In this document: positions 1 to 56,695 of the stretch, one piece after another
How positions within the stretch are numbered: the first letter of the stretch is position 1
Layout: each line of letters starts with the position of its first letter
Assembly (NCBI GenBank): GCA_003138975.1
Contig: PLHQ01000090.1
Coordinates: 1-56,695, forward strand
Source: Acidobacteriaceae bacterium
GTDB lineage: Bacteria; Acidobacteriota; Terriglobia; Terriglobales; Acidobacteriaceae
DNA: 56,695 nt
Direction: 5' to 3'
Notes under the pieces: model-generated
What the model was told of the DNA's origin: nothing
Seen by the model: the letters and a program-made list of their open reading frames with translations, nothing else
The model's database searches: none
Made by a program: the position numbers and the translations under genes

Positions 1-140
1 GACTGTCCCCCCTATCCCGATTGCTTGCCGCGCCTGATTTAGGTCAGCACATGGGTCAGCACTACGGAAGAAATGAAAACCGCTTTATATGCAGTAAACA
101 TGCTGGTGTCACGTTAACAGATTCAAGCACCTACGCTGGT

Positions 141-192
141 TGTCAACTTCCCAAGCTGGATGTCGCCGGTTCGATCCCGGTCTCCCGCTCCA
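141..192 (+). tRNA. 3' half of tRNA-Gly(CCC), 5' half missing
   Basis: Seen: an anticodon loop TTCCCAA (148-154, anticodon CCC at 150-152), a five-base variable region, a complete T arm (stem 165-169 with 177-181 around loop TTCGATC), the 3' acceptor strand CTCCCGC (182-188), discriminator T189 and encoded CCA (190-192). U73 and C35/C36 are tRNA-Gly identity elements. The matching 5' acceptor strand GCGGGAG and a D arm are absent upstream, and the anticodon stem pairs only imperfectly (TCAAC against GCTGG, one A-C mismatch). A T-run (194-198) follows. It is therefore a 3' fragment, as left at an integrase attachment site, rather than a working tRNA. An intron-split tRNA is a less likely alternative. 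Confidence 0.7.
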
Positions 193-669
193 TTTTTTGA
201 ATGGTTTCCAGCTTGACACAGTTTTCAGGTCAGAGCGCTGCACTGTGAAAAGACAGCGGGGTTTTGTTAGACCGAAGTCCGGCAGTTGGCTCGGTCACTA
301 GGCACGATGTAAACGTAACCAGCGTCGTCGTTAAATGCCAGCGGCCAGGTTCTGGGTTGTTAGCAAACCGGCACGGTTAACTTAAAATCCGCAGGTCCGA
401 AAGGCATTTGGGAACTCGGTTCCCGCTTCCGGCACCGATTAACCCATTCAGAGGACATCAGTTAAGTTGTCGTGATCAAATGCTCGACAAAAGCAATTGC
501 TTTGATGAAGAATACACGTTGAAAACAAGGCCGTGCCTGCATCCGCGACAAAAGTCTTCGGATCTGGTTAACATTCTCCAACACCTCGTCTAGAATGGGT
601 CACTTAGTAGTGGCCAGGATTTTCTTCCCTATCAAATTCATTTTGCAGGACTTAGTGTGGGGAGCTAAT
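193..669. other. Intergenic region between tRNA fragment and trehalase
   Basis: About 480 bases with no convincing gene. A 61-codon open frame (408-593) has no ribosome binding site or recognisable sequence. The region contains a 14-base perfect palindrome (490-503) and a loose inverted repeat GACCGA/TCGGTC near 270-297. The trehalase promoter presumably lies here, but no clear -35/-10 pair was found. Confidence 0.5.
490..503. promoter_or_regulatory. 14-base perfect palindrome, possible operator
   Basis: AAAGCAATTGCTTT reads identically on both strands and lies about 166 bases upstream of the trehalase start. Its symmetry would suit a dimeric repressor. No second copy was noticed and no regulator gene is adjacent, so the role is inference. 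Confidence 0.25.
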
Positions 670-2433
670 ATGAAGAGCCGCATTTCCAGGCGAATGAAAC
701 CCAACTTTTTCAGGATTTTTCGTCGCAGGTTGAGCCTTACCCTTGGTTTTTGTTGGATCCTATCGTTGCCGGCGCGCTGCGGCCCAAATGCCGCTGGAAA
801 GTTCAATGCCGGGCAAGGGGAAGGCCTAAAGCCGATTCTTGAATACATTTCCTCGGCGTGGGATACGCTGACGCGCTCTATGAGCGATTGCCAGAGCCTG
901 GTCGATCCTAAGATCAAAGCCGATCCGGTCCTGTACTTGCCGGCGGGCTTTAGTGAACCAGATACGTTGAAGAAGCTGGCCAGTGAGTGCGATGTGAGCG
1001 TGGAGCATCTGCCCATCGAGATTCATCGTCTCGGCGAAATCGACACCTCCAAAATACAGCCACCCGGACTGCTCTATCTGGAGAACAAGTATGTAGTGCC
1101 AGGGGGACGCTTCAACGAAATGTATGGGTGGGACAGCTACTTCATCGTCCGTGGACTGCTTCGCTCCGGCCGCATCGAGTTGGCTCGTGGCATGGTCGAC
1201 AACTTCTTTTTCGAAATTGAGAACTATGGGGCCATGCTCAATGCCAACCGGACCTATTATCTGACTCGTTCACAGCCACCTTTTCTGAGTTCGATGTTTG
1301 TCGAGGTGTACGATGCGGTTGCAAAATCGGGGCACGCGGATCCTGTTTGGTTGACGAAAGCCTATGCCGACCTGGAAAAGGATTACGAAATGTGGAACCG
1401 CGACCCTCACGTTGCGGGTGACACCGGGTTGTCGCGCTACTACGATTTTGGGGAGGGCCCGCCCCCTGAGGCGGTGCAGGATGAAACTGGCTTCTACCGC
1501 AAGGTCGCGACCTATTTTTTCTTTCATCCTGTTCAGGCGGATGGGTACATTCTCGAAAGCTTGCCTGGCGTTATGCAGTCAGCCGCGGGCTCCCCTTACA
1601 CGCTGGAGATCTGCGATGTTTCGCATACGATGGCCCGTGCGGGCTGCGACGAGCGGCACCAATTCAAACTGAGCTCCGACTATTACAAGGGCGACCGCTC
1701 GATGCGGGAATCCGGATTCGATGTAAGTTTTCGCTTTGGGCCATTCGGCGCTGCCACCCATCACTACGCGCCGGTATGCCTCAACAGTTTGCTCTACAAA
1801 ACCGAGAAAGATATGGAGCAGATCAGCCGGTGGTTGGGACGCGGGGCCGATGCCAATAAGTGGAGCAAGCGCGCCGAGAAACGCAAGCAACTCATCACGC
1901 GCTACCTGTGGGATGACAAGGCGGGATTCTTTTTCGATTACAACCTCACTACGGGTCAACGATCCTCTTATCGCTACGCGACAACCTTTTATCCACTGTG
2001 GGCGGGGCTCGCCACGCCAGGACAGGCATGGGCCGTCGAGAAGAATCTGTTGACTCTCGAGAAGCCTGGCGGATTGTCCATGAGCACCGAAGACACAGGA
2101 GCGCAATGGGATTTGCCGTACGGCTGGGGAAACATGGAAATGCTGGCGGTTGAGGGCCTGCGCCATTATGGCTACAACGCGGATGCGGACAGAGTATCGT
2201 TTGAATTTCTGTCGATGGTTGCGGAGAACTTCCGCCGCGACGGCTACATCGTCGAGAAATACAACGTGGTGACGCGCTCATCTGAGGCCCATGTGGAACT
2301 GGGTTACAAGATGAATGTTGTAGGTTTTGGATGGACCAATGCGGCATTTCTCGAGCTGATGCACGGATTGCCCAAGGAGATGGCAGAGCGATTGGCAGCA
2401 GAGCAAAATCGGCCCTTGGAACCGAGTCCATAG
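670..2433 (+). CDS. Secreted trehalase, glycoside hydrolase family 37
   Basis: Hydrolyses alpha,alpha-trehalose to two glucose molecules, probably in the periplasm. The chosen ATG (670) has GGAG five bases upstream (661-664); the frame is open for 25 further codons upstream but without a better site. The protein is 587 residues with a basic N-terminus and hydrophobic stretch (about 20-36) acting as signal or anchor. Trehalase signature 1 is at 144-157 (PGGRFNEMYGWDSY), ESGFD at 347-351 supplies the expected acid Asp351, and signature 2 is at 479-490 (QWDLPYGWGNME). The conserved GFGWTN is at 552-557. The glycine-rich GGGGEY that normally precedes GFGWTN is replaced by a TRSSEAHVELGY-like segment, so the second catalytic acid is uncertain. 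It is convergent with the following TPR gene, 11 bases apart. Confidence 0.9.
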   Translation: MKSRISRRMKPNFFRIFRRRLSLTLGFCWILSLPARCGPNAAGKFNAGQGEGLKPILEYISSAWDTLTRSMSDCQSLVDPKIKADPVLYLPAGFSEPDTLKKLASECDVSVEHLPIEIHRLGEIDTSKIQPPGLLYLENKYVVPGGRFNEMYGWDSYFIVRGLLRSGRIELARGMVDNFFFEIENYGAMLNANRTYYLTRSQPPFLSSMFVEVYDAVAKSGHADPVWLTKAYADLEKDYEMWNRDPHVAGDTGLSRYYDFGEGPPPEAVQDETGFYRKVATYFFFHPVQADGYILESLPGVMQSAAGSPYTLEICDVSHTMARAGCDERHQFKLSSDYYKGDRSMRESGFDVSFRFGPFGAATHHYAPVCLNSLLYKTEKDMEQISRWLGRGADANKWSKRAEKRKQLITRYLWDDKAGFFFDYNLTTGQRSSYRYATTFYPLWAGLATPGQAWAVEKNLLTLEKPGGLSMSTEDTGAQWDLPYGWGNMEMLAVEGLRHYGYNADADRVSFEFLSMVAENFRRDGYIVEKYNVVTRSSEAHVELGYKMNVVGFGWTNAAFLELMHGLPKEMAERLAAEQNRPLEPSP

Positions 2434-2444
2434 TGACCGGAGAT

Positions 2445-3506
2445 TTATGGGTGAGACGCTTGCTGGGTCTGCAATTGCTCGGCGAGCTTCAATTCGCTAT
2501 CGGCCTCTTCTTTTTTCCCCATATCGCGATAAGCCTGTCCCAGCAAGTGGTGAGTCGTGGGATTGTTCGGGTCCATAATTGCGGCGCGCTGTAAAGAGCG
2601 TACAGCCAGTTCAAATTCGCCCTTCTTTTCCAGTACCTTTCCCATAAGGATGTAGGGGCCGGTGGAGGTGGCATCGAGCCAGATGGAGCGTTGCAGAAGG
2701 CGCTCGGCATCTTCAAACTCTTGGATACGGGAATAGGCGTCGGCCAATTTGTAATAGGTTTGAGCGTGGCCGGGATTGATAGCCAGTTCTTTCTGAAATT
2801 CCGCAATCGCTTCGGGGACGCGCGATTTGTACAGATACAATTCGCCGAGCAGGAAGTGAACGAGAGGAAGTCTTGGATCGAGAGCCACCGCTTTCTGGGC
2901 ATATTCTTCTGCCACGGGATCGAACTCCTGACGCAGCAGCATTCGCGCGGTGAACATGTAGCTGGCGGCAGAATCAGGCGAAACGTCGAACATTTTTGCG
3001 AAAGCCACACGTGCGCGCGGATAATCTTTGGTCTGGATGTAGCAGATGCCCAGTATATACGCGGCATCCACATTCGCCCGCGAATACCAGCCTTGCATTT
3101 TCTCCAGGAGCGGAATCGCCTCCGCCGGATGTCCGCCCAGATAATAAGAGAGACCCAGCAACTGCATGGCCTCACCGTTGCGCGGATCCGCAGCCGAGGC
3201 TTTCTTTAAATGCTCGATCGCTTTAGGGAAGTCACTTTTCTTGTAGTAGGCCGTGCCCAGTTCCAAGTCGAGGCCGTTCGCCTCCGGATTGCTGGCTTGC
3301 AGCGATTGCAAATCAGCAATAGCGTCGTCGAATTTCCCCTCCTGCATCAACTTGCGCGCCGGCGCTAGTTCAGCAGCGGACGGGAGCGACGCGGAGGCCT
3401 GAGCGGCTGGGGCGTCCGGCGTTGATTGCTGGGCGAATCCGGTCGCGGAGAAAGTCCAAAGATAGATCGAGAACCATATCGTCCGAACTATCGAAATACG
3501 CGGCAT
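2445..3506 (-). CDS. Secreted tetratricopeptide repeat protein
   Basis: A 353-residue protein with an N-terminal signal peptide (hydrophobic stretch about 8-25, ending GFAQQ), a short Ala/Pro/Ser linker and then TPR units from about residue 46 to the C-terminus. Repeats are recognisable by the recurring A..LL....Y........A......A...DP pattern. TPR proteins are scaffolds; no catalytic motif is visible. It is the last gene of the minus-strand run 7842-2445, 73 bases after the copper/cytochrome protein, which itself ends in TPRs. It probably serves assembly or partner binding for that periplasmic group, but this is inferred from position only. Confidence 0.8.
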   Translation of the reverse strand: MPRISIVRTIWFSIYLWTFSATGFAQQSTPDAPAAQASASLPSAAELAPARKLMQEGKFDDAIADLQSLQASNPEANGLDLELGTAYYKKSDFPKAIEHLKKASAADPRNGEAMQLLGLSYYLGGHPAEAIPLLEKMQGWYSRANVDAAYILGICYIQTKDYPRARVAFAKMFDVSPDSAASYMFTARMLLRQEFDPVAEEYAQKAVALDPRLPLVHFLLGELYLYKSRVPEAIAEFQKELAINPGHAQTYYKLADAYSRIQEFEDAERLLQRSIWLDATSTGPYILMGKVLEKKGEFELAVRSLQRAAIMDPNNPTTHHLLGQAYRDMGKKEEADSELKLAEQLQTQQASHP

Positions 3507-3579
3507 CGTTTGTTTCCTGAAACAATCAAGGCAAATTTTCTCAGCAAGGCGGCCAATCGCCCGAATTCCCGGCTGAGAG

Positions 3580-5439
3580 CTACCTTTGGTTCATCGTGCG
3601 TTGCAGTTCTGACAAATTTTCTCTCGCCAGTGCGTTATCAGGATCAATCTGCAAGGCGCGCTCGAAGTGCGATTTTGCCTCAGAGAACTTTCCCATCTCC
3701 GCCAAAGCGCTCCCCAAGTTTGCTTCTGCATTGGCGTCGGCGGGGCGCGCCCGCAGAGCCAGAAGAAACTGCTTCGACGCACCCTCAAAATCGTTCTGTG
3801 ATGCCAGCGCGTTGCCCAGATTGTAGTGCGCATCGAAATAGTCGGGGCGCGCTTTCAACGCCGTTTCCAGGTAAAATGCTGCCTGATCAGGACTGCTTGC
3901 CGCTAGCAGCGCCGCGCCCATCGCATTGTTGGCAACCGCGTCGTCGGGACGAAGGCGTAGAGCAGCTTCATATTCCTCCATGGCGCGGTCCAATCGTCCC
4001 TTGGCCTGAAGCATGGCTGCGAGATTGTAATGCGCCTCGAAGTCCGCGGGATTCTTTGCCACATTGTGCAGGGCAAGCGCTTCCTGCAGGAGCATTCGTG
4101 GATCGCCTTGAGCGGGATCAGAATTTACCGGAAGTACCTGCAGCCATAGATGGCACATCTCGTCGCTGGACCTGTTACCACTCTTTACCCGGGCGGGCGG
4201 ATGGTTTGGATTCAGGGGATTCTCCTCCGAGTTGTCATACACGTACCGGAGACTCACGGTGGTGCCCTTAGGCAGCATCACGGGTTCGGCATAGCGGTAA
4301 ACGGCCTGCCAGTTCAGGTTCCAGCGCGGGATATGAATCAGCGTCTTTTTCGTACCATCCGGCAGTGTGACCAAGGCCTGAATATCTTTCCCAAGGTAGT
4401 GCGCATGTGGATAGATGGCCAGAAGATCAACGTCGATCGGAAGGATGAAATCATCGGTTACCAAGAAATTTCTTTGGCCAGCAGGGATCTGGAGTTTTGC
4501 ATCATTTTCAAGCTGCAGCAGCATCGGCAGCTTCGTCGCGGGATGGGAAGCAAAGTAAAGTCCAATGCTCGGCTGAATTACTTCGGTCTTCCCCGACGGC
4601 TGCAGGTGTGTGTTGAGAATTAGGTCGGTGCCTTTATCCAGCCGAAGTTCCATTCCTTCCGGCTCGACGTAGGGAACCGTTCCCGGCTTCCAGAAAAGCA
4701 AGTGACTGTCAGGGTCGAATACCTGCGATTCCAGCCGGATTTCCATCCCGCCAAATCCAGCCCCGGGCGCGGCTTCTCGACGTCGCGACTCCTCCTCGCG
4801 GTCCACCAGAATATTGGCATGGTGCACGTAGCGTTTGTCACCCGGCCGAATTTCGACCGCCTTGACCCAACGCGTTTTCTCGATGGGCAGTCGGAAGATG
4901 AAATTCCAGTAGGTGTCTGTGCCCTCTGGCGGAAGGATCAACGGCTTCTGTGCTTTCAGAATCAGATCAGGCATTCCCAGCCGCCAGCCCTCAGTGAACT
5001 TCGGTTGTGGCGGCCGGTCTGCGGGATTGCCCTCCGCCGCGCCCTGATCCAGCCACTTCTGGATGAGGTCAATCTGCGAATCTGACAGCCGCATCTCGTC
5101 TGCAAACTTCAACTCCTGCGGCGCAGGCAGCCATGGAGGCATATTCCGCGTGCGCGTAACCTCCGCGATCTGCCGGGCATGTTTTTTTACATCCGCGTAA
5201 GTCAGAAGCGAGAACGGCGCCGCCTCGCCGGGACGATGGCACGAGGCACAGGAATCAAAGATGATGGGTGCAATGTCGCGATTGAAAGTGACGTTCGGTG
5301 CGCCTGCGCTCGCTTGCTCCGCCCGCTGCGGAGCCCTTCCCGGGAACGCCGTTCCTGGGGAGGACGCACCCAGGGTCGTCGCCAAGATCCATGCGGTCCA
5401 TTCTATGCGCGCATTCACTCCAGGTCCGAAATGTAGCAT
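3580..5439 (-). CDS. Cytochrome c + copper type II monooxygenase-like + TPR protein
   Basis: Three modules in 619 residues. An export signal (about 11-33) precedes a cytochrome c domain with heme site CASCH (64-68) and likely axial Met100 (RNMPPW). Residues about 170-437 resemble the peptidylglycine/dopamine monooxygenase fold: His206-His207 (VHHAN) and His278 (NTHLQ) match the CuH ligands, and His345/His347 (PHAHYLGK) plus Met428 (SSDEMC) match the CuM ligands, so all six are present. TPR units fill about 450-619. The ATG at 5439 has AGGGGAG upstream and overlaps the redoxin gene by 25 bases; a GTG at 5418 would give a GTGA overlap. Known relatives hydroxylate carbon centres using copper and an electron donor; here the fused heme could be the donor (inference). 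The substrate is unknown. Confidence 0.8.
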   Translation of the reverse strand: MLHFGPGVNARIEWTAWILATTLGASSPGTAFPGRAPQRAEQASAGAPNVTFNRDIAPIIFDSCASCHRPGEAAPFSLLTYADVKKHARQIAEVTRTRNMPPWLPAPQELKFADEMRLSDSQIDLIQKWLDQGAAEGNPADRPPQPKFTEGWRLGMPDLILKAQKPLILPPEGTDTYWNFIFRLPIEKTRWVKAVEIRPGDKRYVHHANILVDREEESRRREAAPGAGFGGMEIRLESQVFDPDSHLLFWKPGTVPYVEPEGMELRLDKGTDLILNTHLQPSGKTEVIQPSIGLYFASHPATKLPMLLQLENDAKLQIPAGQRNFLVTDDFILPIDVDLLAIYPHAHYLGKDIQALVTLPDGTKKTLIHIPRWNLNWQAVYRYAEPVMLPKGTTVSLRYVYDNSEENPLNPNHPPARVKSGNRSSDEMCHLWLQVLPVNSDPAQGDPRMLLQEALALHNVAKNPADFEAHYNLAAMLQAKGRLDRAMEEYEAALRLRPDDAVANNAMGAALLAASSPDQAAFYLETALKARPDYFDAHYNLGNALASQNDFEGASKQFLLALRARPADANAEANLGSALAEMGKFSEAKSHFERALQIDPDNALARENLSELQRTMNQR

Positions 5440-6002
5440 CCCACTCCCCTGACGGCGTTCTCGGCCACTGGTTTGCCGGCCATCGCCGCCTGGATCGCGT
5501 CGCTCAACTCGTGCTTGGTGGGAGCAGGACGCGGACTGCCAAACTCCACATACCAGTTATCGATGCGCCCGTGATAAACCAGCTTCCGTTCACGGTTGAA
5601 CACCGCCGCCTCCGGCGTAATCTCCACGTGAGCCTTCTTCACTAACACATGCTCCGGATCGCGCAGGGCAGGCAGAACGTATCCATAATCTGCCAGATAT
5701 TTGCGGATTGTCTGCGGAGACTCACTCTTGTCGGGATACACCAGAAAAAAGCTGGTGTCATGCTGGTAGCGCGCGCTGATCTGCTGAATCACCGGAGCGT
5801 AGCGGCTGGAGACCGGACAGTCCTGTCGAAGGAATACCAGCACCACAATCCTGCCTGAGGCTTGGTCAAGAGGGTTCACGGCCTTGCCATTGAGATCGAA
5901 AGCCGCTTGTTGCGCTTGGATCGTGAGCGCCGGAAAGAGGCAAGCGAGGAATATACTGACTACCAAACTGCTTACCCACAGTACCAATCGACCTTTCCCC
6001 AT
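5415..6002 (-). CDS. Exported redoxin / thioredoxin-fold protein
   Basis: A 195-residue protein from the ATG at 6002; the open frame extends 41 codons upstream, but this start places a clean signal peptide (MGKGRLVLWVSSLVVSIFLA) at the N-terminus. An AhpC/TSA-like redoxin core follows, with the strand VLVFLRQDCPVSSRYAP. Only one cysteine (DCPVS) occupies the active-site region, so it resembles a peroxiredoxin-like or one-Cys redoxin rather than a CxxC thioredoxin. The end of the gene overlaps the start of the cytochrome/copper gene, implying translational coupling. In many related bacteria redoxin, cytochrome c and copper monooxygenase-like domains are found in one polypeptide (from memory); here they are split over two genes. 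Confidence 0.8.
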   Translation of the reverse strand: MGKGRLVLWVSSLVVSIFLACLFPALTIQAQQAAFDLNGKAVNPLDQASGRIVVLVFLRQDCPVSSRYAPVIQQISARYQHDTSFFLVYPDKSESPQTIRKYLADYGYVLPALRDPEHVLVKKAHVEITPEAAVFNRERKLVYHGRIDNWYVEFGSPRPAPTKHELSDAIQAAMAGKPVAENAVRGVGCYISDLE

Positions 6003-6114
6003 GCTTTTCTCTGCCGACCTAACTGAAATTCTAGAAGCGCTCGCCGCCAGTGTCCATCGGATTAAAGCAATTTCTTTGGTCCGCGGCGGTATAGCCATTT
6101 CTGGAGCACACGTT

Positions 6115-7842
6115 TCACAATCCACATTTCGTCGGGATTTGGTTGAGATACTTCAACATCTGATTTGCCGTAGCCAGATCGGGATTAAACTCGAGCACGC
6201 GAAGCGTTGAAGTGCGAGCCTCGGCGACTTTTCCTTCATTGCAGTAAGCGCGCGCCAGGTTTAGACCGATACTACTCCGCGCCGGTGCGTGCTCGAACGC
6301 CTTCTGCCAAAGAGCGATCGCATTTCCTGGGTTCCCGGCTCTCGCTTCGATCACGGCGAGATTGGTAGCCGCATCCACCAGGTCCGGGTCGATCGCCAAC
6401 GCTTTTTGATAGAGCGCGCGGGCATTTTCGGTTGCGCTGTGCTTCTGTTCGATGTAACCCAGGGCCGAAAGCAGCGCAGGGTCTTCGGGGGACTGCTTCA
6501 AGGCTTTCGAAAGCAGACTTCGCGCTTGAGGTTCAGCTACGGTCATCCCGCTCTCGACCAACGATTCCCAGGCCAGCGCAAGGTCGCGTAGGTCGGATTC
6601 CGGTTTGCTGGTAGCGGGGAACGGGACCAAGCGCGGCAAGGAAGATTCTCTCGCAGCGTCCTGCAGCAGCCGTGGCTCGAGCTGTGGCCGCCGCAGAATG
6701 CGGTGATCGGTCACCTCAGTGTGCGCCACGTCGCTGCTGGCGGAGGCCGGCATGTGGCATGTAAGGCAATCCGGCTGATCCGCATGGTGTTTGGCCGCGA
6801 ACGGTGAGCCGTGGCAGGCCAGGCACTTGCCTCGGTAATAGGCAACGCGCTCTGCGGAAGTCGGCGATTGGTGCGGGTTATGACAGCTAGTGCAAGACAT
6901 CGCATCACCCGATTTTTTCTTGCACCGGCTTTGCTCTAACGCTTCCACCTGACTGACGGCCCCCAGACTGGATGCTTGAGAATCGAGCAGCACGAAATAT
7001 CGGACGTAGTCGGAAAGCTCGTCCCCTGGTCGGAACTCGTAAGCGTGCCGGCCCTTTCGCTCAATAGCGACCTTTCCCTCCAGGTGGCACTGCATACAAA
7101 CCTCGTCGCGTCGAGCAGGGGAAAGTTTGGCTGGATTAATAATCTCTCCGCCATTGGCATGCGCGGCTCCCGGTCCGTGACAGCGTTCACACGACACCCC
7201 GTTGTGTAGGAAAGGCGGGTTGGGATAACGGTTGTCCGTATCCTTCGCAGGAGGCCGCATTCCGCTTACATGGCAGTGCAGACAGCTCGTGAAAGCAGGA
7301 AGATTCAGCGGGATCTCTCGCGCGCTCTGGTAGGCGGGGGCCATATCCCACAGTTGCTTGTTCGCATACCAGTTCACCGGAGACTCGAAGAGGAATCCAT
7401 CGGTCTCAAACAGGTAGCTTCGGCCACGACGTCCCGAGCCGATGTAGTAAAGAAGTTCGCGTTTTCCTCGGACGTCAGGATCTCCCGGCCGATCGAAGCT
7501 GAGCCAGGCGTGTCCGCTCTCGCTGTAGATGCGGTAGTGGACGCCGGACTCCTTGTGCGTGAACTCCGCAGGCGTGAGAGCAGCGATGGCAGGGCCACTG
7601 GCGCGGGCCATAGCGGTGCGCTGGTAGGACTCGTAAATTCCGAAATGGCACGAAGCGCAAGCTTCGTTGCCGAGATAGCCGTTTCGGTCGACAGTTTTGG
7701 AAGGCGTCGGTAGAGCTTGAGTCGTAATTGGATTCTGTGCCATTGAACCCGACCCGAACACCCCTACCAGGAATAGAAATCCCGCCGCTAGCGCGCACTT
7801 ATCCAACCGTCCCGAAGAGATCACCCGTCGCCTGCCTGCCAA
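6115..7842 (-). CDS. Heptaheme cytochrome c with C-terminal TPRs
   Basis: A 575-residue exported protein (hydrophobic signal about 15-35). Seven CxxCH heme sites are at 62-66, 187-191, 218-222, 249-253, 317-321, 340-344 and 359-363, including the GVSCERCHGPG and MSCTSCHNPH segments typical of the cytochrome c554-like multiheme family. From about residue 410 there are TPR units. It would act in the periplasm as an electron conduit. It is the first gene of a four-gene minus-strand run; the redoxin gene starts 112 bases after its stop. A strong terminator lies just upstream, between it and the TonB receptor, so it needs its own promoter in the short gap 7843-7868 or depends on read-through. The electron partner is not known. 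Confidence 0.88.
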   Translation of the reverse strand: MAGRRRVISSGRLDKCALAAGFLFLVGVFGSGSMAQNPITTQALPTPSKTVDRNGYLGNEACASCHFGIYESYQRTAMARASGPAIAALTPAEFTHKESGVHYRIYSESGHAWLSFDRPGDPDVRGKRELLYYIGSGRRGRSYLFETDGFLFESPVNWYANKQLWDMAPAYQSAREIPLNLPAFTSCLHCHVSGMRPPAKDTDNRYPNPPFLHNGVSCERCHGPGAAHANGGEIINPAKLSPARRDEVCMQCHLEGKVAIERKGRHAYEFRPGDELSDYVRYFVLLDSQASSLGAVSQVEALEQSRCKKKSGDAMSCTSCHNPHQSPTSAERVAYYRGKCLACHGSPFAAKHHADQPDCLTCHMPASASSDVAHTEVTDHRILRRPQLEPRLLQDAARESSLPRLVPFPATSKPESDLRDLALAWESLVESGMTVAEPQARSLLSKALKQSPEDPALLSALGYIEQKHSATENARALYQKALAIDPDLVDAATNLAVIEARAGNPGNAIALWQKAFEHAPARSSIGLNLARAYCNEGKVAEARTSTLRVLEFNPDLATANQMLKYLNQIPTKCGL

Positions 7843-7868
7843 TTGCGATCCTTGATTGTACCGACAGA

Positions 7869-7892
7869 AAAGGGAGCCCCGAAGGACTCCCC
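7869..7892 (-). terminator. Rho-independent terminator with UUCG loop
   Basis: On the minus strand the RNA folds as GGGAGUCC-UUCG-GGGCUCCC followed by UUUUCU: an eight-pair stem with one G-U wobble and a stable tetraloop. It begins 26 bases after the stop codon of the TonB receptor. On the plus strand one pair becomes a C-A mismatch and there is no T-run, so it works for the minus strand. Confidence 0.85.
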
Positions 7893-7917
7893 TCTGAGGA
7901 AACGGCTCACTGCCTGG

Positions 7918-10900
7918 CTAGAAGATGAGCTTCAGAGCAAATTCGAGCTGGCGCATGCCGGTTGCCGATCCCGGCGATGCGTCGTGCTCAATGTCTGTAA
8001 TCGTCCCGTTCCCGGAACAATCGATACAGGTTCCACCATTCTGGTTATTGTTGAACCCAAGCACCGGATGATTGAACACATTGAAGGCATCCATGCGGAA
8101 CTGAAGTCTTAGGCGTTCCACCAGAGAGAAGTTCTTCAAAATGGAGGCATCGGCATAAAATGCCCGTGGTCCGCGGTAACTGAAGACCCCGATGTTACCT
8201 AAATTCCCGTTCCCCGGATCTGTAAATGGTCCGGTGAGCGATGTTAGGGGCGTGAAGAATTGCACGAAGGGAGACCCGCTCGCTGGGTGCTGAAGTGACC
8301 CCGCCCCTATGGGAAATGACCCTGACCCTTTATCCGGGCGGCAAACTCCCACGTCCTCCTCCCCGCCACACTCGTTTGTGCTGGGCGTCCAGGGCAGCCC
8401 GCTGCCCCATGTCGTAGTGCCAGTGATCTGCCAGCCTCCGATTATCAAATCCTCCGCTCGGTGCGAATTGCCGGCAAACATTTTTCCTTTGCCGAATGGC
8501 AACTCGTAGACGACGTTGTTTACCCAGACATGGTTTCGGACCTGATCGTCCGGCCCGTAGGCGACGGCTGGGTCATCGGGATAGTAGGAGCTGTCGTACT
8601 TGTATGCGTGGGCGAAGGTATAGTGCGAGAGCACCTGCAGGCCGCGCGAGAAGCGCTTTTCCACCTTAACCTGCAGCGCGTCATATTTGCTGCTAGCATC
8701 ATTGCCCAAGTAGTTGCCCTCGTCAGTAGAGCAGCATTGCAATACACCGGGAACGAGGCGAGGCGCGCCGGGAAAGTTTGCAAGAGTGTTTGTCGGGTCT
8801 GGGTAGTCAGGGTAAGTAAAGTTGTTGTAGTAGGGGCGACGATACACCTGAGGTGTCTTAAGCGCAGCCGAACATGTGGGGTCACCGCAATATCCGACCA
8901 TGGAAGGATTATTAACGTTGTAGGTGGGCCCGTCGCCAGCGAACACATGAGTGCCCTTATTGCCGATGTAAGCTACCTCGATCGTGGTCGTGTTAGTAAT
9001 CTGGTGCTGAACTGTAGCGTTCCAGGCATCGAGGGTTGGCAGGCGTTGGGTCGTTGGACGGATATGCGGCTGCACGCAAAGCTGGGTGTTTTGTCCGGTG
9101 ACCGGGTCGAAAACTGGGTTTTGATAGCAGTTCGGGCCAGACACCGGAAGTAATCCATTCGAAGGAATTGCTGGGAAAGTGAAGATTGGAGGTCCCTGTG
9201 CCAAGGTAAACGCAGGCACTTCCTGACTTGCACCCTGGGCTAACTGGGCGGCAAGGACGGGTAGAGTCTGGGTGACCGTATGCCCGAAGTTCGATCCGAA
9301 AACTCCCATATCGAAGCTACGCCCATAACCCAGTCGGAGGACGGTTTTCGAGTTCACCTGGTATGCAGCTCCCAGGCGTGGAGCAAAGGCATGCCAGGTG
9401 TTGTTGATATTGCCGTTCAGTCCGATCCCACCTTCGCCCGCTACGCGGTCCAGACCCTGAACTAGGTTGGCGAATCCGCCCTTGTCCTTCCCATTCACGT
9501 ATTCGGGGAAATAGACCTCCCAGCGGAGCCCGTAATTCAGAGTCAGCTTGGGAGTCATGCGCCAGGTATCTTGGCCGTAGTAAAACATACGATGTTGACG
9601 CTCAGCCGCGTCGAGGCTTGAGCTGACATACCGACTGACTTGGGTAACGTCGCCGAGTAGGAAGGTGGCCCAGTCAAGGCCTCCGACACCTGCGTTCGAC
9701 GTCGTGCGGTAGTCGAAGGTGTAATCGCCGGTTCTACCAGCATCGCTGGGCACGCGCAGATTCATGGCGTAGCGGAAATCGCCGCCGAACTTGAATTGGT
9801 GGTTGCCGCGGATCTTGGTCCAGTTGGTCACCCATTGGAATTGCTGCTCGCTCTCGGTCAGCGGACAATTGCAGCGGCCAACGCCCAAGCCATCGCCCCA
9901 ACTTACAGTTGGGGCGCCAAAATTCCCACTGTTGGCGGACGAACTCGACGGCGTTTGGTTCAGAAGAAACCCGCCCCACCCCGAGGTGCTCGCCGCCGTG
10001 CTTCCGGGAATATTTGCGTTAGGGATGCCGACGGAAGTCATTGGAGTCGCCCCAACATCGGGTTTCGACGCAACCGGGTTGTATTTGAAATATCCGAAGC
10101 GGAAATCCGCCAGCAAGGTTGAGCTGAACGTCTTGGTGACTCCGGAGGCCAAGCTGTAGTTGTGTGTGATCGAACTCCCCGACAAACCGCCCGGACCAAA
10201 CCCCACGCCCTCGAGCGCGCCGTAGGAGCCGCTGCCCGCCACGTTGAAGTAGTCCAGGCTGAACCGGCCAAAAACTTGGACGGTAGGTGCTGCGGCGAAA
10301 TCAATGCGCGTGTCGAAACTATTCTGCTTGAAGGACCCAGACCCCGACGCAACAAAATTGTTGGAGACCTGTGAGTTGGTAGGGGCAGGAAAGAGTGCGA
10401 GGATGTTCGCGGCCTGCGGAGAAATGTCTGTAATGGGTATTTGATTGTTGGCGTATGCAACGCGATTTGAGCCACCGTCCCCTGGCACCGGCTTGAAGAC
10501 CTGTCCGCCCAAGATGCTTCCGCTGCCGCCTTGCTCGACACCGAGATACTGGCTTAAATCGCAGACACCGGTGGAAGTCGCCGGATTGCAGGTCTTTTCG
10601 ACTTCGGCGGTTGGGACGGTGAGAAGGTTCGTTGTTCCATTCGTTTCTCGCGTGGCCTGATAGTCGCCAAAGAAGAATAGCTTGTTCTTGATGATCGGGC
10701 CGCCAATGGTGCCGCCGAACTGCTGCCATCGATCAGACGGGATGAACTTCCCGGTAATTGGGTTCGGAGCGTACTGCGTGAAGGGATCGCGGGCCGCAGT
10801 GGCATCAGTGCGCCGAAACCAGAAACCCTCGCCGTGAAAGTCATTGCTGCCCGATTTCGTCTGGACAGTAACCACGCCACCCAGAGCTTTGCCGAATTCA

Positions 10901-11598
10901 GCGTCGTAATTCTGGAGGTCGATTTTCGTTTCCTGAATTGCATCCAGGTTCGGGTTCACCACAATGATTCCTAAGATCGGGTCCTGATTGTCCGTGCCAT
11001 CAAGTTCGAATGCGGTGCCGCTGAAATGCTGACCATTGACAAAGATTTGCTGGCTACCCTGGGGATTCTCAGTCGCGGCATGGCTCCAGCCCACCATCTT
11101 CTGCGTCCCTGGCGACAGGAGCTCGAACGACGTAAAGTTGCGGTTCATGATCGGCAAATCTTCCACGTACTTCTCATTGAACTCGATCGATACGTCGGCA
11201 CGGTCGGTCTTGAGCTGCTCCGCTTCAGCCGTGACCTCCACGTGCTCAGTGGCCGAGCCCACTTGAAATTGGCCGTCGATACGCGTTGCGGTGTCGGCCG
11301 ATACGGCGATGTCCTTGAACTCAATCACCTTGAAGCCTGGGCCCTCTATGCGAACGGTATAGGAATCAGGGATGAGATGGGTCACGTTATAATTGCCGCT
11401 CTCATTGGTCGTGGCCTGATCAGTCGTGCCTTTCCCCTGATCAACCACCGTGACCTTTGCATTAGCAACGTTTGCGCCCGAGGGATCTGTCACCGTACCA
11501 GCGATGCTGCCGAAAACCGCTTGGCCGGATGCCTTCGGTGCCCACATGGCACAAAAAAGCGCGAATGCTGCTACAGCCGCAAGAGCTGAGCTCTTCAT
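7918..11598 (-). CDS. Oar-like TonB-dependent receptor with carboxypeptidase-regulatory domain
   Basis: A 1226-residue outer-membrane protein. A signal peptide (1-25, ending ASGQA) is followed by a carboxypeptidase-regulatory beta domain (about 30-115; GSIAGTVTDPSGANVANAKV), a plug domain (about 130-245, with VNGQ and DGTDNQDP) and a long beta-barrel ending in a terminal Phe (ALKLIF), the usual assembly signal. These receptors are greatly expanded in Acidobacteriota and are thought to import large substrates such as oligosaccharides or peptides. There is no SusD partner nearby. Its divergent neighbour is a membrane-anchored regulator, and secreted trehalase and glucosidases lie on both sides, which suggests sugar import as a guess. 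Confidence 0.92.
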   Translation of the reverse strand: MKSSALAAVAAFALFCAMWAPKASGQAVFGSIAGTVTDPSGANVANAKVTVVDQGKGTTDQATTNESGNYNVTHLIPDSYTVRIEGPGFKVIEFKDIAVSADTATRIDGQFQVGSATEHVEVTAEAEQLKTDRADVSIEFNEKYVEDLPIMNRNFTSFELLSPGTQKMVGWSHAATENPQGSQQIFVNGQHFSGTAFELDGTDNQDPILGIIVVNPNLDAIQETKIDLQNYDAEFGKALGGVVTVQTKSGSNDFHGEGFWFRRTDATAARDPFTQYAPNPITGKFIPSDRWQQFGGTIGGPIIKNKLFFFGDYQATRETNGTTNLLTVPTAEVEKTCNPATSTGVCDLSQYLGVEQGGSGSILGGQVFKPVPGDGGSNRVAYANNQIPITDISPQAANILALFPAPTNSQVSNNFVASGSGSFKQNSFDTRIDFAAAPTVQVFGRFSLDYFNVAGSGSYGALEGVGFGPGGLSGSSITHNYSLASGVTKTFSSTLLADFRFGYFKYNPVASKPDVGATPMTSVGIPNANIPGSTAASTSGWGGFLLNQTPSSSSANSGNFGAPTVSWGDGLGVGRCNCPLTESEQQFQWVTNWTKIRGNHQFKFGGDFRYAMNLRVPSDAGRTGDYTFDYRTTSNAGVGGLDWATFLLGDVTQVSRYVSSSLDAAERQHRMFYYGQDTWRMTPKLTLNYGLRWEVYFPEYVNGKDKGGFANLVQGLDRVAGEGGIGLNGNINNTWHAFAPRLGAAYQVNSKTVLRLGYGRSFDMGVFGSNFGHTVTQTLPVLAAQLAQGASQEVPAFTLAQGPPIFTFPAIPSNGLLPVSGPNCYQNPVFDPVTGQNTQLCVQPHIRPTTQRLPTLDAWNATVQHQITNTTTIEVAYIGNKGTHVFAGDGPTYNVNNPSMVGYCGDPTCSAALKTPQVYRRPYYNNFTYPDYPDPTNTLANFPGAPRLVPGVLQCCSTDEGNYLGNDASSKYDALQVKVEKRFSRGLQVLSHYTFAHAYKYDSSYYPDDPAVAYGPDDQVRNHVWVNNVVYELPFGKGKMFAGNSHRAEDLIIGGWQITGTTTWGSGLPWTPSTNECGGEEDVGVCRPDKGSGSFPIGAGSLQHPASGSPFVQFFTPLTSLTGPFTDPGNGNLGNIGVFSYRGPRAFYADASILKNFSLVERLRLQFRMDAFNVFNHPVLGFNNNQNGGTCIDCSGNGTITDIEHDASPGSATGMRQLEFALKLIF

Positions 11599-11779
11599 AC
11601 TTCCTCCTCGGATTTTCCCAGTGTTGCCCCAGAGAACGCGGAAACTTACTTGTACGTTTAGCGTGCAAGTCCTAGTACAAAAGCACTACCGAATTAAGTT
11701 ACACTAGGTTTCATGCCGTTACAGGGTGTAAGCTACTGACACTCTGCTAGATACCTAAGCCCGTTACCCACTTTGTCAC
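11599..11779. promoter_or_regulatory. Divergent promoter region, three GTTAC repeats
   Basis: A 181-base spacer between the divergent receptor and regulator genes must hold both promoters. The pentamer GTTAC occurs at 11698-11702, 11718-11722 and 11763-11767, the last two preceded by CC. The first two are spaced 20 bases apart, about two helical turns, as expected for a regulator binding one face. The receptor start has a ribosome site (GAGGAAG) upstream; the regulator start has none obvious. Confidence 0.35.
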
Positions 11780-13042
11780 ATGGCTTTAACCCACAGCTAC
11801 GACGCTGGACGAGAGCAATGCTTCCAACAAGTAGATAAACTTACTAATAGTCATAGCCTGCGCGGCTCTGAATCTCTCTGCAAGTTGCTCCGGTATCTCG
11901 CGGAACGCTCTCTCGATCATCCCGGCGTGGCGCTCAAGGAGTACCAGATCGCCGTTGAAGTGCTGGGTCGGTCTGGCGGCTTCGATCCCCAAAGCGACTC
12001 GGCAGTGCGGGTGCAGGCAGGACGCCTGCGCGTGAAACTGGAGGAGTATTACGCGCACGAGGGGCCGGACGATTCCGTTGTGGTCGAATTGCCCAAGGGA
12101 TCCTATGCCCTCACGTTTCACGTGCGCACCCCATCCTCCAGCTTGAGGGAGCCCCCTTGGAGGATTGGGAAAGGTGATCGGAGGAACGCCACGCGTCCTT
12201 GGATCCCGCGTCCATCGAACCGGGGATGGGTGATCGCGGTTGTAGTGCTCTCGGTCTTGCTGGCGTGCGCCTTGCTACTGGCGGGTCGTGGGCAGGTTCG
12301 AACTCGTGCGAAAGAACCCGTTCCGGCCGTATACCGGTTGTTCTGGAACCGCTTCGTCAACGGCTCACAGCAACCGTGGGTGATCTTTAGCAATGGAAGC
12401 TTTGTGGGTAGGCCGGAGACCGGCATGCGGTATTTCAACCCGTCGGCTGATTCGGGATCACTCATCCTGGATCATTACACTGGTGTTGGCGAAGTGCTGG
12501 CGGTCCATCAACTAGATCGTGTTTTCGTTCTCCTCAATCAGCAGCTCAGGGTGAAACGTGGCAGTCTGGTCTCTTTAGACGACGCCAAGAACAACGATCT
12601 CATTTTCGTCGGTTCCCCGGCCGAGAATCTTACCCTCTTGGATATCCCTGGGACTCAGGAGTTCGTTTTTCAGCGTGTCGACTCCGGTCCCCGCAAGGGT
12701 GACTTAGGAGTTCTCAACACCCACCCACAGCCCGGCGAACCACAGATCTTTCTGGGAAGTCCCGCCAGCCGGCCGACAACCGAGGACTACGCGGTGATTG
12801 CAATAGTTCCGGGCATAGATCCTGCGCGGTCTGTCCTGATTCTTGCCGGAACCACCACCTTCGGCACGCAGGCGGCGGCGGAATACGTATGCCGGCAGGA
12901 TTCGCTGGCAGAGTTATTGCGGCGCTTGGGAGTCTCCAAGGCGGCGGACCTGAAGCCGTTTGAGGCGCTGTTGCGAGTAAAGGTGACGCACGGAGTTCCC
13001 GTGATGACTGATCTGGTGGCCGTACGCGAGCGGCGCGACTAA
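11780..13042 (+). CDS. Membrane-anchored one-component transcriptional regulator
   Basis: A 420-residue protein. Residues about 30-115 form a DNA-binding-like domain recurrent in soil bacteria and at the N-terminus of some adenylate cyclases (LKEYQIAVEVLGR..FDPQSDSAVRVQAGRLR..L..YY......VVELPKGSY). A single membrane segment lies at about 149-168, followed by a periplasmic domain of about 250 residues with no family I can name. The topology is that of CadC/ToxR: cytoplasmic DNA binding and periplasmic sensing. It is transcribed divergently from the TonB receptor and convergent with the following TPR gene (48 bases apart), so control of the receptor is the likely role (inference). Confidence 0.7.
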   Translation: MALTHSYDAGREQCFQQVDKLTNSHSLRGSESLCKLLRYLAERSLDHPGVALKEYQIAVEVLGRSGGFDPQSDSAVRVQAGRLRVKLEEYYAHEGPDDSVVVELPKGSYALTFHVRTPSSSLREPPWRIGKGDRRNATRPWIPRPSNRGWVIAVVVLSVLLACALLLAGRGQVRTRAKEPVPAVYRLFWNRFVNGSQQPWVIFSNGSFVGRPETGMRYFNPSADSGSLILDHYTGVGEVLAVHQLDRVFVLLNQQLRVKRGSLVSLDDAKNNDLIFVGSPAENLTLLDIPGTQEFVFQRVDSGPRKGDLGVLNTHPQPGEPQIFLGSPASRPTTEDYAVIAIVPGIDPARSVLILAGTTTFGTQAAAEYVCRQDSLAELLRRLGVSKAADLKPFEALLRVKVTHGVPVMTDLVAVRERRD

Positions 13043-13090
13043 GATATTCTGCCGCAGAGCGGTTGCCACCCAGCAATCGGCGATGCTCAA

Positions 13091-14860
13091 TTAGGGAGCA
13101 GACGATACGGGTGGAGTGAGATGAGGATCCAGCTCGGCGGCTTTCCGATATTCCCCTTCTGCCTCTTCCTTTAAGCCTTTTTGACTAAGGGCCAAGCCGA
13201 GCTCGTAATGCGCAACTGCGTAGGAGGGCATGACGCGAATCGCGGTGCGGAACTGGGAAATCGCGCCATCGAGGTCGCCGGCGTTCAGCAGTCGCCGTCC
13301 GGAGTTGGTGGCGAAGGTGGCGGCCTGCAGATCGGTTTTTGCCTGGGTCATTTCGGCGCCGGCTTTGCTTTCGACCGCGGCCCCGGCCGTATCGCCCAGT
13401 TGTCGCAGAACACCAGCCAGAGTGATGTGAGCGCCCGCAAAATCCGGATCGAGCCGAATCGCCTGGCGCAGCGCCTCGGCCGCCTCAGGCAGCTTATTCA
13501 TCTGTTTCAGGACGGTGCCGAGCGTGTAGTAGGCCTCGGCGTAGGTCGGCTGAATCTGAATCGCCTCCCGTAATTGTTCCGCCGCACCGGGAAAATCTCC
13601 CGATTGCCACAGGGTGACTCCCAGGCTGTAGTGCGCGTCCGCCAACTGGGGGTCGAACCGGATTGCTTCCTTCCATTCGGCGATGGCGCCGGGCAAGTCA
13701 TCTTTGAGCTTGAGCGCCAAGGCCAGGTCGTGATGCAGGCTGGCTCTTGCCGGTTCGAGCTTGAGGGCGACGCGGAACTGCGCCGCAGCGGCGTCGAAAT
13801 CCGTCTTCTGCAAATAGGCCGTTCCCAGATTGCCTTGGAATCCGGCGTCGTCGGGCCGAAGCTTAATGGCTTCTTGAAATTCCTTGATGGCAGCATCGGC
13901 TTCCCCGCGTTGCACCAGGGACAAAGCTAAATTGTTGTGAGCCTCTGGGTCCGATGGTGTGAGTTCCACGACCTTGGTGAACGCAGCTATGGCGCGGTCG
14001 GGATCGCCGCGCCGCTGGAGCAGAAGACCGAAGCTGGTTTGCAAGGGTGCGAAATCCGGCTTCAGCTTGACCGCTTGTTCGAAGGACCGCAGAGCTTCCT
14101 CAGGATTAGCCTCTGCCTCGAGTATCCTGCCCCGGTAATACCAAGCCCACGCGTCTTTAGGATCGAGCTTGACTGCATGGTCCAGTTCTATTTGCGCTTT
14201 TTGTTGCTCGCCTTCGCTGGAAAGCGTGACGCCGAGATGAAAATAAGCCGGCTGGTAATCAGGATTTATCTTTACCGCGCCTCGAAATTCCTTTTCTGCC
14301 TCTTCGAATCGCGACTGCTGAGCCAACAGGGAGCCGAGTTCGTCGTGCAACTCAGCCTGCTGCGGCGCCAGGCGCGTTGCCTCCTTGAACTCTGCGATCG
14401 CATCGTCCGTCTTTTGTTGCAAACTGAGTGCGCGCCCGAGTGCTTGACGCGCCTGCCATTGTTGCGGTGCTAGATCAACCGCCGAGCGGTACTGGCTAAT
14501 TGCCTCGTCCAGCAGTCCCTTGGCTTGCAGAGCCTGGGCGAGGTAGGCGTGAGCAATAGCCAGTTTCGGACGCAGCCGCACGAGCGTCCGGAAATGGATG
14601 ATCGCAGCATCGAGTTCCCCTTGCTCGAGCAAAACCTGACCGAGCATGTTCTGAGCGTCAGCACTCTGCGGATTGAGTCGTACTGCCTTTTCAAAGGCGG
14701 TCCGTGCCGCTGACAAGTCTCCCTTCTGCATCGCGATACGGCCGGTCTGAAACGTCGTGGAACTGCCGCTGTTCGCAGGGGTCTGCGCTGGTGCCGCTGT
14801 CGCCATCGGGCAGATAAGGGCGATGGCGATAAAACCGAAAGAAAATCGAGAAAGATGCAT
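13091..14860 (-). CDS. Secreted TPR-array protein
   Basis: A 589-residue protein with a signal peptide (about 1-25, ending APAQT) and an almost continuous array of about fifteen TPR units to the C-terminus, with the strongly repeated pattern A..HY.LG..L...G....A...F..A..L.P. No catalytic domain is visible. The last residues are Pro-rich. It follows the CRTAC1 gene on the same strand with a 43-base gap, so the two are probably co-transcribed. Long TPR solenoids in the periplasm usually organise complexes; the partner is unknown. Confidence 0.85.
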   Translation of the reverse strand: MHLSRFSFGFIAIALICPMATAAPAQTPANSGSSTTFQTGRIAMQKGDLSAARTAFEKAVRLNPQSADAQNMLGQVLLEQGELDAAIIHFRTLVRLRPKLAIAHAYLAQALQAKGLLDEAISQYRSAVDLAPQQWQARQALGRALSLQQKTDDAIAEFKEATRLAPQQAELHDELGSLLAQQSRFEEAEKEFRGAVKINPDYQPAYFHLGVTLSSEGEQQKAQIELDHAVKLDPKDAWAWYYRGRILEAEANPEEALRSFEQAVKLKPDFAPLQTSFGLLLQRRGDPDRAIAAFTKVVELTPSDPEAHNNLALSLVQRGEADAAIKEFQEAIKLRPDDAGFQGNLGTAYLQKTDFDAAAAQFRVALKLEPARASLHHDLALALKLKDDLPGAIAEWKEAIRFDPQLADAHYSLGVTLWQSGDFPGAAEQLREAIQIQPTYAEAYYTLGTVLKQMNKLPEAAEALRQAIRLDPDFAGAHITLAGVLRQLGDTAGAAVESKAGAEMTQAKTDLQAATFATNSGRRLLNAGDLDGAISQFRTAIRVMPSYAVAHYELGLALSQKGLKEEAEGEYRKAAELDPHLTPPVSSAP

Positions 14861-14903
14861 CGTAGTTGGGAAGCACGTGAAACCAAGGACCCGGAAACCG
14901 CGC

Positions 14904-16733
14904 CTATGGTTTTGACTTTGAATTCTTCGGGAACTGCATCGTCCGGCTAATTCCTTCGCCTTCCTTCACGAAGATTAACTGGTTCGCCTTCACATCCTTC
15001 AACGTATCCACGAGGCCGCTGGGCCAGCGGATTTCGAGAAGGTCGGCTTTCTCGGCCCTGCCCAAGCCAAAATGAATGCGGAAGTCGTTCTGCGAGAGAT
15101 AGCTCCCACCGCTGCGCACTTCGTCAATCTGTTGATGAGCTTTCGCTTCGCCTGCAGGACGCGTGATGCAAATCAGCCGCGCTCCAATGCCGCTACGATT
15201 CGACTTAGTCCCGATGGTGCGAATCTTGATCCAGTTATTATCCAGCTTGGAATCGCAACGCAAGAGCTGCGGATAGTCGTTGACCGTATTAACGACCGCG
15301 TCGATGTCGCCATCGTTATCGAAGTCACCGAAAGCGCAACCTCGACACGGCGCGGGGTCGGAAATACCCGGTCCAGCCTGCAACGAAACATCGGCGAAAT
15401 GTCCATTATGCAAGTTGCGGTAGAGCAACTTGCGCTGCGGATAACCTGCCTCGGTTTTTAGTTGCTCGACTTCGGGATAGACGTGGCCGTTGCAGATCAG
15501 AATATCGGGCCAGCCGTCGTTGTCAAAGTCGAAGAAGCCGCAACCCCAGCCCAGAAATTGCGTGTGCGCCCCTAAGCCGGCAGTGAACGTGGCGTCTTCG
15601 AAGTTGCCACCACCCTGGTTGTGGTAAAGAGAAGGCGTGTCGCCGGCGAAGTTGGTCTTGAGCAGATCGAGGTTGCCATCGAGATCGTAGTCGGCCGCGG
15701 AAACGCCCATGCCGGCTTGCGGCTTACCGTCTGGGCTCAAGGCACAGCCTGCTTCGATGGCGATGTCTTCGAAGGTCCCGTTCTTTTTATTGTGATAGAG
15801 CGCGCTCGCGGTCGAATCGTTGGCCACGTAGACATCAGGCCAGCCGTCATTATCAAAATCGGCGGTGAGCACGCCCAAGCCGTAGGTGCCGCTGGCGCGA
15901 AAAATTCCCGCAGCTTCGGAAACGTCGGTAAAGGTGCCGTCGCCGTTGTTGTGGTAAAGGATGTTTTTTCCACCCTGCAAACCAGGCGGTCCGCATGCGA
16001 CCAGCACTCCTTTGTAAAGACACGGCCCTGACTCTGGCACGGGCGCAGTGGCCAGGTCCATGTCAATGTAGTTGGCAACGAAGAGGTCGAGGCGTCCGTC
16101 GCGATCATAATCGACAAACGAGCAGCCGGTGTTCCAGCGCGTGCCTTTGCCCGCTACGCCCGCCTTCTGGCTCACGTCGATAAAGGTCCCATCTCCGTTG
16201 TTGTGATACAGAACATTCTTCCCGTAGTACGTTACGAAAAGATCGTCCCAGCCATCGTTGTCGTAGTCTCCGACGCAAACCCCTTGTCCCCAACCGGAGT
16301 GGGCGAGCCCAGCCTTGGCAGTTACGTCGGTAAAAGTGCCGTCCCGATTGTTGCGAAAAAGATGCGAGACGGGTTCGCTGCCGGCCGGAAATCCTTCCAG
16401 CCGCCAACCATTCACCAGGAAAATATCGAGCCAGCCGTCGTTGTCGTAGTCATAAAACGCGACGCCGCAACCGGTGGTCTCGAGCAGATATTTGTTCCTG
16501 TGCTCGCCGCCGAAAAGCGTCTTCACGTTGAGACCCGATTCGCGGGCGACATTCAGAAAACTGACGCCCAGCTCGCTGTCTCCGAGAGAATCTTTATTGG
16601 CACCGTTCTTCTCGTCGGATGTGGTTCCGGCTGGCAGCCAGCTGGGACGCACGAGCCCTAAGATGCTTTCAAGCGACAGGACCAGGCCCGATCGGCTGAG
16701 AGATTTCAGAAATACACGGCGTGAAGAAGACAA
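14904..16733 (-). CDS. CRTAC1-family protein (VCBS/FG-GAP repeats + ASPIC/UnbV), Tat-exported
   Basis: A 609-residue protein. The N-terminus carries a canonical Tat signal SRRVFLK (4-10) and then a hydrophobic stretch. Residues about 60-480 contain repeated calcium-binding-type FG-GAP/VCBS blades (D.DNDGW.D) forming a predicted seven-bladed propeller. The C-terminal region about 500-595 is an ASPIC/UnbV domain (SGIGAR..., GSYLSQND, IHFGLG, IRWPSG). Such proteins are common in Acidobacteriota and Planctomycetota, with mostly unknown roles, often next to TPR proteins as here. Export through Tat implies folding, possibly metal loading, in the cytoplasm. Its start is only 60 bases from the divergent GTG of the glycosidase gene. 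Confidence 0.9.
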   Translation of the reverse strand: MSSSRRVFLKSLSRSGLVLSLESILGLVRPSWLPAGTTSDEKNGANKDSLGDSELGVSFLNVARESGLNVKTLFGGEHRNKYLLETTGCGVAFYDYDNDGWLDIFLVNGWRLEGFPAGSEPVSHLFRNNRDGTFTDVTAKAGLAHSGWGQGVCVGDYDNDGWDDLFVTYYGKNVLYHNNGDGTFIDVSQKAGVAGKGTRWNTGCSFVDYDRDGRLDLFVANYIDMDLATAPVPESGPCLYKGVLVACGPPGLQGGKNILYHNNGDGTFTDVSEAAGIFRASGTYGLGVLTADFDNDGWPDVYVANDSTASALYHNKKNGTFEDIAIEAGCALSPDGKPQAGMGVSAADYDLDGNLDLLKTNFAGDTPSLYHNQGGGNFEDATFTAGLGAHTQFLGWGCGFFDFDNDGWPDILICNGHVYPEVEQLKTEAGYPQRKLLYRNLHNGHFADVSLQAGPGISDPAPCRGCAFGDFDNDGDIDAVVNTVNDYPQLLRCDSKLDNNWIKIRTIGTKSNRSGIGARLICITRPAGEAKAHQQIDEVRSGGSYLSQNDFRIHFGLGRAEKADLLEIRWPSGLVDTLKDVKANQLIFVKEGEGISRTMQFPKNSKSKP

Positions 16734-16793
16734 GGAGGTCGGTACCTTCGCAACTCGGATCGTGCTAGAATTCGCCCCTAATTCTTATATCCA

Positions 16794-19439
16794 GTGAACT
16801 CTTACTTTGCAAGCTCCGGAAGACCGCAGGGCCAGACTGGCAGCGCACAGCCCTCACGTCAAACTGCATTGCGAATTCCTTCAGACCGCCTTACTGATCG
16901 TCTTAAAGTCCGAGCTTTTCTTTTGATTGCGTGGACAGTCCTGCTGGTTCAGTTCGCGAGCGCGCAAGCGCCCGAAGTAGAGCTGTCGCGACCCGTTCGC
17001 ACCTGGGAGTTTCTGCCCGTGGTCGGCATGGGCGCCGGCTTGTTCGGCAATGAATCGGGACGTCTCGAAGCATGGGTTTATCCGTTGAAATTGCTTCGAG
17101 ATTTTCATCTGACTTTTCATGTATCGAACCGTGCTCTCTTCGCAGAAAACCTTGCCCGAACGCTGACCGTCACTCCATCGTCCGCGACATTGGTCTATAG
17201 CGGGGATTCATTTCGCGTCCGCGAGACGCTGTTTGTTCCCGTGCACGAGGCGGGGGCGGTGATTCTCTTCGATGTTGAAACCTCACAGCCTCTGGAAATC
17301 GAAGCGGGGTTTGTGGGTGATTTTGCACTGGAATGGCCAGCCGGGCTCGGCGGAACATACCAAGAGTGGGACGCGGGCCGTCATGCGATCGTATTCGGCG
17401 AAGAAACGAAAAAGTTTGCGGCATTGGTGGGCTCTCCTACGGCCAACCAGCCCCACGTTGCATACGAGACCAACTATTCGTCCTCCAATGAAACCTCTTT
17501 TCGTTTGGGCGCCACGCAAAAGGGCCAGGGAACAAAGGTGCTGGTGATTGCGGCTTCCGTTGCGGGCCTCGACGAAGCGCAGCAAACCTATGATCATCTG
17601 GCAGCATCGTATCCTGATTTGCTTCGCGATTCGGCCGAGTATTACAAGAGCTACCTTGCGCGCACCGTGAGTCTCGATCTTCCCGATGCGGCCTTGCAGC
17701 AGGCCTACGATTGGTCGCGCATCAGTATGATCCAAGGCCTCGTGACTAACCCCTATCTGGGCACGGGGCTGGTTGCGGGGTACCGAACCTCGGGCCGGAG
17801 CCAGCGTCCAGGATTCGCTTGGTTCTTCGGCCGCGACTCGCTGTGGACCTCGTTCGCTCTCAACGCAGCAGGAGACTTCGCAACCACTCGCACGGTAATC
17901 GAGTTCATCAGCAAGTATCAGCGCGAGGATGGCAAGATTCCACATGAGATTGCGCAAGGCGCCAGTTTTGTTTCCTGGTTCAAAGAGTTTCCCTATCCCT
18001 ATGCCTCGGCAGACGCGACGCCACTGTTCATCATTGCGACGAATGACTATGTGACGCAGAGCGGTGATGTCGCATTTGCCCGCGAAACCTGGGACCGCGT
18101 TTGGAAGGCTTATCAGTTTCTGCGATCCACCTACGATGAACAGGGATTTCCACGAAACGCCGCCGTGGGACACGGCTGGGTGGAAGGCGGTCCCCTGCTT
18201 CCAGTAATGACAGAGTACTACCAGAGCGCGCTTGGCACTGAGGCTCTGAGAGCGCTTTCTCATCTGGCAGGCTTAGTCGGAAAAGATGACATAAAGAAAG
18301 ACCTGGCAGAGGAATTTCACAGCAGGCAGTTGGCGCTCGATCAAGCTTTTTGGTCCCCGAAAAAGTACATTTACGCATTTGCGTTGGATAAGAACAACCA
18401 GCGAGTGGATGAACCGAGTGTACTAACTACGGTACCCATGTGGTTCGATTTGCCCGATGCGGCTCATGTGGAAGAAATGATCACACGGCTGGCCGACTCC
18501 GACCACGAGACGGACTGGGGAATGCGTATCATCTCCTCTCACTCGGCGCTGTACGATGCTTCCGGATATCACTACGGATCGGTGTGGCCACTGTTCACCG
18601 GGTGGGCATCGGTGGGCGAATACCGGTATCATCGCGCACTGCCTGCATATTCGAATCTTCGCGCGAATGCTCTGCTGACGATGGATGGATCGCTCGGGCA
18701 CGTCACTGAAGTTTTGTCGGGCGACTACTACCAGTCGCTTTCCACGAGCTCGCCCCATCAGATCTGGTCGGCGTCCATGGTCGTGAGTCCGATATTGCGA
18801 GGGCTATTCGGACTCCGAACGGACACAGTGAATCACAGGATTACGCTAGCCCCTCATGTGCCCGCGGACTGGACATCGTTTGCTATGCACAATGTTCATC
18901 TGGGCCCGGTGCGCGTTGATTTTCAGTATCGCAAGACTGCCGACAGCATTGCTCTTGATGTTACACGAACGGGCGTGGGGGATTGCTGGATCGAGTTCTC
19001 GCCCGCCTTCAGCCTGCGCGCGCGAATTGTCTCCGTGGAAATGAATGGCAAGCCGCTGCCATTCGAAGTACAGCCGAACGATGAGGATCAGCATGTATCA
19101 GTGCGGTTTCCCGTCTTTGGCGGTCCGAGTAACATGGTCATACGCATGAAAGATGACTTTGGACTAGCATTGGCAAATGAACTTCCTCCGCTAGGAAGCA
19201 CGAGTCGTGGCTTGCGCGTGATTTCGGAAAAGTGGAACTCAGCCCGCAATGTGTTGACTGTTGAAGTCTCGGGCTTGCCGGGCAGGGCGTACGAGCTTCG
19301 AGTTTGGAATCCGGCGCAGATCAGCTCGGTGGAAAACGCAGAACTTACCAAGCAAGCCACAATTCATATCGGGATGCCGAACGCGCCAGGAGAAGATTAC
19401 GTGCACCGTATTCTAGTCATCCGGTTTGGCAAGTCCTAG
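16794..19439 (+). CDS. Secreted glycogen-debranching-enzyme-like glycosidase (six-hairpin fold)
   Basis: An 881-residue protein. The start drawn is GTG at 16794 with no clear ribosome site; a TTG at 16869 would give a more usual signal peptide (hydrophobic LLIAWTVLLVQFASAQA). The mature protein has an N-terminal beta-sandwich region (about 60-290) and an alpha/alpha-barrel core with segments typical of amylo-alpha-1,6-glucosidase and GH63/GH15-like enzymes: WFFGRDSLWTSFAL, YQREDGKIPHE, and a late GYHYGSVWPLFTGW. It probably cleaves alpha-linked glucans or oligosaccharides outside the cytoplasm; the linkage cannot be fixed from sequence alone. The C-terminus is a beta-domain. The next gene starts 97 bases after its stop, so the two glucosidases are likely co-expressed. 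Confidence 0.8.
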   Translation: MNSYFASSGRPQGQTGSAQPSRQTALRIPSDRLTDRLKVRAFLLIAWTVLLVQFASAQAPEVELSRPVRTWEFLPVVGMGAGLFGNESGRLEAWVYPLKLLRDFHLTFHVSNRALFAENLARTLTVTPSSATLVYSGDSFRVRETLFVPVHEAGAVILFDVETSQPLEIEAGFVGDFALEWPAGLGGTYQEWDAGRHAIVFGEETKKFAALVGSPTANQPHVAYETNYSSSNETSFRLGATQKGQGTKVLVIAASVAGLDEAQQTYDHLAASYPDLLRDSAEYYKSYLARTVSLDLPDAALQQAYDWSRISMIQGLVTNPYLGTGLVAGYRTSGRSQRPGFAWFFGRDSLWTSFALNAAGDFATTRTVIEFISKYQREDGKIPHEIAQGASFVSWFKEFPYPYASADATPLFIIATNDYVTQSGDVAFARETWDRVWKAYQFLRSTYDEQGFPRNAAVGHGWVEGGPLLPVMTEYYQSALGTEALRALSHLAGLVGKDDIKKDLAEEFHSRQLALDQAFWSPKKYIYAFALDKNNQRVDEPSVLTTVPMWFDLPDAAHVEEMITRLADSDHETDWGMRIISSHSALYDASGYHYGSVWPLFTGWASVGEYRYHRALPAYSNLRANALLTMDGSLGHVTEVLSGDYYQSLSTSSPHQIWSASMVVSPILRGLFGLRTDTVNHRITLAPHVPADWTSFAMHNVHLGPVRVDFQYRKTADSIALDVTRTGVGDCWIEFSPAFSLRARIVSVEMNGKPLPFEVQPNDEDQHVSVRFPVFGGPSNMVIRMKDDFGLALANELPPLGSTSRGLRVISEKWNSARNVLTVEVSGLPGRAYELRVWNPAQISSVENAELTKQATIHIGMPNAPGEDYVHRILVIRFGKS

Positions 19440-19536
19440 AGATTTTGGGGATAGGAAGAAAAGACTCACTCTCGTCGAGCGGTCAATTTCCCCGCTTACG
19501 AGCTTGCGGCATCACTACGTTGGATGGAGCTCTAAT

Positions 19537-21240
19537 ATGAAGAAAACCCTGAGATGGGTTGCAGTACTGTGGGTTCTTTCCTGTCTTTCATGGCTGGCTG
19601 CTTTCGCGCAGACGTCCTCTCATGCTGCGGATGGGGAAAGCCATCCATGGTGGCAGCACGCGGTCTTTTACGAGATTTATCCGCGCAGCTTCGCCGACAG
19701 CAATAATGACGGCGTTGGCGATCTGAAGGGGATCGCGTCGAAGCTGGATTACTTGAAAGACCTCGGCGTGGATGCAATCTGGATCTCGCCCTGCTTCCCT
19801 TCGCCGCAGGTGGATTTTGGCTACGACGTTTCCGATTACGAAAATATCGATCCCATGTACGGGACGCTGGCAGACTTTGATTTCTTGGCCAGTGAGGCCA
19901 AGAAGCGGGACATCCACATCATCCTCGACTTCGTCGTGAATCACACTTCGGATCAGCACAAGTGGTTTCTCGACTCAAAGTCGTCGCGAATATCGCCCTA
20001 TCGTGATTGGTATATCTGGCGGGATGGCAAGGGACCGGGACAGCCTCCCAACAATTGGGTCTCGACGTTTGGGGGATCGGCGTGGAAATTTGATTCCACT
20101 ACCGATCAGTACTACTACCACTTTTTCTATCCCGAGCAGCCGGATTTGAACTGGCGAAACCCAGCCGTGAAGGGCGCCATGTTCGATGTGACGCGCTGGT
20201 GGTACAAGCGTGGCGTGTCGGGTTTTCGGTTGGACGCCGTGGACACGCTGTTCGAAGACCCGAACCTGCAAGACAATCCAATCAACCATCCTGGCAAGAA
20301 TGCTTTCGGAGATCCGTTTGAGCAGAACAAATACAACACCAAGCTGCCCGAGGTCCACGATATTTTGCGCGGATTGCGCCAAGTGGCGAATGAATATGAT
20401 GCGGTATTGATCGGAGAGACCTGGACAGCGGATGTAGCCGAACTCAACCAGTACTACGGCAAGGGCAATAACGAACTGCAGTTGCCCATGGATTTTCTTT
20501 TCACCATGGTCAATAAGCTGTCGCCCGCGGAGTTCCGCAAGCAGATCGCCGCAGTGGACGCCGCTTCCGGCTGGCCGACGTTTGTGATCAGCAATCACGA
20601 CATCGTTCGCTCCTATGATCGGTATGGCGACGGCAAACACAACGACCAGATCGCAAAGCTGATGGCCGCGCTCTACCTTACCTTGCGCGGGACTCCAATC
20701 ATCTATTACGGCGAAGAGATCGGAATGAAAACTACTCCGCCGACACGCCAGGAAGATGTGAAGGATCCCATCGGTCGCAAGGGATGGCCAAAGGAAAAGG
20801 GACGGGACGGCGAGCGCACTCCCATGCAATGGGATAGCAGCGAGAATGCCGGCTTCTCGCAAGGTACTCCGTGGCTGCCAGTTCCTCCGACCTACAAGAC
20901 GCATAACGTGGCTGATGAGTCCAAAGATCCAGATTCCGTACTTGAGTTTTATAGGAAAGTGCTCAACATGCGGCACACCAATGAGGCTCTGCTCGATGGA
21001 AGCTATAAGGCGATAAACGAAAGTGATGCGAACGTGCTTTCGTACTTGCGGGTCTATAGGGGCCAGGCGGTAGTCGTGTCGCTGAATATGTCGGGCATGC
21101 CCCAGACGGCGGATCTCGACCTGAAGGCCAACGGTTTCAAATCTGCCAGGAGCCTGCTGGCAACGGGGAAATCAGAGGTTCGGGGAGAAGAAGTTTCGCT
21201 CGAGCCCTACGGAGTGTTTATCGGTGAGCTGACCAAGTAA
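19537..21240 (+). CDS. Secreted GH13 alpha-glucosidase / oligo-1,6-glucosidase
   Basis: A 567-residue protein. The ATG at 19537 has GGAG seven bases upstream and opens a signal peptide (about 4-24, ending AFAQT); an upstream ATG overlapping the previous gene is less likely. The four GH13 regions are present: DFVVNH (131-136), GFRLDAVD with nucleophile Asp233, IGETW with acid Glu294, and ISNHD with Asp355. The N-terminal start WWQHAVFYEIYPRSFADSNNDGVGDLKGI is that of the alpha-glucosidase/trehalose-synthase branch. It releases glucose from short alpha-glucosides, here in the periplasm. With the preceding debranching-like enzyme and the trehalase it supports a glucan/trehalose degrading function. 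Confidence 0.92.
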   Translation: MKKTLRWVAVLWVLSCLSWLAAFAQTSSHAADGESHPWWQHAVFYEIYPRSFADSNNDGVGDLKGIASKLDYLKDLGVDAIWISPCFPSPQVDFGYDVSDYENIDPMYGTLADFDFLASEAKKRDIHIILDFVVNHTSDQHKWFLDSKSSRISPYRDWYIWRDGKGPGQPPNNWVSTFGGSAWKFDSTTDQYYYHFFYPEQPDLNWRNPAVKGAMFDVTRWWYKRGVSGFRLDAVDTLFEDPNLQDNPINHPGKNAFGDPFEQNKYNTKLPEVHDILRGLRQVANEYDAVLIGETWTADVAELNQYYGKGNNELQLPMDFLFTMVNKLSPAEFRKQIAAVDAASGWPTFVISNHDIVRSYDRYGDGKHNDQIAKLMAALYLTLRGTPIIYYGEEIGMKTTPPTRQEDVKDPIGRKGWPKEKGRDGERTPMQWDSSENAGFSQGTPWLPVPPTYKTHNVADESKDPDSVLEFYRKVLNMRHTNEALLDGSYKAINESDANVLSYLRVYRGQAVVVSLNMSGMPQTADLDLKANGFKSARSLLATGKSEVRGEEVSLEPYGVFIGELTK

Positions 21241-21472
21241 CGGTATATACCAAAATAAAGTTAGGTCGTGCTGATCCCGATGTAGCGGGACAAATCGGGT
21301 AGCGCGCCGAGCATGACATATCCAGCGAACGCAGTAGGTTCGTGGGAACTATGCCTTGAAAATGCCGCCCTGAAGAGGCGGAACGGAACTTACGCTAGCG
21401 GAGAACGCTGCTTCTCCATTTCACGCTGAACCAAGGCAGGCCAGATTCTAGAGACAACACTCAACTCAACCT
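21241..21472. other. Convergent intergenic region
   Basis: 232 bases between converging genes. Two short stem-loops are visible, CGAAC/GTTCG and GGAGAA-CGCTGC-TTCTCC (21400-21417), but neither has a long T-run, so termination is only possible. No gene seen. Confidence 0.4.
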
Positions 21473-22027
21473 TTATTCTCTCATCTGATTATTGAACTGC
21501 TCTGCTGTCCCCACAAAAAACTCCTCGTACTTTCTTTTGCCTCGGGCCCCAGACTCCTCGCCGTTTATCCTGCCCCAAATGAGTTCATCCGGTCCCGAAG
21601 CTGGGATTACGCGCTCACTTTGAGCAGAATAGTAATAGTAGTGATCCTTGGCCCACCCGTACTGCTCAGCCGACGAGGTTTGCAGTACCCCATCGGCGGG
21701 GATCCTAAGAACGTACTCGCCGCCTTCCATCGGTAAAGGCGCAGCACCCTGCACCTCGAACTCGACTCGTACCCAACCTGTATATCCTTCAGGAATTAGA
21801 AACCGAGATGAGCGCAGACTGTTATTCCGCGCGCCGAGTCCCAACCAGAGTCCAACGGAAATCAACAGTGCGAGGCCAAGGGAGCCTACGATGATTCTCG
21901 TGGGCCGGCTCGCGGCGGTTGGAAAAATCCAACTTGGCGCGGCGCCTTCTGTTTGCCGGAAGCTGACAATTGCAGAGTACACGGTGGCGAGGGTAAGAAG
22001 AGCGATAGCTAGGTAGGGCAGTATCAT
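21473..22027 (-). CDS. Membrane protein with C-terminal extracytoplasmic domain, unknown
   Basis: 184 residues with two membrane segments (about 3-22 and 47-68) and a soluble C-terminal domain (about 75-184) starting LIPEGYTGWVRVEFE, rich in Tyr and Gly. I do not recognise a catalytic motif. The family may be one of the DUF-type proteins beginning with an IPEGY.GWV strand, but I cannot name it securely. The ATG overlaps the stop of the preceding small membrane gene by four bases (ATGA), so the two are translated together and may form a complex. Confidence 0.6.
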   Translation of the reverse strand: MILPYLAIALLTLATVYSAIVSFRQTEGAAPSWIFPTAASRPTRIIVGSLGLALLISVGLWLGLGARNNSLRSSRFLIPEGYTGWVRVEFEVQGAAPLPMEGGEYVLRIPADGVLQTSSAEQYGWAKDHYYYYSAQSERVIPASGPDELIWGRINGEESGARGKRKYEEFFVGTAEQFNNQMRE

Positions 22028-22347
22028 CTGCTCTGAGAGTATGGGCTCGCATGCGAAACGAGGCTGGCAGAAAGAACACTATGGTTGTTGACTTTGGTCC
22101 GGACAAGTTTCGCGATTGCGGGACCGTAGAAAGACCAGATCAGAAGGGAAGCGACCAACGCGACCCTGGCCGCAACATAGGGCCTGAAAAGGCTGATGAA
22201 CGCGGCAATCATGAGGCACAACGATCCCAGCAAAGATACGAACTCCAATGGATTAAAAGGAACTCCATACAACGTCATCGCTAGTAGAGTGTAGACATTG
22301 AATCCAGTGATCATAGCCGCGACGAAATAGAGGCAAAAGGGAAGCAT
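22024..22347 (-). CDS. Small polytopic membrane protein, unknown
   Basis: 107 residues with about three membrane segments (roughly 5-23, 33-52 and 58-76) and a short polar tail. No family recognised. It is the first of a two-gene pair: its TGA overlaps the next ATG by four bases. The pair sits alone between the GH13 enzyme (convergent) and the TolC gene (same strand, 79 bases upstream), so it could be read from the efflux operon. Confidence 0.55.
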   Translation of the reverse strand: MLPFCLYFVAAMITGFNVYTLLAMTLYGVPFNPLEFVSLLGSLCLMIAAFISLFRPYVAARVALVASLLIWSFYGPAIAKLVRTKVNNHSVLSASLVSHASPYSQSR

Positions 22348-22426
22348 GCTGAGAATGATACAGGGAACAGTTTCCTGCGCAGGTCACTAGCTGGTTCGCT
22401 CCGGCCCTCCTTTTCCCGACCGGCGC

Positions 22427-23935
22427 CTAGGGCTGCACCCCAATCTCAAAGTTCAGGGTTGAGAGAGACAGCCGATACTGGTACTGAGCGTTCACATAGC
22501 CGATGGCGGCATCGGTCTGCTGCAACTGTGCCTGACTGAGTTCGACGATTGAGCCCAAGCTAAGCTGATAACGGCCCTGGGCGAGAGTCAATCCCAAGTC
22601 GGCTTCCTTGGCGAGTTCCTCTTCCACGCCGACGCGCTGAAATGCCGTATTCGTCGATAGCCACGCCGTGCGAACATCGCGCACCACCTGGTCGCGCAGA
22701 TCCCGGGTGTTCTCGGCCGCAGCTTTTGCCCGGTAATTTGCTTCCGAAGCTTCCGCAGTGAAAAGGAAGCCATTAAAGATTGGAACGTTCATATTGACGC
22801 CGATGGCACCGTACCAGCTGGAAATGAAGTAATTGGAAAAGCAGCCGCCAAAGCAGTCGGGACGCACCGGAGTCACTCCCGCTATACCAAGAGCGCTGAT
22901 GGTAGGCAAGAGCTGTTCGCGCTGAGCGCGACGGAACTTTTCCGCCGCCTGTTGACCATAGGTGAGTGCTTGCAGATCGGGACGTTGCTGCATGGCGGTA
23001 TTGATGAGCACGTCCACATCCGGAGGCGGTGGCGGAAGTTGCGTGTCCTCTTCGGTCAATTCGTAGGTGATCTGCTTGTCGAAGCCAAGGATCGCCGTGA
23101 GCGCGGCGATTGTCGAATTTACATTATTCTCTGCATCGAGTTGCAGCAGCTTGGCTTGGGAAAGATTCACCTGGGCAAAGGCCAGATCCAGGCTTGATTT
23201 CAGCTTGTTCTTCGTCAGTTCGTCGATTTGATGCTCTACTGACCCTCGTGTCGTCACAGTTTGTTGCGCAACCTTGAGCAGAGCCTGGGCCTGCAGGGCG
23301 TTGTAAAAAGCCTGGTCGGTGGCGAGAACGATATCTTCGGTGGTGGCCAGCGCATTGGCGTTTTGCGCCTTTTCCTGGAGCTTTGCAGAGGACATCAGGT
23401 TAACGGTACGCCCAAAGTCGGTGATGAGCTGGACGAGCGTGACTCCGCCGCCTGCATGCTCAAGCAAACGCGGTGCATTGAGGGACCCCGCGCCGATGCG
23501 GCTGCCTTCATTGGCGTCGACTGCGGTGACGGCGCCATTAAAAGTGGGAAGTTCCGCCGCTCTGGTCTCGCGATAGATCTGATGTTGCGCCAGCGCAAGC
23601 AGACGCCCCACACTGATGCGAGGATTGTTCTTGAGGGCCAACTGCTCTGCCTGGGTGCGGGTTAAACGCATAACGCCGCCTGGCGTCGCCGCGGCTGGCG
23701 ACACCTGAGGATCAACGGAGGAACGCCCCTGCAACCCAGCCCCGTGAGGAAAGGTGGCGACCAGTGTGGCCTCCGGAGCCAGTACACGCGGCAGCGGGTT
23801 TTGCGGCTGCGGGGCGGAAGGTAAGTTTTCGACTGACCCGGACTTGTCGGGGGTTTGTGCGAAGCCAGACTGGGTCAGAACCGCCCACACAATCGACAGT
23901 AATGTACAAAGTAGGAAAGTATTAGCCCTCGTCAT
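22427..23935 (-). CDS. TolC-family outer-membrane efflux protein
   Basis: Forms the outer-membrane/periplasmic exit duct for the RND pump encoded just upstream. From ATG 23935 it has 502 residues. That start has GAGAGG seven bases upstream and begins a signal peptide (ending SGFAQTP). A further ATG at 24010 overlaps the pump stop as ATGA and would add 25 residues, so coupling of translation is possible. Two outer-membrane efflux repeats follow a proline-rich linker: the first from about 100 (LTRTQAEQLALKNNPRI), the second from about 300, ending with the long helix containing ELSQAQLQQTDAAIGYVNAQYQY. Confidence 0.9.
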   Translation of the reverse strand: MTRANTFLLCTLLSIVWAVLTQSGFAQTPDKSGSVENLPSAPQPQNPLPRVLAPEATLVATFPHGAGLQGRSSVDPQVSPAAATPGGVMRLTRTQAEQLALKNNPRISVGRLLALAQHQIYRETRAAELPTFNGAVTAVDANEGSRIGAGSLNAPRLLEHAGGGVTLVQLITDFGRTVNLMSSAKLQEKAQNANALATTEDIVLATDQAFYNALQAQALLKVAQQTVTTRGSVEHQIDELTKNKLKSSLDLAFAQVNLSQAKLLQLDAENNVNSTIAALTAILGFDKQITYELTEEDTQLPPPPPDVDVLINTAMQQRPDLQALTYGQQAAEKFRRAQREQLLPTISALGIAGVTPVRPDCFGGCFSNYFISSWYGAIGVNMNVPIFNGFLFTAEASEANYRAKAAAENTRDLRDQVVRDVRTAWLSTNTAFQRVGVEEELAKEADLGLTLAQGRYQLSLGSIVELSQAQLQQTDAAIGYVNAQYQYRLSLSTLNFEIGVQP

Positions 23936-24006
23936 CGGGTTGCCTCTCACTTCATGAGGTGCCGCGTGGGTCGCTGAGCGCTTCCAGGAAGCGGGGTGTT
24001 TCTGTT

Positions 24007-27000
24007 TCATTGCGCCGGCTCCGGCGTCGAGTTCGCCGCGTTCTGCGCTCCGCGTTTGCCATAAACCAACAGATAAGCGGCTGGCACGATGAAGATTGTT
24101 AATACCACTGAAGAGGTCAAACCTCCGATGATGGCCTTGGCCATTGGGGCGTATTGTTCCGCGCCAGTCCCCATTTTCAGCGCCATCGGAATCATCCCGA
24201 TAATCGTCGCCAGAGAGGTCATCAAAATGGGCCGCAGGCGCACGCGGCACGCGGTGATGACCGCATCCGCCGGCGACAGACCTTGCTTTTCCAGATTGTG
24301 AGCAAAATCAACGATGAGAATGCTGTTCGAGTCCGCGATACCGACCAGCATCAGAACCCCCATCAGCGACATAACGTTCAATGTGCTATGGGTGAGCGGC
24401 AGAATGATCAGCACGCCGATGAACCCCATAGGAATTGCCAGCATAATCAGGAAAGGATCGATGAATGACTTGAACTGCGCGGTCAGGATCAGGAACAGCA
24501 AGAGAAAAGAAATCAGGAACCCGAAGGCAAAGCTCTTAAAGGAGGCCTCCATGCCCTGGACCATCCCGCGCAGATTCACGCGCACGTTGGAAGGAATCTT
24601 CTCCTTCGCGAGAATATCGCGAATCGAACTGGTCACGCGTCCCAGGTCCTCCCCGTTGGGGGTGACGAAGATATCAACGGCACGCTGAATCTGATAGTGG
24701 TCCACTTCCGTCGGCGTCAGGACCTGTTTCACGTCGACAACATTCTTGAGAACCGTAGTCGGCCTACTTCGTCCAGCACACGCCCACGAAGAGCGGCCGC
24801 TTCCGGGCTGCGGCGGGGGCGGACCGGCGGGGCCGCAGCTCATTTCCGCTCCGTTGCCAGGGTCGCGCAGTGGAATCTGTCCCAGGTCGGCCATGTTGTG
24901 AATGGCGGCGCTGCCATGCTCGAAGTACTGCACCGTGAGGTAATAGTCGTTGCCGCTACTGCGATCGACCCAATAGTTGGGGGCGATCATGTAGTTGGAA
25001 TTGAGCGCGGTGATCACATTATCCACCACGTCTTTTTGCGTCAGGCCCAACTCGCCCGCGTGTACGCGATTCACGTCGAGCCGGAGAGCCGGATAGTTCA
25101 TATCTTGCGGAATGAAGACTTGACCGACGCCATGCACCTCACGAAAGCGAGTAGCTAGGTTTTGCGCGATGCCATAGATCTGGTCCAGATCAGGGCTGCT
25201 GACCTGCACGTCAATGGGAGCCGGAGCACCCGAATTCAAAATGGCGTCGACCATCGAACCACTGGAAAAGAATGTGCGAATATCGGGAAACTGGCTTGCC
25301 ATTGCCTTCTGCACCCGGTCCATATACTCAAAACTGCTGAGCCGGTGCGGTTCGTTTAGCGCCACTTGGACGGTTGCGGTGTAGGGACCAGAATTAGTGG
25401 TGTAAAGCGAGGAAAAGTCCGGGACTACCCCAATGTTGGAGACGATCCGCTTGAAATCCTTTGGTTCTACCTCATGCCGGATCAAATCCTCCACCTTCGC
25501 GACGTATTCGTTCGCTATCTCAATGCGCGTACCGGTGGGGACCTTAACGTTGATCGTAAACTGCCCGGCGTCCGTCTTGGGAAAAAACGCCAGCCCAAGC
25601 AGCGGATAAATCGCCAAGCTTGCCAGGAACGCGCCGCTCAAAATTGCAACTGTAAGCCCGGGACGCGCCACCGCCCGCCTCACCCAGTGTTCGTAATAAT
25701 CTAGGACCTTGTTAAACATCCGGTTGAAGCGGGCATTGAAGCGCTCCATCCAGGAGTGACCGGTTGCGGATGTGGGTTCAATATCATACTCATTTTCCTT
25801 GCCGGCATGCCTTTCGCCGTGCGGAACCGCCTTCAGGTAGCGCGAGCAGAACAAAGGAATCACCGTCATCGCCACCACAAACGAAGCCAGCAGCGACAAA
25901 CAAAAAGCCAGAGCCAATGCCGAAAAGAGAAACTTGGCGACGCCATAGAGAAAAACGACGGGAAAGAAATCGACCACATCCACCAGGGTTGCGGCCAACA
26001 CTGCCAGGTTTACTTCCGCCCCGCCGACTTCGGCGGCCACCATGGGGACGGCTCCCATTTCCAAATGCCGGTAGATGTTCTCGAGTGAAATCACTGAATT
26101 GTCGATCACGCGCGAGAAAGCTAGCGCCATTCCGCCCAGGATCATCGTGTTCACCGTCCCACCCATCAGAGCCAGCACCACGAGTGCGGCCAGCGCCGAC
26201 AACGGAATCGAAAGCAGCACGGCCGAAGTGGCGCGAAAGCTGCCCAGGAAGATCAGGATCATCAGGCTGGTGAGAATCAGGCCCAGAAAGCCCTCGTGCA
26301 ATACGGTGTTGATCGCCTCCTTCACGTATACCGATTGATCAAAGACGATGCTGGTCTTCATCTGCGGAGGAATGTCGTACAGGTGCTTGATGAGCTGGCG
26401 GACACCATCCACCAGCGCGATGGTGTTGGTATCGCCGCCCTGCTTCATGATGGGAATGTAGGCGGATCTTTGGCCATCAATTCGCACAATGTTGGACTGA
26501 ATCCCGTGAGCGTCCTCCGCTTTGCCTACGTCGTTCACCGTTACCCAGGAGTTGCCCTTGACTTTGAGCGGAACCTCCCCCAACTGCTTCATGTTGTCAA
26601 CCAGGCTGTTGGAGTAAACGAAGTAATCGTACGGTCCCATCTTTACGTCGCCCGCTGGCAGAATTAGGTTGGAATCGTTGACCGCACCTACCACGTCCAT
26701 CACACTCAATTGACGGGACTGCAATTTGTAGGGATCGACGTAGACCATGATTTGGCGGTAGATTCCGCCGAACACGCCAGGGATTTCGGCGCCCGGCACG
26801 ACCGCGATCTGATTGCGAATCTGGAACTGGGCGTAGTCGTGAAGCTGAGTTTCGTCGAGTCCCTCGCCTTTAACGGTAACCAGCGCCACGGGCAGGCTGG
26901 AGGCATCGAACTTGAGGACCACGGGAGGCAGCGTCCCCGGTGGCAGACGCTTCAAGTCGGCGAGAGCTAAGTTGGACAGCTCGCTTACGTCGGCGTCGGC

Positions 27001-27294
27001 GCTGGTTCCCGGCTGGAAGTAGACGCGGATGATGCTGACGCCCAACATGGACCGCGATTCCATGTGGTCCACGCCGGAAGCGAGAGTAAAGAATCGCTCC
27101 AGGGGATCGGTGATATCGGTTTCAATATCCTCCGGCGGCATGCCCGTGTAAAACGTGGCTACGACCACCTCGGGCAAGTTAATCGGTGGGAATAAATCGA
27201 CTGGCATCCGCGCCAGACTGGTCACGCCGATGACCAGAAGTGTCAGGCAGATCACGATGATGAAGTAAGGATTACGAATCGAAAACCCTGGCAT
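24007..27294 (-). CDS. RND efflux pump inner-membrane subunit, HAE1 type
   Basis: A 1095-residue proton-driven pump: membrane segment 1, two periplasmic loops and the usual 12 helices. The TM4 segment reads FSRVIDNSVISLENI, with a single Asp followed by Asn where AcrB has the Asp-Asp proton relay; the C-terminal half keeps VGIADSNSILIVDFA and RLRPILMTSLATI. Around residues 812-845 (DNA about 24760-24860) there is an insertion rich in Pro, Gly and Ser with two Cys, just before the conserved VLKNVVDVKQV strand; most homologues have only a short turn there (from memory). The reading frame is intact through it. The membrane-fusion gene precedes (54 bases) and tolC overlaps its end. Confidence 0.92.
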   Translation of the reverse strand: MPGFSIRNPYFIIVICLTLLVIGVTSLARMPVDLFPPINLPEVVVATFYTGMPPEDIETDITDPLERFFTLASGVDHMESRSMLGVSIIRVYFQPGTSADADVSELSNLALADLKRLPPGTLPPVVLKFDASSLPVALVTVKGEGLDETQLHDYAQFQIRNQIAVVPGAEIPGVFGGIYRQIMVYVDPYKLQSRQLSVMDVVGAVNDSNLILPAGDVKMGPYDYFVYSNSLVDNMKQLGEVPLKVKGNSWVTVNDVGKAEDAHGIQSNIVRIDGQRSAYIPIMKQGGDTNTIALVDGVRQLIKHLYDIPPQMKTSIVFDQSVYVKEAINTVLHEGFLGLILTSLMILIFLGSFRATSAVLLSIPLSALAALVVLALMGGTVNTMILGGMALAFSRVIDNSVISLENIYRHLEMGAVPMVAAEVGGAEVNLAVLAATLVDVVDFFPVVFLYGVAKFLFSALALAFCLSLLASFVVAMTVIPLFCSRYLKAVPHGERHAGKENEYDIEPTSATGHSWMERFNARFNRMFNKVLDYYEHWVRRAVARPGLTVAILSGAFLASLAIYPLLGLAFFPKTDAGQFTINVKVPTGTRIEIANEYVAKVEDLIRHEVEPKDFKRIVSNIGVVPDFSSLYTTNSGPYTATVQVALNEPHRLSSFEYMDRVQKAMASQFPDIRTFFSSGSMVDAILNSGAPAPIDVQVSSPDLDQIYGIAQNLATRFREVHGVGQVFIPQDMNYPALRLDVNRVHAGELGLTQKDVVDNVITALNSNYMIAPNYWVDRSSGNDYYLTVQYFEHGSAAIHNMADLGQIPLRDPGNGAEMSCGPAGPPPPQPGSGRSSWACAGRSRPTTVLKNVVDVKQVLTPTEVDHYQIQRAVDIFVTPNGEDLGRVTSSIRDILAKEKIPSNVRVNLRGMVQGMEASFKSFAFGFLISFLLLFLILTAQFKSFIDPFLIMLAIPMGFIGVLIILPLTHSTLNVMSLMGVLMLVGIADSNSILIVDFAHNLEKQGLSPADAVITACRVRLRPILMTSLATIIGMIPMALKMGTGAEQYAPMAKAIIGGLTSSVVLTIFIVPAAYLLVYGKRGAQNAANSTPEPAQ

Positions 27295-27348
27295 AAAGTT
27301 TGTCCTGTTGCATTCGTGGTCGGGTCAGGCGTCCACGATCTACACTGT

Positions 27349-28623
27349 TTACTGTGTGCTCTCCTCCTGGTACTGCATTACGCTCACCGCCTGGGGATGA
27401 ACCTTTTCGCCGGGCTTCAAACCACTGCGATCGCTCATGACGACCTGCTCTCCTTCGCTCAATCCGGACGTGATTTCGGCATCGCTCGCCGTCTGCAATC
27501 CGACTTGCACGGCTCGGTCCTCCAGCTCCCCATCCCGGTTCACTACAAAAACGGTTGTTTTGTCGCCTTCGTGATTCAAGGCCTGGACCGGCACCGTCGG
27601 AACATCATTTTTTCGGTCGAGTAGAAGCTCTGCGTTCGCATAGAGACCCGGCAGCAAGACTCGCTGCGGGTTAGGAACATCTACCTCCGTGTGCATGGTG
27701 CGAGTGTCTTCCCTGACATCCACGGAGAACCGCGCCACCTTTCCCGGGAAAGTGTGGTTGAGCGACGGGACAAGAACATCCACATGGTCGCCAATACGGA
27801 TGTATCGTACGTAAGACTCCGGAACCGGAATCACGAGCCGGAAGAGATCGTCCTCGGACAGCCGGACGATTGGCATCGCCTGCGTGCTCGAACTTGTACC
27901 GGCCTGCACCAGCGTGCCCAAATTTGCGTAGCGCTCAGTAATGACTCCAGGAAACGGCGCCGTGATTCTGGAATAGTCGAACAGGCTCTGATCGTGAGAC
28001 AGTTTCGCCTTAGCTACGGACATTTGGCTCTGGGCCGCCTCCAGAGCTGCCTGTCCGGCATCCACCTGTGACGATGCCGCCAGGTCTTTCCCCTGCGCGT
28101 CGTCCACTTCTTGCTGCGCCACAATTCCGGGTTGGCTCTCAAAGACTCCATTCAAGCGCGTGTATTGCAGGTGAAGCGCCTTGTACTGCGCTTGATACCG
28201 GTACAACTCATGTTGAGCGCGACTGACCTGATCGGCCGCATTCTTTATTTCCGCCTGGTCTTCCTGAAGCTGCGCCTCCAGTTCCGGAATTTCCAGGATT
28301 GCCATCAATTGGCCAGCCTTCACGTGGGTTCCGTAATCGACAAGCAGCTTATTCACGTAGCCGGATTCCTTCGCATAAACGTCAATCTCCTGGAAGGGCA
28401 CCAGTTCGGAAGACAAAGTGATTTGTCGGCCGAGTGATTTCTTCACCACCTTCGTCACACCCACGGTGGCCGTCGGTCCACTGGCTTGAACCGGTTCGTT
28501 ACCTTTCTCTGAACAGGAGGACAAAATAGCTAGCGCGACCACAATCGCCGCGACAGCACAGGAAAGCAACGTTCTTGGCCCGCGAGCACAGATCTTACTG
28601 GACCGATTGCAATCTTGATTCAT
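27349..28623 (-). CDS. RND membrane-fusion lipoprotein (HlyD/AcrA family)
   Basis: A 424-residue periplasmic adaptor linking the HAE1 pump to TolC. The N-terminus has a hydrophobic stretch and lipobox LSSC with Cys37, so it is probably a lipoprotein. It follows the usual order: beta-barrel/lipoyl half (about 60-110), a coiled-coil hairpin (about 115-215, heptads in Q/A/L), second lipoyl half with APFPGVITERYANLGTLVQAG, then the beta-barrel and membrane-proximal domains. It is the first efflux gene, 34 bases after the RraA-family gene on the same strand. Confidence 0.92.
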   Translation of the reverse strand: MNQDCNRSSKICARGPRTLLSCAVAAIVVALAILSSCSEKGNEPVQASGPTATVGVTKVVKKSLGRQITLSSELVPFQEIDVYAKESGYVNKLLVDYGTHVKAGQLMAILEIPELEAQLQEDQAEIKNAADQVSRAQHELYRYQAQYKALHLQYTRLNGVFESQPGIVAQQEVDDAQGKDLAASSQVDAGQAALEAAQSQMSVAKAKLSHDQSLFDYSRITAPFPGVITERYANLGTLVQAGTSSSTQAMPIVRLSEDDLFRLVIPVPESYVRYIRIGDHVDVLVPSLNHTFPGKVARFSVDVREDTRTMHTEVDVPNPQRVLLPGLYANAELLLDRKNDVPTVPVQALNHEGDKTTVFVVNRDGELEDRAVQVGLQTASDAEITSGLSEGEQVVMSDRSGLKPGEKVHPQAVSVMQYQEESTQ

Positions 28624-28657
28624 CGAGTTTACCTTGCCGGCATTCCCTGGCCGCTTT

Positions 28658-29356
28658 CTACCTGAGCGTGTTCATTACTTCGCGCAGCTTTGCTACCGAA
28701 AAATCCCGTGATCGGCAAAGATTAATTACCTTCTGCTCCGCTTGCCTCAGTCCTTCGGCAACTCTGGGAATCTTGCCCGCGATCTTTGTCGGAACGGTGA
28801 GGACACCATGCCTGTCCCCATGCAACAAGTCACCAGGCCGCACTTCCATTCCACCCACTTTGACAACCGTTGCGATTTCGAAGATGTGGGCGTATGCATG
28901 AGAAACAGCTACACTTCCCGCGAAGAGCTGAAAACCCATAGCCCGCACCGCAGGCAGTTCTCGAACCGCGCCATTCGTCAAGTATCCGATGCAACCCAGG
29001 GCCTTCAGAATGGCAGCATGCATATCGCCCACGAAAGCGCCGCGGCCGGGCGGCGTGTCCATGTCTTCCAGCACCAGGATGCGGGGCGCGGGAATCTCGA
29101 GGATGCTGTTCCAGAAGTCGACGCGGTCACGGAAGCTTCCGCCCACAATGGGCGGTTCCCCGCTTCGAAGGCGGCCCGTGACTGCATATCCCACCATGGG
29201 AGGAGCATCTTTGAACATGCAGCGCACTTTGGCATCGGCAAATCCTGTATTGCGGAGACGGGCGTCAAACGTTTCAATCGCATTTGAGATCATGCACGTG
29301 TCAAACTGGCGAAGAGCGTCAAGCTCTTCTTCGGTCAACAAAGGCGCGACGCGCAT
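28658..29356 (-). CDS. RraA-family protein (aldolase/decarboxylase fold)
   Basis: 232 residues from ATG 29356, which has AAGGAA eight bases upstream; a TTG eight codons earlier is the alternative. Conserved segments are GDMHAAILKALGCIGYLTNGAVRELP (about 110-135) and VRPGDLLHGDRHGVLTVP. Members include 4-hydroxy-4-methyl-2-oxoglutarate/oxaloacetate lyases and the RNase E inhibitor RraA. The family signature ends in Arg-Asp; here it is Arg-Glu (AVRE), so catalytic assignment is unsure. It may be co-transcribed with the downstream efflux genes, though no functional link is evident. Confidence 0.8.
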   Translation of the reverse strand: MRVAPLLTEEELDALRQFDTCMISNAIETFDARLRNTGFADAKVRCMFKDAPPMVGYAVTGRLRSGEPPIVGGSFRDRVDFWNSILEIPAPRILVLEDMDTPPGRGAFVGDMHAAILKALGCIGYLTNGAVRELPAVRAMGFQLFAGSVAVSHAYAHIFEIATVVKVGGMEVRPGDLLHGDRHGVLTVPTKIAGKIPRVAEGLRQAEQKVINLCRSRDFSVAKLREVMNTLR

Positions 29357-29604
29357 TGTCGTTTTCCTTTCGGAAGTCAAAAAGTAGTGGTCTACCGAAC
29401 CGCACTTCGGCCGCTATCCTTTCAAAACCCCATGCCGCCGGCAGCAATAAGAACGACGCTACAAAACGATACCGGGCTGCTGATCGGATAAAGAACTTTC
29501 TGGGAGCCCCCCTGCGGACCTGACTCCATCGATGGCATTCGCCAAAGCACGGCGGATGCGATCAGTAAGGCTCCGATGACGTTCGCGTTAGCTGAGAAAG
29601 AATT

Positions 29605-29991
29605 TTAGAGGGATTCCGACGCGGGAGGGGGACGATTGTAGAGACTTTCTTCAAAGAAGAGAGTTGGCACCGGAGGCCCGGCGGGTGCAATTGTCGGATG
29701 AAAAGTCGGACACGGCAACATATCGAAGCTGAGCATAGGAGGCACCCAGTTGGCAGCATTTTTTGTCAGCCGCTGCCTTTTCGTATCCGGAGACGTGTTC
29801 GTTTGAAGGGTCCTAACCCCGTGGGTGGAAGCGTCCCAAGGGGAGTAATAGCGCGTCGCCAAACTCGCGGTTAGCGAGCACACAGCGGCCAGCACAACTA
29901 CCGCACACCAATTCTTGTGTCGTTCGTCTGTCAAATGGTTTAGTGGCGACGTCTCAAGGAGCGCTTTTATGAGACTAGTTGTTTCTACCAT
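29605..29991 (-). CDS. Small single-span membrane protein, proline-rich C-terminus
   Basis: 128 residues from ATG 29991 (a GTG at 30039 is the alternative). One membrane segment (about 29-48, WCAVVVLAAVCSLTASL) separates a short N-terminal region from an extracytoplasmic tail ending in LFFEESLYNRPPPASESL. I cannot assign a function. The KRQRLTKNAANWVPP and YNRPPP segments look like ones recurring in small acidobacterial proteins (an impression). It lies between hypE and the RraA gene on the same strand. Confidence 0.5.
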   Translation of the reverse strand: MVETTSLIKALLETSPLNHLTDERHKNWCAVVVLAAVCSLTASLATRYYSPWDASTHGVRTLQTNTSPDTKRQRLTKNAANWVPPMLSFDMLPCPTFHPTIAPAGPPVPTLFFEESLYNRPPPASESL

Positions 29992-30096
29992 AGCAAATTC
30001 AGTCGCCGCAAGTTGACGTGAACTGGAACCACACCCCACCTAATTAGATAGCCACGTCTCGAACGCTGGTTGCACGGGTTCCCTGGGATATTTGCA

Positions 30097-31152
30097 CTAA
30101 CAAATGCGAGGCAGTTGGTCCCCCGCCAGCATGTCCACAACGCGAGTCGTTCCTAACGGAGTTCTCATTGTCACGAGCCCCGCGTTCTTTTTCATTACTG
30201 TGCCGATGATCTGAGCCTCGGCTCCTAAGGGATGATGCCGCATCGCCTGCAGCACCGCTTCGGCAGCCTCGGGTGCCACGATTGCGATCAACTTGCCTTC
30301 GTTCGCCACGTAGAGAGGATCGAGGCCGAGCAACTCGCAGGCGCCTCGGACTTGTTCGTGGATCGGAAGGGAAATTTCCTGCAGTTCGATTCCAACCTCC
30401 GACTGCTGCGCGATTTCATTCAGCGTACTGGAAACGCCGCCCCGTGTCGGGTCACGCATGCAGCGAATTTTGCGAGTCACGCCTAGCATCTCAGCCACCA
30501 GCGTGTGCAAGGCGGCACTGTCGCTTTGGATCTGAGTTTCGAATTCGAGCCCCTCGCGTTGCGCCAGAATCGCGATACCGTGATCGCCGATCGAACCGCT
30601 TAGGATTACCTTGTCGCCCGGAAGGGCCCGGTCAGCGGAAAGATCGACTCCGTCCGGCACAAGTCCAATTCCGGTCGTATTAATGAAGAGCCCGTCGCCT
30701 TTGCCTTTCTCGACGACCTTGGTATCGCCAGTAATCACCTGCACGCCCGCTTCCGATGCCGCCCGGCGCAGCGAATTCACCACGCGCCGGAGTTCGTCCA
30801 TCGAGAAGCCCTCTTCGATGATGAAGGCGGCGCTCAAGAACAGCGGCGTTGCGCCGCCCATCGCCAAATCGTTCACCGTGCCGTGAACCGCGAGGGAGCC
30901 GATGTCACCGCCGGGAAAGAACAGCGGCTTTACTACGAAGGAGTCAGTGGTGATGGCCAGACGCTGGCCGTTCACATTCACGATTGCCTGGTCGTCCAAA
31001 CGCGCCAGCACGGGATTCTGGAATGCAGGCAGGAAGACATCGCGAATCAGCTCGGCGCTCAACTTGCCGCCACTCCCATGTCCCAGAAGGATCGTGTCTT
31101 TGGCCGGGAGCGGCGTTGGGCAACTCAGTTCGACGATGGTTTTCGTTGGCAC
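30097..31152 (-). CDS. hypE: Hydrogenase maturation protein HypE
   Basis: Dehydrates the carbamoyl group on its C-terminal cysteine to a thiocyanate, giving the CN ligands of the NiFe-hydrogenase iron. The PurM/AIR-synthase-type core is clear: ILLGHGSGGKLS near the N-terminus, TDSFVVKPLFFPGGDIG, MRDPTRGGVSSTLNE, and the diagnostic C-terminal PRIC with the acceptor Cys. GTG 31152 lies seven bases after the HypD stop; an AGGAGG motif overlaps that stop, rather close to GTG. ATG 31176, overlapping hypD by 17 bases, is an alternative. Last gene of hypCDE. Confidence 0.93.
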   Translation of the reverse strand: MPTKTIVELSCPTPLPAKDTILLGHGSGGKLSAELIRDVFLPAFQNPVLARLDDQAIVNVNGQRLAITTDSFVVKPLFFPGGDIGSLAVHGTVNDLAMGGATPLFLSAAFIIEEGFSMDELRRVVNSLRRAASEAGVQVITGDTKVVEKGKGDGLFINTTGIGLVPDGVDLSADRALPGDKVILSGSIGDHGIAILAQREGLEFETQIQSDSAALHTLVAEMLGVTRKIRCMRDPTRGGVSSTLNEIAQQSEVGIELQEISLPIHEQVRGACELLGLDPLYVANEGKLIAIVAPEAAEAVLQAMRHHPLGAEAQIIGTVMKKNAGLVTMRTPLGTTRVVDMLAGDQLPRIC

Positions 31153-31159
31153 GTGCCTC

Positions 31160-32257
31160 CTAAGTTGCGACCGCATGGCGCCGGTAGTGGTAGTAGGCGG
31201 CACATGCTCCCTCGGTTGAGACCATCGGCGCTCCCAGTGGATTTTCCGGCGTACATCGCATGCCAAACGCGGGACAATCCGTCGGCTTCTTCAATCCTTG
31301 CAAAACCTGGGCGCTGATGCACTCAGCGGGTTCGTCTACCGTGAGTTCTCCCAGATCAAAGATGCGGTTGGCGTCATAAGCGGAATAGTCCTCGCGCAAA
31401 CGCAAACCACTCTGTGGGATCGAGCCGATGCCGCGCCACTTCTGGTCTGCTACTTCAAACACCTCGGCCATAATTTGCTGCGCCGGAAGGTTCCCCTGAT
31501 AGCTCACCGACCTTACATACTGGTTCTCCAGCTTTGCCTCTCCCGCCTCGAGTTGCCGGACCAGCATGAGGACTGCTTCCAAAATATCTACCGGTTCGAA
31601 TCCTCCGACCACAATCGGAATTCGAAAATCACGAATCAGACCCTCATAATCCTTACACCCCACAACCGTGCATACATGACCAGGGGCAATGAAGCCCTGC
31701 ACCCGGTTGGTCTGAGAAACCATCAAGGCACGGATCGCCGGCGGGACCAGCACATGCGACACCAGCATGGAAAAATTAGTGAGGCCTTCGCGTTTTGCCT
31801 GCCAGGCCGCCATCGCATTCGCGGGAGCCGTGGTTTCGAATCCAATCGCCAGAAACACGACCTTGCGATCGGGATTCGAGCGCGCGATCTTTACTGCCTC
31901 AGTCGGAGAATAGGCGATGCGAACATCCGCGCCTTGGGCCTTGGCCCGAAGCAGGTCTGAGCGGGATCCCGGAACCCGCAGCATGTCTCCATAGGAAACG
32001 AGAATAACGTCAGGCCGCAGCGCTAACTCGATCGCCTTGTCAACGGTTTCAAGCGGTGTGACGCAGACCGGACACCCCGGGCCATGCACGAGCTCGATCC
32101 CGCGCGGTAGCAGTTCATCGAGGCCGTAACGCATGATGGTATGAGTTTGGCCGCCGCAAATCTCCATCAGCACCCAGGGCCGCGTCGTTCGCTGGACGAT
32201 CTCAGACGCCAAGGCCCGTGCGATGCGCTGGTCACGATATTCGTCAAGATACTTCAT
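31160..32257 (-). CDS. hypD: Hydrogenase maturation protein HypD
   Basis: The Fe-S scaffold on which the Fe(CN)2CO unit is built together with HypC and HypE. 365 residues with the family motifs [33 protein letters not shown] and a C-terminal Cys group (CPAFGMRC...[10 protein letters not shown]). HypD is diagnostic of NiFe-hydrogenase maturation. It follows hypC by 20 bases. No hypA, hypB, hypF or hydrogenase structural gene lies in this window, so these must be elsewhere. Confidence 0.95.
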
Positions 32258-32277
32258 ACTCCAAATCCAGCCAAAAA

Positions 32278-32532
32278 CTATTCTTCCGCTGGTGGTAACT
32301 CCGGTTCCAGCGCTCCCATCTCCTCCAGAAGCTTGTATGTGCGTTCGGCTTCTAACGAATCCACCCGGCTTATAGCAAAGCCCACATGCACCATCACATA
32401 GTCGCCCAATCCGGCCTCAGGAACAAAGCTCAGCGATACCTGGCGCACGATGCCACCGAACTGTACGCGGGCTGCCCGCATCGAGCCCATCTCCTGAATT
32501 TCGAGGATCTTCCCTGGTATGGCGAGGCACAC
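32278..32532 (-). CDS. hypC: Hydrogenase maturation chaperone HypC
   Basis: 84 residues beginning MCLAIPGKI, with the essential Cys2 that binds iron in the HypC-HypD complex and contacts the hydrogenase large-subunit precursor. The start is GTG 32532, with GGAGAG seven bases upstream. The rest has the OB-like beta-barrel pattern of the family ([36 protein letters not shown]). It heads the hypCDE run; a perfect CRP/FNR-type palindrome lies 48-63 bases upstream of the start. Confidence 0.95.
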
Positions 32533-32579
32533 GGCGGTTCTCTCCAGAGGTTAGTACAGCACTAAATGTTACCGCAAAG

Positions 32580-32595
32580 TGTGACGCGCCTCACA
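32580..32595. promoter_or_regulatory. CRP/FNR-family binding palindrome TGTGA-N6-TCACA
   Basis: TGTGACGCGCCTCACA matches the consensus CRP half-sites exactly with the six-base spacer. It lies in the divergent region between hypC and the flavin protein gene, 48 bases before hypC. A further half-site TGTGA follows at 32622-32626. Which CRP-family member would bind cannot be told from sequence. Hydrogenase genes are often controlled by this family, so hypCDE is the likelier target (inference). Confidence 0.6.
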
Positions 32596-32747
32596 GAGCT
32601 GCGTGACGGCTAGCACGCTGCTGTGACATCGATTTGAGAAAGTGCGCAGAGGTGGAGGAAAGCGTGCGCAGCTGTTAGCATATTTTCTTAGCATTCATGA
32701 GAGTTGGCAGAAAGCGCCCGCTCAGTCTACAGAGGTGGATTAGGACT

Positions 32748-33200
32748 ATGTTAGTCAATGAAATGACTGAAAAAGATTGCCGTGATCTTCTCGCGCGCAG
32801 CTCGATCGGCAGGCTCGGCTGCTCGCAAGACAACCAGCCATACGTGGTTCCGATTTATTTCGCATACGAACTCGATTACTTTTATGTTCTTTCCACTATC
32901 GGGCAAAAGATCGAATGGATGCGCGCAAATCCCAAAGTTTGTATCGAAATTGATGAAATCGCCAGCGAGTCTGAGTGGGTGAGTGTGATTGTCAACGGCC
33001 ATTATCAGGAACTACCCGAGCCCCAATATGCTGATGAGCGCGCACATGCACGAAAGCTGTTGGAGAAGCGTTACCTGTGGTGGCAAAATGCACTGGGCGA
33101 ACGCCAAGTGAAATCGGGCGAGGAATTGATTACACCAACCTTCTTTCGCATTCGCATTGGTTCCATGACCGGCTTGCGTGCCATTGCCGAAGGCAGGTAG
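32748..33200 (+). CDS. Pyridoxamine-5'-phosphate-oxidase-like flavin-binding protein
   Basis: 150 residues from ATG 32748; an ATG 17 codons upstream is possible. It has the split-barrel FMN-binding layout: LLARSSIGRLGCSQDNQPYVVPIYFAYELDYFYVLSTIGQKIEWMRANPKVCIEIDE, then a C-terminal RIRIGSMTGL strand. Relatives include NimA-type nitroreductases and F420/FMN-dependent reductases; the substrate cannot be deduced. It is divergent from hypCDE and shares the intergenic region holding the CRP-type palindrome. Confidence 0.8.
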   Translation: MLVNEMTEKDCRDLLARSSIGRLGCSQDNQPYVVPIYFAYELDYFYVLSTIGQKIEWMRANPKVCIEIDEIASESEWVSVIVNGHYQELPEPQYADERAHARKLLEKRYLWWQNALGERQVKSGEELITPTFFRIRIGSMTGLRAIAEGR

Positions 33201-33238
33201 TTTACCTACGCATCCCCGGCCGCGGTGCGAGAAGCCTT

Positions 33239-33460
33239 TTGTCACCTTTAACCATCTTCGGGCTGTTCGCAGTGACGGCAATGCTCGTCTGCTACGCGTT
33301 AGAGGCGCGCAGTCGATGGTTCATTCTCGCTTTTGCCGGCGCTTGTGCGCTCGGCTCTCTCTACGGTTTCTTGCAAGGAGCCTGGCCGTTTGGATTGGTC
33401 GAGGCCGTTTGGTCTGTGGTCGCAATACGGCGGTGGGCGCTGGCGCCGCGCTCAAGGTGA
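33239..33460 (+). CDS. Small conserved membrane protein
   Basis: 73 residues starting at TTG 33239, preceded by GAGAAG. Two to three hydrophobic segments: FGLFAVTAMLVCYAL, WFILAFAGACALGSLYGF and WPFGLVEAVWSVVAI, ending in a basic tail. The pattern (GLFAVTAMLV.YALE.RS.WF..AFA.ACALGS.YGFLQGAWPFG..EA.W) matches a small membrane protein I recall from several phyla, of unknown function. It begins 38 bases after the flavin protein stop on the same strand. Confidence 0.6.
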   Translation: MSPLTIFGLFAVTAMLVCYALEARSRWFILAFAGACALGSLYGFLQGAWPFGLVEAVWSVVAIRRWALAPRSR

Positions 33461-33487
33461 TCGGCGATCGGTCAGGAGGAGGCTTTG

Positions 33488-34450
33488 CTACCCGCGCCGC
33501 AATTCTTCCAGCATCTTGGGCTCGATGTTTCCACCGCTGATGATGGCTACGTTTAGTTTCGTGTTTGGAAGCTCGTCGTGATGGAACAGAAAGCCGGCCA
33601 CGGCTACAGCTCCGCTAGGCTCAGCCAAGGTCTTGGGATTTGCTGCTAGTAATCTAACTGCTTCGCGAATCTCATCTTCGGTCACGGTTACGATATCGTC
33701 CACGTAGCGGCGGATGTGTTCGAAGTTGATGGGGCCGATGCTCTGCGTTCGCAATCCATCAGCGATAGTGCGCGAGACATCGCCGGCAGGGAACTGAACG
33801 ATCTTTCCGGCGCGCAAGCTGGCCTGCGCATCAGACGCGACTTCCGGTTCCACGCCGATCACTTTGACCGAGGGCCTGTTCAGCTTGATGGCTGCGGCTA
33901 CGCCGCTGAGCATGCCTCCGCCTCCAACCGGCGCGAGAACGGTCTCGACCTCTGGCAGGTCTTCGAGGATCTCCAAGCCCATCGTCCCCTGACCGGCGAT
34001 GATTTGTTCGTCGTTGTAAGGAGGCACGATCACGTATCCGCGCTGCGCGGCCAGTTCCTCCGCCTTAATCTGACGCTCGGCGCTGCTCGGTCCCACGATG
34101 ACAATTTCCGCGCCCAGCGCCGCCGTGGCCTCGCGCTTGATCGCCGGAGCATTGTCTGGCATGACGATGACGGCCTTCACGCCCAGCGCCCGCGCCGCAT
34201 AGGCCACTCCCTGTGCATGGTTGCCGCTGGAGTATGAAATGACTCCGCGCTTCCGGTCTTCAGGAGACAGCGAAGCGATCTTGTTGTAGGCTCCGCGAAG
34301 TTTGAAGGCGCCGATGGGTTGCTGGTTTTCCGGCTTGAGGAACAGACGGCGGCCATCGGAATCCTGATGATTAAGTTCGATCAGGCGGGTGCGTGTGGCG
34401 ACGCCCCCCAGTCGGGATTGGGCCGCTCGGACGTCCTCGAGAGTTATCAT
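33488..34450 (-). CDS. PLP-dependent threonine/serine dehydratase
   Basis: 320 residues from ATG 34450; a TTG twelve codons upstream is possible. Fold-type II PLP enzyme: PIGAFKLRGAYNKI with Schiff-base Lys50, the SSGNHAQG phosphate/substrate loop and the GGGGMLSG PLP-phosphate loop. There is no C-terminal ACT regulatory domain, so it resembles the short catabolic threonine dehydratase or serine racemase rather than the long IlvA. It deaminates threonine to 2-oxobutanoate or serine to pyruvate. It follows RNase J by 52 bases on the same strand. Confidence 0.88.
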   Translation of the reverse strand: MITLEDVRAAQSRLGGVATRTRLIELNHQDSDGRRLFLKPENQQPIGAFKLRGAYNKIASLSPEDRKRGVISYSSGNHAQGVAYAARALGVKAVIVMPDNAPAIKREATAALGAEIVIVGPSSAERQIKAEELAAQRGYVIVPPYNDEQIIAGQGTMGLEILEDLPEVETVLAPVGGGGMLSGVAAAIKLNRPSVKVIGVEPEVASDAQASLRAGKIVQFPAGDVSRTIADGLRTQSIGPINFEHIRRYVDDIVTVTEDEIREAVRLLAANPKTLAEPSGAVAVAGFLFHHDELPNTKLNVAIISGGNIEPKMLEELRRG

Positions 34451-34502
34451 CAGCGTCTTTGCGGAAGGGAAATAACGGCCGAGCAAAGCCGAACCGTCTG
34501 CA

Positions 34503-36167
34503 TCAAATCTCCAAAATCACTGGCATGATAAGCGGCCGCTTCTGCGTCTGCTTTGAGATGTAGCGCTTCAAATCCGCGCGGATCTTTTCCTTGATCACGC
34601 CATAATCGGCTTTTTCTTCTTCGCTGGAGTGCGCCAGCGTGTCTTCGACAATCCGCCTTGCTCCGTCCAGCAAGCCGTTGTCACCAGGATTAAAACCTCG
34701 GGTCACGATCTCAGGCGCAGTCTCCACTCGTCCCGTGAGTTTGTTGATGGCGATGATGGGCAGCACGATGCCATCTTCGCTCAAATGCCGCCGATCTTTG
34801 ATAATTAAATCCTCAACCACGTCCGTTCGCGATCCCGAATCGATGCAGACGCGTCCCACGTTAACTTTCCCCGCCTTTCGGGCATTGTGCTCGTCGATCT
34901 CGAGAATGTCTCCGCTCTCGATCAGCATTACCTTGCCCACTGAGCTATGCATCGCACCGGCCATTTCGGCGTGCAGTTTCAATTGACGGTACTCGCCGTG
35001 AATGGGGATGAAGTACTTCGGCCTCACCAGATTGATGATCAGCTTGAGTTCTTCCTGGCTGGCGTGTCCGCTCACGTGGACTGGCGGCGACGTGCCGTCT
35101 TCGTAAATCACATACGCTTCCCGGCGGAACAAGTGATCGATCATCCGGTAAATGGTCTTCTCATTGCCCGGGATGATTCTCGACGAGAGCACGACCGTGT
35201 CACCCTTCTCGATCTTGGCGTGCTTGTGGTTATCCACGGCCGCACGCGATAGAGCGGACATGGGCTCACCCTGAGTTCCGCTGATCATCACGCAAATTTT
35301 TTCTGGCGCAAAATTCTTCATCTCGCCGGGATTAATCACCAACCCGTCGGGAATTTCGAGGTAGCCCAGATCCTCGGCGATTTCGGCGGAGTTGTTCATT
35401 GAGCGGCCGACGAAGGCAACTTTCCGACCGTGCTGGTGAGCCAGTTCCAACGCCAACCGAATGCGGTGAATGGACGAAGAGAAGCATGAGATGAATAACC
35501 GCCGTTGCGTGCGCGCGAAAACCTCGTCAAACTTGCGCCGCACCGCTCGCTCGCTCGGCGTGTATCCTTTGCGCTCAACGTTGGTCGAATCCTGAAACAG
35601 CGCCAGCACCCCTTGCTTGCCGTACTCGGCGAAGGCGTGCAGATCGAACAGATGGTTGTCGGTGGGCGTGGGATCGACTTTGAAGTCGCCGGTATGGATG
35701 ACCACACCAAGCGGCGTGTGAATCGCCAGAGCGACGCAATCCACCAGACTGTGTGTCACTCGAATCGGGTGCACGGTGAACACGCCGGCCTTGAAGCGTT
35801 CACCGGCACGCATCTCTCGCAGATCGGCGCCTTCCAGCAGTCCGTGCTCGTCAAGCTTGTCTTCTACGTAGGCAAGCGTGAACTCCGTTCCCCATACCGG
35901 CACGTTGAGTTCGGAAAGAATCCATGGCAATGCGCCGATGTGATCTTCGTGCCCGTGGGTGAGGATGATCCCGCGAACCCGCTGGCGGTTCTCGATCAGG
36001 TAGGAGATGTCGGGGACCACAATGTCCACTCCGAGCAATTCAGCTTCGGGGAACATGAGGCCCGCATCGATCACAATAATGTCGTCGCCCCAGCGGACCG
36101 CCATGCAGTTCATACCGAACTCGCCGAGGCCCCCCAAGGGGACAATTTGCAGTTTGCCAGTTGGCAT
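34503..36167 (-). CDS. rnj: Ribonuclease J
   Basis: 554 residues, the usual RNase J length. It is a metallo-beta-lactamase/beta-CASP 5'-3' exo- and endoribonuclease for mRNA turnover and rRNA processing. The metal motif HGHEDH is at 71-76; further ligands are in HTGDF and the C-terminal PIHGEYRQ. The C-terminal region reads RPLIMPVILEI. It has its own promoter region, divergent from the EcsC gene (110 bases). Acidobacteria commonly rely on RNase J alongside RNase E/Y. Confidence 0.95.
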   Translation of the reverse strand: MPTGKLQIVPLGGLGEFGMNCMAVRWGDDIIVIDAGLMFPEAELLGVDIVVPDISYLIENRQRVRGIILTHGHEDHIGALPWILSELNVPVWGTEFTLAYVEDKLDEHGLLEGADLREMRAGERFKAGVFTVHPIRVTHSLVDCVALAIHTPLGVVIHTGDFKVDPTPTDNHLFDLHAFAEYGKQGVLALFQDSTNVERKGYTPSERAVRRKFDEVFARTQRRLFISCFSSSIHRIRLALELAHQHGRKVAFVGRSMNNSAEIAEDLGYLEIPDGLVINPGEMKNFAPEKICVMISGTQGEPMSALSRAAVDNHKHAKIEKGDTVVLSSRIIPGNEKTIYRMIDHLFRREAYVIYEDGTSPPVHVSGHASQEELKLIINLVRPKYFIPIHGEYRQLKLHAEMAGAMHSSVGKVMLIESGDILEIDEHNARKAGKVNVGRVCIDSGSRTDVVEDLIIKDRRHLSEDGIVLPIIAINKLTGRVETAPEIVTRGFNPGDNGLLDGARRIVEDTLAHSSEEEKADYGVIKEKIRADLKRYISKQTQKRPLIMPVILEI

Positions 36168-36277
36168 GGAGTACTGTTGATGCTAGCAGACTGTGTCACA
36201 TACCGTACAGGGCGATGCTTTGCTTCGGCAGGCCGGCGGGATAGCATTCTCTCTTTCCGTGAGTTATTGTTGAATAA

Positions 36278-36979
36278 ATGGCAGGTGTGGAATCCAAATC
36301 GTGGCTTCGGTCTCGGGCCGAGAAGGCTCTGGTCAAGGGACTGACGCGCGCTTACTCTACAGTCCAAGTCGATCCGGCAAGATTTCTGGTACAACTCCGA
36401 ACCGTTTACCGCCTGCCCGTCAGCGGCTATCACGGAGTGTATTCGCTGGAGATGGGCGAGCTTGACGGGGTGGCCGACGATCTGATTCGCGGTGGGATGA
36501 AACTCGCCGCCGCCGAGGGTGCCGGCTTTGGCCTGGGCGGCTTGATTACCATCATTCCCGATCTTGGCATCCTGTCGGCCATTACGATGCGCACGATCCA
36601 GAAACTGAGCCTCGTCTACGGCTTTCAGTTTAATACCGATAATGAAATCGCCGAACTCTGGATCGCCGCTGCCAGCGCGGCCGGAGTTGACATCAGCCGC
36701 GAACTGCTGGAGAAGGAAGTGGTCAACAGGTTCGTCCCGCGCGTGATCCAGCGCATCGCAGCCCGTGCCAGCGCTGAGGTTGTGGAGAAGTGGGCGGGAC
36801 GCATGATTCCGCTGATCAGTTCGGCCATCGGTGCCGGTCTGAACTACTGGTTCGTACGCGCCTGGGGCGAGCGCGCCAAAGCTCATTTTCGCAACCGGCA
36901 CTTGCAATTGCGCCAGCAAGCCCAGCAGCAAGCTTTGGTGTCGGAGGCGACGCTGACTCTGCCAGCTGCAATCCGCTAG
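36278..36979 (+). CDS. EcsC-family protein
   Basis: 233 residues. The family signature of a Gly-rich hydrophobic segment is present (AAAEGAGFGLGGLITIIPDLGILSAITMRTIQKLSLVYGF, about 86-125), followed by helical segments and a second Gly/Ala region (PLISSAIGAGLNYWF). EcsC of Bacillus is linked to an ABC transporter and protein processing, but the biochemical role of the family is unclear. It is 21 bases before the HAD phosphatase gene, so the two are probably co-transcribed. Confidence 0.8.
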   Translation: MAGVESKSWLRSRAEKALVKGLTRAYSTVQVDPARFLVQLRTVYRLPVSGYHGVYSLEMGELDGVADDLIRGGMKLAAAEGAGFGLGGLITIIPDLGILSAITMRTIQKLSLVYGFQFNTDNEIAELWIAAASAAGVDISRELLEKEVVNRFVPRVIQRIAARASAEVVEKWAGRMIPLISSAIGAGLNYWFVRAWGERAKAHFRNRHLQLRQQAQQQALVSEATLTLPAAIR

Positions 36980-37000
36980 TCCATCTGTGCTAGAAAAAGG

Positions 37001-37651
37001 ATGACCACTTTTCGTTGCTCCGCAATTCTCTTCGATCTCGATGGAGTTCTCGTGGATTCCACGCGCTCTGTGGAGCGCCAATGGCGCGCCTGGGCCCGCG
37101 AAAATGGAGTTAACGGAGATGAACTGATGGCTGTCGGCCACGGAGTTCGCGCCATCGAAATGATTCGCGCCGTTGCTCCTCATCTCGACGCTGAAGCGGA
37201 AGCTCGCAAGCTGGAAAGACGTGAAGCCGATGATCGTGATGGCGTGACCGTAATGCCCGGGGCTGTCGAACTCATCCGCGCGATTCCTGAGGGGTGCTGG
37301 GGCGTGGTCACGTCCGGAGTTCGACGTCTGGCAAGTGGGCGGCTGCGCCTCGCCGGAATACCGGTTCCGAAAGTCATGGTCGCCGCGGACGAAGTCACCA
37401 ACGGAAAGCCACATCCGGAGCCATATTTGAAGGGCGCTGAGCTATTGGGCGTGAGCCCTTTGGAGTGTTTGGTGATCGAGGACGCGCCTGCGGGAATCCG
37501 GGCCGCGCAGGCCGGGGGAATGAAAGTGATTGCTCTCACCAGCACGTATCCCGCGTCGGCATTGAGCGAAGCGGACGTAGTCGTGGAAAAACTTGCGAAT
37601 ATTCAAGTTGCTCCCGATGGCGCGCAGAAGCTGATGGTGAGCGCCAGTTAG
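37001..37651 (+). CDS. HAD-superfamily sugar-phosphate phosphatase
   Basis: 216 residues, beta-phosphoglucomutase/sugar-phosphatase branch. Motif I FDLDGVLVDST with nucleophile Asp, a helical cap, motif II VTSGVRR, motif III lysine in NGKPHPEPYLKGAELLG, and motif IV VIEDAPAGIRAAQAGG. It resembles YfbT/GPP-type phosphatases acting on sugar phosphates or glycerol phosphate; the substrate is undetermined. It converges with dapD, whose stop is 18 bases away. Confidence 0.87.
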   Translation: MTTFRCSAILFDLDGVLVDSTRSVERQWRAWARENGVNGDELMAVGHGVRAIEMIRAVAPHLDAEAEARKLERREADDRDGVTVMPGAVELIRAIPEGCWGVVTSGVRRLASGRLRLAGIPVPKVMVAADEVTNGKPHPEPYLKGAELLGVSPLECLVIEDAPAGIRAAQAGGMKVIALTSTYPASALSEADVVVEKLANIQVAPDGAQKLMVSAS

Positions 37652-37669
37652 ATGCGCAACGGCAGTGAA

Positions 37670-38500
37670 TCACCGCAGCCAATCTTCCAACTCAATCCCA
37701 CGGTCCGTTTTTTCGTCTCGGTATTTCACGATCACCGGCGTATATAAGGAAATACCCAGCTCCGCCGCTGCGCCCCTTTTCACCGCGCGCGATCCCGGCA
37801 CAACTACAGCGCCTTCTGGAACTTCGAGCGGCGCTTCTGGTGTTGCGCGGTAAACTTCACCCCGCACCAGGTCGTAGAGTGGCGTCGATCTCGTCAAAAT
37901 TGTACCTGCCCCCAGCACAGCTCTCGCCCGGACTAGCGTGCCTTCATACACTCCACAATTGCCGCCGACCAGTACGTCGTCTTCAATGATCACAGGCGCG
38001 GCATTAACCGGCTCGAGCACACCGCCAATTTGTGCCGCCGCACTCAAATGCACTCGCTTGCCGACCTGGGCGCACGATCCCACCAGCGCGTGAGAATCGA
38101 CCATCGTGCCTTCGTCAACGTAGGCACCCACATTAATAAACATCGGCGGCATGCAAATCACCGACGGGGCTACGTACGCTCCCACCCGCACTGAAGAACC
38201 GCCTGGAACAATGCGCACCCGGTCGCCTACAGAAAACTGCCGGGCGGGGAAGGTGTCTTTATCCACAAACGTCAGCGCAGCCCCGCCCATCTCAGCGAGT
38301 TCACCGAGCCGAAAGCCCAGCAGGATGCCATGTTTCACCCACGTGTTGACTATCCAGCGGCCGTCGATCTTCTCAGCCGCGCGGATCCTTCCTTGCGTGA
38401 GTGCATCGCGAAATTCAAGAAATACCGGCCGCGCTTCGGGATTGTGCTCGACCTCGCCCAGTGCAGCCAGACGCTCGATGGAAGTTTTCAAGGATTGCAT
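37670..38500 (-). CDS. dapD: Tetrahydrodipicolinate N-succinyltransferase DapD
   Basis: Catalyses succinylation of tetrahydrodipicolinate in the succinylase branch of DAP/lysine synthesis. 276 residues. N-terminal helical domain, then a left-handed beta-helix with hexapeptide repeats ([45 protein letters not shown]), and the C-terminal domain with [14 protein letters not shown]. It is the last gene of asd-lysC-dapB-dapA-dapD. The start has no Shine-Dalgarno-like sequence; instead the heptamer repeat abuts it. Confidence 0.95.
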
Positions 38501-38506
38501 GAAATT

Positions 38507-38580
38507 GTTGATTGTTGATTGTTGATTGAAAACCCGGGACCAGATTGGCTCGGCAAATTAACAATCAAAAATCGACAATC
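38507..38580. repeat. Tandem heptamers and inverted arm before dapD
   Basis: Three perfect GTTGATT units (38507-38527; AATCAAC on the coding strand), six bases from the dapD start codon, are faced by an inverted arm near 38560-38580 (ACAATCAAAAATCGACAATC). On the mRNA the two arms could pair as GATTGT/ACAATC segments, placing the dapD start region in a hairpin. Whether it regulates translation is inference. Confidence 0.55.
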
Positions 38581-38589
38581 AGCAAGTTC

Positions 38590-39720
38590 TTATACGCACT
38601 TGCACTCGCTACGAATGAGCACCCCAGTCATACCGTGCGCAACTTCGCGCCCGTGGGCCAGCGTCGCGTAAGGTCCATGCCACCGAGCATGGTTGGCGTC
38701 GTGTCCCGCGGGCCTGCCCTTACCCTGATTGCATTGCCCGCACGATCCCCGATGCAGCACAATCTTATGCGGGCCTGCCGCCCAATTTTCATAGATGTAG
38801 AATTCTGCCGCCTCCGGTACCGCCGCTGCCGGCTTCGCAATGAGCCCTGCTTCCGTCGCAATTTTCTGCAGCCTCGATCTCGTGTCGCGCCGCATTGGCA
38901 AGAGCGGCAGACGGTAGTTCTCTTCAATCTTCCCCATCATCGCCAGCACCGCCTTCACCGGAAGCGGACTGGATTCAATGAAGTTCGCTTGCATCAGGGC
39001 CAGATACTTGCGATGAATGCTGCGTGCCGTAGTCCAATCGTTGCTGAGCGCGGCGCGCGTCATGCTTGCCATCTCGCGCGGAATTTCATTCGCCGCCACG
39101 GATACAACCCCCACGCCGCCGAGCGCGATCACGGGCAATGTGACCGCGTCATCACCGGAGAAAACCAAAAACGTTTCGGGCACTACGTTGATAGCTTCGG
39201 CGACCTGCGTCATGTTGCCGCTGGCTTCCTTCACGCCCACAATGTTCGGAATCTCCGCCAACCGCGCCAGCGTTGCCGGTTCGAGATTCGCACCCGTGCG
39301 ACTGGGAACGTTGTAAAGAATGACCGGCTTGTCTCCCACGGCCTCGGCGATCGCCTTGAAATGCCGGTACTGCCCCTCCTGCGTCGGCTTGTTGTAATAG
39401 GGAGAAGCGGTGAGAATGGCGTCAACTCCTGTCCGTGCGCCGACTTCTTTGGCCTTCTCGACGGCATCATGCGTGGAATTCGACGTCGCGCCCGCCATGA
39501 TCGGCACGCGCCCGGCCACCACCTCGATGGTCGTATCGATCACATGCAGCCATTCATCGTGCGTGAGCGTGGGCGTCTCGCCAGTAGTTCCGCAGGGGAC
39601 AAGAAAATCTATGCCGGACTCAACCTGCCACGACGCCAGATTGCGCAGCGCAGCGTCATCGACGGAGCCATCCTGATGAAACGGAGTGACCAGTGCAGTA
39701 CCACAGCCACGAAGTTGCAT
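38590..39720 (-). CDS. dapA: 4-Hydroxy-tetrahydrodipicolinate synthase DapA with C-terminal Cys-rich extension
   Basis: Condenses pyruvate with aspartate semialdehyde, the committed DAP-pathway step. From ATG 39720 (MQLRGCGTALVTPF) it has 376 residues; typical DapA has about 295. The core has GTTGETPT, the Tyr of YNVPSRTG and the Schiff-base Lys of GVKEASG. Beyond about residue 297 a linker leads to a 72-residue extension (305-376; DNA 38590-38808) with CGQC (327-330), a WHGPYAT turn and a terminal CKC (373-375), resembling a small zinc-ribbon-like domain seen alone elsewhere. No internal start or stop interrupts the join. No clear ribosome site precedes the start. Confidence 0.93.
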   Translation of the reverse strand: MQLRGCGTALVTPFHQDGSVDDAALRNLASWQVESGIDFLVPCGTTGETPTLTHDEWLHVIDTTIEVVAGRVPIMAGATSNSTHDAVEKAKEVGARTGVDAILTASPYYNKPTQEGQYRHFKAIAEAVGDKPVILYNVPSRTGANLEPATLARLAEIPNIVGVKEASGNMTQVAEAINVVPETFLVFSGDDAVTLPVIALGGVGVVSVAANEIPREMASMTRAALSNDWTTARSIHRKYLALMQANFIESSPLPVKAVLAMMGKIEENYRLPLLPMRRDTRSRLQKIATEAGLIAKPAAAVPEAAEFYIYENWAAGPHKIVLHRGSCGQCNQGKGRPAGHDANHARWHGPYATLAHGREVAHGMTGVLIRSECKCV

Positions 39721-39767
39721 GCTAATAAGATAACGCGAATGGGCCAGTGTGGGAACGGCTGGTGGAA

Positions 39768-40454
39768 TTACAACTCCCGCCAAACATCTTTAAAATCGTA
39801 GAAGCCCTTCTTGCCAGCAATCCACTCAGCGGCGCGCACCGCACCATCGGCGAAGCCCCGGCGAGACTTCGCGTCGTGACAGAGATAGATAGTGTCGACT
39901 GCGGAGTCCAGGACAACCTCGTGCATGCCCACGACATCGCCTTCGCGGAACGAAGTGATTTCAAGATCTTCGTCCTTGCTGCAGGCTTCCCGGACCACGC
40001 GCTGGATGGCGATGGCCGTTCCCGACGGCGCATCTTTCTTGTGAGCGTGATGCCGCTCGAATATCTGTCCGGCGTACTCGTGCTGCAAGGCCGCAGCCGC
40101 GGCTCGGGCGACGTCGAGAAATAGATTTACTCCTACCGAGAAATTCACCGCATAGACAAACCCGGTTTCTTGGCTCTCGACCAGCGTCTTGACGCGGTCG
40201 ATCTCTCCGTACCAGCCGGTGGTGCCGATGACCATGTTCTTTCCTGCTCCGACGCAGGCCTCGATGTGAGCCACGACGCAGGAGGGAGCAGTGAAATCAA
40301 TCACCACATCAATTCCGCGGAGCCTTTCGGCCACGAGCATCGCCGCACCAGCATTTTCCTCGGCGCCCATGACGCGAATGTCATGTCCGCGCTGGCGCGC
40401 CACATCGGCCACCAGCGATCCGGTCTTTCCGCGGCCAAGCAGAAGGACGTTCAT
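39768..40454 (-). CDS. dapB: 4-Hydroxy-tetrahydrodipicolinate reductase DapB
   Basis: NAD(P)H-dependent reduction of the DapA product. 228 residues, shorter than the usual 240-270. GGAGG lies six bases before the ATG. The nucleotide-binding start is MNVLLLGRGKTG rather than the usual GAxGRMG. The catalytic ERHHAHKKDAPSGTA is intact, with His-His and Lys, and IGTTGW is present. It is 47 bases upstream of dapA in the same run. Confidence 0.93.
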   Translation of the reverse strand: MNVLLLGRGKTGSLVADVARQRGHDIRVMGAEENAGAAMLVAERLRGIDVVIDFTAPSCVVAHIEACVGAGKNMVIGTTGWYGEIDRVKTLVESQETGFVYAVNFSVGVNLFLDVARAAAAALQHEYAGQIFERHHAHKKDAPSGTAIAIQRVVREACSKDEDLEITSFREGDVVGMHEVVLDSAVDTIYLCHDAKSRRGFADGAVRAAEWIAGKKGFYDFKDVWREL

Positions 40455-40505
40455 GGAAAGCCTCCAACGCAGAGATAGCGGAGAAGTATTGCCGAGTCCC
40501 AGACC

Positions 40506-41879
40506 CTACGCGAACACTTCCGGATCGAGGTCCTTAAAAAAGGCTTTGTGCAAACGCTGGATCACTTCCGGTACTTTGTCTTCTTCGATAACAAAGGTCA
40601 GATTAATCTCCGAAGCACCCTGCGAGATCATGCGAATATTTGTGCTCGCCAATTCCCCAAAAACGGCCGCGGCTACACCCGGCTTGTCGCGAAGGTTCTC
40701 GCCTACCAGACAAACGATCGCTTTGCGGCCTTCATACTTCACGTCGGCCAGCTTAGCCAGATCGGCTGCCAGGGCCGGGATTGCCTGGTTGGAATCCACA
40801 GTGAGCGAAACGCTGACTTCTGAGGTGGAGACCACGTCGACTGCGACCTTGTGCCGGTCAAACGCCTCGAAGATCGCACGCAGGAAGCCGTGCGCCAGCA
40901 GCATGCGCGGCGCCGCCACATCCACAATGGTGATGCGCTTCTTTACGGCGATTGCTTTGAGGATGTTTTTTCCCTGCGGTGCGCGGGTTGTGATCTTCGT
41001 CCCTTCACACGACGGGTTGAGCGAATTCAGCACATAGACCGGAATATTTTTCTGGATTGCCGGCAGCACCGTCGCGGGATGTAGCACCTTGGCACCAAAA
41101 TACGCCAATTCCGCCGCTTCATCGAAGCTGATCACCCTAATGCGCCGTGCTTCCTTGCAAATACGCGGATCGGTTGTGAGAATTCCATCCACGTCGGTCC
41201 AGATTTCAATGCGCTCCGCGCCCAATCCCGCACCCACGATGGCAGCGGAAAAATCGGAGCCGCCACGTCCGATCGTCGTCGTCACTCCCGCGCGGTTCGC
41301 TCCGACAAACCCACCCATTACCGGAACCTGGCCGGCATCCAGCAGTGGCTTTACTTTAGTTTGCAGACGCTCGTTCGTTTCTTCCTGCTGCGGAACCGCC
41401 TGCATGTAACTGCTGTCCGTCACCAGCACCTCGCGTGCGTCCACATGCGCGCTGTTCAGTCCTTGAGCCGAAAACGCCGCCGCCACAATCTTGCTGGAAA
41501 GGATCTCGCCGAATGCCGCCACGTGATCTGTGGTCCGCGGAGTAATCTCACCGACCGCGGAAATGCCGCGCAGCAATTCATCGAGCGCCTCGAAATCGGC
41601 TCCCAGTTCCGAATGAAAATCGGTGAACAGCGCCGTGCCCAGCAGTTCGCTGGCAGTATTGTAATGGCGTTCCTGAAGTGACCGGCAGAGTTTGAGAGCG
41701 GTCTTACGTTCGCCCGCTCCCGCAGCGCGCGCCATAGTCAGCAGCGTATCGGTAACTCGGGCCATCGCGCTGACCACAACCACCGGCCTCTGCGGCACGC
41801 GTTCTTTAACAATCGCGGCCACGCGCTCGATGGCCTTGGCATCTTCCACGGAAGTGCCGCCAAACTTCATCACGATCAT
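40506..41879 (-). CDS. lysC: Aspartate kinase
   Basis: Phosphorylates aspartate, the first step to lysine, DAP, threonine and methionine. 457 residues: kinase domain with KFGGTSV at the N-terminus and GRGGSDFSAAIVGAGLGAERIEIWTDVDG, followed by two C-terminal ACT domains (from about 320; ITIVDVAAPRMLLAHGFLRAIFEAFDRHKVAVDVVSTSEVSVSL) suited to feedback control. It is a single-function enzyme of the class III-like length. It is 43 bases after asd in the same direction. Confidence 0.94.
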   Translation of the reverse strand: MIVMKFGGTSVEDAKAIERVAAIVKERVPQRPVVVVSAMARVTDTLLTMARAAGAGERKTALKLCRSLQERHYNTASELLGTALFTDFHSELGADFEALDELLRGISAVGEITPRTTDHVAAFGEILSSKIVAAAFSAQGLNSAHVDAREVLVTDSSYMQAVPQQEETNERLQTKVKPLLDAGQVPVMGGFVGANRAGVTTTIGRGGSDFSAAIVGAGLGAERIEIWTDVDGILTTDPRICKEARRIRVISFDEAAELAYFGAKVLHPATVLPAIQKNIPVYVLNSLNPSCEGTKITTRAPQGKNILKAIAVKKRITIVDVAAPRMLLAHGFLRAIFEAFDRHKVAVDVVSTSEVSVSLTVDSNQAIPALAADLAKLADVKYEGRKAIVCLVGENLRDKPGVAAAVFGELASTNIRMISQGASEINLTFVIEEDKVPEVIQRLHKAFFKDLDPEVFA

Positions 41880-41922
41880 CGGCGTAACTTCCAGGCAAAA
41901 TTGCGCGAGTGCCGCTTAAATT

Positions 41923-42975
41923 TCAATCGAGGTAACCCTTAGCCTTGAGGAGTTCGGCATTCAGCACCGCCGCGCCCGCTGCTCCGCGGATGGTGTTGTG
42001 CGAAAGCACGGTGAACTTCCAATCCAGGACGCCGCAGGGACGCAGTCGTCCAACCGCAGTGGTCATGCCTGCGCCCAGGTCCACATCGAACCGCGGTTGC
42101 GGACGATCACTGGCATCCATGTACACAACCGGACGCGTGGGCGCACTAGGTAGGTTCAATTCCTGCGGGACGCTGCGGTAGTCGTTCCACGCGGCGATGA
42201 TCTCCGCCGGCTTGGCCTTCGTTTTCAACCGCACCGAAATCGACTCCGTGTGCCCATCCTCCACCGCAACGCGGTTGCATTGCGCGCTCATGGCAAAGGC
42301 CGCAGGAACAATTTTCGTTCCGTTCAGTTGCCCGAGCAGCTTAAGCGTCTCCTCCTCCATTTTTTCTTCTTCATTCCGGATATAGGGAATCACATTGCCC
42401 AGGATATCGAGCGACGCTACGCCGGGATATCCCGCACCGCTGACCGCCTGCATGGTCACGGCCATCACTGCGTCGAGGCCGAAGCGCTGCTGCAGTGGCG
42501 CCAATGCCAGCACCAAGCCGATAGCAGAGCAATTCGGATTGGTCACCACATATCCGCCGGATTTCTTTCGCCACGCCTGCGCGTCAATCAGCTTGATGTG
42601 CCCGGCATTGACTTCGGGAATCACCAAGGGCACGTCAGATTGCATGCGCAGCGCGCTGGAATTCGAAACCACGAAACAACCAGCCTCGGCAAAGCGCGGT
42701 TCCATCTCCGCAGCGATGGAGGCATCGAGCGCTGCGAAAATGATCTTGGGCGCGCCTTCGGGCGTGGCTGGCGAAACTTTCATCGCGGCCACATTCGCCG
42801 GAATCGGTGTCTTCAGGCGCCAGCGCGCGGCTTCGGAGTAACTCTTGCCTTCAGATCGGTCGGAAGCCGCCAGCCAGGCCACTTCGAACCACGGATGGGT
42901 CTCCAGCATCTGGATGAACCTCTGCCCGACCACGCCCGTAGCGCCCAGAATCCCGATAGGAAGCTTGCTGCTCAT
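41923..42975 (-). CDS. asd: Aspartate-semialdehyde dehydrogenase, archaeal/yeast-type
   Basis: Reduces aspartyl phosphate to aspartate semialdehyde. 350 residues: Rossmann start GILGATGVVGQRF, catalytic Cys149 in TNPNCSA, and the His in VEDGHTESISVRLK. The length and spacing match the archaeal/fungal branch. First gene of the run leading to dapD. The 358-base region upstream shows no recognisable riboswitch. Confidence 0.94.
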   Translation of the reverse strand: MSSKLPIGILGATGVVGQRFIQMLETHPWFEVAWLAASDRSEGKSYSEAARWRLKTPIPANVAAMKVSPATPEGAPKIIFAALDASIAAEMEPRFAEAGCFVVSNSSALRMQSDVPLVIPEVNAGHIKLIDAQAWRKKSGGYVVTNPNCSAIGLVLALAPLQQRFGLDAVMAVTMQAVSGAGYPGVASLDILGNVIPYIRNEEEKMEEETLKLLGQLNGTKIVPAAFAMSAQCNRVAVEDGHTESISVRLKTKAKPAEIIAAWNDYRSVPQELNLPSAPTRPVVYMDASDRPQPRFDVDLGAGMTTAVGRLRPCGVLDWKFTVLSHNTIRGAAGAAVLNAELLKAKGYLD

Positions 42976-43333
42976 AAGTTGAAGGTCATAGGAAGATACT
43001 TTGGATTCTACAACAGCGGTTGTCTAGAAATAATTTGCCAAAAGTAACTGGTCGTGCTCCCAGAGTGCACAGAACACCTTAAATGCATAAATCAATCGCC
43101 TCACGTCCTCCCTGAAGAGCTGGGAGTCTTCCGTCACTGCCCTGTATTTAGCGTGATTCCGCGTCTCACGCGTGTGGCAGGTTTCAACTAGGTTCCGGTA
43201 TGTTCACTAAAACGGTCGTGCCCGAGACAACCGTCCGAATTCGTTCGCCAGGTAACTGTGGCGGCTAGCATCACATTATGGAAGGGAAGTATGAGGATCG
43301 AGAACCGACCTGAGAACTGCAAGAGTGCTTAGC
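42976..43333. other. Gene-free spacer upstream of asd
   Basis: 358 bases between asd and the AI-2E permease gene. It must contain the promoter for the DAP operon. A TAGAAT hexamer (minus strand) near 43010 could be a -10 element, but no matching -35 was found. I looked for the conserved core of the lysine riboswitch and did not find it. Short inverted repeats are visible but none with a T-run. Confidence 0.4.
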
Positions 43334-44419
43334 CTACTTCTTGATCCCGACTTTGTTGCCCAGTACGTACTCATCCAGCGGGCCGAACTTTCGCTTCTCC
43401 GCGTACAATCGCCATCGACGGAACACGATGCGCAAGCTCGCCATCACGGGAATCGAAAGAAAAATACCAAGAATGCCGGCAACTTCACCGCCCGCCATGA
43501 CGCCGAAGATGGCCGCTAGCGGATGCAGTTCCATACTGTGGCCCATGATCCGTGGGGAAGTTACATAATCCTGAATCAAGCGCCAGACGCCGAGAAAGAC
43601 TATTAGCGCGAGCCAGTGCGGATAGCTTACCAACAAAGATACGCCCACGATGATAATGGCGGCTACGAGCGGCCCTATCACCGGAATGAATTCCAGCAAT
43701 CCACCCACGGTCCCCAGCACCAGAGCGTAGGGCATCCTCATCAAGCCCAGAACCGCCGAATACGTTACCAGCGAGAGAGCCGCCAGGCTCAGTTGTGCGC
43801 GGATAAAGTGCGCCAGCATCTGATTCAAGTCGCTAAGCACGCCCTGCAGCAGTTCCCGCTGCGGCCTCGACTGCACAAGGTCAAGCAGAATCTGGCTGAA
43901 ACCGCTGCCATCTTTCAGAAAAAAAATCGATAACAGCGGAACAATCACCAGCAGCCAAGCTTGTTTGGCCACATCCGCCACCCATAATCCAACGGCCTGC
44001 GCCAGTTTCGCGATTTCATCGCTATGGCTGGCCAGGTAGTCCCGCGCCAAGTCGACCGCCCGGGCGTTCCAGCCGTGCTCTTGTCCTAGTTGCTCCGCGA
44101 TCTGCCCGGAACTCAAACGCGAAATTGCGGGCAGCGATTGGCCTAAGCGGGCACTTTCCCGAGCGATCCGCGGTCCCGTGGAAACGAAAAACAACACCAC
44201 CAAACCCAGGAGCAGAATGTAGATTACTGCAATGGCGCGTCCTCGCCCACGCAAAAGTTTCTCCAGATACGACACCAAGGGGCTCATCAGGTAGGCAAAA
44301 AAGATCGCAAACAGAAACGCCACCAAGGTTTGTCGTGCGGCATAGAGAAACCCCAACCCCAGCGCAAATAAAAGCACTGTGATCAAGATCCGGGCCGTAC
44401 GTGCATCCGCCAGCGGCAA
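43334..44419 (-). CDS. AI-2E family transporter (PerM-like)
   Basis: 361 residues, about eight membrane segments: an N-terminal pair, a soluble loop (about 75-140), then a helix cluster including FIPVIGPLVAAIIIVGVSLLV and GGEVAGILGIFLSIPVMASL, the typical family C-terminal signature. Members export autoinducer-2, Na+ or other solutes, so the substrate is unresolved. Transcribed alone or with the preceding aroK run (48 bases from the hypothetical gene stop). Confidence 0.88.
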   Translation of the reverse strand: MPLADARTARILITVLLFALGLGFLYAARQTLVAFLFAIFFAYLMSPLVSYLEKLLRGRGRAIAVIYILLLGLVVLFFVSTGPRIARESARLGQSLPAISRLSSGQIAEQLGQEHGWNARAVDLARDYLASHSDEIAKLAQAVGLWVADVAKQAWLLVIVPLLSIFFLKDGSGFSQILLDLVQSRPQRELLQGVLSDLNQMLAHFIRAQLSLAALSLVTYSAVLGLMRMPYALVLGTVGGLLEFIPVIGPLVAAIIIVGVSLLVSYPHWLALIVFLGVWRLIQDYVTSPRIMGHSMELHPLAAIFGVMAGGEVAGILGIFLSIPVMASLRIVFRRWRLYAEKRKFGPLDEYVLGNKVGIKK

Positions 44420-44467
44420 AATGTTGCTCCAGGCAATTCAAATCTCGCGAGGCGATCCGCGTTTTCG

Positions 44468-45214
44468 CTAGTCCCGTATCACCTCAGTATTATCGTCCGC
44501 AATCAACACACGCATTAGCTTGAACTGGTCTTTATCGTCCACCCAAAGTGCCCAGGAGAACGCTTCGCCCTTGAGGTTCAGCCGCAGCAGTTCCCGCTCG
44601 GTTCCGCGTATTGTTACCTTTTCTCTTCCCACCAGTTCCATGCGTACCCGCATGGAAGTCCGGTCTTGCGGCACCAGCGCACCGAATTCCAGCGGCTGGC
44701 ACTGGCGATGGGGAGCCTCGCCGCTGCAGGGAGCTAATGCCAGATAGTGCCACACCAGGACCTCGCGGTGAATGAAAAAGTTGTTGTCCAGAATGGCCGA
44801 GGTGTTCGGCATCAGAAACGGCTGTTCCGCCGGCTTGGAGGAGGCCGCGGTCGTAATTTTTTCCAGCAGGAATTCGTCTTTGGGGGTTACTACCAGCGAG
44901 CCGCTTCCATCGCTCCATTCATACCGAACCAATTCGCCGCTGCCGGTCATCTGTAGTTCCGACCTTTGGACGGCTGCCGCGGAATTGCCGGATTCTTGCA
45001 GCCGCGACTTCACTACGCTGATGCCATTGTCCTGCAGCACGCTGAAACTCTCGGTCACCACGCGCTGGCCCTTGACGAAAACGCCGAACGAGCCGGCATC
45101 CACGGTTTGGCTGCCCGCCGGTTTCGGATTGTCTTTCTTGTCCCGGGCGTAGGTCACAACCGCGCACGCCAGAACCGCGACCATTCCCCATCTTACGTGC
45201 GCGACCAGAGTCAC
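44468..45214 (-). CDS. Exported hypothetical protein
   Basis: 248 residues from GTG 45214, whose G is shared with the aroK TAG (TAGTG), with AGGAG nine bases upstream: tight translational coupling. Signal peptide about 1-22 (VLACAVVTYA). The mature protein appears to be an all-beta domain without cysteine pairs or catalytic motif that I recognise. It carries a DUF-like strand pattern (LVRYEWSDGSGSLVVTPKDEFLLEKITT) seen in acidobacterial secreted proteins. Function unknown. Confidence 0.65.
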   Translation of the reverse strand: MTLVAHVRWGMVAVLACAVVTYARDKKDNPKPAGSQTVDAGSFGVFVKGQRVVTESFSVLQDNGISVVKSRLQESGNSAAAVQRSELQMTGSGELVRYEWSDGSGSLVVTPKDEFLLEKITTAASSKPAEQPFLMPNTSAILDNNFFIHREVLVWHYLALAPCSGEAPHRQCQPLEFGALVPQDRTSMRVRMELVGREKVTIRGTERELLRLNLKGEAFSWALWVDDKDQFKLMRVLIADDNTEVIRD

Positions 45215-45756
45215 TAGTTTTCTCCTCGGTTTCCCCCGCGGCGACGTAGCCCCAAAGCTTGAATCAGCTCTGCCGCGATCTCTGCGACGGCCTTCCCGTT
45301 TGTTTCGTGTCTCAACGATGCTCTCAAGTAATACGGGCGCCGTTTCTCGTAGAGGTCCCTAAAATCTTGTGACTCAGTGAGTAACGGCCGCTCGTGACCC
45401 AACTGTGCCGGCTCCTGCGTGCACCGCCGCCACAATTCATCCACTCCAGCGTCTAAGAAGACAGTCGGAATTTTCAGGGCTTCAATTAACATAGCATTGG
45501 ATTCGTGGATAAATGCTCCTCCACCCAGGGCTATCACTGCTTCGGAGCCGCCGCTCAACTCCTGCAGCAGTTCCTTCAGGGCCTCGTGCTCCGTCCGACG
45601 AAATTCAGCTTCCCCGGAATTTCGGAAGATCTCTGCTATCGTTTTTCCTCGGTGCCGTTCAATCCGTTGGTCGAGATCTTCAAAGCTCCAGCCCAGTTGC
45701 CCAGCAAGAACTCGGCCCACACTACTCTTGCCGGCGCCCATGAAGCCCACCAGCAT
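45214..45756 (-). CDS. aroK: Shikimate kinase
   Basis: Phosphorylates shikimate in aromatic amino-acid synthesis. 180 residues from ATG 45756. P-loop GFMGAGKSS (4-12), the shikimate-binding EFRRTEHEALKEL and GGGAF segments, and the adenine-binding lid. The ATG lies inside the first beta-strand: most homologues have six to ten residues more before the P-loop. The frame stays open upstream to 45903 and encodes a Lys/Arg-rich segment, but no ATG, GTG or TTG occurs there, only CTG and ATA. So the start is uncertain. Confidence 0.9.
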   Translation of the reverse strand: MLVGFMGAGKSSVGRVLAGQLGWSFEDLDQRIERHRGKTIAEIFRNSGEAEFRRTEHEALKELLQELSGGSEAVIALGGGAFIHESNAMLIEALKIPTVFLDAGVDELWRRCTQEPAQLGHERPLLTESQDFRDLYEKRRPYYLRASLRHETNGKAVAEIAAELIQALGLRRRGGNRGEN

Positions 45757-45869
45757 GACTGCCCGTATTCCGGGTTGACCGGTCGCAGTATCGCTACGAA
45801 GTGCACTGGGCCGTGGAACTCTGGCCGAAACCTTCGGACGCCGTTTTCGCTGCTTCAGTTTTCTCTTCT

Positions 45870-46733
45870 TTATTGTTTTTCGGAGCGTTTTCTGAGATGG
45901 ATTTTACCACTGAAGGTTCGCAATACTACGGTAGATGAGACCGCGACGCGGCCGACCGTACCTGCGAAGGCACGACCCTTGTCGAGCGCAAAGTATGTGT
46001 GGGCTTTGGGCTGGAGAGGAATATCGTCGTGCACTTCGCCGCGAACCGAGCGGGCGCTGACGTCGGCGGACGTCCACTCGGGAATGGTGGCGTCGATGTC
46101 GCCACTGTGGCTGGTCAGCCGATATTCACCGCTATTGCCGAAGTCCCCGATGTAGTTGATACGGCCGCTGGTCGAGACCACTTGCACCAGCGAACCATTC
46201 ACCCGGTTCAGCGTAACTTCGCCGCTCAGCGAATCGACCTCGACGTGCCCGTTTTTTATATTGTCCAGATTCACGGCGCCGTTCATCGTTTTCACGTGCA
46301 CGTGAGCGTCTGATATATCACGAACATCCACGGCCGCTCCCGGACCTTCCAGATTTACATCCCCGTGCAGTTTCTCCGCGTGGAGCGACCCTGTGCTGGA
46401 ATGCAAGGTGATGCTGGCATCTGCCGGAACCAGAATTTCATAGTCCACGCGGCCGGATTCGGCGTCGGCGCCGGCCAGCAGGTGCGACTGAATATCAACC
46501 CGGTTCCCGCTTTGATTGTTATCCACTTCCACCTTATCGGAGTGCAAAATCGCAACGACCGTTACAGTATTGCCCGAGGAAGGCTTGACCGAAATCGACC
46601 CATAAGGATTCATCACCGACACGCCGGATCGCGGCCCGACTGTGAAGTGCAGCTCTTTCTTGCTTTCCGCCACCAGCGCCCCCGCCATGATTACGGTCAC
46701 GGTGACGAGCTTTGCCGCGCGTTTACTCAACAT
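45870..46733 (-). CDS. DUF4097-family beta-repeat secreted protein
   Basis: 287 residues: N-terminal signal peptide (about 1-22, ending VAESK) followed by repeated beta-strand units typical of DUF4097/adhesin-like proteins (LHSSTGSLHAEKL, VKTMNGAVNLDNI, VDSLSGEVTLNRV, VSTSGRINYIG), predicted as a beta-helix. The family is often encoded next to ECF sigma and anti-sigma genes, as here. Its role may be in envelope stress response; not shown. Confidence 0.82.
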   Translation of the reverse strand: MLSKRAAKLVTVTVIMAGALVAESKKELHFTVGPRSGVSVMNPYGSISVKPSSGNTVTVVAILHSDKVEVDNNQSGNRVDIQSHLLAGADAESGRVDYEILVPADASITLHSSTGSLHAEKLHGDVNLEGPGAAVDVRDISDAHVHVKTMNGAVNLDNIKNGHVEVDSLSGEVTLNRVNGSLVQVVSTSGRINYIGDFGNSGEYRLTSHSGDIDATIPEWTSADVSARSVRGEVHDDIPLQPKAHTYFALDKGRAFAGTVGRVAVSSTVVLRTFSGKIHLRKRSEKQ

Positions 46734-46793
46734 AAGTCAATCTCCCAAGCCACCTACCCTCGCCGAAAACCCGTTCTCGGAAAATCTCCACCG

Positions 46794-47423
46794 CTAGGGC
46801 AGAGGCCGATCCATCGCCATCTCAAATAGCATGGATTTCTGCTGGTATGCATCCATCAGCGACCGCCGGGCGTCCTCGTCATTCGGATTCTCGTTTACCA
46901 CGCTTTGCGCGTCGCGGATGGATTCATTCACCCGCCGCAGGTTCTCTTCGTATTGGCTCTGCATCGCCGGAGCGTTGGCTGCAACTTCCTGGATCAAGTC
47001 ATCATCGTTCAGCCCTGATAGATTCACTACCGGCGTGACCACCATGGCCTCTTGATGAGACGGATTGGGCAACGACTGATGACGTTGATAGATTCCCACA
47101 GCCAACAGCAACATGGCCGCTGCCGGTACAAGCCATCGTGCCGCTCCCCAGCGCGCGCTGAAGGAGGACACGGGCGACCGCCGGTCTTGGTCCGTACGCT
47201 GGGGACGAATCAACCCTTCCTGCCGCAGCGCGATCTCAATCGAGTTCCACACTCTCGGGCTGGGTTCGTCACTCGCGTGCAGTTCGCAAGCCGTCGCAAC
47301 GATCAGATTTAATTCTTTCAGCAACGCGGAGCATTCTGGACATGCTCTTAGGTGGGTACTCTGCTCTAGTGTGCTGCCGTCTTCCACTTCCGCCAAGCTC
47401 TGCTGCAGCTCAACGCAATTCAT
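46794..47423 (-). CDS. Zinc-containing anti-sigma factor
   Basis: 209 residues from ATG 47423 with GGGAGAGG upstream; the frame is open 13 codons further. N-terminal zf-HC2/ZAS motif: His24-x3-Cys28-x2-Cys31 (HLRACPEC). A transmembrane segment (about 105-121, LVPAAAMLLLAVGIY) separates this from a periplasmic domain with coiled-coil character (YEENLRRVNESIRDAQSVV). It would hold the adjacent ECF sigma factor at the membrane. It follows the sigma gene by 104 bases. Confidence 0.85.
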   Translation of the reverse strand: MNCVELQQSLAEVEDGSTLEQSTHLRACPECSALLKELNLIVATACELHASDEPSPRVWNSIEIALRQEGLIRPQRTDQDRRSPVSSFSARWGAARWLVPAAAMLLLAVGIYQRHQSLPNPSHQEAMVVTPVVNLSGLNDDDLIQEVAANAPAMQSQYEENLRRVNESIRDAQSVVNENPNDEDARRSLMDAYQQKSMLFEMAMDRPLP

Positions 47424-47527
47424 ACGACCTCTCCCCGAGTCTACTGCGATTCTAACGATCACCGCAGCTCGAACGCCCCTGCCGAGGTTACGAATGTTCC
47501 TCGTCTAATTCAGTTCTGACTGGTTTC

Positions 47528-48166
47528 CTACCCTACTCGAGATTTCCCGGCCTTTTCGGCTCTATTCATCTTGAGCAGGTCGCGCAACTTCATGCGCGCC
47601 TTGTGCAACTGCGACTTGCTGTTGCCGATCGAGCATCCCACCAGACCGGCGATTTCATTATGCTCGTAACCTTCCACGTCGTGAAGAACAAAAATCGTTT
47701 TGTAGCCGGGAGGCAGATCGTTCACTGCCCTCTGCAACTGCAGCCGGTCAATCGACCCGACTAATGCCGTGTCATCCGCCCCAAAATCCTTCTTCGGCGA
47801 ATCATCCTCGGTACCTTGGGTAGTCTCTTCCAACGAAACCACGGGGAGGCTCTTCTTCCTCAAATGCATCAGCACCACATTTACCGACAGACGATGCAGC
47901 CAGGTCGAAAAAGCCGACTCCCCGCGAAACGTACCGATCTTCCGGTATAGCTGCAGAAATGCTTCCTGCGCCAGATCTTCCGCCTCGGCGGTGTTCGCCG
48001 TCATTCGCAGACAAAGCGAATACACTCGTCGCTTGTGCTTGTCATAGAGCACCTTGAACGCTTCCGCGTCCCCGAGCTTGGCCCGTTCAATGGCCTCGGC
48101 TTCACTGAGTTCAGTGGTTTTTTTCTGTCGTGGCTCGGTCAACTCGTCTTTTCCGGCCGCACTCAT
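47528..48166 (-). CDS. ECF RNA polymerase sigma factor (RpoE-like)
   Basis: 212 residues with region 2 ([31 protein letters not shown], about 66-100) and region 4 ([53 protein letters not shown], about 145-200), separated by an acidic/polar linker. The acidic N-terminus (about 1-25) is longer than the minimum. It heads the run with the anti-sigma factor and DUF4097 protein. A GGAAC-N17-CGTT element 51 bases upstream suggests autoregulation. Confidence 0.9.
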
Positions 48167-48216
48167 TCGGATGCGGCATAAGTAGTTTGTGTTGTATCGT
48201 TTGCGTGCCCTTGCCG

Positions 48217-48242
48217 AACGTCGGGTGCGCGTCTTTGGTTCC
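48217..48242 (-). promoter_or_regulatory. ECF-type promoter GGAAC-N17-CGTT
   Basis: On the minus strand GGAAC (48242-48238) and CGTT (48220-48217) are separated by exactly 17 bases, the spacing of ECF/RpoE promoters (GGAAC...CGTC/T). The CGTT is 51 bases before the sigma gene ATG, giving a leader of about 44 bases. Binding is inferred. Confidence 0.6.
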
Positions 48243-48422
48243 AGAATATCAGAGTATTTCTACCGAACTTCGGATGGCCTCCCGGGGCTTCATTGGAGTT
48301 TCAGACACCTTTGGAAAGCCTTTGCATTGGGAGAGTTGGAGCATCAGTCCACCCCAGACTTTAAACCCCACTGGAAGCGAAGAGTCGCAATCTTCCGAAA
48401 TTTGTAGCGTTGAGGGATTAAG

Positions 48423-49703
48423 TTAAGCCTTACTGTTGGCCGTAGTAATCGTTTCCAGACCATGACCGTGCGGCCCCAGTTCCCGCTGCCGCAGCAGAAA
48501 CGCAAAGACAACTCCGAGGACTCCCAGAATCGAGAAAATCCACATCCCCAGGTTGTAGCCCGCCGGATTGGTGGCGTCGGCATGGCCATAATTGTTAGCC
48601 CATCCCACCAGCAAGTTAAGTCCGAACAGCCCGATATTCTGGATCATGGTCATTAACCCATACGCCGTCCCCAGTTTCGATTGATCGACGATGTAAGCCA
48701 CTGACGGCCACATTACCGCTGGGATCAGCGAAAACGCGACCCCCATCATCGCCATCGGCACATATAAGTTGATGCGCGTGTAAGCCATCATCAGATATAC
48801 GGGAATCAGCAGCAGCGATCCGAACATCATCAACAAAGCGCGTTTGCCCACTCGATCCACCCATAGCCCAAAGAGCGGCGTTGCGATCATGGCAAACAAC
48901 GTCAGCATGCTCGACAAGAATCCGCCAAATTCACGCGAGGTGCCATGCGCCTCCATGAAAAACTTCACCGCGAAAGTCTGGAAAGGGAAGATGGCTGAGT
49001 AGAAAACAATGCAGAGGGCCACAATAAGCCAGTAGCTTACGCCGAACTTCCAAAGGTCGGCGAAGACCACTTTGTCGGTTGAGACCTCACCCAGGCGATA
49101 GTTCTTCTCGGCCCATACTTCCATGATCCAGTAAATGACAGCTCCCACCACGCACAGGGAAGAGAAGGCAAGTGCGATCAGGAAGGGAGCTCGCCAGCTG
49201 GCATATGCCGCACGCGCCCAGGTTGGAGAGTTAAGAGCGGCGAATGTGCCCAGGCGCGACGCCGTCAGGTTCAGTCCGAATGCAAAGCTCAGTTCTTTGC
49301 CGCGGAACCAGCGCGCCAGCGCGGTGGTGACCGCAACGTTGAGTGATTCCGCTCCCATCCCGAAAATAAGGCGTCCCGTTGCCATGATCGGGAGGTGACC
49401 GGATGCCACGGTGATGGCTGGACCAATGAAGCAAAGCACGCCAAAGATCATCAGCGATTTTCGCAATCCAATCCGGTCAATGATGAAACCGCCAATGAGC
49501 ACCGTAAAAATGTTGGGAAAGCTATAAATGGCCTGCAGGAATCCGATGTCCAGATCAGAAAACCGAAGTTGTTGCTTGAGCACATCGGCGAGAGGGCTAA
49601 GAGCGTCGTACACGTAATAGCTGCCAAACATCGCCAGACTGACAAAGATCAGGACCAGCCACCGGTACAGGCGGCTCGGTTCAGGTCGCACAGTTTCCGT
49701 CAT
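48423..49703 (-). CDS. Major facilitator superfamily permease
   Basis: 426 residues with twelve membrane segments and a central cytoplasmic loop (about 205-225). The motif-A-like GGFIIDRIGLRKSLM follows helix 2, and a second LFGLWVDRVGKRALLM starts the second half. Overall it resembles MFSD1-like and hexuronate/sugar MFS members; the substrate is unknown. No ribosome site is decisive. It stands alone: 113 bases from tpiA, 256 bases from the sigma gene. Confidence 0.85.
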   Translation of the reverse strand: MTETVRPEPSRLYRWLVLIFVSLAMFGSYYVYDALSPLADVLKQQLRFSDLDIGFLQAIYSFPNIFTVLIGGFIIDRIGLRKSLMIFGVLCFIGPAITVASGHLPIMATGRLIFGMGAESLNVAVTTALARWFRGKELSFAFGLNLTASRLGTFAALNSPTWARAAYASWRAPFLIALAFSSLCVVGAVIYWIMEVWAEKNYRLGEVSTDKVVFADLWKFGVSYWLIVALCIVFYSAIFPFQTFAVKFFMEAHGTSREFGGFLSSMLTLFAMIATPLFGLWVDRVGKRALLMMFGSLLLIPVYLMMAYTRINLYVPMAMMGVAFSLIPAVMWPSVAYIVDQSKLGTAYGLMTMIQNIGLFGLNLLVGWANNYGHADATNPAGYNLGMWIFSILGVLGVVFAFLLRQRELGPHGHGLETITTANSKA

Positions 49704-49816
49704 CCACGCTCTCTATCTTCGAGCAGATTGAACTCCTGGATTGCGAGCAGAGAAGAGTAGCAGATCGCAGGAACAATTCGCGACCAGGCGAACTCACCAA
49801 CAGGCGCGCCTGAGCT

Positions 49817-50566
49817 TCAATACTTCACAATCGCCGCAAATGATTTCGGATCGAGCGACGCCCCGCCCACCAGCGCGCCGTCGATTTCCTCCTGCGCCAT
49901 CAGGGCTGAGGCATTGTCGGGCTTTACCGATCCCCCATAGAGAATGCGCAACTTCGTGGCGAAATCTTCGCCAAATATTTCGGTGGCTTCGCGGCGGATC
50001 ACCGCATGCGCTTCGGCGGCGAGTTCTGGCGTCGCCGTTTTTCCAGTGCCAATGGCCCACACCGGCTCGTAGGCCACCACCAGATTGGCGGCTTTCTTTG
50101 CGGAGACAGCATGGAAAGCTCGCACACACTGGCGGCGGAGAACGTCGTCGGTCAGTCCTGCCTCGCGTTCTTGGAGTACTTCGCCCACGCAACAGATCGG
50201 CGTGAGACCGGCCTCCAGTGCCGCTTTCAGCCGCAGGTTCACCGTGTCGTCGGTTTCGCCAAAGTACTGCCGGCGCTCCGAGTGTCCGATGATGACGTGG
50301 GTCACGCCCAACGCCAGCAGCATCGCCGCCGATGTTTCTCCCGTGAAGGCGCCCTCCGACTTCCAGTGCACATTCTGACCGCCAATGGCCACATTCGACC
50401 CTTTCGCCGATTCCAGTGCAGCGGCGAGATCAATGTCAGGCGGACAGACCACGATTTCATCACGTCTGTGGCCTGAGATCAGCGGCAGGAAATCGCGGAA
50501 AAAGTCGCGGGTCTGATCAGGTGTTTTGTACATCTTCCAGTTGGCGGCGATGAGCTTCTTTCTCAT
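49817..50566 (-). CDS. tpiA: Triose-phosphate isomerase
   Basis: Interconverts dihydroxyacetone phosphate and glyceraldehyde 3-phosphate. 249 residues with Lys11 (NWKMYK), His95 (IIGHSERR) and catalytic Glu167 (AYEPVWAIGTGK), plus GGSVKPDN near the C-terminus. It is the last gene of gap-pgk-macro-tpiA; its ATG overlaps the macro-domain gene stop by four bases (ATGA). Confidence 0.96.
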   Translation of the reverse strand: MRKKLIAANWKMYKTPDQTRDFFRDFLPLISGHRRDEIVVCPPDIDLAAALESAKGSNVAIGGQNVHWKSEGAFTGETSAAMLLALGVTHVIIGHSERRQYFGETDDTVNLRLKAALEAGLTPICCVGEVLQEREAGLTDDVLRRQCVRAFHAVSAKKAANLVVAYEPVWAIGTGKTATPELAAEAHAVIRREATEIFGEDFATKLRILYGGSVKPDNASALMAQEEIDGALVGGASLDPKSFAAIVKY

Positions 50567-51192
50567 GAGGAGGCCTTTTCAATTCGGAGTGGATAAGCGG
50601 TGTTGGAAGAGATGCACTTTTCGGCGGCTCGTGTGTACGCTCTCAAAGTGGCGATATCAAAGAGAACAAATCGAACCTTGTTGACATGATTAGCTGAGGC
50701 CAGGGCCTCGACTGTAGACGCAATCGCGATGGATGCCGCTTCCGAAACTGGGTATCCGAAAGCCCCGGTTGAAATCGCAGGGAATGATAAAGATTCGATC
50801 GCGTGTTCATCGGCCAAGCGAATGCATTCGCGATGACAACTCGCCAGTTTTTCAGCTTCGCCATCGTCTCCCCCGCGATAGACCGGCCCGACAGTATGGA
50901 TCACATGTCTTGCGGCCAGCCGTCCCCCTGTAGTGATCACAGCCTTTCCCGCTGGCAGGCTTCCAATCTTGCTTACAATCTGCCGGCATTCGGCGAGGAT
51001 AGCAGGTCCGCCGACCCGGTGAATGGCGCCATCCACTCCACCTCCGCCCAGAAGAGATGAGTTCGCTGCGTTTACGATCGCACCGGCCGTCTCACGTGTA
51101 ATGTCGGCCGGCCCTAAGAACTCAACATTCTTGTCGCGCTCCAGCACCAGTCGAATTGTGAAATCTTGCACGCGCGTATCCAGAGCAATCAC
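50563..51192 (-). CDS. Macro-domain protein (MacroD/YmdB-type ADP-ribose hydrolase)
   Basis: 209 residues starting at GTG 51192. Macro fold with [18 protein letters not shown] (about 42-59) and the loop [12 protein letters not shown], both at the ADP-ribose pocket and matching the O-acetyl-ADP-ribose/mono-ADP-ribosyl hydrolase class. The start overlaps the pgk stop as GTGA and the end overlaps tpiA as ATGA, so it is translated inside the glycolysis operon. A role tied to NAD+/ADP-ribose balance at the GAPDH step is speculation. Confidence 0.88.
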
Positions 51193-52400
51193 TTCTTGTC
51201 CGTCAATGCCTCAACCCCCGGCAGCTTCTTACCTTCCAGAAATTCAAGCGACGCTCCGCCGCCGGTGGAAATGTGCGTCATCTTATCGGCGACTTCGGCG
51301 CCGTGCACCGCGGAGACCGTATCGCCGCCGCCCACAATCGAAATCGCACCCGCATTTTCCGCCACGGCATGGGCCACTTTGAACGTCCCCCGGGAGAATC
51401 CCGGAACTTCAAACACTCCCATGGGCCCATTCCACACGATCGTTCGCGCGCGCGAGATTTCCTCCGAAAACAATTCGATTGTTTTCGGCCCAATGTCGAG
51501 CGCCATGCGGTCGGCCGGAATCGGCTGACCTTCGCCGATCTGCTGCACTACGGCGTTGGCCTCCGGTTTCATCGCCACCATATGATCAATGGGCAGCAGG
51601 AACTTCACATTTCGTTGCTTGGCTTCGTCCAGCAGTTGCCGCGCCAGGTCAACTTTATCCGCTTCAACCAGCGATTTGCCGATTTCCTGTCCCCGCGCCT
51701 TCAGGAAGGTGTAAGCCATGCCACCACCGACAATGAGCGAGTCCACCTTCCCCATAAGATTGCGAATCACGCCGATCTTGTCGCTAACTTTGGCCCCGCC
51801 GAGGATTGCCACAAACGGCGGCTCCGGATGCTCCAACGCTTTGCTCAGATATTGCAGCTCCTTCTCCATGAGCAAGCCGGCCGCCGATCTTGACACGAAC
51901 TTTGTAATGCCCACGGTGGAGGCGTGCGCCCGATGTGCCGTGCCGAACGCATCGTTGACGTAGAAATCCGCCAGATTTGCCAGCTGCTTCGAGAACTTCT
52001 CGTCGTTTGCTTCCTCCTCCGCGTGAAAGCGGAGGTTCTCCAAAAGCAACGTTTGGCCTTTTTCCAGCTGCGTGGCAACTTCTTCCGCCTCGGGACCGAC
52101 GCAGTCTGGGCAGAAGCCGACGTTTTCCCCGCGCGCCAGTTCTTTGTCGAGCACCATCCGCAACCGCTCGGCTACCGGCTTCAGGCTCATCTTCAGATTA
52201 GGCCTGCCCTTCGGCCGTCCCAAATGCGAGGCCAGAATCAGCCGCGCTCCGTGCCGCAGGGCGTATTCGATGGAGGGCAGAGTTTCGCGGATGCGCGTGT
52301 CGTCCATGACGCGTCCGTCTTCCAGCGGAACGTTAAAGTCGACGCGCATGAAGATGCGGTTGCCGTTGAGAGGGAGGTCACGAATGGAAAGCTTGGACAT
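51189..52400 (-). CDS. pgk: Phosphoglycerate kinase
   Basis: Makes ATP from 1,3-bisphosphoglycerate. 403 residues from ATG 52400 (AAGGAC upstream); 27 upstream codons are open but lie in the palindromic repeat. Signature [27 protein letters not shown], the hinge and C-domain nucleotide site ([43 protein letters not shown]). Follows gap by 117 bases, with the cloverleaf repeat between. Confidence 0.96.
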
Positions 52401-52434
52401 TGGCTGGTCGTCCTTATTAGATGTGATATGAAAC

Positions 52435-52512
52435 GTAGCGCCGCCGTCCCGGCGGTTGTCGTGCGGGCGTCTCGCCCGCACTTCGCGACAGCCGGCAAGA
52501 TGCCGGCGCTAC
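52435..52512. repeat. 78-base cloverleaf palindromic repeat (REP-like)
   Basis: Outer arms GTAGCGCCG and CGGCGCTAC (nine pairs) enclose three hairpins: CCGCCG-TCC-CGGCGG, GTGCGGGCG-TCT-CGCCCGCAC, and GCCGGC-AAGAT-GCCGGC. It therefore folds as a four-way cloverleaf. I recall similar GTAGCGCCGGC...GCGGGCGAGACGC elements being interspersed in acidobacterial and verrucomicrobial genomes (not verified). It sits in the gap-pgk spacer of an operon, and might attenuate or stabilise the transcript. Confidence 0.8.
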
Positions 52513-52517
52513 AGAAC

Positions 52518-53528
52518 CTACAAACCTTTGCTGGCCATATAGTGAATCAGGTCTCGCACGCGGCAGGAGTACCCCCATTCGTTGTCATACCAGGAGATCA
52601 CCTTGACGCAATTGCCGCCCACCACCAGGGTCAAGAGCGAGTCGACGATCGATGATCGCGGATCGCCTTTGAAATCCGAAGATACTAGCTCATTCTCTTC
52701 GTAGCCCAGATAACCCTTCAGCGGCCCGCTCTCGGACGCCTTCTTCAGCGCCGCATTCACTTCGTCCTTGGTCGTCTTCTTCTCTACCCACACCACTAGA
52801 TCGACCACCGAAACATTCGGTGTAGGCACGCGCATGGAGAATCCGTCGAGCTTGCCAGCTAGCTCAGGGAGAACCAGCCTCAGCGCCTTCGCCGCGCCCG
52901 TGGATGTAGGAATCATTGACAGTGCCGCAGCTCGCGCCCGTCGCAGATCTTTGTGCGGAAAGTCGAGAATCACCTGATCGTTGGTATAGGAGTGAATCGT
53001 CGTCATCGTCCCGCTGACAATCTTGAACTCGTCATTGATCACCTTGGCGATTGGCGCGAGACAGTTCGTGGTGCAGGACGCGTTCGAAATAATGTGATGT
53101 TTCGCGGCATCATATTTCTCGTGGTTCACCCCCAGCACAACCGTGATGTCCTCATTCTTTGCCGGAGCTGAAATGATTACCTTCTTCACCGGCCCGCGCA
53201 GGTGCTTCTTGGCATCGTTGGCGTCGGTGAAACGGCCTGTGGATTCAATCACAACCTGCGCGCCCACCGATTCCCAGGGTAGAGCCGCGGGATCTTTCTC
53301 TTTGAAGACTTTGATAACCTTCCCGTCCACCGTAATGCTGTCCGCGCCTGCACTGATCTTGTTCGGCAGATTGCCGAGAATGGAATCGTACTTCAGCAGG
53401 TGCGCCAGCGTTTTGGGATCGGTAAGGTCGTTGACCGCTACAAATTCCAGATTCGGGTCATTGAGCGAAGTGCGTAAAACGTTGCGGCCGATGCGTCCGA
53501 AGCCGTTGATGCCAACTTTGATTGCCAT
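52518..53528 (-). CDS. gap: Glyceraldehyde-3-phosphate dehydrogenase
   Basis: 336 residues. NAD-binding start [12 protein letters not shown], catalytic Cys152 in [12 protein letters not shown], His in HSYTNDQ, and the C-terminal [20 protein letters not shown] lies six bases before the ATG. First gene of the glycolytic run gap-pgk-macro-tpiA. A 162-base spacer upstream would carry the promoter. Confidence 0.97.
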
Positions 53529-53690
53529 GGTTTCTCCATTCTTATGAATGCCATCACAGAATCTTCTTGGCCTTTATACGACAGATGATGGTAGCAGGAC
53601 AGGGCACCCGCGTAAATGATCGCTGGCGCAGATCGCGAGCAGTTTTACTCCCATCACGGAACTTTGTGCGTTTGATCCTTGACAGCGATA

Positions 53691-54062
53691 CTAAGGAAAG
53701 GTTAGCTCGAGATAAGTATCCGTCCTGTACCAGATCAGCGGCAGCCGTGCTGCCCAATACTTCCGGTTAATCGCCTGGCGAGCGTGAGCATGCTCTTCCC
53801 GTGGCAGGATTCGCGCCGATGCCGTAAATTCAGGGCCGCTCACCCTTCCGCGAATCGTGCAGGGAGCGACACGCACTCGGGGATTGTTGCGGATGCGCTT
53901 CGCTTTGCCCATGTCGCTGCGCGTCATCACGTACAATTTGTCCGCTTCTTCTCCAAACCACACCGGAGTCGCAACCGCTACGCCGTTTTTCCGAAACGTT
54001 GTCAGAGACATGTATTTCTGACCGCGGACCGCGGATGGGATCGCCTCAGGCATCACCGTCAT
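53691..54062 (-). CDS. PPOX-class flavin/F420-dependent protein
   Basis: 123 residues from ATG 54062 (ATG 54053 is also possible; upstream open frame is GC-rich antisense to the kinase gene). Split-barrel fold: KYMSLTTFRKNGVAVATPVWFGEEADKLYVMTRSDMGKAKRIRNNPRVRVAPCTIRGRV, matching the Rv2991-type PPOX proteins. The cofactor cannot be decided. It is divergent from the RGG/P-loop kinase gene. Confidence 0.8.
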   Translation of the reverse strand: MTVMPEAIPSAVRGQKYMSLTTFRKNGVAVATPVWFGEEADKLYVMTRSDMGKAKRIRNNPRVRVAPCTIRGRVSGPEFTASARILPREEHAHARQAINRKYWAARLPLIWYRTDTYLELTFP

Positions 54063-54181
54063 TGTAATGGGTCTACACCGAGCTGGTACGTCGCTGCGAG
54101 TATTTTCCTCCGCTGTCCGGCGTGGTTCGTCTGACCCCTCATGGATTGATCCCGCCCTCTCTTCTGTGTTAAAAGCCTTGC

Positions 54182-55135
54182 ATGCGCAAATGGATGCGTG
54201 AGCGCTTGCAGCGCCGCAAGAAAACACCGGCAGGCCCATCCGACCAACCCACTCCTCCTCCCCTGCAGCCAGCCTATTTTGACGCGGAACAGGCGCCCGG
54301 CGGGGAGTCCGAGAGCGCGAGCGAATCGGAAAGTTCGGTTCCGCCCCAGCCCGTGCCGGAACCTCGATCAGTTCGCCGGACGAGTTCGAGTGAGCCTCCA
54401 TCCGAAGCTCAACCTCCGGCTTCGCAGCGTGCTCCTAGCGGTAGCCGAAGGCGTCGCGGAGGTCGCGGACGAGGGGGTCGAGGACGCGAGCAGGCTGTAG
54501 CACAAGCCTTTACTCCTGCCGTAGTGAAAGGCTCTATTCCGGCATTGCCGCTCGAATCGGCGGAAGAAGAAATGCCGGATGCTGCAGACGCAGAAGGCCA
54601 AACCGTTGAGCCCGTCGCTACGGCCGCGCCGAAGCCTCCCGCACCCGCCGCAGTCGCTCAACGTCCGCCAAAAGGTGTGGTTGTGCTGGCGATAGGATTG
54701 CCAGGCTCCGGAAAGAGCTCGTGGTTCAAACGCCACAACGTGGTGCCGCTCTCCAGCGATATGGTCCGGTCGTTACTATTCGACGATATTCGCGAACAGC
54801 GTTTTCAAGACCTCGTCTTCTCCAACCTCCGCTCCATGCTCAAGGCGCGTCTCATCGCAAAACGTCCGATGAATTATGTGGATGCAACTAACCTCACGCC
54901 GCAGGAGCGCCAACATTGGATCAAGCTGGCCAAGGATTATCAGTACGAAGTGCACGCGGTCTTCTTCGACGTCCCACTCGAGGTGTGTGTCGAGCGGCAT
55001 CAGCGTCGCGATCGCGTTGTTCCCGAAGACGTAATGCGTCGCATGGCTGCGAAACTCAAGCCGCCCGCCTTTGAAGAGGGCTTCGCGAAAATCACAGTGG
55101 TGAGGGTGAAGAAGAAGGATGCCGAAGCGGGTTAA
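54182..55135 (+). CDS. P-loop kinase with disordered RGG-rich N-terminus
   Basis: 317 residues. A long low-complexity region (about 15-163) rich in Pro, Ser and Glu contains an RGG-type basic cluster (SRRRRGGRGRGGRGRE, 88-103), normally RNA-binding. Residues about 165-310 form an AAA/zeta-toxin/polynucleotide-kinase-like domain: Walker A GLPGSGKSS (172-180), SSDMVRS, VDATNLTP (233-240) and an Arg-rich lid CVERHQRRDR. The kinase domain resembles bacterial Pnkp-type 5'-OH kinases, so an RNA-directed kinase is a reasonable guess, not shown. Stands alone. Confidence 0.75.
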   Translation: MRKWMRERLQRRKKTPAGPSDQPTPPPLQPAYFDAEQAPGGESESASESESSVPPQPVPEPRSVRRTSSSEPPSEAQPPASQRAPSGSRRRRGGRGRGGRGREQAVAQAFTPAVVKGSIPALPLESAEEEMPDAADAEGQTVEPVATAAPKPPAPAAVAQRPPKGVVVLAIGLPGSGKSSWFKRHNVVPLSSDMVRSLLFDDIREQRFQDLVFSNLRSMLKARLIAKRPMNYVDATNLTPQERQHWIKLAKDYQYEVHAVFFDVPLEVCVERHQRRDRVVPEDVMRRMAAKLKPPAFEEGFAKITVVRVKKKDAEAG

Positions 55136-55155
55136 CGCGATCGTCGACGGGACTT

Positions 55156-55761
55156 CTACCCTTTCAGATACGGCAGCATCTCTTTAAACGCCGGAGATCC
55201 CGAAGAGCGCATCAGTTCATAAATCATCATCTCAGTGGAAGAGATCACCGCCCCTGCGGCGCGCATTCTTTCGAGACCAATCTTCCAATTCCATTCCGTT
55301 CGCGAGCTTACTGCATCCGAAGCGACGTGTACGATGTAGCCTTCCCGCAGCGCCGCCAGCGCCGTCTGCGTAACGCAGATGTGGCTTTCCATACCGCACA
55401 GTAACAAAGTGTTGCGGTTGCCCGGCAAGCGTTTGAGCAGTGTGCAAAACACTTCGCTGCCGAAACAGGAGAATAGATTCTTGTCGATCGCCCCGCTTTC
55501 CGGCAGCAGGGAAGCGATCTCCGGCACGGTCCCGCCCAACCCCTTCGCGTATTGTGTGCTCACGATCGCAGGAATCTTGAGCACGCCTGCTGCGCGGATC
55601 AGCAGCTTCGCATTCCGCACCAGCTGTTCTTTCTGAAAAATCGGCGGTAACAGCTTTTCCTGAATATCCACCACCAGCAGGGCGCACCGCTCCGCTTCCA
55701 GCGGCCGACGCGCTACATCGGCGTAGTCGGCCGCGGCAATCTTCTCAAATGAGGTTGGCAT
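55156..55761 (-). CDS. Isochorismatase-family hydrolase
   Basis: 201 residues from ATG 55761 with GGGAAG upstream; 34 further upstream codons are open but unlikely. Cysteine-hydrolase fold with Asp in VVDIQEKL, a Lys in TQYAKGLG and catalytic Cys in GMESHICVTQTAL. The family includes nicotinamidases and YcaC-like hydrolases; the metal-binding loop of nicotinamidase is not evident. Its gene follows the membrane-protein gene on the same strand. Confidence 0.85.
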   Translation of the reverse strand: MPTSFEKIAAADYADVARRPLEAERCALLVVDIQEKLLPPIFQKEQLVRNAKLLIRAAGVLKIPAIVSTQYAKGLGGTVPEIASLLPESGAIDKNLFSCFGSEVFCTLLKRLPGNRNTLLLCGMESHICVTQTALAALREGYIVHVASDAVSSRTEWNWKIGLERMRAAGAVISSTEMMIYELMRSSGSPAFKEMLPYLKG

Positions 55762-55849
55762 CGATATCTTCCCACCACGTCCGATGCTAATTGTACCGTT
55801 TGAACTTAGACGGAGACCACCAGCAAAATCTCGATGAACATAGCATTCT

Positions 55850-56620
55850 TTAATTGCCTCCACTCGCGGCTAGAGGCGAGCGCGAAACCCGCTGCGCGGG
55901 CTCGGTCTGCTGCAATTTGTTCAAGGATGCGAAGTGCAGCAATACCGAGAGAGGTACCAGGAACACCGGAACCAGCGCCAGCGGAAAGGCGCTAACGAGT
56001 TCATTGGGCGCACCGAACGCCAACCTTTGCAGTGGCGAAGGCGAAGTCAAGACACCCATGGTAAGGGCCACGACTAAATCGCAGATCCCCAAGAGATTCC
56101 AAGCGCGTACGTATCCGGCAGCACGACGCGAGCCACGCGCGTAGGCCAAACCGACCATCGGTGCTAACAAGCCAACCATAACGTCGCCCACCCCCGCCGG
56201 CCAGGCAAACTCCCCAGGCAGATGTCCGCCTGCATAGAGAATAAGAAAGATGAACCCAAGCGCTCGATAGACCTGCACGCCAACGATCCACTGCAGCGGC
56301 ACAGCCTCGAGAGCCCGCTTGAGCATCCCCCATCGCCAAAATAGCGCGACGCCAGTCACGATAGGAATTAGTACGCCATATGGAATCGTGGGAAAGCGGT
56401 TCGCTACACCTCGATAGAATCCGAACCAGGAGAGCAACACAGCCGCGAAGAGCCACGCCACCATGGGCACTCCAATGCTCCAAACCGCTTGCTTGCGCTC
56501 GCGGGCCGGCCACCGCGCGAGCCTGAGCGCTCTGTCCAGTCCGAACAGCAACGTGGCTGTGATTGCCAAAGTTCCGCTGAGCACGTAAGGAATCAGGTAA
56601 CTGGGCATCAGGTAATTCAT
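55850..56620 (-). CDS. Polytopic membrane protein, unknown
   Basis: 256 residues with about seven hydrophobic segments (about 7-27, 47-67, 82-96, 108-128, 140-157, 172-190 and 206-228) and short polar loops. AAGGAGG lies nine bases before the ATG. No cofactor motif; no family identified with confidence. A perfect palindrome sits 35 bases upstream of the start, suggesting repressor control. Confidence 0.65.
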   Translation of the reverse strand: MNYLMPSYLIPYVLSGTLAITATLLFGLDRALRLARWPARERKQAVWSIGVPMVAWLFAAVLLSWFGFYRGVANRFPTIPYGVLIPIVTGVALFWRWGMLKRALEAVPLQWIVGVQVYRALGFIFLILYAGGHLPGEFAWPAGVGDVMVGLLAPMVGLAYARGSRRAAGYVRAWNLLGICDLVVALTMGVLTSPSPLQRLAFGAPNELVSAFPLALVPVFLVPLSVLLHFASLNKLQQTEPAQRVSRSPLAASGGN

Positions 56621-56654
56621 AGGTGCGGGCCTCCTTGCCTCGCTAGATCAATAG

Positions 56655-56666
56655 ATGTATATACAT
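56655..56666. promoter_or_regulatory. Palindromic operator-like ATGTATATACAT
   Basis: A perfect 12-base palindrome in an AT-rich stretch 35 bases upstream of the membrane-protein start. Sites of the ATGT...ACAT type are typical of PadR-family repressors, which are abundant in Acidobacteriota. No regulator gene is seen before the window ends. Confidence 0.45.
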
Positions 56667-56695
56667 ATAATACGTTGCAAACTATTTCTCTCCGT

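Follow-up and report, generated by a model that had tools for sequence, protein, structure and literature searches.

In animals, copper hydroxylases of the PHM/dopamine beta-hydroxylase (DBH) fold produce peptide hormones and noradrenaline, drawing their electrons from vitamin C; the PHM core contains several disulfides. LPMOs carry a single copper in a histidine brace and have a different fold from PHM. For DBH, PMC4846438 gives H262, H263, H333, H412, H414 and M487 as copper ligands and describes six intramolecular disulfide bonds. According to PMC8981238, a bacterial copper monooxygenase (LPMO) can receive electrons from a c-type cytochrome and become active through it; in the Cellvibrio japonicus case, Cbp2D/CjX183, a small c-type cytochrome reduces the copper oxygenase in the context of sugar degradation. 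Planctomycete PSCyt proteins, as described in PMC5615132, have cytochrome c fused to other domains, with genes near sulfatases and, in some, carbohydrate-binding modules; the words "monooxygenase" and "redoxin" are absent from the main text of that source. Among the matches listed from open-licence PMC papers, no title or abstract opening has a redoxin-cytochrome c-PHM protein as its topic, and these searches yielded no described function for the gene pair analysed here or for the related redoxin fusions.

The window, the whole 56,695-nt stretch of DNA analysed, contains four co-directional genes on the minus strand, A to D, all real ORFs and forming the single run reported by the first-pass annotation. 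Protein A (575 aa; 6115..7842, TTG start) is a heptaheme c554/c7-like cytochrome with C-terminal TPRs, protein B (5415..6002) a thioredoxin-fold redoxin, protein C (619 aa; 3580..5439) a cytochrome c followed by a PHM-like dicopper core and TPRs (~5298-5020, ~4986-4120 and ~4068-3604, respectively), and protein D (353 aa; 2445..3506) a TPR protein; all four are predicted to be exported. The B and C genes overlap, since C starts at 5439 and B ends at 5415. The most likely start of B is ATG 6002, just ahead of a signal-peptide-like stretch, rather than GTG 6125, and this start leaves B and A without overlap. The seven CXXCH motifs counted in A (at 62, 187, 218, 249, 317, 340 and 359; mean 0.02 and maximum 2 in 2000 shuffles) and its Cytochrome_C554 match agree with the heptaheme cytochrome first described. 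Pfam places TPRs at ~439-555 of A and finds only TPRs in D, so that three of the four proteins, A, C and D, carry them, again as described.

A TonB-type outer-membrane receptor with a carboxypeptidase-regulatory-like domain (1226 aa; 7918..11598, minus strand; OMP_b-brl_4 E 1e-178, CarboxypepD_reg, TonB_dep_Rec_b-barrel) lies 75 nt upstream of A in the same direction, and the earlier description of the run had omitted it. The gap between them holds a strong terminator-like UUCG hairpin followed by UUUU (7855..7905, minus strand; MFE -23.3 kcal/mol, z -3.6). This hairpin is absent from the list of the consensus terminator scan, and we set the consensus promoter/terminator scan aside because shuffles gave more matches than the real sequence. 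The run is flanked by a GH37 trehalase (595..2433, plus strand; Trehalase E 1.5e-105), a second TPR protein predicted to be exported (589 aa; 13091..14860, minus strand; Pfam), a CRTAC1-type FG-GAP/ASPIC-UnbV protein (14904..16733, minus strand; FG-GAP_3, UnbV_ASPIC) and two further glycosidases on the plus strand, an MGH1-like/amylo-alpha-1,6-glucosidase-like, debranching-like enzyme (16794..19439; Pfam) and a GH13 alpha-amylase-family enzyme (19426..21240; Alpha-amylase E 1.5e-140). A divergently oriented 420-aa protein (11780..13042, plus strand), without a Pfam match but with a transmembrane-like stretch at 151-169, is a possible membrane-bound regulator; its family is close to C in 5 of 44 loci from genomes of the taxonomic order (the order loci). 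A Sus-type polysaccharide utilisation locus would have a SusC/SusD pair; the TonB receptor is present here, and among the matches listed for 18 scanned window ORFs (25 rows each for two of the TPR proteins) no SusD family was seen.

Fold match and ligands both agree with the original call of a cytochrome c fused to a PHM-like copper domain with six ligands. Protein C combines a single CXXCH (64-68) and a conserved Met100 with TPRs at ~458-612 (Pfam), and its core has the complete set of PHM-type copper ligands (H206, H207, H278, H345, H347 and M428). Across 131 distinct sequences the copper ligands and heme residues do not vary, although for the named loci described below, which were chosen by patterns containing some of the ligands, the invariance of H206, H207, H345 and H347 partly reflects selection; those patterns left out H278, M428 and M100. 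L120, truncated at a contig end and among the 131, lacks the Met position. The underlying 134-row alignment omits L057, L058, L082, L083 and L085, which were not given to it, and L189, which was too short; L136, L141 and L146 duplicate the sequences of order loci L061, L069 and L079.

An AlphaFold model of the cytochrome-PHM part of C (pLDDT 88.5) matches rat PHM (3mic; Z 21.3, rmsd 3.1 over 258) and DBH (4zel; Z 19.3), with PNGase as the next other family (Z 7.7), and Foldseek with full-length C ranks PHM first (E 4.9e-11). The best 60 of 124 matches in a PDB sequence search with whole C fall on TPR regions, and the copper domain was therefore searched separately. Its profile finds DBH as the sole match below 0.1 (E 0.0014) and aligns five C ligands with DBH H262, H263, H333, H412 and H414 (chain numbers plus 39), while the copper-ligand Met of a fused relative aligns with DBH M487. 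Pfam Cu2_monoox_C gives window C 22.5 bits, half a bit short of its cutoff of 23, a paralogue 23.4, L087 21.8 and fused relatives 29.4 and 29.3; the N-terminal Cu2_monoox model gives L190 24.9 against a cutoff of 30, and the Cu2_monoox models have no match in L137, L149, L155 or L172. We regard the assignment of the copper core to the PHM/DBH type as solid, on the strength of the predicted model and the invariant ligands. An LPMO identity is unlikely given the PHM fold and the presence of ligands for two copper sites. C was also rejected as a PSCyt cytochrome, with which it shares the fusion of cytochrome c to other domains, on the lack of a PSCyt Pfam match at E 0.01.

With PHM and DBH, protein C has in common a predicted double jelly-roll dicopper core, the HH...H / HxH...M ligands and export, but it differs in its fused cytochrome c, TPRs, redoxin partner, few cysteines and other pocket residues. 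Window C has cysteines only at 64 and 67 (heme) and 429, and thus lacks the disulfide set of animal PHM and DBH; in 81 of the 131 distinct sequences the two heme cysteines are the only ones in the region. The same three domains occur in a single chain in fused redoxin-cytochrome c-Cu2_monooxygenase proteins such as L193 and L178, where Pfam redoxin and Cu2_monoox_C both score above cutoff. Unlike in these fusions, the window redoxin is encoded separately, and only some of them (L137, L155) share the TPR array. The conserved fusion fits the idea, put forward in the first-pass annotation, of a heme donor to a copper hydroxylase, and the fused heme suggests a reductant other than ascorbate.

Protein B has two invariant cysteines rather than the one previously reported. 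C103 (DCPxS) and C230 (VGCxI; ORF numbering from 6125) are present in 43 of 43 aligned B proteins, the 44-row alignment minus the false match L088 and with the broken copy L082 left unaligned, and a further alignment of 22 sequences shows no variation at either position (there C34 and C161). Besides an AhpC-TSA match in Pfam, B matches PDB 2ywi (E 7e-18; profile positions 8-167 of 172, both cysteines matched) and ResA (E 4e-7), and it has the active-site CP and C-terminal GC of 2ywi-type redoxins, which we take to be PRX_like1. TlpA/ResA thiol-disulfide oxidoreductases have a CxxC active site, and B, whose site reads C103-P-V-S106 with S at 106 in 40 of 44 rows, was rejected as a CxxC thioredoxin of this kind. 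Classical peroxiredoxins carry a PxxxT/SxxC motif, and SCO copper chaperones CxxxC plus His; the window reads VLVFLRQDC, with the motif Pro and Thr places unconserved in the 22-sequence alignment, and a conserved CxxxC is absent from the active site, so neither assignment was kept.

Gene order, chosen beforehand as the test of the proposed four-gene module, is conserved for B and C, which are same-strand neighbors in 43 of the 44 order loci (exception L047), and largely not for the four genes together, since only 6 of the 44 have A, B and D together in the stretch fetched around C. These neighbor counts come from a six-frame search, as the ORF map overlooks B genes under antisense ORFs. In a second set of 80 named loci from several phyla (the best 80 of 577; 41 titled Acidobacteriota), B is fused to C in 9 and adjacent on either side in 35; in the other 36, some of them cut by contig ends, no B was found on C's strand at a distance of 1.5 kb or less, and one of these, L124, has B near C on the opposite strand. 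Given these loci and L047, B is not an absolute requirement. The cultured relative Lacipirellula limnantheis I41 (L170) also carries the pair.

Taking together the predicted fold, the ligands, the heme motif, the coupling of B and C and the gene neighborhood, we lean toward reading B and C as an exported, cytochrome-fed type-2 copper hydroxylase with a redoxin partner, probably sugar-directed here. The oxygenase would act in the periplasm or on the outer-membrane side. In C, a type-2 dicopper hydroxylase of the PHM/DBH fold, the N-terminal His/Met cytochrome c would replace ascorbate by passing single electrons to CuH and CuM, and O2 at CuM would hydroxylate a C-H bond. B would be a two-cysteine thioredoxin-fold partner that makes or protects C, whether as a reductant of heme- or copper-site thiols, in copper loading or in peroxide removal, and the TPRs of A, C and D probably keep partners associated. 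The window pair is embedded in a locus for alpha-glucoside uptake and hydrolysis, comprising the TonB receptor, CRTAC1, trehalase, GH13 and debranching-like enzyme, and for this reason a sugar or glycoconjugate substrate is likelier than a peptide here.

The neighborhood in other genomes bears on this substrate. In 20 of 45 genomes C has a GH13 or trehalase gene no more than 20 kb away, where about 1 is expected (GH13 in 15 against ~0.7, 0.64 to 0.69; trehalase in 9 against 0.25), although Poisson figures for these counts overstate significance because related genomes are not independent. GH13 copies were counted by hand as 82 (~80 at 380 bits and ~86 at 370 bits, with split matches counted twice), the 370-bit level taking in a contig-edge fragment counted for G241. 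Neither enzyme is found within 20 kb of C in the remaining 25 genomes, and the sugar context is not universal, since B and C stand alone, with no other reference gene in the fetched stretch, in 18 of 44 order loci (five cut by contig ends). None of 15 fetched loci of the TPR-less paralogue has A, B, D, the second TPR protein, a TonB receptor, CRTAC1, GH13 or trehalase nearby, and one has a debranching-like gene. CRTAC1 cutoffs differed between copies (E 1e-60) and neighbors (150 bits).

It is unlikely, in our judgment, that C instead tailors peptides or small molecules, applying PHM/DBH-like hydroxylation to a peptide, an amine or a secondary metabolite, and in some genomes merely lies beside sugar genes. 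The nearest solved folds are indeed peptide and amine hydroxylases, the 18 isolated B-C loci would suit such an enzyme, and in neighbor clustering B is the only partner in most of 121 loci (the clustering lumped C, CRTAC1 and TPR proteins together, and those counts were not used). Against this, glycosidases are enriched near C, and among 19 neighbor clusters of at least 5 loci each, those scanned or recognized are not peptide-biosynthetic. The pocket differs as well. In PHM, R240, N316 and Y318 are the residues for the peptide carboxylate; by a register taken from the DBH and fused-relative alignments, C has Y343, H430 and W432 in their places. Of 42 TPR-class proteins, 42, 41 and 41 keep these residues, respectively, whereas the pocket varies outside that class. 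C was rejected as PHM itself because the peptidylglycine-binding residues are unconserved, and the changed pocket makes peptide hydroxylation less likely. While no sugar-binding site was identified in C, its neighboring genes make a sugar the substrate that we favor in the window.

A bolder form of the sugar-directed reading strikes us as quite unlikely: a PHM/DBH-fold oxygenase whose own cytochrome is wired to respiration would attack extracytoplasmic alpha-glucosides or glycoconjugates, an LPMO-like role in another fold, and the enzyme would be widespread in Acidobacteriota, Verrucomicrobiota and Planctomycetota.

A single machine built from all four proteins, A to D, is improbable. The one-strand A-B-C-D order recurs in one other genome (L043; L044 stops right after C), the full set is rearranged in L050, L052, L066, L067 and L068, and a seventh locus with A, B and D near C, G146, appears on the wider stretch L084. 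An A-family match is found in 39 of 45 genomes with C versus 72 of 204 without (counted by hand, paralogues included and relatedness uncorrected), but it is missing at E 1e-20 in 6 of the 45. Near C, moreover, A occurs in only 14 and D in 15 of 44 loci. Around 20 A loci distant from C, D is nearby in 11 and B and C in none, and the A/D cassette occurs elsewhere without B or C, together with a TonB-type receptor, the second TPR protein and CRTAC1. The supposed four-gene module is therefore two units, a B-C core and a shuffled cassette holding A and D, and in the window both lie among the glycosidases.

Very unlikely is a noncatalytic copper core that binds copper, senses O2 or NO or relays electrons in an exported heme-TPR complex, although the TPRs and heptaheme partner suggest a redox scaffold and one TPR-less paralogue, L085, has lost four of six copper ligands and kept its heme motif. 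Apart from L085, both copper sites retain their full ligand set across phyla, as expected of an active dicopper hydroxylase.

If the B-C hydroxylase reading is correct, a large bacterial branch with its own heme, in which a redoxin partner is usual, would represent an older or alternative way of powering copper-hydroxylase chemistry. The proteins concerned are common, functionally unnamed soil proteins, and the sugar-uptake neighbors in many Acidobacteriota offer a directly testable substrate class. The neighbor clusters also include, as raw counts, a sulfatase in 7 loci (assigned from sequence) and an SDR in 11 (Pfam).

The redoxin B and protein C, which joins a cytochrome c, a copper core and TPRs, probably form a widespread variant of the known copper hydroxylases of the peptidylglycine alpha-hydroxylating monooxygenase (PHM) and dopamine beta-hydroxylase (DBH) type; we found no description of the function of a redoxin-cytochrome c-PHM system in the open-licence PMC literature searched. 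The window covers bases 1-56,695 of a contig 79,892 bases long, from a 5.45-Mb genome. Its minus strand encodes, in transcription order, a TonB-type receptor (11598-7918), the heptaheme cytochrome A (7842-6115), B (6002-5415), C (5439-3580, starting within the 3' end of B), and the TPR protein D (3506-2445). All five have hydrophobic N-termini resembling export signals, that of C being the weakest. The receptor may have a transcript of its own, because it is separated from A by a strong UUCG hairpin with UUUU after it. The run is flanked by a trehalase (595-2433), a 420-residue protein divergent from the receptor (11780-13042), a second TPR protein, a CRTAC1-type protein (14904-16733), a debranching-like glycosidase, and a GH13 enzyme. 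The 420-residue protein, with one transmembrane-like stretch and no Pfam match, is a possible membrane-bound regulator. The CRTAC1-type N-terminus, SSSRRVFLKSL, resembles a twin-arginine export signal.

To identify what accompanies C, we surveyed 249 Terriglobales genomes. A C-like match is present in 74; similarity and length place 45 of these (the window's included) in the TPR class, the TPR scan itself covering the window C and L048. B adjoins C on the same strand in 43 of the 44 TPR-class loci other than the window's. Conversely, each of the 43 B matches with E ≤1.2e-16, the window's included, is next to a C gene; the B and C listings were compared by eye, and the cut was set at the gap above the weaker matches. 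The sole weaker match beside C is a fragment in G198, at a locus (L082, G198:C155) where the C copy is broken by an in-frame stop.

The first-pass annotation was mostly right in its observations, and its proposal of a heme donor joined to a copper hydroxylase gains support, but it had read A, B, C, and D as one unit, and here B-C order is kept across the order while the full four-gene set is not. Within the stretches retrieved around the 44 C genes, we found A in 14, D in 15, the second TPR protein in 15, CRTAC1 in 18 (about 2 expected by chance, from an average of 10.6 CRTAC1 genes per genome), the TonB receptor in 18, the 420-residue protein in 5, trehalase in 4, and GH13 in 7. The 20 A loci distant from C have D (11), the receptor (11), CRTAC1 (8), the second TPR protein (8), and trehalase (3) nearby, but never B or C (0/20); eight have none of these neighbors. 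Thus, A and D go with the cassette of TonB receptor, TPR protein, and CRTAC1, whereas B and C make up a pair of their own that is often set within it. Around the TPR-less paralogues of C, B and the cassette and sugar neighbors are absent from the 15 loci compared, except for one debranching-like gene. The window genome's own second cytochrome-PHM protein (L057, G000:C12:145000-164500) lacks TPRs and a redoxin, and neighbors a reaction-centre-type diheme cytochrome, a dienelactone hydrolase, and an amidohydrolase.

Sequence alone barely links C to known families: Cu2_monoox_C scores 22.5 bits against the Pfam cutoff of 23, and the closest named match is from an Acidobacteria MAG of group gp2 (72% identity over the cytochrome-PHM part). 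A profile search with C reaches DBH (E 0.0014), aligning H206, H207, H278, H345, and H347 to copper ligands named in PMC4846438; the EM motif aligns to DBH Met487 via a fused relative. The PHM-type fold is settled by predicted structure: Foldseek with the full-length model returns PHM first (E 4.9e-11), and the cytochrome-PHM model gives Z scores of 21.3 to PHM and 19.3 to DBH, with PNGase the next other family at 7.7. All six copper ligands and cytochrome residues C64, C67, H68, and M100 are invariant in 134 sequences (131 distinct; L120 ends before the Met position). L085 and three incomplete rows of a first set of 59 lie outside the 134. L085 (8681-10066; G153:C6), a TPR-less paralogue, has lost four ligands (HH to RG, H345 to R, M428 to A) and kept the heme motif, a natural variant without copper sites.

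Pocket residues are near-fixed in the TPR class (Y343 42/42, H430 41/42, W432 41/42, Q434 42/42), differ in 13 TPR-less proteins, and vary in the wider set (83, 70, 76, and 88 of 134, respectively). Such a pattern suggests that the TPR-class proteins act on a specific substrate, probably one other than peptidylglycine.

Outside the order, we scanned 84,980 species genomes and obtained at least 577 stretches encoding relatives (577 of 592 candidates listed); the 80 best, going by their record titles, represent Acidobacteriota, Verrucomicrobiota, Planctomycetota, Armatimonadota, and others. Among these 80, 9 encode B and C as one fused chain and 35 have B next to C, on the same strand and no more than 1.5 kb away; neither arrangement was found in the other 36, some of which end at a contig edge. 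Of the 80, 39 carry titles other than Acidobacteriota, and the link holds in 27 of them, counting L143 and L146, whose titles (Rhodanobacteraceae and Verrucomicrobia) look wrong, as the tree places both within the order; L146 equals L079 in this region. The redoxin is N-terminal in the fusions except in L155 (7737-10208), where it follows the TPRs. Pfam detects redoxin and Cu2_monoox_C in one chain in L193 and L178, and misses the copper domain in fused L155 and L137. On one FastTree tree, parsimony gives six changes of fusion state and 15 of linkage, where shuffling gives 40 linkage changes on average. That the redoxin has been fused repeatedly, and adjoins C on either side, argues for a function probably shared by redoxin, cytochrome, and copper core.

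B has a thioredoxin fold of the 2ywi type (E 7e-18), with ResA a more distant likeness. It had been called a one-Cys redoxin, but C103 and C230 (numbered from the ORF starting at 6125) are both invariant in the aligned B proteins. CxxC, CxxxC, and peroxiredoxin motifs are absent from B.

We propose that electrons from the respiratory chain or A would enter the His/Met heme of C, which would reduce the two coppers one after the other. O2 at the CuM copper site would then hydroxylate a substrate bound where the two jelly rolls face each other, by analogy PHM chemistry with another reductant. A cytochrome donor to a bacterial copper oxygenase has a precedent in LPMOs (PMC8981238). B may keep cysteines reduced for heme or copper loading, or may instead carry copper or remove peroxide.

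When genes up to 20 kb from C are counted, 15 of the 45 genomes have GH13 where about 0.7 would be expected, 9 have trehalase where 0.25 would be, and 20 have at least one of the two; these counts ignore kinship. In three genomes GH13 is 1 kb distant from the core match, and in twelve the distance is 7 to 18 kb. Because sugar-gene arrangements differ among genera, the link with C has survived rearrangement. Trehalase or GH13 is also near 4 of the 20 A loci without C, so the sugar genes may accompany the cassette rather than B-C itself, and in other genomes the pair also stands away from sugar genes. In the window, the sugar neighbors favor a saccharide as the putative substrate of C. Beyond the sugar locus lie an RND efflux set (OEP, AcrB-type, and HlyD-type; 22427-28623) and hydrogenase-maturation-like genes for an AIR-synthase-type protein and HypD (30097-32257).
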